In this document: positions 1-30,439 of the stretch, in pieces
Numbering within the stretch: the first letter of the stretch is position 1
How the letters are laid out: every line of letters starts with the position of its first letter
Source of the DNA: a virus
IMG/VR virus record: IMGVR_UViG_3300032118_000041
Span: 1-30,439 of that record
Reading direction: 5' to 3' (one strand)
Length of the DNA stretch: 30,439 nt
Position numbers and translations under genes: made by a program
Notes under the pieces: model-generated
What the model saw: the letters and a program-made list of their open reading frames with translations, nothing else
The model's database searches: none
What the model was told of the DNA's origin: nothing

Positions 1-24
1 AGGGCGTACAGTGTATGGGCGTTA

Positions 25-55
25 GGGGATCGGGGAGGTAGTGGGGGTGTAGGGG
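25..55 (+). other. Putative G-quadruplex motif
   Basis: Four runs of at least four G (25-28, 32-35, 43-47 and 52-55) are separated by loops of 3, 7 and 4 bases. This fits a classical intramolecular G-quadruplex with up to four tetrads. A fifth run (63-66) lies just inside the next reading frame. It is on the coding strand immediately before the ATG at 61, so it could form in the mRNA leader or in displaced DNA. Function is not known; the surrounding gene is also unusually G-rich. Confidence 0.5.
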
Positions 56-60
56 TAAGG

Positions 61-753
61 ATGGGGCCGTGCTCGAGATGTGGTGCGATGTATTCAATCA
101 CTGGTAATCATTTAGGGTCTGAGCGATGTTATGCGCGGGTGGTACGAAACAAGGAATTAGCATTAGGGAATATAATTTTAGAGAGCGTATATCAGCCTGA
201 GGGGAAGATACTGGAATATTTTCGTAGTGTAGGGGCTGAGGCACATGAGGACTGGGGAGGGGAGACACCGAAGGGGCGGGCGAAGCTGGTATGGTTTGGG
301 GCTGGGTGGATGGTGAACGCGGTGGGAGGGATATTGAATTCTCGAGGGGACGGGAGTGTGAGCCATGATTTTCCGGAGGAGGTAGATTATTTGAGGGCGC
401 GTATGGGGATAGACAATTCCAATTGGGAAACTCTGGACCGGACTCATTCGACGTTGATTCGATGTTTGGTGGCAGATTTGGGGCATGACATGGCGGTACG
501 GGTGTTGGGGGAGGTGGTGGAGTGGTTGGCTGACCAGTGGGCACCGTCGTATGTGAGGGTGATGGGGGAGGCGGCATATGGTGGGGGGCTGGCGATTTCT
601 GGGGTTCGGGGGAAGTTGTATTTCAAGGCCCTCGAATTTGGAAGACAGAATGGTTTGTCGTTGTATTTTGCGAAACGATTCAACAAGGGCGGTGTACGGA
701 ACTATCTAACGATGTGCGCTACGAAAAGCACAAGTGACGTTTCGATGTACTGA
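61..753 (+). CDS. Unknown G-rich gene with N-terminal CxxC
   Basis: Encodes 230 residues that I do not recognise. The N-terminus has a CSRCG pair and another Cys at residue 23, suggesting a small metal-binding knuckle. The remainder looks globular, with an aromatic-rich middle (WFGAGWMVNAVGG) and no signal peptide or membrane segment. The start is uncertain. ATG 61 is the first ATG, but the frame stays open to base 1 without another start codon, and the purine-rich stretch before 61 is too close for a normal SD. The gene may therefore begin outside the window. The coding strand has very many GGG and GGGG runs and few C, unlike the genes from 2176 onward. Confidence 0.6.
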   Translation: MGPCSRCGAMYSITGNHLGSERCYARVVRNKELALGNIILESVYQPEGKILEYFRSVGAEAHEDWGGETPKGRAKLVWFGAGWMVNAVGGILNSRGDGSVSHDFPEEVDYLRARMGIDNSNWETLDRTHSTLIRCLVADLGHDMAVRVLGEVVEWLADQWAPSYVRVMGEAAYGGGLAISGVRGKLYFKALEFGRQNGLSLYFAKRFNKGGVRNYLTMCATKSTSDVSMY

Positions 754-816
754 GGAGGGATCGGGAAGTGTGGAGGGATCGGATCGGATGTGGAGAAGTT
801 GAGTTTAGAGTGAGAG

Positions 817-915
817 ATGGTCGAAGACCTGATGACCATCGTCCACTGCTTCTCGTCGAGGCTCTACGGATTGCGTAACTACCGCAAGACGCTCAAGGCG
901 GCACTGGCCTCATGA
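817..915 (+). pseudogene. tnpA: IS607 TnpA serine recombinase, C-terminal remnant
   Basis: ATG at 817 opens 31 codons beginning MVEDLMTIVHCFSSRLYG and ending at the TGA at 913-915, which overlaps the tnpB start. The VEDLM..IV..FS.RLYG.R..RK pattern matches the C-terminal helix of IS607-family serine recombinases, which normally lies directly before tnpB. The in-frame codon two positions upstream is TGA (811-813), and no catalytic-serine domain or MerR-like helix-turn-helix is present. It is therefore a truncated relic. Whether the stub is still translated, for example to couple tnpB translation, cannot be told. Confidence 0.65.
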
Positions 916-2162
916 TTCGCGGACACGTCATACGCTTGGACCCAACGGTCAAGCAGGCGAACGCTCTTGCACGCGCTGCTGGCGTCTCGCGGTTTACGTA
1001 CAACTGGGCGCTCGCGGAGTGGACCAGACAGTACCGTGCTGGTGAGAAGCCGTCCGCGGCCAAGCTCAAGAAGCAGTTCAACGCCGTGAAGGGCGAGCGG
1101 TTCCCTTGGGTCTACGAGAGCCCCCGTGACGCGAATAGTCAAGCGTTCGCAGACTTGAACAGCGCGTTCAGCAACTTCTTTGCATCGTGCAGCGGGAAGC
1201 GTAAGGGCAAGAAGCTAGGCTACCCGCAGTTCCGCAGGCGGGGCCAGCACGATGCGTTCTACGTGTCGAACGACAAGTTCTCGCTTCGTCGCAGAGGCAA
1301 GCGTGGTGTCGTTCGTCTGCCGGTCATCGGCGACGTGAAGACGTTCGAGCATCTTCGCTTCCAGGGTAAGATCATGTCTGGCCATGTGTATCGCCAAGCC
1401 GATCACTGGTTCATTGCAGTCAACGTCGAGGTCGCGGTCGAACCCGTGCAACACACGCACCCGCACGCGATCGTCGGCGTCGACCTCGGGCTTAAGACGG
1501 CCGTCGTCACCTCCCACGGCGAGGCAATCGACGCGCCCAAACCGTTGAAGCGTTGCTTGCAGCGGCTCAAGCGAGCGGCCCGTGTGGTGTCCCGGCGTGA
1601 GAAGGGCGGCAAGAACCGGGCGAAGGCTCGTGCTCGTCTTGCTCGCCTGCATCAGCGAATCGCGAACGTGCGCAAGAACTTTTGGCATCAAGTCACGACC
1701 GATCTCTGCCGCGAGAACCAAACGGTGGTGATCGAGGACTTGAGCATGGCCTTCATGTTGCGCAACAGGAAGCTGGCGAGAGCGGCATCGGATGTCGGTC
1801 TAGGCATGTTCAATCCGTTGATGCTGTACAAGGCGAAGGCGCTTGGCGGGCAGGTCGTTGTCGCTGATCGCCTCTTCCCGAGCACACAGCGGTGTTCACG
1901 GTGCGGCAACGTCAAGACGGGTGACGGCCGCCTTGGCCTTGCCGACAGAGTGTATCGGTGCGCGGCGTGTGAAGCGAGTGAAGATCGCGATCTGAACGCC
2001 GCAGTGAACTTGGAACAGTACCCAGGGCTTCTGGGGAACTGGGGCCGGCAGGCCCGAACGCCCATGGATGATCACGCCTCTACTCGGTTGGCCCCTGCCA
2101 GTCGAGCAAGCGAGATCGCTGAAGTGGGAACTAAACCGTGCGCACGTTTGCGCACAAATTAG
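912..2162 (+). CDS. tnpB: TnpB, RNA-guided RuvC nuclease of an IS607-type element
   Basis: At 416 residues this is normal TnpB length. The N-terminal helix-turn-helix-like part opens IRLDPTVKQ and continues with the usual SRFTYNWAL. RuvC-I is GVDLGLKT with catalytic Asp191. RuvC-II is VVIEDL with Glu275. A zinc ribbon follows (CSRCG at 328-332, CAAC at 350-353), then RuvC-III DRDLNAA near 358-364. All catalytic and zinc residues are present, so the enzyme looks functional. TnpB proteins are guided by an omega RNA made from the 3' end of their own gene and cut DNA at a matching target, helping the element persist. The start overlaps the tnpA remnant by ATGA. The C-terminal tail past residue 370 is low-complexity, as usual where coding sequence and guide-RNA scaffold overlap. 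Confidence 0.93.
   Translation: MIRGHVIRLDPTVKQANALARAAGVSRFTYNWALAEWTRQYRAGEKPSAAKLKKQFNAVKGERFPWVYESPRDANSQAFADLNSAFSNFFASCSGKRKGKKLGYPQFRRRGQHDAFYVSNDKFSLRRRGKRGVVRLPVIGDVKTFEHLRFQGKIMSGHVYRQADHWFIAVNVEVAVEPVQHTHPHAIVGVDLGLKTAVVTSHGEAIDAPKPLKRCLQRLKRAARVVSRREKGGKNRAKARARLARLHQRIANVRKNFWHQVTTDLCRENQTVVIEDLSMAFMLRNRKLARAASDVGLGMFNPLMLYKAKALGGQVVVADRLFPSTQRCSRCGNVKTGDGRLGLADRVYRCAACEASEDRDLNAAVNLEQYPGLLGNWGRQARTPMDDHASTRLAPASRASEIAEVGTKPCARLRTN
2138..2155 (+). other. 7-bp hairpin at the tnpB 3' end, candidate omega-RNA stem
   Basis: A perfect 7-bp inverted repeat (GTGCGCA, 4-base loop, TGCGCAC) lies in the last codons of tnpB. In TnpB systems the guide-RNA scaffold occupies the 3' end of the gene, and the guide is the flanking sequence directly beyond the element. 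If this stem is the last scaffold stem, the guide would be read from about 2156 onward, into the leader of the gene at 2176. The exact scaffold boundary is inferred. Confidence 0.4.
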
Positions 2163-2175
2163 AGAGCAGGGATTG

Positions 2176-2526
2176 ATGCCTGAGGTGTTTGGATGTCGAC
2201 GGTGTGGGTACTGCTGCGTTTATATGTCGGTCGTCATACCTCGAGTTCTTTCGGACGGCACGATGGATTACGTGTACAAGTCGAACGATGTGCTATGCCC
2301 CTACCTTCTCTTGGAGGAGGGGCAGGCGAGCTGCACAATTCACGACGAGGAGTTCTTCGAGGAGTCCCCATGCCATTTACACAACAATCCAAATTACGAC
2401 CCGGATTTGGGTTGCTGGCGTGGGGTATGGCGGTGCATAGGACCGAAGCTGGTCGAGCAGGGAATTTTCATGAAGAGGCCCCCGGAGGAATACGTCTGGG
2501 AAGAGGAATACAAACACAATGACTGA
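2176..2526 (+). CDS. YkgJ-like Cys-cluster (zinc/iron-chelating) protein
   Basis: Encodes 116 residues. A CRRCGYCC cluster near the N-terminus is followed by CPYL, CTIH and a later PCH. This spacing is typical of the YkgJ/UPF0153 family of putative zinc- or iron-chelating proteins, whose biochemical role is poorly known. The open frame extends upstream into tnpB (to 2068), but those codons belong to the transposon. ATG 2176, with AGCAGGG a few bases before it, is the sensible start. The TnpB element therefore ends right against this gene and probably displaced its native leader or promoter. The 3' end overlaps thyX by 8 bases, so the two are likely co-translated. Confidence 0.7.
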   Translation: MPEVFGCRRCGYCCVYMSVVIPRVLSDGTMDYVYKSNDVLCPYLLLEEGQASCTIHDEEFFEESPCHLHNNPNYDPDLGCWRGVWRCIGPKLVEQGIFMKRPPEEYVWEEEYKHND

Positions 2527-3220
2527 CATTGTAGAGAAAGTTGTAATTCACCAGCCGCTTGTCGTGTGCCTGACGCCGCTACGAGAAATCCATCGGCAGT
2601 TGGCGATTTGCGAGTTCGCTGGCCGTCGGTCTCATCACCTGCTGTGGGAGCAGCCCGAGATTGATAGGCTGCTGTCGGGGAGGGATGAGGGTCATGTGGA
2701 GACGTTGGAATTCCTGAGGCGACGACTTGCTGCGCGGCCGCCGCATGCGACGGTCATCGAGCACGCCAACGTGACCTTTGCGTTTTTGATGTCGAGGGTA
2801 GCCTCCCACGAATTCGTGCGGCATCGAATTGGGTCGCCGACACAGTCGAGCACGCGTTTTATCGAGCAGGAGAGGACGCTCCACCTCGTCTCGCCAACCA
2901 TGAACGAGACAAAGATGTTTGACGTGAGGGGCGAGCAATTCCCAGATGGCTTTCCTTCCTGGGCTTTCACCTGCTTTTCCTCTGTGCGTGCCTACCATGA
3001 CCTGCGGGCTGCCGGTGTCAAGCGTGAGCAGGCTCGCTATGTGCTGCCCCATGCGCTTGCCACTTCGCTCGTCCACACCACCAATCTTCGACAGTGGATC
3101 CACATGATCCACCTGCGTACGGGCAAGGCGGCGGCGCCCGAGATGCAGTTCATCTTTGGCAAGGTACGCTCCATGCTCGCCGAGGCGACGGACAATCTAC
3201 TCGAGGGGCTGTGCGAGTGA
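2519..3220 (+). CDS. thyX: Flavin-dependent thymidylate synthase
   Basis: Encodes 233 residues, the usual ThyX size. The signature RHR-x7-S is present (RHR at 101-103, Ser111, followed by STRF), and the N-terminal part carries the family's helices up to H82 and the SR at 92-93. ThyX converts dUMP to dTMP using methylene-tetrahydrofolate, FAD and NADPH. Many phages carry it to raise thymidine supply for replication. It overlaps the YkgJ-like gene (SD GAGGA about nine bases before ATG). With the dCMP deaminase at 8796-9284, which yields dUMP, it would complete a dCMP to dUMP to dTMP route encoded by the phage. Confidence 0.93.
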   Translation: MTDIVEKVVIHQPLVVCLTPLREIHRQLAICEFAGRRSHHLLWEQPEIDRLLSGRDEGHVETLEFLRRRLAARPPHATVIEHANVTFAFLMSRVASHEFVRHRIGSPTQSSTRFIEQERTLHLVSPTMNETKMFDVRGEQFPDGFPSWAFTCFSSVRAYHDLRAAGVKREQARYVLPHALATSLVHTTNLRQWIHMIHLRTGKAAAPEMQFIFGKVRSMLAEATDNLLEGLCE

Positions 3221-3291
3221 TATGTAACGAGAAGGTACTCGCCCCTGGCCACGGATTTAACAGCGAGAGAAAAACGGAGCGAGGTTAATAG

Positions 3292-3627
3292 ATGAAACAG
3301 AACTCAGAACTGGGGTCCAGCGATACCATATTATTATATTGGCACTGCCTCCAATGTGGGGCTCACGATCCTGTCGAGCCGACTGGCGGAACAGAGCAGG
3401 AGCAATACGCTCTTGGAGATCACGAGCCTTGCATCAAATGCGGCTACGGGACCGCTCACGTAGTCACGCTTCGCATGGGCGCACACTACGAGCAGGGCCT
3501 CGCGCTCGGTATGGATATTAGCGATGCATGGGAGCGCGCTCGCAAGCCTAGCCGATCACACGCTCACGAAGAAGGCTCTCCTGATCCAGATCCATCGAAC
3601 GGATATGGCTTTGACAGAGACTTCTAG
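3292..3627 (+). CDS. Unknown small zinc-ribbon-like protein
   Basis: Encodes 111 residues after a good SD (GAGG seven bases before ATG). Two cysteine pairs, CLQCG (residues about 19-23) and CIKCGYG (about 47-53), are spaced like a zinc ribbon of the RNA-polymerase or transposase type. The C-terminal third is acidic and polar and probably disordered. There is no recognisable enzyme motif. It starts a run of small accessory genes. A role in nucleic-acid or protein binding is possible but not shown. Confidence 0.6.
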   Translation: MKQNSELGSSDTILLYWHCLQCGAHDPVEPTGGTEQEQYALGDHEPCIKCGYGTAHVVTLRMGAHYEQGLALGMDISDAWERARKPSRSHAHEEGSPDPDPSNGYGFDRDF

Positions 3628-3636
3628 GGGAAAATA

Positions 3637-3960
3637 ATGAGCGCAATTGAAATTACAGAAGCATATCCGCGATGCCGTAGGAGCAGTCGATACACAGCGG
3701 AGTCTTCCGACATGCCCTTATCCGTCGATGAAATCAAGACACACCTGCGCTCAGGGTATGACGTTTCCATTTTTGTTGACGGCTGGAGCAAGCCGTGGCT
3801 CTGCTATTTGGATGTGAACAACCAATTGCGCGCCGAGTGTCCGACTGCCCCAAAGGTCGTCCCGCTAGTTGTGAGCGTGTCGAGGGAGGGTGCCGTCTAT
3901 ACCGGATGCGACTGCGCGTGCCATGGAGAGGTGAAAGATGCGTCCAGAGATCACAAATAG
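3637..3960 (+). CDS. Unknown small protein, C-terminal CDCACH cluster
   Basis: Encodes 107 residues with an SD (AGGGGAAAATA) directly before ATG, nine bases after the previous stop. No family is recognised. The central part (about residues 30-75) looks like a small alpha/beta fold with a buried tryptophan segment (WSKPWLCYL). The C-terminus carries a compact CDCACH, a likely metal site. Its last 23 bases overlap the start of the next frame at 3938. Confidence 0.55.
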   Translation: MSAIEITEAYPRCRRSSRYTAESSDMPLSVDEIKTHLRSGYDVSIFVDGWSKPWLCYLDVNNQLRAECPTAPKVVPLVVSVSREGAVYTGCDCACHGEVKDASRDHK

Positions 3961-4375
3961 GCCCTGTCCGTGCAGCGGGGGCAGTTGCGAACCCAAATTC
4001 TATACGTACGACGATAAGGCCGAGACACACTTTCATCGAACTCTGGATGATGCGATTCAAGAGGTCGTAGCTTTTCGACACCCGGCTTTCGCATAGAAGA
4101 TCACGATCTATGGTTTTGCTCCGAAGGAAATTTCGGATACCTGCCGCGAGGATCTTGCTGTTGATATGCTGGACTGTATTCTCGAAAAACTTGATGACGA
4201 TTACGGGAATTTTTACGAGAGTACAGATCGTAAACCGTCTGGCGTCGCGGCTGCTCGGGAATTCGTTCGCGCTGTCGTAAATGAGTACGAGGTTTTTGTT
4301 TGTGAAAAGGTGGCCACTATCGAAGTCAACGTCGTGGAGTGGCTTGCAGCACATTTTAGAGGAGATAGTCTATGA
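3938..4375 (+). pseudogene. Small phage gene interrupted by an in-frame TAG at 4094
   Basis: ATG 3938, with SD GAGAGGTGAAAG, opens 52 codons ending HPAFA at TAG 4094-4096. The same frame then continues without another stop to TGA 4373-4375, reading KITIYGFAPKEISD and on to an ATG at 4166. The segment right after the TAG (codons 4097-4165) reads like ordinary protein but has no in-frame ATG, GTG or TTG, and the ATG at 4166 has no well-placed SD. The simplest reading is one gene of about 145 codons split by an amber codon, through mutation, sequencing error or readthrough. Two separate genes (3938-4096 and 4166-4375) remain possible. Function is unknown; the N-terminus has PCPCSGGSC. The end overlaps the next gene by ATGA. 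Confidence 0.6.
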
Positions 4376-4656
4376 GTATGTCAACACACGTATACGGATT
4401 TCATCCTCCGGACGAGAGGTGGGTGAAGATGAAGGCAATTTACGACGCCTATGTGGCGGCCGATCTACCCGTACCAGAAAAAATCCAAGAGTTTTTTGAT
4501 TGGAGAGCGCCGTCTGAAGCCGGGACCTTGATAGAGATCCCTCCAGAATGCCGACGAGGGTATCACGATGGCAACGGAGCAGAAGATGGGATTGAGGTTA
4601 TTCTGGAGAAACTCCCAGAGAATATAACGGTCATTCGTTTTGTGAATTCGTGGTGA
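4372..4656 (+). CDS. Unknown small phage protein
   Basis: Encodes 94 residues and starts by ATGA overlap with the preceding frame, so it is translationally coupled to it. SD GAGGAGAT lies just upstream. A helical N-terminal half (WVKMKAIYDAYVAADLPVP) is followed by an acidic linker and a short strand (ITVIRFVNSW). It resembles small hypothetical proteins common in accessory regions of tailed phages, but I cannot assign a function. There are no cysteine clusters, signal peptide or membrane segment. Confidence 0.6.
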   Translation: MSMSTHVYGFHPPDERWVKMKAIYDAYVAADLPVPEKIQEFFDWRAPSEAGTLIEIPPECRRGYHDGNGAEDGIEVILEKLPENITVIRFVNSW

Positions 4657-4710
4657 GGAAGTCAAGAAGTGCCAGTCAAAAAAGAAAAGCCTTCCGATAG
4701 AGGAGATTGA

Positions 4711-4941
4711 ATGTATATCGTAACTCTCAATGGGAAAGTAATGTGTGAAGGAACGCCGGACGAGGACTGCGACTTTCATATCGATCATGATCATCCAGTG
4801 TTCCACGACTCGTCCCGTGTTCATCCGGAGTCCGTCATACAGCTTTGGAGCTTTGGTGGGATTCCGCTATTCAAGCATCTTGTGTACGTCGCTAAACTTG
4901 ACGACGAAGGAAAACTTCAACTCGTGGCGAGGAAGGTTTGA
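4711..4941 (+). CDS. Unknown small protein
   Basis: Encodes 76 residues with a clear SD (AGAGGAGA) before ATG. The sequence is rich in His and Asp around residues 19-33 (CDFHIDHDHPVFHD), which might bind metal, followed by two predicted strands. No family is recognised. About 90 bases of mostly non-coding sequence separate it from the next gene. Confidence 0.55.
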   Translation: MYIVTLNGKVMCEGTPDEDCDFHIDHDHPVFHDSSRVHPESVIQLWSFGGIPLFKHLVYVAKLDDEGKLQLVARKV

Positions 4942-5033
4942 GATGAAGGGGCTCCTTCGACGTGGAAGGTAGGTAACAATCTATGTCAACACACCTGCGA
5001 GTCGAGGAAACTCGGATAATGTAAGGAGTAGGC

Positions 5034-5435
5034 ATGCAGAAATTTTTGGGGTTTGAGATAGTTTATTTTACGTACACCTGTACAAGCCCCTGTATACCAT
5101 CCGGTTGTCCAGGGCATACTACCAATGACCCTGTGGCAATCGTAGTTGATAATGTTCTTTTCCTGCCATCGGGGGTGTTGAATGGCACCCCGATATTTGG
5201 GTCCGAAGAGGAAACGAAAAGCGTTAGACGAGCTATTGAGCGGTTGCAAAATGCTGTAGCCCTCGCCGCGGTCAGCGGTGGCGAATTTTGTGCAGAGGCC
5301 CGTGCTGCCGGTCGTGGTCCTTGTGGTGCCTGTTCGTGGTGTGTGAAGCAAGCTCAGGAGCGTGCGGAGCGTGCGGAGGCTGAGGTCGAGCGACTGAGGA
5401 AGTTGCATCCAACGCATTTGACGGTGGAAGATTAG
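5034..5435 (+). CDS. Unknown protein with C-terminal coiled coil
   Basis: Encodes 133 residues with SD AAGGAG eight bases before ATG. The N-terminal half is beta-rich with scattered cysteines (CTSPCIPSGC). Residues about 95-107 hold CGACSWC, a CxxC-x2-C type cluster. The C-terminus (about 108-128) is an alternating Glu, Arg and Ala helix with heptad character, probably a short coiled coil. It could be a small DNA-binding or adaptor protein. No family is recognised. Confidence 0.55.
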   Translation: MQKFLGFEIVYFTYTCTSPCIPSGCPGHTTNDPVAIVVDNVLFLPSGVLNGTPIFGSEEETKSVRRAIERLQNAVALAAVSGGEFCAEARAAGRGPCGACSWCVKQAQERAERAEAEVERLRKLHPTHLTVED

Positions 5436-5445
5436 AGGAGGAGAT

Positions 5446-5748
5446 ATGGGAAAGGGAAGAGGAGTATTTAGGCATAAGCCAAGGGGCCTCAATCCCAGCT
5501 CTCTCAACAAGGGGAGTTTCAATATACCTTGTTTGGGACGGTGGACTCACACGATAGACGGAAGCGACTTCGACTGTGAGTATGAGAATGCTGGGAACAT
5601 CGAATGCGACGAGTGCATCTCAACTGGAGGCTGCGGGGATCCTCGAACAGGGGTGAGACTTGGGGAAGAAACAATGCGCAAACTTGGACGTTTGCCGTAC
5701 CAAAAATATCACCTCGTTTTCGTTGGAGGGTCGAATGGAACCGCCTGA
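5446..5748 (+). CDS. Unknown small Cys-containing protein
   Basis: Encodes 100 residues with a strong SD (GAGGAGGAGAT) before ATG. The middle part carries C-x15-C-x8-CDEC-x5-C type cysteines (around residues 29-63), suggesting a small zinc fold. The N-terminus is basic. The last 14 bases overlap the next gene, whose SD (GGAGGG) lies inside this coding sequence. No family is recognised. Confidence 0.55.
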   Translation: MGKGRGVFRHKPRGLNPSSLNKGSFNIPCLGRWTHTIDGSDFDCEYENAGNIECDECISTGGCGDPRTGVRLGEETMRKLGRLPYQKYHLVFVGGSNGTA

Positions 5749-5950
5749 CGAGTGGCCCGAGCAACTATCCCTACAGTGGTTTGAAGAGTGGCATAGACGA
5801 CAGCACGAGGGACCGCCTCAGGAGCCTCCCGGTATTCCTCAGAGTTTGCTGCCAGGTCTTGGAACAATTCGGGAATGTCGTGACTGTTCCTGCCTCGTGG
5901 CTGGCGGACCTACTCGTTGTGTACGCTGTGCAGATTTAGAGGATCTATGA
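5735..5950 (+). CDS. Unknown small zinc-ribbon-like protein
   Basis: Encodes 71 residues. ATG 5735 is chosen because GGAGGG (5725-5730) sits at ideal distance and the frame's earlier ATG (5660) lies deep in the upstream gene. The N-terminal half is Pro-, Trp- and Glu-rich. The C-terminal half has CRDCSC followed by CVRC, a plausible zinc knuckle. The stop overlaps the possible frame at 5947 by ATGA. Function is unknown. Confidence 0.5.
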   Translation: MEPPDEWPEQLSLQWFEEWHRRQHEGPPQEPPGIPQSLLPGLGTIRECRDCSCLVAGGPTRCVRCADLEDL

Positions 5951-6081
5951 CTTTTGGTGGTGTCCGGATCCCAGTCGGTTTCCATAGTTGTCTAACTTGG
6001 AAAGAAGGTGCTAAGTGTCCCCAAATGTACAGCGAACTTTTGGAGTTTGGTTGGCAGAGCAGCGGCGGCTTGCGAAGATAA
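5947..6081 (+). CDS. Possible 44-residue ORF overlapping the XRE gene start
   Basis: ATG 5947 overlaps the preceding stop by ATGA and opens 44 codons to TAA 6079-6081, so its second half overlaps the regulator gene in another frame. The predicted peptide has two Cys and no family signature. The only support is translational coupling. The region 5951-6014 may instead be the untranslated leader of the regulator. Confidence 0.25.
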   Translation: MTFGGVRIPVGFHSCLTWKEGAKCPQMYSELLEFGWQSSGGLRR

Positions 6082-6698
6082 CTACGCGTGAGCTGGCTCG
6101 GAGGGCTGGTGTTTCTGCTGCTTTGATTTCCAGGTTTGAGTTGCACCCAGAGATTTCATCTCCAAGGGTTGAGACGATACTGAGGATTACAGAGGCTTTG
6201 GGGGCGGACCAAAAAGCTGGACTATCTGCTGCAGGGCGCCTTCCTTCGGATATTTTTCAATGGATCCTCTGTGACTTCGTCAGTTGGGATATGATTCGAG
6301 AGGCAATCAAGGTTGGGGTTGCCCCTCGAGATGTGATTCGAGGATGGTTGATTTCGGATGTGGCGAAGAATGCGTCAGGGCGGTCTGCGTGTGAGAAGCT
6401 GTTTTGGACGAAATATTCCGATTTCGTAACACGCGAGTCGCGGGTTTTGGTATCGGCCCAAAAGGTCAGCATTGGGGCGCTTCGAGGGCTCAACGGAAAG
6501 ATTCCTTCGTTCAATGCGGAGTGTGCGTTTCCATCAGACGATTGTTTTTTATTTCTTGTCGTGGATACCGCTCCAGTAATTGAAAATGGTATTGAATGTT
6601 TGTGGATTCCAATATGGGAAGTTGGAATTCATACATGGGTTGCGCTCGAGTTTCTTCCAGAGGGGGAGTTTGTAGAGTTGAAATTGAGTTCGCATTAG
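6015..6698 (+). CDS. XRE-family transcriptional regulator with unknown C-terminal domain
   Basis: Encodes 227 residues from GTG 6015 (SD GAAGG). Residues about 6-65 form an XRE/Cro-CI helix-turn-helix: WLAEQRRLAKITTRELARRAGVS followed by ALISRFE and a third helix. The C-terminal 150 residues are a mixed alpha/beta domain I do not recognise. There is no Ser-Lys LexA-type protease signature, so this is not a classical RecA-cleaved CI repressor. It is followed by a 184-base AT-rich gap containing a 9-bp inverted repeat, a possible operator. A lysogeny or early/late control role is inference from domain and position. Confidence 0.8.
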   Translation: MSPNVQRTFGVWLAEQRRLAKITTRELARRAGVSAALISRFELHPEISSPRVETILRITEALGADQKAGLSAAGRLPSDIFQWILCDFVSWDMIREAIKVGVAPRDVIRGWLISDVAKNASGRSACEKLFWTKYSDFVTRESRVLVSAQKVSIGALRGLNGKIPSFNAECAFPSDDCFLFLVVDTAPVIENGIECLWIPIWEVGIHTWVALEFLPEGEFVELKLSSH

Positions 6699-6718
6699 GG
6701 GTTGAGCGAGCTGAGCGA

Positions 6719-6784
6719 AATATGTAGGTTATTGTGTTGCTGTAAACAGTGTGTAGTATTGTTTGAGCATATTGGCTACATATT
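6719..6784. promoter_or_regulatory. Inverted repeat in intergenic gap, possible operator pair
   Basis: The 9-base sequence AATATGTAG (6719-6727) and its exact complement CTACATATT (6776-6784) are separated by 48 bases, in the 184-base gap (6699-6882) between the XRE regulator and the winged-helix gene. The gap is AT-rich and has no gene. The arms could be two half-sites for one of the flanking regulators, or a weak RNA stem. No T-run follows, so a terminator is unlikely. A -10-like TAATAT also lies about 20 bases before the downstream GTG. Confidence 0.35.
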
Positions 6785-6882
6785 CCCACAAAAATAAATT
6801 CATGGGGTTGCTTTTTGCAGCATTTTGACTGTACTACTTTATTTGTTGTCGTTTTTTGAATTAATATGGAAGGGGAAGGACT

Positions 6883-7092
6883 GTGACAGATTGCGGTATT
6901 GAAGCCAAAATCATTTCAGCGTTGCAGCATGGGGATCATTTGACCGTGTCCCAGCTTCGAGAACGAACTGGGGCGTCAAATGGAACCCTCTGGTATCACC
7001 TAGCCAGGCTTCGAGGGCGTGGCACGGTGCTCCGGAAAGGTGCTGTAAGAAATGGTGAGTATTTGCTCGCTGTCACTGGAAAGGATAAATAA
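6883..7092 (+). CDS. Small winged-helix DNA-binding protein
   Basis: Encodes 69 residues starting at GTG (SD GGAAGGGGAAGG). The whole protein fits a single winged helix-turn-helix: helix 1 IEAKIISALQHG, helix 2 TVSQLRERTG, recognition helix SNGTLWYHLARLRGRG, then a beta wing (TVLRKGAVRNGEYLLAV). The pattern is ArsR/MarR-like. It probably acts as a small phage regulator, perhaps together with the upstream XRE protein. Confidence 0.75.
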   Translation: MTDCGIEAKIISALQHGDHLTVSQLRERTGASNGTLWYHLARLRGRGTVLRKGAVRNGEYLLAVTGKDK

Positions 7093-7114
7093 TCGAAGCA
7101 TCAATTTTTTTACA

Positions 7115-7143
7115 TTGCACACTTGTTTGTGAGATGCTAGGCT
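7115..7143 (+). promoter_or_regulatory. Sigma70-like promoter
   Basis: TTGCAC (7115-7120) and TAGGCT (7138-7143) are separated by exactly 17 bases, and the -10 is preceded by TGC, giving an extended -10. This matches the bacterial housekeeping sigma consensus well. It would start transcription near 7150, just before the SD (AGGAGG) of the gene at 7165. It would drive the unknown gene, the MT-A70 methyltransferase and the following overlapping genes. Confidence 0.6.
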
Positions 7144-7164
7144 TTTTTGTAGGAGGGCTAGCAT

Positions 7165-7683
7165 ATGGGAGCGGTCACATCTGCATACATAAAATTGGCG
7201 CCCAGTGTTCAACCATGGACTGGAGATGGGTTTGAGTCGGTTCGGAAGAACATTTTACAATGGGCGTGCAACGAATATAAGAGTGACGACGGTCTTCGAG
7301 ACCTAGTCATTCTCATACCCCAAAAGAATAACGATCCAAGTCATGCGTTGTGTGACGTCGTGGTGTTGAACGTTCCAGAGGAAGGCACCGGGCTCGCTAC
7401 CCTTCTGAAGTATTCCGAGAAAATGGCGGATGAGCTTCATGCAGTTGGCGCTATTATTTTCACGTTGGCTGTCAAGACTGACATGGTTCCAATTGCCATT
7501 GAGGACGCTGTGAAGAATGGTCTATGTCTTGTGACTGTTTGCCAGCATAAGGATTTTGACACACAGCGAGTATACACGGCCAACATGAAGACGGGGCGAT
7601 TGACCCCGTGGAGACGTGTTCAAAGTCAGGTTGAGATTCCCGAGGGGTTCCCAAACTTCTTGCGATGGCAGGCGACGAATTGA
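7165..7683 (+). CDS. Unknown alpha/beta protein
   Basis: Encodes 172 residues with strong SD (TAGGAGGG) downstream of a sigma70-like promoter. The sequence looks globular and alpha/beta, with strands such as LRDLVILIP, CDVVVLNVP and GAIIFTLAV. I recognise no family. The coding end overlaps the MT-A70 gene by 19 bases, so the two are coupled. An association with DNA modification or counter-defence is only suggested by this position. Confidence 0.6.
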   Translation: MGAVTSAYIKLAPSVQPWTGDGFESVRKNILQWACNEYKSDDGLRDLVILIPQKNNDPSHALCDVVVLNVPEEGTGLATLLKYSEKMADELHAVGAIIFTLAVKTDMVPIAIEDAVKNGLCLVTVCQHKDFDTQRVYTANMKTGRLTPWRRVQSQVEIPEGFPNFLRWQATN

Positions 7684-8234
7684 CTTGCTTTCGGACGATT
7701 ATGATAGACCCGCCGTGGCACGAAAAGGGTGCTGGGGTTTGTAAACGTGGAGCTGATAGACACTACACATTGATCAAGACAGTGGAGGAGATCGAGCGGG
7801 TAATCCTTCGAAGCGGTGTGTTCAATCCGGACTTGGATGGGGCGCATCTTTATTTGTGGGTAACCAATAACCATCTGCCCGACGGGCTCGTTTTGATGGG
7901 CAGGCTCGGATTTCGGTACGTTACGAATTTGTGCTGGGCGAAGCCGAGTTATGGACTCGGTCGATATTTTCGTGGGCAACATGAGCTGTGCTTGTTTGGT
8001 GTAGTTGGGAAATTTATGCAGCCTACGCTTCGCACGCTGGGCACTTTGATTCATGCACCGAAACGTCGTCATTCTGAAAAGCCGGTTGAGGTGATTCGGA
8101 TTATTGAGCAAGCATCCCCGGAACCACGCCTCGAAATGTTTGCAAGTGGGCCTCGGGTTGGGTGGACCACATGGGGAAAGGTTGGAGAGAATGAAGTTAC
8201 TATCGACGGAGGAGTACAACAGACAGCTTTGTGA
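7665..8234 (+). CDS. MT-A70-family adenine-N6 DNA methyltransferase
   Basis: Encodes 189 residues. The catalytic DPPW is at 15-18 (IMIDPPWHEKG). Later motifs are typical of MT-A70 enzymes: LYLWVTNNHLPDG, then KPSYGLGRYFRGQHELCLFG, and KRRHSEKPVEV with the SEKP signature near the end. The family transfers a methyl group from S-adenosylmethionine to adenine N6. Compact versions are common in phages, where they methylate phage DNA to evade restriction. No cognate nuclease is visible nearby, so it is an orphan modification enzyme. The start at 7665 lacks a good SD and depends on overlap with the upstream gene. Confidence 0.9.
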   Translation: MAGDELTCFRTIMIDPPWHEKGAGVCKRGADRHYTLIKTVEEIERVILRSGVFNPDLDGAHLYLWVTNNHLPDGLVLMGRLGFRYVTNLCWAKPSYGLGRYFRGQHELCLFGVVGKFMQPTLRTLGTLIHAPKRRHSEKPVEVIRIIEQASPEPRLEMFASGPRVGWTTWGKVGENEVTIDGGVQQTAL

Positions 8235-8799
8235 GGCGGCCGAGCGTGCTTTTCTTGAGCACGACCAGGCTGTGGCGTATCACGAAGGGCACTGGGGGAT
8301 TCGCAGCTCGCGGCATTCATCGTACTGGGCGGAGGTCGTTGTCTTTCGTGCTGGTGCAGTAGGGGTATGGGGCGACCTTGCCTCGGTGACTTTCGCGTAT
8401 GCACCAATGGATCTACTCCGGCGTGCCGAAGGCGCTCTAGAATGGGTGGCTACGAGTGAGGTGGACTACGCCGTGAGCAAAGCCAAGATAGGTTGTGGGA
8501 TCGCAGACGAGCGGTATTACGGGACTGCCGCCTACCAACTCGAGCAATATCGGGCTGACTGTGACTTGGATCAAGATATGCTTCGTATCGCAATAGGGTT
8601 GGTTCGGGAGTGTGCAGCGTGGGAGTATATTGACGAAGCTTGTCATACACTCGGGATAGAGCGGGTTGGGGTTGTGTTTCCGAGCAAAGTCGTTTATGCA
8701 AGGGCCGCGATTCAAAAGCTCTGCTCGCTTTTGGTGAAGATGAAGAATGGATCGACAAACCTCACGTTGAAAATCGGAAGGGTTTCCCCGGCTCCATGA
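8191..8799 (+). CDS. Unknown protein between methyltransferase and dCMP deaminase
   Basis: Encodes 202 residues. ATG 8191 is chosen because GGAGAG lies directly upstream; an earlier ATG at 8104 is inside the methyltransferase gene. The protein appears mostly helical in its second half (YQLEQYRADCDLDQDMLRIAIGL), with a more beta-like N-terminal half. I recognise no family. It overlaps the upstream gene by 44 bases and the dCMP deaminase by ATGA, so it is made with both. Confidence 0.6.
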   Translation: MKLLSTEEYNRQLCEAAERAFLEHDQAVAYHEGHWGIRSSRHSSYWAEVVVFRAGAVGVWGDLASVTFAYAPMDLLRRAEGALEWVATSEVDYAVSKAKIGCGIADERYYGTAAYQLEQYRADCDLDQDMLRIAIGLVRECAAWEYIDEACHTLGIERVGVVFPSKVVYARAAIQKLCSLLVKMKNGSTNLTLKIGRVSPAP

Positions 8800-9284
8800 A
8801 TTGGGACACGTACTTTTTTCGAATGTGCGAATGGATTTCAGCCAAGAGTCGAGATCCGTCGACAAAGGTCGGTTGCGTCGTCGTAGGTCCGGATAATGAA
8901 GTACGTACGACAGGATTCAACGGGTTTCCGAGGGGAGTCGACGACCTGCCAGACAGATACGCCAACCGACCTGTGAAATATTCCATGATTGTGCATGCCG
9001 AGGCCAACGCGATTTTTCATGCTGCTCGGGTGGGGGTAGCGTTGAAGGGTTGCACCATCTACACCATGCGCCCTCCTTGTTCGGTTTGTGCAGCGGGGTT
9101 AATCCAATCAGGAATTTCGAGGGTTTGCTGTTTCGAGCCGTCCTTCGATTGGTTGCAGTCTGAAAAATGGGGACCAGATCTGATTCTTGCGCTGGCCCTA
9201 TTTTCCGAGGCGGGCGTGTCCGTCGTTTACTTCAAGCTTGGCGAGGGGGAGGAATTTATCCAGTCTAGCCCGAAGTCCGGCTAA
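8796..9284 (+). CDS. Deoxycytidylate (dCMP) deaminase
   Basis: Encodes 162 residues from ATG 8796, which overlaps the preceding TGA; the in-frame ATG at 8640 is a shadow inside the upstream gene. The zinc-dependent deaminase motifs are complete: HAEANAI (His67, catalytic Glu69) and PPCSVCA (Cys95, Cys98). The N-terminal SRDPSTKVGCVVV and FNGFPRGV are typical of the dCMP deaminase branch. The enzyme converts dCMP to dUMP, the substrate for the ThyX encoded at 2519-3220. Its end touches the convergent minus-strand gene by four bases. Confidence 0.92.
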   Translation: MNWDTYFFRMCEWISAKSRDPSTKVGCVVVGPDNEVRTTGFNGFPRGVDDLPDRYANRPVKYSMIVHAEANAIFHAARVGVALKGCTIYTMRPPCSVCAAGLIQSGISRVCCFEPSFDWLQSEKWGPDLILALALFSEAGVSVVYFKLGEGEEFIQSSPKSG

Positions 9285-9733
9285 AGCGATTTTTTTGAGG
9301 CTGTTCGTTTTGCTGGAGGTCGCCGGCGAGATGGGGGCTGGTAGCCTTGGAGGGTGGGCAGCTCTGGTTTGATTTCCTGGTCTGGGACGATGGCGTCCTT
9401 GTTCACAGGCTCCACGCTTATCAGCTCTACAACACGGTAGCGCACGCCTCTGGATACGGTTCCAAGTTGTATTTGGAGTGTCTTTTTTGATCGGTCGACC
9501 ATGAACGTCGCGATGACACCGCCAGCGGTGATGCGCAGCCAGTTTGCGTCTTCGAGTGGCTTTAGAAGATTTGGTGCGGTGTTGGTCATAACGTGGTGGA
9601 CTTCAATCGTGAGGGTCTCGCCGTTGTAGTATACGGTCGTGTGGACGGGGAGCAGTAGCGTTTTCGCTTTCTGCGCATCGTCTAGGTCGTCTTCAAAGTA
9701 GGCGTAGATGATTTCCATTTCCCAAGGTTTCAC
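9281..9733 (-). CDS. Unknown protein, only minus-strand phage gene in the window
   Basis: Encodes 150 residues read from 9733 to 9281. The sequence looks like real protein: an acidic N-terminus (YAYFEDDLDDAQKAKTLLLP), several amphipathic strands (TVYYNGETLTIEVHHV, GGVIATFMVD) and a basic, Pro-rich tail ending KRTASKKSL. No plus-strand frame fills this interval. The start may be GTG 9733 or ATG 9718; neither has a strong SD. It converges with the dCMP deaminase and diverges from the gene at 9832, so it has its own promoter and possibly separate regulation. A small protein expressed in lysogeny is one possibility, not shown. Confidence 0.65.
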   Translation of the reverse strand: MKPWEMEIIYAYFEDDLDDAQKAKTLLLPVHTTVYYNGETLTIEVHHVMTNTAPNLLKPLEDANWLRITAGGVIATFMVDRSKKTLQIQLGTVSRGVRYRVVELISVEPVNKDAIVPDQEIKPELPTLQGYQPPSRRRPPAKRTASKKSL

Positions 9734-9831
9734 TCTAGGTTATTGCGCTTGTTGTCGCATTTTCTTAGAGATTTTCGTAACTGTTTCGTATTTTCTTTTC
9801 TTTATCTGGTGGGTGAGCTAAACTTGGGAGT

Positions 9832-10065
9832 ATGCAGGTGTACGCCGCCTCCATGCAAGAGCCGTATAGAGGGTCTCGCAGAAAACGCGTGTTGACGTTT
9901 TCCGAGATGGTCGACGAATACCGTTCGTGCTTTTCATTCGACGACGCCATGTCTTCGTATGACACGTTCATGCTTCAAGGCGCCGTGCCGGATGTCGCGC
10001 TCAAAGCTCTACGTCATGTCTCCATAGAGCGTGGCTGGCAGCGTATCGTCGAGCTGGAAGAGTAG
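9832..10065 (+). CDS. Unknown small protein
   Basis: Encodes 77 residues; the SD is TTGGGAG just before ATG, and an in-frame ATG at 9853 is an alternative start. It has a basic N-terminus (YRGSRRKR) followed by helices. A -10-like TAAACT at 9819-9824 lies very close to the start, so the leader would be very short if used. It is divergent from the minus-strand gene. No family is recognised. Confidence 0.5.
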   Translation: MQVYAASMQEPYRGSRRKRVLTFSEMVDEYRSCFSFDDAMSSYDTFMLQGAVPDVALKALRHVSIERGWQRIVELEE

Positions 10066-10175
10066 CCTAACCCTCTGCATTTCAAATCCTTCTTGAATCC
10101 ACTTGCCAGGTCGAGCTATGGGGCGGCAGGGTAGCTCTATTGCCTTGTAGCTCTTCGTCTTATAGGAGGAATTGT

Positions 10176-10400
10176 ATGCAAAGGTGCTCAAAAGTAGAAC
10201 GTGGCGTGACCTGCTTTGATTGTGGTGCGTCGGAGATGGACGGCGACCTTCGTGTTTCTGGTTTTGGGGGGGACCACGTTTGCTTGGACTGTGAGTCTAC
10301 CCGTACGAATCAGGTCAAATTGCACGGATTGCTGGCTGTTGTGTGCGATCCAGCAGATCTGATGACGATGCATTCCTATCGTCCATCTGTTCCTTTTTAG
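10176..10400 (+). CDS. Unknown small zinc-binding-like protein
   Basis: Encodes 74 residues. ATG 10176 is chosen because AGGAGGA (10164-10170) sits five bases before it; an upstream TTG frame start has no SD. Cysteine pairs CFDCG (about 13-17) and CLDCE (about 36-40) are spaced like a zinc ribbon. It lies directly upstream of the large terminase, where some phages encode small terminase or HNH proteins, but it has no HNH or helix-turn-helix signature. Confidence 0.55.
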   Translation: MQRCSKVERGVTCFDCGASEMDGDLRVSGFGGDHVCLDCESTRTNQVKLHGLLAVVCDPADLMTMHSYRPSVPF

Positions 10401-10445
10401 GGAACAGCCCTGGGTCTTTCGTGTTGGCTTTGATAAGGTAGACGC

Positions 10446-12491
10446 ATGTCAGTTGGGCTTGACCTGTCGGAAGACCTGCATCCTCTGCTGGCCGCGTCGG
10501 CGTCAGCGTACTCCTCGCTTCTTCAGTGTGCCCGTGTGGATTTTCCGACTTTTTGCTCCCTTGTATTGCGGGACGAAGAGAAGGGGGAGCCGATTACGCT
10601 CATGCCGTTCCATTTCGAGTGGAGCGACGTGCTCGAGAAGAATCGGAACGTGGTGCTCTGGACGCATCCAGATGCCGGGAAGACCTCGTTGATGGCTATC
10701 GCCCGGCCGTTGTGGGTTCTGGGGCGGGATCCTCGACAGCGAATCGCCGTGTTGAGCGCCACGCAGAATGCTGCGAAGAAGGTCATCCGTACGATTCAAG
10801 GCTACATCATAAACAGCAAAACTCTTCGTGACGTGTTCCCAAATCTCCGCCGAGGATTGTTTTGGACCGATTCGGCTATCGAAGTGCGGCGTCCGAGCGG
10901 CATAAAGGATCCATCGGTGCAGGCCTACTCTCCTGAGGGTGGGAATATGCAGGGGGCCAGGCTGGACGGTCTCATCGTTGACGACGTCCTCAACGAGAAC
11001 AACACGCGGACGAGGTATCAGCGGGAGAAGATAGAGGAGTGGATCCGCTCATCGGCGTTTACGCGACTGTCGGAGGATGCGTGGATCGCGTTCCTTACGA
11101 ACGCCTGGCATCCGGATGACATGGCGCATGTTCTCGAGCGGCAAGGGTGGTGGGCAAAACGGTATCCCGTGATCGACGACGCTGGGCGCTCGACGTGGCC
11201 GGAACGCTGGCCGTTGTCTCGCATCGAGCATGTGCGCACGAAGACGCTGGGGCCGGTGGAGTTCTCGAGGCAGATGCTTTGTCAGCCACGGGACGAGAGC
11301 ACGGCGAGGTTCAAGCGTGAATGGATTGAGACGTGCCTAGCTCGTGGTGAGGGTCATCCGCTGGTGCAGGACCTGAACGACTTGGCGGCTCGGTATCCGA
11401 TGCTTGCAGAGGCATTTCAGATCAATGATTCGATCCTCGCCATGGGAGGTTTGCCCGATAACGTGATGGTTGTTTCTGGCGTGGACGTGTCGACCGGGCG
11501 AGAGAAGTCGGATTTGTCAGTGATTTTTACGCTGTTGACCTGGCCGGATGGGTCTCGACAGATTCTTGAAATTCAGTCTGGTAGGTGGCAGGGACCGGAG
11601 ATCATCGACCGGCTTGCTTCGGTGCACGACCGGTTTCGATCAGTAATGGTTGTAGAAAATAATGCGGCCCAAGAGTTTATTTTACAGTGGACCAGGGAGA
11701 AATATCCTGGTCTCCGCGTTCGGTCGTTCACGACAGGGAGGAACAAGCTCTCGCCCGAGTATGGTGTGGAGAGTCTCGCGGGGGAGCTTGCGGCCGGTCG
11801 GTGGATCATTCCATGTCAGCAAGGAAACCGTATTGTAGACCCTCAGGTTGGGAAATGGATTTCTGACCTCGTTGGGTACGATCCTGGCAGGCATACCGGC
11901 GACCTGCTTATGGCATGCATCGCACCTGGGTATCTCGTGGTGACGAAGCGCGGCCTCGTCCCGATTGAACAAGTGGTTCGAGGGGACTTCGTCCTCACCC
12001 ACAAGTCGAGGTGGCAGGAGGTCACTGGGACGACGTGCACATGGTATCGAGGGGACGCGGTCCGGTTGCGCGCCTGCGGGTTTGTAGAGATTCTCATGAC
12101 CGCGGAGCATCCGGTATGGTCGGCGTTGCCATGGGTCAACCCTGAGCATGAGACGATGGCGGTTCCTCATGCATGGGATTTCCGTTCAGCCGTGTCACTT
12201 CGTGCTGGAGAAGGACCGCAGAGTGATTTCGTCTTTGCCCCGGAGGTTCCAGACGGCATGCAGGAGGATGGCGCTGGTGACGTTGTGCGTATTGAGTACG
12301 CACGTCATGTGATGTACGAGGGGCTTGTCTACAATTTGCACGTCAAGCATGATGAATCTTTTGTGGTCGAGGGGATTGCCGTGCATAACAGTTGGTTTGC
12401 GCGAGAAGCATCGCGCATGTACGAGACGCATCGTCGAAAGCGTAAGGAACGACAGGCGGCGCAGAGCAATGTAAGAATCTTGGGGAAATAG
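10446..12491 (+). CDS. terL: Terminase large subunit carrying a mini-intein
   Basis: The 681-residue precursor gives a 523-residue TerL after removal of a 158-residue intein. The N-terminal ATPase has a Walker A-like HPDAGKTS (74-81), Walker B LDGLIVDD (173-180), and a motif III-like FLTNAWHPDD. The C-terminal RNase H-like nuclease has GVDVSTGREKSD near 345-356, VVENNAAQEF near 402-411, and the last acidic motif HTGDLLMA at 483-490. TerL pumps DNA into the prohead through the portal and cuts it. The intein sits directly after LLMA, and extein sequence resumes SWFAREASRMYE, so the two sides rejoin into a normal TerL tail. SD AAGGTAGA precedes ATG. Confidence 0.95.
   Translation: MSVGLDLSEDLHPLLAASASAYSSLLQCARVDFPTFCSLVLRDEEKGEPITLMPFHFEWSDVLEKNRNVVLWTHPDAGKTSLMAIARPLWVLGRDPRQRIAVLSATQNAAKKVIRTIQGYIINSKTLRDVFPNLRRGLFWTDSAIEVRRPSGIKDPSVQAYSPEGGNMQGARLDGLIVDDVLNENNTRTRYQREKIEEWIRSSAFTRLSEDAWIAFLTNAWHPDDMAHVLERQGWWAKRYPVIDDAGRSTWPERWPLSRIEHVRTKTLGPVEFSRQMLCQPRDESTARFKREWIETCLARGEGHPLVQDLNDLAARYPMLAEAFQINDSILAMGGLPDNVMVVSGVDVSTGREKSDLSVIFTLLTWPDGSRQILEIQSGRWQGPEIIDRLASVHDRFRSVMVVENNAAQEFILQWTREKYPGLRVRSFTTGRNKLSPEYGVESLAGELAAGRWIIPCQQGNRIVDPQVGKWISDLVGYDPGRHTGDLLMACIAPGYLVVTKRGLVPIEQVVRGDFVLTHKSRWQEVTGTTCTWYRGDAVRLRACGFVEILMTAEHPVWSALPWVNPEHETMAVPHAWDFRSAVSLRAGEGPQSDFVFAPEVPDGMQEDGAGDVVRIEYARHVMYEGLVYNLHVKHDESFVVEGIAVHNSWFAREASRMYETHRRKRKERQAAQSNVRILGK
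11916..12389 (+). other. Mini-intein (Hint domain) in TerL, residues 491-648
   Basis: The sequence starts at Cys491 with the splicing block A pattern CIAPGYLVVTKRG...PIEQV. Block B is TAEHPVW (552-558), with the usual Thr and His. Blocks F and G end VYNLHVKHDESFVVEG and AVHN (Asn648), followed by Ser as the +1 residue. At 158 residues there is room only for the splicing domain; no LAGLIDADG or HNH endonuclease block is seen. All residues needed for standard Cys-type splicing are present: Cys1, the TxxH His, penultimate His, terminal Asn and +1 Ser. It is therefore probably active but unable to home by itself. Confidence 0.92.
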
Positions 12492-12493
12492 TT

Positions 12494-12617
12494 GGAGACC
12501 CGCCCAAACGCGGGGGGGATGACATCTGGGCGGGTCTCCTGGCTACCACGTCATGGTAGCTCAGCGACGAGCCAGGGGTGACCGGTGCCGAGAGGACGGT
12601 CACATGGCAGGCTGCCA
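12494..12617 (+). other. Cluster of four hairpins downstream of terL, possible structured RNA
   Basis: The gap between terL and the gene at 12672 holds four adjacent inverted repeats. The first is a perfect 12-bp stem (12494-12505 with 12528-12539; 22-base loop containing GCGGGGGGG). The second is a perfect 7-bp stem (12542-12548 with 12554-12560). The third is a perfect 7-bp stem (12578-12584 with 12597-12603). The fourth is 5 bp (12605-12609 with 12613-12617). The 8-base GGTAGCTC occurs at 12555 and again at 12633, so GCTACC at 12542 has two possible partners, allowing a switch. There is no T-run directly after the large stem. It could be a terminator or processing region, or an uncharacterised RNA. 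Confidence 0.5.
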
Positions 12618-12671
12618 GCCTTCCATCGAAGCGGTAGCTCGGGTGCAGAGTCTATAGAGTTTTTGGGCGTC

Positions 12672-12923
12672 ATGTCAAATGCAACGTCTGTAACTTTGAT
12701 CTGTGACGTTTGTGGGCATCGCCTCGGTGACCTTTCGGCCGGGTACTGTCGTCAGCTTCCGTTCCCCTGGAAGGGATTCGAAGTTGCTTCGGTTGTGGGC
12801 CAGTTTCACGTGTGCTCGGCGGTTTGCGAGGCGCAGCTTCGGATACGTTTTTGCGGGTTGGAGCCGTCTGTATCATGGGGTGTTCTGGAGGAGGAGCCTG
12901 AAAATGGAGCTGGAGAGCTATAG
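12672..12923 (+). CDS. Unknown small zinc-ribbon-like protein
   Basis: Encodes 83 residues from ATG 12672; the frame opens earlier (12585), but those codons lie in the hairpin-rich leader. Cysteine pairs CDVCG (about 11-15) and CSAVC (about 46-50) suggest a zinc fold with a hydrophobic core between them. The SD is weak. The gene ends inside the next one, which starts at 12904. Function is unknown. Confidence 0.5.
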   Translation: MSNATSVTLICDVCGHRLGDLSAGYCRQLPFPWKGFEVASVVGQFHVCSAVCEAQLRIRFCGLEPSVSWGVLEEEPENGAGEL

Positions 12924-13137
12924 ACGTCGACGTACGTCTGAACCTTGGGACCTGGCGCGTTCGAGGTGGACTGTAGATATTTTTGCACTCGTTATTGCTG
13001 TAGCTGTCGTTTGTTGTTTCCTGGTGGGATCGGAAATATTTGGGGGTGACGAGGTGGTGATCGATGACAGCTTGCAGGATAGTTTGTGGGATGATACGTG
13101 CGATTCGGAGATCTTCGTGATAGCGTCGCCAGCATGA
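12904..13137 (+). CDS. Small single-pass membrane protein
   Basis: Encodes 77 residues; ATG 12904 has an excellent SD (GGAGGAGG) inside the upstream coding sequence. A basic N-terminus (YRRRR) precedes a strong membrane helix at about 23-44 (TVDIFALVIAVAVVCCFLVG), then an acidic tail. The orientation is likely N-in. Small membrane proteins at this place in phages may be holin-like or affect head assembly at the membrane; nothing decides between these. The stop overlaps the portal start by ATGA. Confidence 0.6.
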   Translation: MELESYRRRRTSEPWDLARSRWTVDIFALVIAVAVVCCFLVGSEIFGGDEVVIDDSLQDSLWDDTCDSEIFVIASPA

Positions 13138-14924
13138 CTGATACGTCGCGAGAGTTTCCGAGGCACACGACGGTGAAGGCTCGGATTGCCGGCGCTGACG
13201 TCCATGCGCCAGCGTCAATACAGGACGAGCAGGCGGACATCCTTGGGGGACTTTTTCGTCAAGCCCAGGTTCTTGCGCCAGTTTACGATCCGTTGGTTCT
13301 CATTCGGTGGTACGAGAATTCTGGGGCGCTCGGCCCAAATGTGCAGGCGTACGTTACGAACATTGATGGTCTTGGGCATCGGTTTGCGCCACGAATTGAT
13401 TTGAACTCTGACGCTTCGTTTGAGCGCGTTCGCGACGCTATGTGGCTTGAGCGCGTTTCAGAAGCGGAGGAGCATGTCAGTCTTCCTGGGGCATCCCTTC
13501 AGCCAAACGCAAATGACCCTGTGCATTTGCGACCCTCCGATGCGGAGGTCGCCCTGGCTATCGAGGGTCTCAAAATTCGGGCACGGCTTGAGTATGGAAA
13601 GCTCGTGTCATTTTTTGAGCATGTCAGCCCGTCGAGTTCGTTCGTTACGCTTCGGAGAATAACCCGGCAGGATATTGAGATAACTGGAAATGGTTACTGG
13701 GAATGTTTGAGGGATCGGCAAGGACGGCTTGCTCGATTTGTACACGTACCGCCCTCATACATGCGTTGTACAGGCTTGGATGTCGATCCGATTATTGTGA
13801 CGGAGCGGGTTCGCCATGGGCTGAGTTGGGAAACAATTCGACAACCTCGTTTTTTCAGGCGATATGTTCAAGCCATCGGGGCAAAGCTTGTTTGGTTCAA
13901 GGAACTCGGAGATCCGAGGGTTGTATCGAGGGATACAGGCTACGTCTATTCGGATATTGCCACGTTTACGAAGCATGCCGGACAGCACGATCAACCTGCA
14001 ACGGAAATTGCGCACTTCAAAATATACGCCACGGGCGAGCCGTACGGGCAACCTCGTTGGATTGGAAGTTTGTTGTCGGTGTTGGGGTCGCGAGCCTCAG
14101 AGGAAGTGAACTACAATTATTTTGACAACAAATCCGTTCCTCCTCTGGCCTTGCTCGTGTCAGGTGGCCGGCTTGCGGCGGAATCCGTCGCCACGATTGA
14201 GACATACATTCGAGACAATTTGCGTGGCAGAGAGAATTTTCACAAGATTCTCGTGATAGAGGCTGAGACAGATAACGATCCGTTGTCCCCTCGAGAAAAC
14301 CCAGTGATAAAGATGGAACGGCTCACCGACGCACAGCAAGGCGATGCGCTGTTTCAAAAATACGACGAGAGAAATACCGACAAGGTTGGATCTTCTTTTC
14401 GACTGCCTAGGTTGTTGAGAGGAGACGTTCGTGATTTCAACCGCGGGACGGCTGAAATGGCTCTACGTTTTTCAGACGAGCAAGTGTTCAATCCGGAACG
14501 TACAGAGTTCGATTCGTGGGTAAATCGAGTTGTATTTTCCGAGCTTGGAATTTTGTTGTGGCTATTTCGGACGAACGGACCCCAATCTCGAGATCAGAGC
14601 ACAGGGGCTGAGGTTATTTCGAGTTTGTCAAAGGTTGGAGTTATTACTCCAAATGAAGGTCGGGAGTTGGCGAGTGACATCATGGGATGCGCGTTTGCAC
14701 CCATCGAAAAGGACTGGGCAAAGCAACCGCTGCAGTTGACCATGGTGGAGCTGACCATGGGTGACACGAATTCGTCGCTGCCGGGGGTGCAACGACAGCC
14801 GGCCCAACCGTTTGTCGGAATTGCTGGTCCAGCATTGCCACAGGTGGCGGATACGACGCTTCAGGATCTTGACGAGGCTGTCGGGAGGCTTTCTCGAAAA
14901 TCGAGTGAGGAGGATGCTCAGTGA
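13134..14924 (+). CDS. Phage portal protein
   Basis: Encodes 596 residues from ATG 13134, coupled by ATGA to the membrane-protein gene; a GTG at 13098 in the same frame is less likely. The protein shows the long portal pattern: an N-terminal segment with YDPLVLIRWYENS and VQAYVTNIDGLGHRF, then ITGNGYWECLRDRQGRL, a wing and stem region with EIAHFKIY and EPYGQPRW, and a helical C-terminal region after GDVRDFNRGTAE. This resembles portal proteins of the PBSX/HK97-like group. The portal dodecamer forms the DNA entry vertex, where TerL docks. Its position right after terL and before the protease and capsid genes agrees. Confidence 0.88.
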   Translation: MTDTSREFPRHTTVKARIAGADVHAPASIQDEQADILGGLFRQAQVLAPVYDPLVLIRWYENSGALGPNVQAYVTNIDGLGHRFAPRIDLNSDASFERVRDAMWLERVSEAEEHVSLPGASLQPNANDPVHLRPSDAEVALAIEGLKIRARLEYGKLVSFFEHVSPSSSFVTLRRITRQDIEITGNGYWECLRDRQGRLARFVHVPPSYMRCTGLDVDPIIVTERVRHGLSWETIRQPRFFRRYVQAIGAKLVWFKELGDPRVVSRDTGYVYSDIATFTKHAGQHDQPATEIAHFKIYATGEPYGQPRWIGSLLSVLGSRASEEVNYNYFDNKSVPPLALLVSGGRLAAESVATIETYIRDNLRGRENFHKILVIEAETDNDPLSPRENPVIKMERLTDAQQGDALFQKYDERNTDKVGSSFRLPRLLRGDVRDFNRGTAEMALRFSDEQVFNPERTEFDSWVNRVVFSELGILLWLFRTNGPQSRDQSTGAEVISSLSKVGVITPNEGRELASDIMGCAFAPIEKDWAKQPLQLTMVELTMGDTNSSLPGVQRQPAQPFVGIAGPALPQVADTTLQDLDEAVGRLSRKSSEEDAQ

Positions 14925-15361
14925 AAAAGAGGCTTTACAGCCAAGACGCTGCGGTAGTCGTTCGGCCAAATCGAGCTGCTTCGGATGCTGCAGATTGGAC
15001 GCCTGACAATTTGAGCGCCGGGGAGATTTCTGCGGGGGTTATCGCCGAGGCAGTGACCTTGGACGCTCGAGAGTGGGACGACGTCCAGCTTGTAGCTGAC
15101 TGGGAAAAGTTGGGGGTGGCCGATGTTGGAGGGGCGCTGACCATTGAAATTCTCATCGCGACGCCCGATGCTATTTCGACGGCTGGGCGAAGATGGAGAA
15201 TTCTTTCGACGGTGGCCTCGTTGACCACAGGTATCACTGCGTTGGCAGCCGTTCGAGGGTATGACGCTGCCTTCCGTATCACAGCGTTGACGCTGGGAAC
15301 AGCGGACAAGGTGCAGCTCAAGGTCACAGGTGGTACTCGAGCGCGGAGGGAAAAGTCTTGA
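14921..15361 (+). CDS. Unknown small protein in head-gene cluster
   Basis: Encodes 146 residues; GTG 14921 overlaps the portal stop (GTGA) and has SD GAGGAGG. The sequence is beta-rich with no cysteine cluster, and its tail (GGTRARREKS) is basic. It may be a head or connector accessory protein by position, but no family is recognised. It ends in a TTGA overlap with the following gene. Confidence 0.6.
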   Translation: MKKRLYSQDAAVVVRPNRAASDAADWTPDNLSAGEISAGVIAEAVTLDAREWDDVQLVADWEKLGVADVGGALTIEILIATPDAISTAGRRWRILSTVASLTTGITALAAVRGYDAAFRITALTLGTADKVQLKVTGGTRARREKS

Positions 15362-15735
15362 CGGTTGGGATGTCACGGCAGGCATTGGTGTACAGTCTTG
15401 CTTCGGATCAGGCGCAGCGAGATCTGATAACGATGAGGATTGCTGCGATTGTTCAGGCGTCGTTTGAGAACGATCGCCAGCCTGCGGGGCGGATCATTCT
15501 GCTGCAGGCTCCTGCAACGCGGGCTGAAATTCAGGAACGCACCAATATTTGCTTGGATTGGTTTCTGAGAATGCGTGGTGACATGCATTTTTCAATACAA
15601 AAAACGTTCGACCTGCTTCCGAGAGCGTTGCGGACGACTCTGCGAAAGGAATCATGGACTCCTCCAGCGGCGGATAGAGGCTGGAGCCCAGATAGGTGTG
15701 ACCCAGACAGCAAAACGGCGTCCGGCGTAGAGTGA
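15358..15735 (+). CDS. Unknown helical protein in head-gene cluster, TTG start
   Basis: Encodes 125 residues. TTG 15358 is preferred because GGAGGG (15345-15350) lies seven bases before it and it overlaps the previous TGA; ATG 15370 has no usable SD. The N-terminal three quarters are helical (ALVYSLASDQAQRDLITMRIAAIVQASF). The C-terminus is polar and Pro-rich. The function is unknown. It sits one base before the large fusion gene. Confidence 0.55.
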   Translation: MTVGMSRQALVYSLASDQAQRDLITMRIAAIVQASFENDRQPAGRIILLQAPATRAEIQERTNICLDWFLRMRGDMHFSIQKTFDLLPRALRTTLRKESWTPPAADRGWSPDRCDPDSKTASGVE

Positions 15736-15736
15736 T

Positions 15737-18700
15737 ATGGAAGATTCTTTTTCAGCGGTGGTGGCGAGTTTTACCACGGAAACTATCTCAGGACAGGGAG
15801 CGTTTCGAGTGAGCAAATTTGAGCCGCCTCGTGGCGTGTTGCCGGCGCTCAAAGTTCCGGATCCACAATTCCTTGTAAGACGGCTGCGCCAGGGGGAGTC
15901 TGCAGCGTTGCTCTCTCGTCGCCAGCGTACCGAACGAATCGGAGATCCCCAGGCGCTCGTGAACGAGCTTTCCCAGAGCAACCCAAAGAGCGTGTTCGTA
16001 TGGGCCGTTGTCGCTCAAGACGCCCCGATAGCCATGGCTTCAATGGTTGAACTGTCCAAGGAGCAGCGAGCTGGAATAGACCCGCTGACGGCTGAGGAAT
16101 TTTCAACCGAGAAGAACATTTGGTATTTGCCGCTGCAGCTCGTGGTGGTGTTCGATCCTCCGTTGCAGCTTCGGCAAGCTCCAGAAGGACGACGCTTTGG
16201 CGGCGAGGTTGACTTTGACCAGGATGTAGTCAAAGCCGTTGCGTTTGACGTGATGCAGTTTGTTGCTGCACCAGATCCTGAGCGACTACGCTCTCTCTCA
16301 GATGAGGACTTGAGGACTGCCCAGAAAGATTTGATCCTGTGGTTTACGGAATATTTTGCTGGGAATTCATCTAACAGCGGAGGCGGCGCTTCACGAGAAG
16401 ACGTTGTCAACGCCTATATTTTCGTAATGGAGGAAGGTCGTCGGAGGGGGCTCGAGTTGACGTCCGATCCTGGATTGGATGGGGCGGCTGCAGTTCTCAA
16501 GTCTGTTATAGCCCCAAAGTTTGCGGTGATTCATCCGAGCGGACTCGGGAAGCATCATGACGATCCGGCGACCTTGGACGAGGTGTTGGCGCATTGGTCC
16601 CAACCGATGGCCCTGCGAATGCCGGCGGTCTTTTTGGTGGGGTCGCTGTGCAACCATCGGAAGTCGGACAACGACATTGACGTGCTCATTCGGGGTCCGT
16701 TGGATGAAGAGACCCGGCATGTGATCAAGTTTCGGCTTGGCCGCGCCTTGCCCCCTCGGCTGTCTTCCAGGGTTCAGTTTCATGACGATTCGCAGGGGGG
16801 TCCGTTCACGACCCACGTTCCGTTGTACGATTTGGTGCTGGTTCCGCATGCCAGAAAAGTCCAAATCGAGATGGTAGCAAAGCAAGACGATCCGCTTCTA
16901 GACTGGCCGAAGAAGCTTGGGGAGCGGTCCGGAGTTCTACAGGCTCATTTTAGGGGGTCAGGCTACCATCTCGACCTACGTATGCAGGTCGCCGACTATC
17001 TGGTTGGATGGACGATTGCGGCGATGAAGCCTGGAATCACTGGGAAAGTGGACACGATTGAGGAAGCCAATCGTGTCATGGCTCCATTTGATATGGAGGG
17101 GTCTGCGGCCAACAAGGTGATGATTCTTCCGAGCCGCGTCTACGCCGTTCCGAAGTCGAGGCAGTCCCTCGAGTGGCTGACGATTGGGGACGTGGTGTTC
17201 GAGCCAGGGTCTGTGGGAGCGACGCGATTTGAGGCAGGCGTTTACGTCGAGCTGGCGAAGCTCAAAGTTGAATGGGGCAAACAGGATCCCCATTTTCATG
17301 AATATTTTGTGTTTGGCACGCCAGAGTTTGAGGGGACCTTGACGTTCCGCATGCTCGAAGGCGGCGCTAGCCGGTCTACTGAAGATCTCACTGGCACGGG
17401 CGAGATGTTCTGGACGTCCGGATTTGCCAAGGTTGCGCTGCCTTCGATCCTTCGCAGTCGTTCGGTGGAGACTGGCGCGATGCCTCCGCTTGGGCAGTCG
17501 GCGATGCCCTCGTCGTTGATGGCGATTACGCCACGCGAGTTTCGGTTTTGGGAGGCTGACGGGGAGGCTGAGGCCCGAAAAATTCGAGATACATTGGTGT
17601 CCTCCAAGTTTTTCACTGAGGAGAACGTTCGGTTCGTTGACGGGGATTACACGAGAATTTCCACCAAGGTGCGTTCCGACGCCATCGACGTCGAGCAGTT
17701 TGATAAGCAGGTTCGTGTTTCGGACTTTGTGCTGTCCTGGCAATATTGGAAGGGGCAGACCGTTGTTCGTGGGACACCCAGCAGGCAGATTTTTCATCTG
17801 ATGCTCCCGATTTCAGCGGGAGGGCGTGTACAAGATTTTCAACTGCAAATTGATCCTCTATCAGGTGAGGAATCCATTTTGGCGGCCTTGGTTGAGGGCA
17901 GCGATGAGCTTCTGACGTTTGAGGGGGATGTCTCCCCAGGGCTGGAAGTTGGCGGAATTCACCTGAACAATACAAAGGCAACACCTTCGACACTGAAGAT
18001 AATCGACCAGGGAAAGGTCGACGTGTTGGATGACCAGCCAAACTTCAAGAAGCTTCGGTTTAGGGGATCGAAACTGAAAGGCTTGTTTACGCTGGTCCTG
18101 GAAGAAGTCGGAAGCGACTTTTGGGTTTTTTCGCCTGGAGGTGTCCCCTCTCGGAATGCGCCCTCGATAGAAAAGTCCGTTCGTGTGCGGGAGGACGGAA
18201 TGCAAATGTGGGACATCGCATCGAGGTCTGAAACTGACGACCGGGGTGGAGACCGCGAGAAACTTCGGCCTCCCGCTCTGTTTCAGCCGATGAAGCCTGC
18301 GCCGCGTCCATCCAATCGATTCACAGATCCCGAGACGGCAGCTCGCGAAGCCTTTACCGACGCCCTCCTTGCGGATGGCGTTCGAGTTGAGCCAAAATAC
18401 AACGGCTTTCGAGCAATCGCGGAACGATGGGAGGCCGGACTCGACGATGGTGCTTTGGATGATGGTGTGATGATTTATACGGAAGATGCGCAGCGCGACC
18501 TTGCTAAGATCCTGCCTGGCCTGACAAAGGATTTGGAAGGCCTCGGGGGGAGCTTCATTCTTGACGGCGAGATCATGGCGCTTGTGCCAGGTACCACTGA
18601 TGAGTTTCTCCCCCGTGCAGATTTGGCGCAGTTCCGAGGGTCAGTGCCCGCTGACGATGAGCAGCTCCGGTTTGTTGTGTTTGACATGCTGTATCACCCC

Positions 18701-19774
18701 ACGTTGGGGAACCTCCTTGCGCAACCGCTTGCAAAACGAGAGGCGAGTTTGGGTTCTTGGTGGCTCGAGCATAAGGGTTCGGCCCCACATATTTTGAAGG
18801 CCCCAGGGTTGCTTGCAGTTTCTCGGGAGGAACTCCTTCAGCGGATGAAGGTGATGAGTGCAAAGCCAGGGTCTGAGGGGGCGATGCTCAAACAGATCGG
18901 CTCCACCTACTCGCTCGGTGGGGAGCAGGATTTGTGGGTGAAGGTGAAAGTCGTCCGTGAAATTCTCGCGATGGTTGTAGAACGACACGAGGTGAAAGGG
19001 TCGCCTGGCGTTTACAATTTTGTTGGTGCCATCGGTCCAATTCCAGAGGGGGAGCTGTCTCAGTGGGCTGAGCCTGTCGAACTGAACGGGAAGCATTGGG
19101 CGATGGTCGGTCGGACGGGAAACCGCAAACTAGATGCAAATGTCGGAGACGTTATCGCAACGACAACGACCGAAATATTTTTCGAGGAGGGGCCTCCGAT
19201 TCGCGTTAGGTGGTTTGGGCCGGCGCAGGCACTTGCGAAGGTTGATATGCCTCCGACAACGATTTCAGAATTGAAGGCGTTGCTTCGTCCAGGAGAGATC
19301 TCCTCTGGTTCAAAGGACGCCTTAGCGGTTGACAAGTCAGACATGAAAAACGTTCGCAAGGATGGCCGTGCAGTGCGTATCGTGAAGGCTGTGGAGCCTA
19401 CCAAGGACACCTCCGAGCGATATGTGTTTGGCGTGGTGCTGATTCCAGATGAGACTGATGCGCAGGGCGACGTGTACACGGCTGCGGACGTACGCAAAGC
19501 TGCTCATTCGTTTTTGGAATTTTTCGGTGGAAAGTTTCGGGTTATGCACCAAGGTGAGCCGATCGAGGGTATACAGGTTTTGGAGTCCTACCTCGCCAAG
19601 CAACCAGAGACGCACGGGGAAGAAACGTTTCCGATTGGGACATGGTTCTTGGCTTCCAGAGTTAGAGACGACAAAATATGGGCGGCCATTCAGGCGGGTG
19701 AGTTTACTGGATTTTCAATGGGCGGCACAGCATTGCGAGAAAAGCTTTCGTCCTGTAACAATCGCGAGATATAG
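15737..19774 (+). CDS. Fusion: nucleotidyltransferase, phosphoesterase-like, ATP-dependent DNA ligase, XkdF prohead protease
   Basis: Encodes 1345 residues without a frame break. Residues about 1-230 are beta-rich, then helical, and not recognised. Residues 299-318 (GS, then SDNDIDVLI, with Asp313 and Asp315) match the Pol-beta-type nucleotidyltransferase motif. Residues about 400-560 resemble the LigD 3'-phosphoesterase (His404, His411, Asp413, Arg415; later FHEYFVFG). A second, more divergent copy may lie near 640-810 (KLKGLFTLVLEE). The ligase follows: EPKYNGFR with Lys887, LDGE at 942-945, FDML, EGAMLK at 1047-1052, and WVKVK at 1067-1071, then an OB-like tail. Residues about 1210-1338 are XkdF-like, with VMHQ (His1271) and GFSMGG (Ser1327). 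Ligase is normally a separate early protein, so this fusion is unusual. It lies between portal and scaffold, the usual protease position. Confidence 0.85.
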   Translation: MEDSFSAVVASFTTETISGQGAFRVSKFEPPRGVLPALKVPDPQFLVRRLRQGESAALLSRRQRTERIGDPQALVNELSQSNPKSVFVWAVVAQDAPIAMASMVELSKEQRAGIDPLTAEEFSTEKNIWYLPLQLVVVFDPPLQLRQAPEGRRFGGEVDFDQDVVKAVAFDVMQFVAAPDPERLRSLSDEDLRTAQKDLILWFTEYFAGNSSNSGGGASREDVVNAYIFVMEEGRRRGLELTSDPGLDGAAAVLKSVIAPKFAVIHPSGLGKHHDDPATLDEVLAHWSQPMALRMPAVFLVGSLCNHRKSDNDIDVLIRGPLDEETRHVIKFRLGRALPPRLSSRVQFHDDSQGGPFTTHVPLYDLVLVPHARKVQIEMVAKQDDPLLDWPKKLGERSGVLQAHFRGSGYHLDLRMQVADYLVGWTIAAMKPGITGKVDTIEEANRVMAPFDMEGSAANKVMILPSRVYAVPKSRQSLEWLTIGDVVFEPGSVGATRFEAGVYVELAKLKVEWGKQDPHFHEYFVFGTPEFEGTLTFRMLEGGASRSTEDLTGTGEMFWTSGFAKVALPSILRSRSVETGAMPPLGQSAMPSSLMAITPREFRFWEADGEAEARKIRDTLVSSKFFTEENVRFVDGDYTRISTKVRSDAIDVEQFDKQVRVSDFVLSWQYWKGQTVVRGTPSRQIFHLMLPISAGGRVQDFQLQIDPLSGEESILAALVEGSDELLTFEGDVSPGLEVGGIHLNNTKATPSTLKIIDQGKVDVLDDQPNFKKLRFRGSKLKGLFTLVLEEVGSDFWVFSPGGVPSRNAPSIEKSVRVREDGMQMWDIASRSETDDRGGDREKLRPPALFQPMKPAPRPSNRFTDPETAAREAFTDALLADGVRVEPKYNGFRAIAERWEAGLDDGALDDGVMIYTEDAQRDLAKILPGLTKDLEGLGGSFILDGEIMALVPGTTDEFLPRADLAQFRGSVPADDEQLRFVVFDMLYHPTLGNLLAQPLAKREASLGSWWLEHKGSAPHILKAPGLLAVSREELLQRMKVMSAKPGSEGAMLKQIGSTYSLGGEQDLWVKVKVVREILAMVVERHEVKGSPGVYNFVGAIGPIPEGELSQWAEPVELNGKHWAMVGRTGNRKLDANVGDVIATTTTEIFFEEGPPIRVRWFGPAQALAKVDMPPTTISELKALLRPGEISSGSKDALAVDKSDMKNVRKDGRAVRIVKAVEPTKDTSERYVFGVVLIPDETDAQGDVYTAADVRKAAHSFLEFFGGKFRVMHQGEPIEGIQVLESYLAKQPETHGEETFPIGTWFLASRVRDDKIWAAIQAGEFTGFSMGGTALREKLSSCNNREI

Positions 19775-19782
19775 TCAACAAC

Positions 19783-21051
19783 GTGGAAATCAGAAAACTG
19801 GATAGCGTGCTAGCTGTTGCGAGAGCGTTCCTCGGAGGGAGTCCCGACGAGGACGAAGCCGCGTTTCGGTTGCACGACATCCTCGTGGAAGAGGTTTCAA
19901 TCGTTGACCAAGCCGCCAATCGACGCCGTTTCCTTGTGGTCAAGCAACGAGGTGGATCCGTGGACAATATCAATAAGGCAGAAGAAGTTGGTCAGCCAGC
20001 TACGTCTCCGGAAGGAAATTCGGCTGAGGGGAGTAGTTCGGCGGGGATGCCCTCGACGGTGAAGGAGGGCATCTTGCGCATTTTGACCGAGGTGTTGGAG
20101 CGTACCGTATCCGTTGCCAACATGGTGAAGGATTCGGAAGAGACAACGGCAGCCTCGGACGCCCCGCTGGACAACGCTCTTGGGGTGGAGATCAAAGCAA
20201 TCGCCGATTTGCTGGGGAGTGTGATTTCTCGGTATCCTTCGCCGGTTGCAAAGGCGGAGGGCGTCGTCGCCACAACCCTAGCCGCCATTGGCGAGCAGGC
20301 GTTGGAGCTGTCTAAGCAGGCGGCTCAGGAAGATTCACTCGCGTCAGACTGCATCACGAAAATTCGGCAGCTTGCAATAGCTCTGAATACGTTGGTTGAG
20401 AAATATCCATCGCCGACCTCAGGTGCTGAGGTTGCCAAGGTCGAGGAGAATGTCATGGAAGGAACTCCTGTGGCCCTGGAGCAAAAGGCAGAGGAGACCC
20501 AAGCGAGTCCTCCGGATGCGCCTGTGGTCGCTTCCCTTTCCGCTCTGGGAACGGAATTCGCAGACAAAATGAAAGTGCTGGCTTCGGTGATTCAGAGAAT
20601 CGCTGAGGCGCCGGATCCCGATGCATTGGCCGCCTTGCAGGTCGAGATGTGTGGCGTCACGAAGGCGCTTTTGCCTGAATCGGCGAGCGCAGAAGAGCTG
20701 ACGGCTGCCCAAACCCTGCTGGTGGATCAGTTGACAAAGGTTGTGGAAGAGCTGAAGAAGCGTGTCGATGCGCTGACCACGACGGCTGAGAAGCGTGCCA
20801 TGGTGGACCAGCCGATACCACCGGCGGTCGAGTCGGGGGTTCTTCCCAACGTTGGGGTGGGTCCGACCGGAGATGCTCCAGCGAGCGAGGGCGAAGGTGT
20901 GCTTGCATCGGTGATGAAGCGGCTTGATGCATTGGTGTCTACGGTGGAGAAGATCGCGTCCACACCGCAGATTCCAGCGAGTCGTCCCGAGGGCAAGCCT
21001 GAGGCAAATGCGGATCGCCGTGGCGTTCTCAAATCGCCATGGATTATGTAG
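19783..21051 (+). CDS. Scaffold-like protein with XkdF C-terminal motif
   Basis: Encodes 422 residues from GTG 19783, eight bases after the previous stop and with no clear SD, so it probably depends on coupling. Residues 34-54 (ILVEEVSIVDQAANRRRF, then LVVK) match the tail motif that XkdF-like proteases usually carry in one chain (EVSLVD-x2-AN). Here that piece is on the next frame. The rest is Ala-, Glu- and Val-rich, helical, with an internal repeat (SRYPSPVAKAEG and EKYPSPTSGAEV) and a Pro-rich end, as in phage scaffolds. It likely guides capsid assembly and is removed by the protease. Confidence 0.7.
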   Translation: MEIRKLDSVLAVARAFLGGSPDEDEAAFRLHDILVEEVSIVDQAANRRRFLVVKQRGGSVDNINKAEEVGQPATSPEGNSAEGSSSAGMPSTVKEGILRILTEVLERTVSVANMVKDSEETTAASDAPLDNALGVEIKAIADLLGSVISRYPSPVAKAEGVVATTLAAIGEQALELSKQAAQEDSLASDCITKIRQLAIALNTLVEKYPSPTSGAEVAKVEENVMEGTPVALEQKAEETQASPPDAPVVASLSALGTEFADKMKVLASVIQRIAEAPDPDALAALQVEMCGVTKALLPESASAEELTAAQTLLVDQLTKVVEELKKRVDALTTTAEKRAMVDQPIPPAVESGVLPNVGVGPTGDAPASEGEGVLASVMKRLDALVSTVEKIASTPQIPASRPEGKPEANADRRGVLKSPWIM

Positions 21052-21064
21052 AGGAGCGCGTGAA

Positions 21065-21997
21065 ATGGAAGACAACAGGTTCATAGTCCAAAAGGCAGAT
21101 CTTCTTCTGTCGAATTTCGCGCCCGGCGGCCTTCTTCAGTCGGCGCAGCGAGATCGGTTCATTCAACTGCTCATCGATCAGGCAGTTGTGATTCCAATGA
21201 TGACGCGAGTTGACATGACGTCGCCAAAGGAATTGAGGGAGAAGATTCGGTATGAGGGTCGGACGCTGAGAAAGGGCACCGAAGCAACGGCACTTCCCTA
21301 CGCACAGCGTTCTGTTCCGACCACCAGCAAGGTGGAGCTGGACGCCCAACTCGTGAAGGCGGAGACGAGAATTTCGTTTGAGGCGTTGGAGGATTCGATC
21401 GAGCGGCAGCGATTCGAGCAAACCGTACAGGAGACGATGGCCGCAAAGATCGCGTTGGAGCTGGAGGAGCTGGCATTCAACGGGATCACCTCGTCCAGCG
21501 ATGAACTGCTCAAGACGTTGGACGGGTTCATCACGAAGGCGACCACGAACACTGTCGCGGCTGGTGGCGCTACGCTTCAGCGGTCGGTGCTGAAGGACGC
21601 GTTGAAGACCATGCCGTCGGCGTTTCGACGTGATCGACGAAGTCTGCGTTTCTTCACCGCAGACGAATCCAACATTGATTATCAGGAGAGCCTCGGCGAT
21701 CGCGCGACGCCTCTGGGTGATGAGCAAGTTCAGGCTTCGGAATCTCGTCCGTTCCAGGGAATTCCTGTGATTGGCGTTCCGATTTTCCCGGTGAATCTCG
21801 GCGGAAGCACCAACGAGACAGTGGTGCTTTTCACGGATCCCGCGAACATGCTTTTCGGCATTTGGAGGAATATCCGAATCGACACCGACAAGGACGCCTC
21901 GGCCGGCGTGTACATCATCGTGGTGACGGCTCGGGTGGATTTCCGATTCGCTCATGAGCCCGCAGTGGTGAAGGCAACTGGAGTTCGCGCCGTCTGA
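21065..21997 (+). CDS. Major capsid protein, HK97-type
   Basis: Encodes 310 residues from ATG 21065 (SD GAGGAG); the frame runs further upstream inside the scaffold gene but without an SD. The pattern is that of an HK97-fold capsid protein: an N-terminal arm, TRVDMTSPKELREKIRYEG and RTLRKGTEATALPY as the extended loop, then the spine helix (ISFEALEDSIERQRFEQTVQ, followed by METMAAKIALELEE-like sequence). The C-terminal domain has ESRPFQGIPVIGVPIFP and the ARVDFRFAHEPAVVK end typical of these proteins. Its place right after protease and scaffold supports the call. Confidence 0.85.
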   Translation: MEDNRFIVQKADLLLSNFAPGGLLQSAQRDRFIQLLIDQAVVIPMMTRVDMTSPKELREKIRYEGRTLRKGTEATALPYAQRSVPTTSKVELDAQLVKAETRISFEALEDSIERQRFEQTVQETMAAKIALELEELAFNGITSSSDELLKTLDGFITKATTNTVAAGGATLQRSVLKDALKTMPSAFRRDRRSLRFFTADESNIDYQESLGDRATPLGDEQVQASESRPFQGIPVIGVPIFPVNLGGSTNETVVLFTDPANMLFGIWRNIRIDTDKDASAGVYIIVVTARVDFRFAHEPAVVKATGVRAV

Positions 21998-22078
21998 TAG
22001 CGCGCGTTTCCGAAGTAATTTTTTGGCACCCAGCCGTATGGTGCAAAATATTGCTACGGGGTAGAGGAGAAAAGAAAA

Positions 22079-22405
22079 ATGGCCATTTCGATCATTGGAA
22101 CTCCCGTTGATTCAGGGCGACAGCCGTCGGCACCGATGATGAGCGGGAAGATCCGAGTGACGCTTGATACGTCATACCCCACTGGTGGGTATGACATCAC
22201 CGCAAGTCTGCCGCCGGGCATCACAGTCATTCCGACCGCGCCCATTCCGCACTATGACGGGTCGGCCCTTCGGTGGCTTCAGATTTCCTCGGTGGGTAAG
22301 GTGCAAGCGTTCGTCAGCACAAACGGTGCTCCCGGAGCGGAGACGACCGCAGCGGTCAACGTGTCGGGACACGCCAACGTCGACCTTTTCTGGACTGGCT
22401 ACTAG
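22079..22405 (+). CDS. Small virion protein, probably head-associated
   Basis: Encodes 108 residues with SD GAGGAG. All-beta, Pro/Gly-rich sequence without cysteine clusters, starting right after the capsid gene. That location is typical of head decoration or fibre-like proteins. I recognise no named family. The 81-base gap before it contains two overlapping 5-bp inverted repeats (GCACC with GGTGC, and CCGTA with TACGG), possibly a leader stem. Confidence 0.6.
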   Translation: MAISIIGTPVDSGRQPSAPMMSGKIRVTLDTSYPTGGYDITASLPPGITVIPTAPIPHYDGSALRWLQISSVGKVQAFVSTNGAPGAETTAAVNVSGHANVDLFWTGY

Positions 22406-22435
22406 GCGAGGGAAGGAAAGGGTGCTTCGTTGACA

Positions 22436-22460
22436 TCCTCCGCCAGCTAAAGTAGGCGGA
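22436..22460. repeat. Hairpin repeat, low-coordinate end of IS605-type relic
   Basis: The sequence TCCGCC (22439-22444) pairs with GGCGGA (22455-22460) across a 10-base loop, a perfect 6-bp stem. It matches the hairpin at 22741-22764 except for T versus C in the loop. It lies beyond the 3' end of the minus-strand tnpB remnant, so it would be the right end. Confidence 0.75.
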
Positions 22461-22478
22461 TTCCTGAAGGAGAAAATG

Positions 22479-22718
22479 CTAGGCGCTTTGCACTCCAGGT
22501 TGGTTCACAGTTTGACGACCACCGCGTGGCTTGGCAAGGGCCTTGCTACGTCTTCTGCGGTCTTCCTGTGCGTTTATCCTGTCGGTCTGTCCGACCGCCA
22601 GTATATTCAATGCGGCGTTGTTGTCCCGGTTGTGGACGACGCCACAAACAGGGTACAGGCGAAATTGGTAGTGCATCTTCACAGGAATCATGGTAAGTCT
22701 GTAAGCAGTGAAAGTCAA
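22479..22718 (-). pseudogene. tnpB: TnpB C-terminal remnant of an IS605-type element
   Basis: The minus-strand frame encodes a 79-residue piece with PVCGVVHNRDNNAALNILAV, which matches the last zinc-ribbon pair and RuvC-III motif of TnpB, followed by the basic C-terminal tail. The RuvC-I and RuvC-II parts are absent. The second zinc pair appears degraded (LYPVC for CPxC), and the usual HDRD reads HNRD. The frame is not a functional nuclease. Its 3' end still covers the interval that in TnpB elements is also the omega-RNA scaffold, so an orphan guide RNA is conceivable. Confidence 0.75.
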
Positions 22719-22740
22719 TCACCAAGAATGGAGCGGCACT

Positions 22741-22764
22741 TCCTCCGCCAGCTAAAGCAGGCGG
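22741..22764. repeat. Hairpin repeat, high-coordinate end of IS605-type relic
   Basis: CCGCC (22745-22749) pairs with GGCGG (22760-22764) across a 10-base loop. It is a near-perfect direct copy of 22436-22459. It sits 22 bases before the next ATG (22786), so the element ends just upstream of the SD (GAGGAG) of that gene. Confidence 0.75.
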
Positions 22765-22785
22765 TCTCCGTGCCGAGGAGACTAT

Positions 22786-23175
22786 ATGAGCGCGATAAAG
22801 ACGACTTTCGGAGAAGGCGGAGTTGGGTTGCAGCCCGGTCACGGAACTCCAAGCTTGGCCACGGCACTGCGCGACGTGGCAGATGACATCGGAGACCTGG
22901 CGGGCGTGGCTGCTGCGTGGACGACTGGCCTCGTTGTGTCTGCCCACTCGGTGACGCTGCCTCGAGCAGGTGTCCCCGTTGCGGTGGAGGCTACTACAGC
23001 CACATCAGCCGGCGCCAAAATCATGCAATCGACTGCATCTCCGTCAGCGGGCTACGTTCGAGTGACATTCACCGCTGGTGTGGCTACGCTGTTGTTCAAC
23101 GCGACCGACGCGGTGACCGCTGCCGCAGTTTTGATGGCACCTCGGCCTACAGCCATCCGAACCACAAAGGGTTAG
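22786..23175 (+). CDS. Small virion protein
   Basis: Encodes 129 residues with SD GAGGAG immediately after the IS605-type relic. The protein is Ala-, Thr- and Val-rich, beta-rich in the second half (YVRVTFTAGVATLLF), with a flexible N-terminus. It resembles small structural proteins downstream of phage capsid genes, but no family is recognised. Confidence 0.6.
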   Translation: MSAIKTTFGEGGVGLQPGHGTPSLATALRDVADDIGDLAGVAAAWTTGLVVSAHSVTLPRAGVPVAVEATTATSAGAKIMQSTASPSAGYVRVTFTAGVATLLFNATDAVTAAAVLMAPRPTAIRTTKG

Positions 23176-23232
23176 AGGCCTATCGAACTCGGGGAAGGCG
23201 GCGAGGGGCTAGTCCCTCGCTAAGGAGAGACC

Positions 23233-23811
23233 ATGGGTATGCTGTACATTCGGCTGCAACCTTTCGACGTGGCAAAGGGGGCCTTGTGTCGTCGATTCAC
23301 GGTTGGAGGGATGTTGTTTGAGGAAGGCCGTTGGTATCAACTGGCGGCGGAACATGTGAAAATGCTGCGTCCTCTGAAGCAGGGAACTGGTACTCCCTAC
23401 ATGCAGATCGCGGAGACGGAAGAGGAGTGGCGGGAGATCAATCGGCGGGAGTTGGCCATGGCGATGGCCGGTCCGGCGGGGGCTGCACTCGCCGACATGT
23501 TCCAGCCGAAGACCGTTGCGCCTTCGGTCCAGCCTAAGCACGAGGGTGAGAAAATTGCCTCGTCCTTTGGCAAGATTGCTGCAAAAGAAGTCGATCATGC
23601 CACCGCGGCTCGAGCTGCTGCGCAGGATCTCGTTCCCGCAATGCAGAACATCGTGATGTCAGCGGGTGTCTCCCCTCAGGCGTCTCCTTCATTTGACCTT
23701 GAGAGCATGACGAGGGAGGAGCTGATTTCCATGGCGGATTCTAAGCACATAGAATTTGATCACCGAATGAAGAAGACCGGATTGATTGAGCTTCTCAAGG
23801 GAGTTGCCTAG
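23233..23811 (+). CDS. Virion-region protein with C-terminal HeH/SAP-like domain
   Basis: Encodes 192 residues with SD AAGGAGAG. The N-terminal 60 residues are beta-rich; the middle is Ala- and Glu-rich helix. Residues about 156-190 (SMTREELISMADSKHIEFDHRMKK, then TGLIELLKG) match small helix-extended-helix (HeH/LEM/SAP-like or Rho-N-like) domains, often found at the C-terminus of phage head-tail connector proteins. Its exact role is not clear; DNA contact or head joining is plausible. The 107-base gap after it contains two close copies of GATGCTGC (23823 and 23833). Confidence 0.6.
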   Translation: MGMLYIRLQPFDVAKGALCRRFTVGGMLFEEGRWYQLAAEHVKMLRPLKQGTGTPYMQIAETEEEWREINRRELAMAMAGPAGAALADMFQPKTVAPSVQPKHEGEKIASSFGKIAAKEVDHATAARAAAQDLVPAMQNIVMSAGVSPQASPSFDLESMTREELISMADSKHIEFDHRMKKTGLIELLKGVA

Positions 23812-23918
23812 AATTTCAGCTTGATGCTGCTCGATGCTGCCCGACTCCGCTACTTCCATGCATTGTTCCGATTGATTTTGAGCTTGGCATGATACTCTCG
23901 TTGTAGAACGGAGGCATC

Positions 23919-25766
23919 ATGGCAAGCACGCTCACCCGCATGAGGCAAGAACATATCTGGACTTTGGGTTCAGGGATCACGGACAACCTGACCCCTACGA
24001 ACCACGATGGTTCAGCCGTCAGTCTTCAGGACACCATTGACTACCTCGCTTCGCAACTCGCTGACATCACTGGCGAGACGACTTGGGAGGCGGCGCCCGA
24101 TCTGTCCATCGCAACCATGGCGGCCAGGACGTGGCTGTCAGACGTGAAGCGCATCCGCAGCAGGCTGCTCCTGCACGACATCTCCATTCCAGCCGAAGTG
24201 GCGGCTGGTGGAACGTTGACTGTTGTCAGCGGCGCTGAGTTGATCGACGGAGAGCTGTTCGTCCTCAATGACGGCGTGAACGCGGCTGTGACATTTGAGT
24301 ACGACAGCAACGCCAGCGTGACGGAAACCACAACTCTGCGCGCGGTTGTCTTCACCGCTGGGGATTCCGCAGCGACAGTGCACGCGGCGACCCGAGCGGC
24401 GATCAATGCGGCTCCGACGCTGGCAATCACAGCGGCGGCTGGTGGCTCGCCAGTGCTCACCCTGACGAACGACGTCAAAGGCTCCTTCGGGAACATTCCG
24501 ATTTCGTCGACCATCGCAGATTCGGATTGGGCCGTGACGGGTATGACGGGCGGTGCCGGCGACATGGTCGTTCTGTCGGTGGCCGGAACTGATGTTCCCG
24601 CAACGAGGAACATTTCGCTGGCCACGACGACCTCCGGCATGGTGTGCGCTCAGTTGTCAACTTTGGTTGGGCGAGCGAGCCTGACGGAAGCAACCGGGGA
24701 CAATGCGCTGACACCCTACAATATCTGCATGGTCATCAATGGAAGCACCGGCGACCCTGTGACGTCCAGCGCACGCAAAGTCTATGCGTTGCTGCAGGCG
24801 GAGTCGACAGCCACGGACGGGCTCGCCCCTGACGACGCCACAAATCAACTTCAGCTCACGTTCGTCCGACCGAACGCAACGTACGACGACCTTGAGCTGT
24901 GCCCAGCGGCAGACGTGCAGGGACTGTCCATCAACTACTCCTATCCCGATCGCGAATCCCTGCATCTGTGGTCCCAGGGTGACTTCCGACGAGATACCGT
25001 GCTGGTGGATCTCAGCGCGTCCGCCATTTCGGTAACGCTGGACACCGCCTACGATGGCGGGTCCCTGGTCAACGTCGATTCCACCGATGTTGATTTCCGC
25101 CTGACGGACGGTCGCCTGTTTGAGGTGCGCGACTCGACCGGGACGGATGAGATTTTCGCGGTGGTTGCCAAGTCGGGCACCGGCGGCGACGCCATCCGAA
25201 TGCTCGCCCCAGGCGGCGTCACGATATTGGGTGACGTGGACGGCTCGACCTACGATGCGACGTGGAATGGAGTGACTGTCGGAAGCGCCGCCGGGACGGT
25301 GTCTACCGCTTCCGGGGATCTGACACTGTCGGCCGCAACGGACTTGGAGTTTGTGACGACACGACAGAGTGCGCTTCCCCTCGACGATGCCACAGCAGGT
25401 CCGATTTCCGCCTTGGCAGGACAGACCTTCGCGTCAGTTTCGGCCGCCATCAAGTACGCCATTGAGCACGGGACGTTCAATTTGGGCGTGCATGTGTGCG
25501 CAGCTCCCATCGCTCGCAACATCAACATTCCTGCGGGTACGGGTGGTCTCAGCCTGGCCTCCCCGCACAGCCTCGACATGAACACTCCGTCTGGTGTGGA
25601 CACGCTTGTCTTCTGGAACCGAGGTCTCGCACTTGGCGGGAACGGAACCGACAAGAATGATGTTTACGTGGGTACGACACCCGCAAACGGAGACCTCATG
25701 GTGGATCATCCTGGGGGTGTAAGGGCCGGCGACGTGTTCATCGCGCTTCAATTCTCCACGACGTGA
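23919..25766 (+). CDS. Large beta-rich virion protein
   Basis: Encodes 615 residues with SD GGAGG. After a helical N-terminus (1-90), residues about 95-215 form a repeat-type beta module (GELFVLNDGVNAAVTFEYDSN, then INAAPTLAITAAAGG and LTLTNDVKGSFGN and VTGMTGGA) that I recognise from many phage virion proteins (DGTN-VTFEFDSN and LTND-GxxGN signatures). The rest is also mostly beta. It has no enzyme motif, so a tail, fibre or head-surface protein is likely. Codons end in C far more than in neighbouring genes, suggesting high expression or separate origin. Preceded by 107 bases with possible weak promoter boxes. Confidence 0.7.
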   Translation: MASTLTRMRQEHIWTLGSGITDNLTPTNHDGSAVSLQDTIDYLASQLADITGETTWEAAPDLSIATMAARTWLSDVKRIRSRLLLHDISIPAEVAAGGTLTVVSGAELIDGELFVLNDGVNAAVTFEYDSNASVTETTTLRAVVFTAGDSAATVHAATRAAINAAPTLAITAAAGGSPVLTLTNDVKGSFGNIPISSTIADSDWAVTGMTGGAGDMVVLSVAGTDVPATRNISLATTTSGMVCAQLSTLVGRASLTEATGDNALTPYNICMVINGSTGDPVTSSARKVYALLQAESTATDGLAPDDATNQLQLTFVRPNATYDDLELCPAADVQGLSINYSYPDRESLHLWSQGDFRRDTVLVDLSASAISVTLDTAYDGGSLVNVDSTDVDFRLTDGRLFEVRDSTGTDEIFAVVAKSGTGGDAIRMLAPGGVTILGDVDGSTYDATWNGVTVGSAAGTVSTASGDLTLSAATDLEFVTTRQSALPLDDATAGPISALAGQTFASVSAAIKYAIEHGTFNLGVHVCAAPIARNINIPAGTGGLSLASPHSLDMNTPSGVDTLVFWNRGLALGGNGTDKNDVYVGTTPANGDLMVDHPGGVRAGDVFIALQFSTT

Positions 25767-25826
25767 ACCTAGTTCTTTCCCACCGAAACAAGCACGTGGT
25801 ATCGTCTGCCCATGGAGGAGGCGACC

Positions 25827-26660
25827 ATGTCGGACATGCCCATCGATGTGATCCAGGCAGACCCAATGATTTTCGGCTATACGCAGGCTTTGAAGGCTGT
25901 GGTAGAGCACGTCAAGAAGTCATCGGACTTGCTGCTGCGAGAACAAATGCCAGTAGAGCTTGGCAAGCAAGAAGCGTGCAAAACATTGAATGCCCAGATG
26001 AATGGCATAATTGCAGAAGTGAGAAGTGAGGCCGAGGCTGGGAACGTCGACGGGACAGAAGCGATGGCTCGCAGGGATATTGTTCTCAAGGCAAAGCGAC
26101 TCATTGAGACGTATCACTCCAATGCGGCTACAGAATACGTGATGCTCAAGGGGGAATCCAGGGCGGTTCAGAAGCAGGTCGATCTAGTTTCAAAGCTGCT
26201 GGCAAACAAGTTGAACGAAGAGAGCAGGAAGATTCGGCAGAAAGTTGAAATGGATGCCGAGCGAGCTTTGAGAAGGAATGGAGACGATGTCGTCTCAAGC
26301 GTTCAACCTGCGGATGTTCCAGTGAACGCGAAAGAAGTGGGGATGCCGACTGTAGGTGGGGGTGTCGTCAATGCAGAGGTAAGCACTCAAGTACATTCGA
26401 TAGAGTCAGATCTTGAAGTGAGTGTGGCTGAGTCGAGTATTCCTGATAGTGTAGTAGCGGTTGAAGATTCGTGTGAGGAAGAGGTTGCAGAGGAGACAAC
26501 AGAAGCATCCCTTGCTGACCAAATTGTCGAGGCTGTTTCTAAGAACGAATTCCTGACTGAGAGCGTGGAACCAGTTGACAGGGCCGCTTCGATTTCCCAG
26601 CCGAGCGTATCGGTGCAGAAGGTTGTGCAGTTTGGAGGAAAGCGTGGGAGACGTCGATAG
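25827..26660 (+). CDS. Unknown helical protein, likely structural accessory
   Basis: Encodes 277 residues. ATG 25827 is preferred because GGAGGAGG (25814-25821) lies five bases before it; the in-frame ATG at 25812 would include that SD in the coding sequence. The first 150 residues are nearly all helix with coiled-coil character (AVQKQVDLVSKLLANKLNEE). Then follows an acidic, Val- and Glu-rich, probably disordered region. The very end is basic (QFGGKRGRRR), as in nucleic-acid-binding tails. No family is recognised. Confidence 0.6.
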   Translation: MSDMPIDVIQADPMIFGYTQALKAVVEHVKKSSDLLLREQMPVELGKQEACKTLNAQMNGIIAEVRSEAEAGNVDGTEAMARRDIVLKAKRLIETYHSNAATEYVMLKGESRAVQKQVDLVSKLLANKLNEESRKIRQKVEMDAERALRRNGDDVVSSVQPADVPVNAKEVGMPTVGGGVVNAEVSTQVHSIESDLEVSVAESSIPDSVVAVEDSCEEEVAEETTEASLADQIVEAVSKNEFLTESVEPVDRAASISQPSVSVQKVVQFGGKRGRRR

Positions 26661-27335
26661 ATGACTCGTACACCAGACAGGACTCCTGGAGAACTTCAAG
26701 AGGATGAAGGAATTATTCTTGGAGGGGATTCAGATCCAACTGCGTTTGGGGGGATGAGATATGTTTCTGGAGCTTTTCGATTCAAGGATGGCACAGAGGT
26801 ATTCAACCCAAAGAGTTTCGTATCTACACACGCTTCAACCCACAATAAAAGCCAATCTGACGAACTGACGGCGCAGTCTTTGTCGAGCGGGGCCGCTCCA
26901 GCAAACAAGACATTTCAGACAGATGGCGCTGGAGGGATAGCCCTTGTAGATTACGTCGAGGCATACCCGCCGAATCTGCAATCTGGGGAATATCTAATTC
27001 CATTTTCTACCTCGGCGGCAGCCTATCAGCAGGTCTATCGGTATACGACTACTTCAATCCCCGCAGGTAAGTATTTTTTTGTTTCTCTTGCAAACCTAGA
27101 CTGCACCAACGCCGGAAATGTGACGGACGCTCGGGTACAGATTGACGACACGACAACCTTTGCTCGGTTTGTGGGGCCTGTGGCGTACGTCGGTGGTGTT
27201 TCTCAACTCATAGGAGTTCGTACAATAACTCTAACCGCTGGAGTGCATAATGTTGATTTTGACATACTCAAGGCCAGCGGAAACGGAAACGTGATTATGC
27301 TTTCTGCCTACGTAACACTTTGGAGGGTTTCTTAG
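26661..27335 (+). CDS. Beta-rich virion protein, probably tail or fibre-like
   Basis: Encodes 224 residues, with its ATG directly after the previous stop (SD GGGAG). An N-terminal disordered segment is followed by FRFKDGTEVFNPKSFVSTHA, a short pattern common near the start of phage tail-fibre or virion proteins. The C-terminal 130 residues alternate as beta strands (YRYTTTSIPAGKYFFVSLAN, ARVQIDDTTTFARF) and look like a jelly-roll or tail-tip domain. A virion role is inference from fold and place. Confidence 0.6.
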   Translation: MTRTPDRTPGELQEDEGIILGGDSDPTAFGGMRYVSGAFRFKDGTEVFNPKSFVSTHASTHNKSQSDELTAQSLSSGAAPANKTFQTDGAGGIALVDYVEAYPPNLQSGEYLIPFSTSAAAYQQVYRYTTTSIPAGKYFFVSLANLDCTNAGNVTDARVQIDDTTTFARFVGPVAYVGGVSQLIGVRTITLTAGVHNVDFDILKASGNGNVIMLSAYVTLWRVS

Positions 27336-28055
27336 ATGTCTCAAAGCTACGTCTACAGCATAGCGACTGACTTCCCAAATAATCGAATCTGTCCAGAAAC
27401 ACTTGAAGATTCGATTCAGACAAACATACTATCTGCTGCTTACGAGTACATGAATATCGTCAACGACGCGTGTATGTTGTTTTTCAGCTCTTTGTTGTCG
27501 GAGTCGGATGCCACCTTGCTGCTTGCGATCGTCAATACGCATACTGGGAATCCTCCACCAATGCCACCATCTGAGGTTATTCTTGTTGGAGACTCAGACG
27601 CTGGAATTCCTAGGGTTGCGGTTCAGCCATCGGCAATACCGAGTGTTGGGGTTGAGTTCTGTCTTGGTGTGACCTCAGAAATGTATCCTACAGGATCGCC
27701 TCCGGTAGACACATCGGAGACAGAGTCAGACATAATTCCGATCGGGAAGACGTTGCACATGCTATTTGCACGAGCCTCATGTGCGCCAAAATTTGATTCG
27801 GTAAACGTTCCGATTTACATGCTCGTTGAGTTGATTTGGCGCGAGGTATTCGAAGCAGAAACGTACGATCATTTGTTTGGAAAATCTTACCTTTTTGTTG
27901 AGTGTCAGGCGGACTTCCCATCAAGCTCGGTGTGCTTCGACGGCACATCGATGGTCGGAGATGGTGCAACAACAAGATTCGTCATTCGACGTACTGTGTT
28001 TGGTGCTGTTGACATCATAGATACTATCGTTGCTGTTCGAGGATACTACATATAG
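27336..28055 (+). CDS. Virion-region protein with duplicated C-terminal domain
   Basis: Encodes 239 residues with SD GGAGGG. Residues 1-75 are helical with LLLAIVNTHTGNP. Residues about 100-239 form a beta-rich domain that is clearly paralogous to the whole of the next gene product: VEFCLGVTSEMYP against EEFCLSVTSEMSP, IPIGKTLHML against IPAGKELHLF, and MVGDG-x4-FVIRR against MFGDG-x4-LVIRR. The N-terminal domain is not found in the neighbour. Function is unknown. Confidence 0.65.
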   Translation: MSQSYVYSIATDFPNNRICPETLEDSIQTNILSAAYEYMNIVNDACMLFFSSLLSESDATLLLAIVNTHTGNPPPMPPSEVILVGDSDAGIPRVAVQPSAIPSVGVEFCLGVTSEMYPTGSPPVDTSETESDIIPIGKTLHMLFARASCAPKFDSVNVPIYMLVELIWREVFEAETYDHLFGKSYLFVECQADFPSSSVCFDGTSMVGDGATTRFVIRRTVFGAVDIIDTIVAVRGYYI

Positions 28056-28063
28056 GAGGAATC

Positions 28064-28498
28064 ATGAGAGTAAGTCCAGCAGACGCAAATCTTCCTGATG
28101 GCGTGGAAGAGTTTTGTCTTTCCGTCACCTCTGAGATGAGTCCAGAAGACAAAGTGTTTGAAACAGTGTCGGAACCTATACCGGCTGGAAAGGAACTTCA
28201 TTTGTTTTCCATGAAGGCCTCTCGGGCTCCTATTGCGGAATCAGAGAGCATCCCTGACTATCTTCGAGTCGAACTTCTTTGGCGCGTGTCCGATGGGATT
28301 GACGTCATTGATCATGCTGTTGATAAGACGTATGCGACAATCTTCGAGGAAGTGAATCTTCAGGGAACGTTCACGTGTCTTGACGGGGTCAAAATGTTTG
28401 GAGATGGGGTGTCAGCGAGTCTTGTCATTCGGCGTTCGATCGTTGGGGACGGAAGCGTGCAGGACACCACGGTCACCGTACGTGGGTATGTGGCCTGA
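28064..28498 (+). CDS. Paralog of the preceding gene's C-terminal domain
   Basis: Encodes 144 residues with SD AGGAGG, eight bases after the previous stop. It aligns along its full length to residues about 100-239 of the preceding protein, including the AVRGY-type end (VTVRGYVA against AVRGYYI), so a tandem duplication is clear. It lacks the helical N-terminal part. The small beta domain may form the exposed part of a virion appendage. Confidence 0.65.
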   Translation: MRVSPADANLPDGVEEFCLSVTSEMSPEDKVFETVSEPIPAGKELHLFSMKASRAPIAESESIPDYLRVELLWRVSDGIDVIDHAVDKTYATIFEEVNLQGTFTCLDGVKMFGDGVSASLVIRRSIVGDGSVQDTTVTVRGYVA

Positions 28499-28517
28499 AG
28501 AGAGGAGATAGAATAGC

Positions 28518-28823
28518 ATGTTGTTTGCAAATAGAGCGGCTCAAGTTTTGTATATGATTACTGGAAATGGAGGAGACCCCCTAGTTCCAGGAACCACACT
28601 GTCCTTCAGAATTTCCTCGACGACGAATGCAGTAATTCTTGTGCTCGGCGATACTGAGGCGACTGGATATTCTGTGACTGCGCCACGGGCTGGTACGACT
28701 TCCTACACACTTGAAAACGATGGCGATTTGGAATCCTGCGCAACTAAGGCATCGTCACAGGTAGACGGTATTTTCGGTCGGTCGGCGACGGCTCCTAGGA
28801 CCGCGACGGTGGTTTCGCCCTAG
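28518..28823 (+). CDS. Unknown small beta-rich protein
   Basis: Encodes 101 residues with SD GAGGAGA. It is Thr-, Ser- and Gly-rich and beta-like, without cysteine clusters or membrane segments. It is probably a virion accessory protein by place. A 10-base palindrome GCCCTAGGGC overlaps its stop codon but has no T-run. Confidence 0.5.
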   Translation: MLFANRAAQVLYMITGNGGDPLVPGTTLSFRISSTTNAVILVLGDTEATGYSVTAPRAGTTSYTLENDGDLESCATKASSQVDGIFGRSATAPRTATVVSP

Positions 28824-28847
28824 GGCTACCATTTTTCAAGGGTCATC

Positions 28848-28856
28848 TGCTAGAAT
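28848..28856 (+). promoter_or_regulatory. Extended -10 promoter motif
   Basis: TGCTAGAAT gives an extended -10 (TGn then TAGAAT), matching the TGCTAG at the promoter near 7138. Transcription from it would begin about seven bases downstream, almost exactly at the GTG start at 28863, implying a leaderless or near-leaderless transcript. No strong -35 is seen. The intergenic gap here is only 39 bases. Confidence 0.4.
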
Positions 28857-28862
28857 CATAGG

Positions 28863-29552
28863 GTGACCGACCGTACAAGCAGAATTCCTAGTCGGCGTCG
28901 GCTTACACTTACGCCTCCGCCCGCCATAACTCCAATTGAGGATTGGGGGCAGGCCTGGGAGCAGATTGTGCGTATTGCGGCTGCCGTCAATCGCGTGGCG
29001 GCCGTCGCCGAGGCGTTGGACGGAGTAATTCCAGAGATGCAAGATGACACCCATGATGCGCAAATTCAATCAGCGCGTTGCACTGTGGCTGTCGAGTCCT
29101 TGGATGGCCGTTTGGCACGTATGGAATCTGCTGTATCTGCACCACATGTGTGTGTTCAAGAGAAACCCGTTATTGATCTTGTTACGCTATTACGAAATCA
29201 GGCTCAAACGTTGTCGACATTCTCGAATGAAGTTGTTGCTGTGCGAGAGCGACTTTCTGCGTCTGATACGGCTATAATGCATTTGAGTCAGAATATCGCA
29301 CGGAATGCAGGCCGACGACGCGAGTTGATTTTTTATATTGTAGGTGTTCTGATTGCGTTTCTTGGAGCGGTAGGAGGTGCTATTTGGTACGTGGCCCAAA
29401 TGGCTAAAACTCTGGAATTGGAAGCGAGCCAACGGCAACGAGATCAAGTTCAAATAATGGAACGATTTGACAGATTACACGCTCCGGTTTCGCGTCCAAC
29501 CTTGGGACAGATCTTTCCTCCAAGAGCTAATCCAGTGGATCCCAATGAATAG
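28863..29552 (+). CDS. Membrane protein with coiled-coil stem
   Basis: Encodes 229 residues, GTG start close behind an extended -10 and without an SD. A Pro-rich basic N-terminus is followed by helices with heptad character (about 28-145). A strong membrane helix spans about 155-178 (FYIVGVLIAFLGAVGGAIWYV). Then comes a short helical, then Pro-rich tail. The design resembles membrane-anchored phage accessory or spanin/holin-like proteins, but there is no catalytic motif. A separate promoter suggests its own timing. Confidence 0.6.
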   Translation: MTDRTSRIPSRRRLTLTPPPAITPIEDWGQAWEQIVRIAAAVNRVAAVAEALDGVIPEMQDDTHDAQIQSARCTVAVESLDGRLARMESAVSAPHVCVQEKPVIDLVTLLRNQAQTLSTFSNEVVAVRERLSASDTAIMHLSQNIARNAGRRRELIFYIVGVLIAFLGAVGGAIWYVAQMAKTLELEASQRQRDQVQIMERFDRLHAPVSRPTLGQIFPPRANPVDPNE

Positions 29553-29572
29553 GTCTATTACGGGGGATTTTC

Positions 29573-29881
29573 ATGGACTCATATTCGAAGAGTTCCTCTG
29601 ACGAAGAACTCGCGTCGCTTGAGGAAGTACAAGATGATGACGATACCAATGGTGTCACATCAGTTGTCAACATTTCAGATCAGATGTTGGCTGAGATATT
29701 AGCCCTGCGTTCTGATGTAGACCGTATGCACGCATCGATTGAGCTAATTCGAGACGCTCAGGTACATCAGGGGGTCGCCCTCGCTGAGTTGACCGGATTG
29801 TGTAGAGAACGCGGGCGTCTTTGTGGCGTAATGTCCTACGATAGGCTCCAGAAAACTTCATCTGGAAGAAACGGTAAGTAG
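29573..29881 (+). CDS. Small acidic protein with coiled-coil helix
   Basis: Encodes 102 residues with SD GGGGGA. The first 30 residues are Ser-, Asp- and Glu-rich and probably disordered. Residues about 36-75 (MLAEILALRSDVDRMHASIE) form a likely coiled coil. The C-terminus is basic. No family is recognised; pairing with the upstream coiled-coil membrane protein is possible. Confidence 0.55.
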   Translation: MDSYSKSSSDEELASLEEVQDDDDTNGVTSVVNISDQMLAEILALRSDVDRMHASIELIRDAQVHQGVALAELTGLCRERGRLCGVMSYDRLQKTSSGRNGK

Positions 29882-29882
29882 C

Positions 29883-30116
29883 GTGGCTATCGGTGATGAG
29901 CACTTTGAGAGTCCTACAGAGCCTGTTGACGGCTCCAACGTTACGTTCACAACCGAGTATGTGTTTCAGAGTGAGTCGTTGTTTGTATTTCGTAACGGAA
30001 CTCTCATTTTGGCGAGCGACGATGACGGATGGCTAGAAATTGGGGAACGGGAATTTGAAACTCGCATCCCATGGCGTGTTGGTGATACGTTGACCGTGAG
30101 GTATCTCGAAGCTTGA
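29883..30116 (+). CDS. Small beta-rich virion domain protein
   Basis: Encodes 77 residues from GTG 29883. The pattern PVDGSNVTFTT, then LFVFRNGTLI, SDDDGWLEIG and GDTLTVRYLEA is a short beta module often found in phage tail and fibre proteins (VDG-x2-T-x-FTT near the start, Y at the end). It is paralogous to the partial protein that follows. The last three bases overlap the next gene by TTGA. Confidence 0.6.
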   Translation: MAIGDEHFESPTEPVDGSNVTFTTEYVFQSESLFVFRNGTLILASDDDGWLEIGEREFETRIPWRVGDTLTVRYLEA

Positions 30117-30439
30117 GCGATCCAATCCTATGCGAGGCGGCCGGAAGCATCGACGGCGTGAATACCGATTTCACGACGATCAGCCCTTACTATCCTGGGT
30201 CTCTGTGGGCGTACCTTGATGGTCAGCTCATTCGGAAGTCGGATGACGACGGGCCGATAGAGCTAGGCGGGAATTCCGTCCGCATGAAGCGGGCTCCCCT
30301 TACCAATTCTCGGGTACATTTCTACTACCAGGAACGTGGGTCAACGGCCGTTGCATTCCCTGTGGCGCCCGAGCTGTACATGGCTCTTGTACTGGAACCC
30401 GTGGCAGGGTCGGCGGTGAATTTGTTGCCGAGAGCGGTG
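30113..30439 (+). CDS. Partial virion-region protein, runs off right edge
   Basis: TTG 30113 overlaps the preceding TGA, with GTGAGG about 11 bases upstream; the frame is open to the end of the window (109 codons). The first 70 residues repeat the module of the previous gene: SIDGVNTDFTT, LWAYLDGQLI, SDDDGPIELGG and VHFYYQER. Past residue 75 a new segment starts (FPVAPELYMALVLEP). It would be a second, longer member of the same structural family. TTG starts at overlaps are also seen at 15358. Confidence 0.65.
   Translation, partial: MSDPILCEAAGSIDGVNTDFTTISPYYPGSLWAYLDGQLIRKSDDDGPIELGGNSVRMKRAPLTNSRVHFYYQERGSTAVAFPVAPELYMALVLEPVAGSAVNLLPRAV

What the first reader, a model, noticed from the sequence alone, without database searches (positions are those of the whole stretch)
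811..2180. Intact TnpB in an IS607 element that lost its recombinase
The nuclease keeps all RuvC and zinc residues, while only 31 codons of the TnpA tail survive and stay coupled by ATGA. Selection may thus act on TnpB itself, for example as a phage-borne RNA-guided nuclease. The element abuts a gene at 2176, so the guide would be read from that gene's leader.
Basis: partly seen in the sequence, partly recalled or inferred. Interest (0 to 1): 0.6.

Follow-up and report, generated by a model that had tools for sequence, protein, structure and literature searches.

The report
Phage RNA-guided nuclease without its transposase
A bacterial virus carries a complete-looking RNA-guided DNA-cutting gene left over from a jumping gene whose own jumping enzyme is almost wholly deleted, and comparison with a sister virus hints that such cutters may move between viruses by recombination instead, though this is not shown.

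Summary
Observation confirmed, limits corrected. TnpB (912-2162, 416 aa) keeps the RuvC D-E-D and four zinc cysteines, and overlaps by ATGA the tail of an IS607 serine recombinase (about 40 of some 200 codons, with a TGA). Relatives fix the right end at 2169 (covarying hairpin 2138-2155, then AGAGAGCAG), so the predicted guide is 2170-2189 and includes the next gene's start codon, not 2155-2160. The left limit is best put at 795/796, after GGAG, the motif before the left end of nine relatives with full TnpA. Joining the flanks fuses the downstream gene in frame to an upstream start (ATG in the sister phage, ATC here). So the element (796-2169) most likely sits precisely in its target with the recombinase deleted from within. 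A sister phage (G001) carries the same copy at the same site: 3 differences in 1374 bp against 16 in 357 just downstream. G001 holds four TnpBs and no detected transposase. In the compared stretch the only three near-identity tracts contain or abut the three sites where G001 has a TnpB. Transposase-less TnpBs are common and phage TnpBs known, so the element is a new member of a known kind. TnpB-driven homing between phages is attractive but unproven.

The parts
796..2169 (+). whole element, 1374 bp: deleted tnpA, tnpB, omega RNA, right end
   Evidence: right end from the motif shared by 17 sequences; left limit from GGAG flank and in-frame join of the flanks
792..795 (+). GGAG, left flank; predicted TAM / target motif
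   Evidence: same motif before the left end of nine relatives with full TnpA, placed by eye; published IS607 TAM AGGAG (PMC11061315, passages)
796..915 (+). remnant of IS607 tnpA, about residues 162-201; TGA at 811-813, open from ATG 817
912..2162 (+). tnpB, 416 aa, start overlapping the tnpA stop as ATGA (912-915)
2090..2169 (+). 3' part of the predicted omega RNA scaffold, overlapping the tnpB 3' end
   Evidence: alignment A2 of 17 sequences, AGCAG invariant; no Rfam match that holds up
2138..2155 (+). terminal hairpin of the omega RNA (7 bp stem, 4 nt loop)
   Evidence: 5 of 7 pairs with changes on both sides in 14 sequences; covariation score 0.356 against shuffled 0.169, 0 of 500 shuffles as high
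2170..2189 (+). predicted 20-nt guide GGATTGATGCCTGAGGTGTT
   Evidence: first variable bases after the invariant GCAG in 17 sequences; only copy in the window at up to 3 mismatches (18-mer)
2176..2526 (+). downstream gene, weakly CxxCxxCC-like, 116 aa from ATG 2176; interrupted after codon 12 of its probable original frame
   Evidence: PF03692 15.0 bits, below cut-off 23; in-frame join
760..795 (+). separated first 12 codons of the downstream gene; start is ATC in the window, ATG in G001

Best explanation
This is an IS607-type element in a tailed phage that has lost its serine recombinase by an internal deletion but keeps a complete TnpB, its omega RNA and both junctions with the target. TnpB and the 3' end of its mRNA would form a nuclease whose guide (2170-2189) matches the unoccupied site GGAG|GGATTGATG... 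at the start of a small phage gene. The occupied copy is spared because the guide is preceded by GCAG, not GGAG. The nuclease would therefore cut only phages that lack the element, and repair from an occupied phage would copy it in. Shown here: gene integrity, conserved and covarying right end, limits consistent with the target motif, the same copy in two phages with far less divergence than its right-hand neighbourhood. Inferred: expression, nuclease activity, TAM, cutting of empty sites, spread by homing.
For: Catalytic and zinc residues intact; predicted fold closest to TnpB-omegaRNA-DNA complex 8h1j and ISFba1 TnpB 8iaz. Omega RNA hairpin covaries. Left flank GGAG, right end GCAG as in relatives. 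Joined flanks give a 130-aa frame with its own ATG behind GAGGAGGG in G001. Element 3 of 1374 differences, right flank 2170-2526 16 of 357, Fisher 4e-9; left 60 bp 2 of 60, Fisher 0.016; nearest flanking differences at 764 and 2224. No IS607 or Y1 transposase over cut-off in either record. With at most 2 or 3 differences per 500 bp only three tracts exist, and they contain or abut the three sites where G001 has a TnpB. Homing was proposed for TnpB (PMC8612924, passages), and a gene-drive effect of IS200/605 TnpB in plasmids is reported (PMC11870625, abstract).
Against: No expression or cleavage data. No empty site found: one exact-guide scan and one degenerate scan of IMG/VR found none, and the gene's only relative there is in G001. 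The in-frame join has a 1 in 3 chance (42 of 121 alternatives). The tract association was seen after the fact, fails at 1 difference per 500 bp, and the fourth TnpB-related site (22434-22785) lies in no tract. At the second site the window lacks the insertion although both flanks are near-identical, which plain homing does not predict. The left end proper is missing, so mobilisation in trans is doubtful. Sharing may be ordinary recombination or common descent.
Confidence: 0.5

Rival explanations
1. A dying IS607 copy: the deletion killed mobility, TnpB is intact only because the event is recent, and the phages share it by ordinary recombination or descent.
For: 3 differences, 2 of them amino-acid changes; a nonsense codon in the tnpA rest; transposase loss is common (16 partial and 77 absent of 135); 30% of TnpAs in one IS607 set are pseudogenes (PMC11061315, passage); another shared tract as identical as the element has no TnpB inside it (28841-30439).
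Against: Element 0.22% divergent while right flank and thyX are 4-5%, so it is younger in common origin than its right-hand neighbourhood; both phages keep the frame, the right end and the guide.
Confidence: 0.35
2. The left boundary is not the element's junction: the element was truncated into the start of a third copy of the tandem phage gene family of 61-753, whose members begin MEK or MDK.
For: 790-810 can be read V/M-E-K-L-S-L-E, like MDKLELK and MEKKLEMV of the G001 paralogues (sequence).
Against: The same codons match TnpA EKLS-PEQEMV; GGAG lies exactly where tnpA homology starts; joining at 795|2170 gives the in-frame gene with the G001 start codon.
Confidence: 0.15
3. TnpB works as an RNA-guided repressor of the neighbouring gene or a counterpart elsewhere, like TldR.
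For: The guide covers a start codon; phage-encoded TldR repressors exist (PMC13418256, start of abstract and passages).
Against: RuvC residues intact, whereas TldRs are nuclease-dead; no other site in the window within 3 mismatches of the 18-mer, and at up to 5 mismatches only one further site each in the window and in the fetched part of G001, without GGAG.
Confidence: 0.05

Closest known systems
IS607-family elements with tnpA + tnpB (L025, L138, L140; ISXfa1, ISFba1 in print)
   Same: same TnpA tail, overlapping or abutting tnpB, GGAG-type left flank, right-end RNA with guide taken from the flank
   Different: about 80% of tnpA and the left end are gone; the omega RNA here overlaps tnpB, unlike the RAGATH-18 reRNAs (no Rfam match that holds up)
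IS1341-type (tnpB-only) elements and 'decays' of IS607 (PMC9956272, passages)
   Same: tnpB without working transposase; that paper's rule would call this a decay of IS607 because tnpA-derived sequence remains
   Different: sits in a phage and is shared, at the same site, by two phages
L184 (IMGVR_UViG_3300047174_000041) and L129 (297,749-base viral contig)
   Same: L184: viral contig, tnpA reduced to residues 163-200, tnpB, same right end; L129: closest TnpB (57%), no tnpA found
   Different: different sites and only 40-57% TnpB identity; independent elements
ISDra2 TnpB (8bf8, 8h1j)
   Same: fold, catalytic residues, omega RNA at the tnpB 3' end
   Different: IS200/IS605 element with another TAM (recalled); 31% identity in the structural alignment

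Membership tests
TnpB RNA-guided endonuclease | RuvC D-E-D triad and zinc ribbon | tested here: met
TnpB RNA-guided endonuclease | structured right-end RNA with variable guide after it | tested here: met
   covarying hairpin, invariant GCAG, variable next base
TnpB RNA-guided endonuclease | guided DNA cleavage | not testable with these tools
   needs an assay
IS607 element | serine recombinase TnpA upstream of tnpB | tested here: not met
   only about residues 162-201 remain, one nonsense codon; 29.8-30.3 bits against cut-off 110
IS607 element (as a derivative) | no target duplication, exchange over a shared dinucleotide | tested here: inconclusive
   GGAG left, GCAG right, shared AG; no empty site available; GG in print (PMC6188088, passages)
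IS1341-type element | tnpB only, with both ends and no transposase-derived sequence | tested here: not met
   tnpA tail present; left end proper not recognised
TldR repressor | nuclease-dead RuvC | tested here: not met
Type V-F CRISPR (Cas12f) | CRISPR array nearby | tested here: not met
   no repeat array in 1-5000; PADLOC Cas12f hits read as shared ancestry
Homing element | occupied and empty alleles with conversion tract at the site | tested here: inconclusive
   near-identity limited to about the element; no empty allele

The most novel reading that the evidence does not exclude
Transposase-free TnpBs act as RNA-guided homing nucleases among co-infecting phages: they cut sister phages that lack them, repair copies them in, and this leaves tracts of near-identity at TnpB sites. 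G001, with four TnpBs of different kinds and no detected transposase, would be a phage in which several such cutters compete, and the AGGAG-like TAM steers this group to ribosome-binding sites so that guides span start codons.
Probability: 0.25. Interest if true: 0.75.

Novelty: new member of a known kind. Interest (0 to 1): 0.48.

Why it matters
Why so many TnpBs persist without a transposase is an open question (my judgement). Two related phages, one copy at the same site, and defined limits and guide give a concrete test of whether TnpB alone can spread by cutting empty relatives, as homing endonucleases do.

Tried and rejected
Empty site: relatives of the downstream gene, of thyX and of the upstream gene in IMG/VR gave only G001 or nothing; the degenerate joined-flank pattern gave nothing; blastn against phage records gave nothing. 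An exact 21-nt match to the guide in an unrelated phage gene (L199) is preceded by GGCTC, not GGAG; judged chance, no control scan was run.

Recurrent truncation: L184, L160 and L042 also keep only the TnpA tail, but their breakpoints differ and other partial TnpAs are longer, so I do not claim a hot spot.

Insertion just before start codons: 7 of 17 right ends have an ATG of a frame of at least 40 codons within 12 nt, against 3375 of 34000 random positions. Survival of insertions between genes could give the same, so it is only a hint. The 17 were chosen by their end motif.

GGAG at left ends was placed by eye: 9 of 11 upstream regions of TnpA genes at about 45% identity or more; L220 and L222 had none. 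Seven more distant or broken ones (L208, L210, L212, L213, L214, L216, L217) were printed but not assigned, and L209, L211 and L215 were not pursued. In A5 L140 aligned one base off. A3 used 14 of the 17 sequences of A2; L129, L004 and L007 were dropped for other hairpin geometry.

Tree of 31 TnpBs: the GCAG end is not one clade (4 changes). AlphaFold model is moderate (pLDDT 69.8; residues 371-416, where the gene overlaps the RNA, below 50). Genome searches for close TnpAs gave few full elements. Promoter scan empty.

Full report
What is there. The window is a 30,439-base virus record with terminase, portal and major capsid genes. At 912-2162 lies a 416-aa TnpB with all expected domains. D191, E275, D360 and the four zinc cysteines are invariant in eight aligned TnpBs and align with solved TnpBs. 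It is the only TnpB in the record above cut-off.

The recombinase. Upstream, 796-915 encodes the last 40 or so residues of an IS607 serine recombinase, 75% identical over 40 residues to a full-length TnpA next to a related tnpB in a Planctomycetota MAG (L025). One codon is TGA (811-813). TnpA stop and TnpB start overlap as ATGA (912-915). Nothing longer is found in this record or in G001, nor a Y1 transposase (10 of 14 control genomes responded).

The right end. Seventeen sequences, the window included, share a right end of hairpin plus a purine-rich motif ending in invariant AGCAG, followed by variable bases. The 7-bp hairpin (2138-2155 here) shows changes on both sides in 5 of 7 pairs among 14 sequences. 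This puts the end at 2169 and the guide at 2170-2189.

The left limit. In nine relatives with full TnpA the bases before the left end read GGAG (placed by eye). One published set of IS607 TnpBs uses AGGAG in 18 of 22 strains (PMC11061315, passages); a word search of that paper found no 'Shine', so the likeness of this TAM to a ribosome-binding site is my remark. My search for papers with TnpB and Shine-Dalgarno gave three (listing only, and passages of one); I did not see the point made there. In the window GGAG (792-795) stands exactly where tnpA homology begins. Joining 795 to 2170 gives, in G001, an open frame of 130 codons with its own ATG behind GAGGAGGG, running into the gene that now starts at 2176. 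In the window that ATG is ATC (760-762). In-frame fusion alone has a one in three chance. I conclude, with about 80% confidence, that the element sits between codons 12 and 13 of that gene and that the recombinase was removed from within, perhaps between the flanking GGAG and a GGAG inside tnpA (inference).

The sister phage. G001 (IMGVR_UViG_3300031885_000008, 67,381 bases) carries the same element at the same place. Element: 3 differences in 1374. Right flank 2170-2526: 16 in 357. thyX region: 36 in 694. Left 60 bases: 2. The median for 1374-bp windows is 4.44% (437 windows). The element is the least diverged, tied with one window starting at 29051. So the element is shared more recently than its right-hand neighbourhood, with the change near its limits (764 and 2224). 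The left flank up to 750 is 72-82% identical but belongs to a tandem gene family and may not be a true counterpart.

More TnpBs. G001 has three further TnpBs: one at the counterpart of window 10433, where the window is empty and which has a stop at residue 41 of the matched stretch; one abutting the counterpart of 28841; one outside the window's counterpart. Allowing 2 or 3 differences per 500 bp, exactly three near-identity tracts exist, 743-2329, 9738-10445 and 28841-30439 (limits for 2 per 500 bp, 20 bp margins included), and these contain or abut the three TnpB sites. Outside the element such tracts cover 9-10% of aligned positions, so two further coincidences have a chance near 0.009. This is post hoc and fails at 1 per 500 bp; at 4 per 500 bp a fourth tract without a TnpB appears. 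At 10426 the single difference within 10060-10720 falls in the target of the second TnpB's guide, which could be escape or chance.

How common. Of 172 relatives taken (146 unique with the window), leaving out the G001 duplicate and 10 with short upstream DNA, 135 remain: 42 full, 16 partial, 77 without detectable IS607 TnpA (one TnpA query at E 1e-3, so the absent class is an upper limit). The relatives were found by similarity and are not a fair sample. Nearest in the tree is L129 from a 297,749-base viral contig (100/99).

Verdict. The element is a TnpB-keeping, recombinase-deleted IS607 derivative in a phage: known in kind. What is worth following is the pair of phages, which makes transposase-free spread by RNA-guided cutting testable. 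Neither activity nor selection is shown.

Noticed in passing
window 22434-22785: About 350 bp present here and absent at the same place in G001; two near-identical subterminal palindromes and, on the - strand (22479-22718), a TnpB C-terminal scrap (PF07282 20.9 bits, below cut-off): a non-autonomous IS200/IS605-like relic. G001 has the end of a relative elsewhere.
   Followed up: partly
window 10426-10446; G001 55285-56521: G001 has a 1237-bp TnpB element just upstream of the terminase gene where the window is empty; the flanks are near-identical and one difference lies in the guide target.
   Followed up: partly
window 28841; G001 37156-38272: A third G001 TnpB stands in place of window 27560-28840 and abuts the 1.6-kb tract of 99.5% identity.
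   Followed up: partly
window 61-753; L002 about 187-1824: Gene of unknown family that is tandemly duplicated in G001, 72-82% between copies; very G-rich sense strand.
   Followed up: no
window 10446-12491: Terminase large subunit frame with a weak Hint-domain match (20.9 bits, below cut-off), probably a small intein.
   Followed up: no
window 15737-19774: A 1345-aa frame with both a DNA ligase domain and an XkdF-type protease domain.
   Followed up: no
G003 (genome of L026): A bacterial MAG with 99 TnpB-like matches.
   Followed up: no

Follow-up and report, generated by a model that had tools for sequence, protein, structure and literature searches.

A putative minus-strand small RNA with a C-rich loop between terL and a small CxxC gene of an uncultivated virus

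Small RNAs with a strong stem and a loop in which at least six C follow one another are typified by 6C RNA (RF01066) and mycobacterial B11. In 6C RNA the runs are of 6-8 C, and a second C-loop hairpin helps to name the family (PMC4046766). The C-rich loops of B11 act on a G6 tract in the 5′ UTR of the target, and in Mycobacterium abscessus a G6-tract message was still repressed when one of the two C-rich loops was mutated (PMC10470900). Phages provide a second type of precedent, since λ OOP and aQ, P22 sar and BTP1 STnc6030 are short RNAs that have their own promoters and lie opposite phage genes (PMC12197685). A third is found in plasmid copy control, where CopA, RNAIII of pIP501 and RNAII of pMV158 carry stem-loops complementary to a leader, and where recognition in most systems is by loops (PMC4485353).

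Here we describe a locus in a 30,439-nt stretch of viral DNA (IMG/VR record IMGVR_UViG_3300032118_000041; hereafter the window) that shares features with all three groups. We consider that the locus is probably a minus-strand small RNA gene, with a probability of roughly 0.6. To our knowledge, hardly any small RNAs have been annotated in uncultivated phages, because such RNAs lack a sequence family. The putative RNA differs from 6C RNA in its architecture, having one C-loop hairpin and a rod where 6C has two C-loop hairpins in ~75-100 nt, and in its setting, being phage-borne, antisense to late genes and located in contigs of uncultivated viruses. It would resemble the phage antisense RNAs in being short and opposite phage genes, with a candidate promoter of its own, but it occupies a gap instead of overlying a gene body, and the single feature that a relative retains is a homopolymer loop. 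Like the plasmid RNAs it has stem-loops complementary to a leader; unlike them it is associated with no replication gene, the downstream gene encodes an uncharacterised CxxC protein, and the YUNR loop motif was not seen.

The gap (12492-12671) is bounded by the stop codon of terL, at 12491, and by the ATG, at 12672, of a small ORF. All flanking genes are on the plus strand: terL (10446-12491) encodes the terminase large subunit with a C-terminal Hint mini-intein, the small ORF (12672-12923) encodes an 83-aa protein with a CxxC ... CxxxC pattern, conserved in L004, L017 and L019, and the portal gene (13098-14924) ends the flanking context. The original prediction placed four stacked hairpins in the gap, the longest with a 12-bp stem. 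The underlying repeats are real, and include both 7-bp stems (GCTACCA/TGGTAGC, 12542-12548/12554-12560; GTGACCG/CGGTCAC, 12578-12584/12597-12603) and a short palindromic stem inside 12604-12626, but the first stem is of 13 bp rather than 12 (perfect, 12494-12506/12527-12539, with a loop of 20 nt). It exceeds every other perfect inverted repeat of the window in length; the longest class seen, 13 bp exactly, was represented 0.075 times per shuffled window (3 in 40 shuffles) when loops were limited to ≤40 nt. The duplication of GGTAGCTC was also borne out, with copies at 12555 and 12633; a third copy lies at 10130, giving three matches in the window where 0.39 are expected.

Folded as minus-strand RNA, positions 12485-12645 reach −84.1 kcal/mol (z = −6.63; 0 of 200 shuffles as good), with a centroid identical to the minimum-energy fold and a well-defined ensemble. 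The minus-strand locus was also the outlier (−7.2; next −3.7) in a survey of ~380 windows of 160 nt that covered the two strands of the entire stretch, in which z is approximate, being based on 15 shuffles per 160-nt window and a fixed s.d. of 4.2. Folding had been proposed as a check of the original prediction, and on that check the plus strand is only mildly unusual, being somewhat more stable than shuffled sequence (z = −1.68 for 12480-12660 and −2.35 for 12485-12645). There is, as predicted, structure at the locus; on the minus strand, however, the repeats form not four stacked hairpins but one rod of ~100 nt followed by one long 3′ hairpin. The rod (12542-12638, minus strand) is a long imperfect hairpin closed by GCTACC/GGTAGC pairing, and has a z of −3.42 when folded alone. 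In the 3′ hairpin (12494-12539, minus strand), G-U pairs lengthen the 13-bp stem to 18 bp, with a loop, CAUCCCCCCC (12512-12521), that includes an apical run of seven C (12512-12518; G7 on the plus strand). In the window and in G001, a 67-kb relative, no hairpin on either strand was found to be stronger. The RNA (12485-12642, minus strand) would be ~150 nt long, with a 5′ end near 12642 and a 3′ end shortly past 12494. Termination would occur at the very strong 3′ hairpin, after which the tail (AACUAUUUCC) is weakly U-rich, not that of a textbook terminator.

A predicted promoter is positioned appropriately for such an RNA. TTGACA-N18-TAGACT (12678-12649) is the sole σ70-like site scoring ≥10/12 on the minus strand of the window; for an uncultivated virus, such matches to the σ70 consensus are weak evidence. 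The −35-like hexamer TTGACA (12673-12678) overlaps the first codons of the 83-aa ORF, and lies 18 nt from the −10-like hexamer TAGACT (12649-12654); an alternative −10-like sequence, TATAGA (12651-12656), has a 16-nt spacer. A start 6-7 nt downstream of the promoter would fall at ~12642, where the structure begins. On both strands of G001 there are three sites of ≥10/12 quality, one of them the promoter-like site of the locus. Among 364 promoter-like sites in 20 contigs, a hairpin of ≤−25 kcal/mol lay within 15 nt at only two, namely the corresponding locus of a distant relative (G002) and a second candidate in G001; the window's own hairpin is outside the 120 nt scanned in this control because the rod precedes it. 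The criteria for promoters and hairpins were chosen after inspection of the data, although the control was run with one fixed set of thresholds. GAGTCTATAGAG did not recur as a phage-specific promoter.

The locus is present in a relative with 95% identity (L003 in G001), and L002 has the same region as L003; an exact search for the rod pattern in viral_contigs matched only the two known 95% contigs. In L003 the hairpin and both promoter hexamers are kept, and all three differences from the window between the hexamers are confined to the spacer. The minus-strand RNA of L003 has a z of −5.58, with a best rod fold that differs from that of the window. Substitutions between the two do not significantly favour pairing, with 3 minus-strand pairs broken where 4.5 are expected (P = 0.21).

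A similar arrangement occurs in a more distant phage. The TerL of L017 (G002) is 63% identical to that of the window and has no intein, and between its terL stop codon and the small ORF is a 19-bp perfect hairpin with a minus-strand z of −8.90. It surpasses in length every other perfect inverted repeat in the 108 kb of G002 and is, as in the window, the strongest hairpin found. Its place and strand are the same, but its stem is unrelated; the loop is UCCCCCCC, and the 3′ tail (UUUCGCUC) is again weakly U-rich. Upstream of the hairpin by 11 nt is TTGACG-N18-CACAAT, one of only four promoter-like sites of ≥9/12 in 217 kb of strand. The window, L003 and L017 each have only one C-run loop. In L004 (G003; TerL 64% identical) the terL gap has just a short palindrome in place of the long hairpin; G003 does have, at 33251-33309 (L097:13251-13309), a 24-bp hairpin of −50.5 kcal/mol with the loop AUCCCCCCCA, located in the C-terminal part of an ORF and lacking a promoter. 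In the other related contigs, no hairpin among the strongest listed carries a C7 loop. More distant relatives with a traceable terL have no long repeat directly after it, and in several of them the next start lies within a few bases of terL. The arrangement at the terL gap is seen in two independent lineages only. With L017 TerL and portal as queries, one closer contig was found (portal 82% identical), which ends before the gap. TerL alignment in genome_contigs gave a single distant match, and among the tblastn matches listed for TerL in phages all were <30% identical.

We found no known family at the locus, in agreement with the original suggestion of an RNA element of no recognised class. 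No Rfam model matched at its gathering score in the window or in most of three related contigs, and matches at the locus with E values up to 10 were all below the cut-off; these weak hits (Scr3202, Scr3920, RsmY and Rhizobiales-2) were rejected, and were probably driven by the GC-rich hairpin. The RF01066 model has a gathering cut-off of 47 bits, which was not reached, and gave no match at the locus even at E = 10; its best score in the relatives was 19 bits, outside the locus. Given this lack of a match and the absence of a second C-loop hairpin, we do not classify the putative RNA as 6C. ARAGORN found no tRNA or tmRNA. BLASTN gave no match to annotated phages, either for the region or for the surrounding 7 kb, and none to annotated plasmids for the region. 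Tyrosine integrase (PF00589) was not found in three related contigs, so that family gives no sign of lysogeny.

The strand-specific fold, the promoter and the conserved loop point to one phage small RNA at a precise place. From these computed features, together with the repeats, the correct placement of the promoter-like sequence and the recurrence of the arrangement in a relative, we infer transcription, the ends of the RNA, a target in trans and any effect. In the model that we propose, a small RNA gene would be transcribed against the phage late operon from its own σ70-type promoter (12678-12649), and the ~150-nt product would fold into a rod on its 5′ side and a hairpin of 18 bp that doubles as the 3′ end and exposes (CAU)CCCCCCC in its apical loop. 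Given that the loop is kept in the distant relative with a wholly replaced stem, we propose that the loop is the working part. We reasoned that complementarity in cis alone would not preserve the loop through replacement of the stem. This suggests a partner in trans for the C7 loop, most simply a G-rich message, an argument drawn from two lineages at the terL gap and one hairpin elsewhere (in G003). The loop might then pair with G-rich stretches of other transcripts, such as ribosome-binding regions of the phage or its host, in the way that 6C and B11 use their C-rich loops; a further pairing, in cis, might form with the G-loop that the complementary leader of the late mRNA carries. We propose this action in trans only tentatively, at rather less than even odds. 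A duplex scan for RNA targets within the window gave no clear winner, and, outside the locus, the window clade and L017 were not seen to share any G7 target. If correct, the model would provide an example, open to experiment, of a viral RNA that turns a C-rich loop on messages rich in G, and such RNAs might be found by the trio of opposite strand, promoter and strongest hairpin of the genome. It is doubtful, but conceivable, that the locus represents a family of phage small RNAs, not described before, opposite the packaging/head operon, with the UCCCCCCC loop as sole conserved part, that silences G-rich ribosome-binding regions of the host or of rival phages; such a family would be a viral counterpart of 6C/B11.

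The same minus-strand RNA might instead act only in cis, its target being the complementary leader that separates terL from the gene downstream, either by loop-loop kissing of UCCCCCCC with GGGGGGGA, as in plasmid copy control, or in the manner of λ OOP and aQ or BTP1 STnc6030, which act on genes of their own phages. We regard this as a possibility of limited probability, nearly as likely as action of the C-rich loop in trans. Consistent with it, the RNA spans almost exactly the gap (12494-12642), that is, the leader of the 83-aa ORF, and its strand is opposite nearly all genes of G001. There is also precedent in phage antisense RNAs (PMC12197685) and in plasmid systems, which begin with kissing loops (PMC4485353). 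However, complementarity in cis is automatic, and so leaves unexplained why only the loop is retained in L017 when the stem is replaced.

The original prediction read the locus on the plus strand, and suggested that the structure may be a processing site, packaging RNA, attenuator or switch. We consider a plus-strand element of the late mRNA, whether a processing site, a stabilising hairpin at the 3′ end of terL or an attenuator that switches via the duplicated GGTAGCTC, to be improbable. The first stem does begin 3 nt past the terL stop codon (7 nt in L017), and in the 12604-12626 hairpin two changes between the window and L003 leave the pairing intact, through G-U pairs, but do so on the plus strand alone. 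However, the plus-strand z of the locus (−1.7 to −2.8) lies among the values obtained elsewhere in the window, two A-U pairs of the first stem become A-C in L003, the stem is not followed by a T-run, and the switch partner is not conserved in L017. The stability outlier, the promoter-like site and the shared feature are all on the minus strand, which argues against the plus-strand element as first proposed.

Slightly less probable again is a functionless mutational footprint, in which polymerase stalling at G7/C7 and template switching would have generated long inverted repeats flanking the run. This would account for the very long C7-loop hairpins in three phages, including the promoterless one in an ORF tail of G003, but would not explain the use of the same gap and strand, with promoter-like sequences, in G001/window and G002, or the additional rod domain. 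Finally, readthrough of the terL stop codon and other coding readings are contradicted by L003: an N-terminal extension of the downstream ORF (from GTG 12585) and a minus-strand ORF (12343-12603) are both open in the window, but the L003 alignment has an in-frame TGA in the former and a 1-nt indel that shifts the latter, making it very unlikely indeed that the segment is coding.

Several observations concern neighbouring parts of these genomes. The small CxxC...CxxxC protein family occurs between terL and portal in the window (12672-12923), L003, L004 and L017, and upstream of portal only in L019; it has no Pfam or PHROGs match, and a search for the family found no new members. Just upstream of terL, another small CxxC-protein ORF starts at 10176. 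Its leader has a GGTAGCTC hairpin (10113-10153) and the ORF itself contains the window's only other GGGGGGGA (10266). As a lead, this GGGGGGGA and the sole other GGTAGCTC (10130) lie ≤140 nt apart, and are complementary to motifs of the putative RNA. The mini-intein of TerL (~155 aa; LLMA|CIAPGYLVVT...EGIAVHN|SWFAREASRM) is present in the 95% relative and absent from L004 and L017. Elsewhere in the window, a 1345-aa ORF (15737-19774) combines an ATP-dependent DNA ligase domain (879-1071) with a C-terminal XkdF-type S78 protease (1222-1334), and 912-2162 encodes a 416-aa IS605 OrfB/TnpB-like protein with a Cas12f1-like TNB domain. The second candidate antisense small RNA of G001 (L092:4190-4372) overlies the 3′ end of an opposite ORF, and has CTGACA-N18-TACAAT with a strong hairpin 7 nt on; the loop of this first hairpin is C-rich (CCUUCCCCACC), two further hairpins follow, and z is −3.56.
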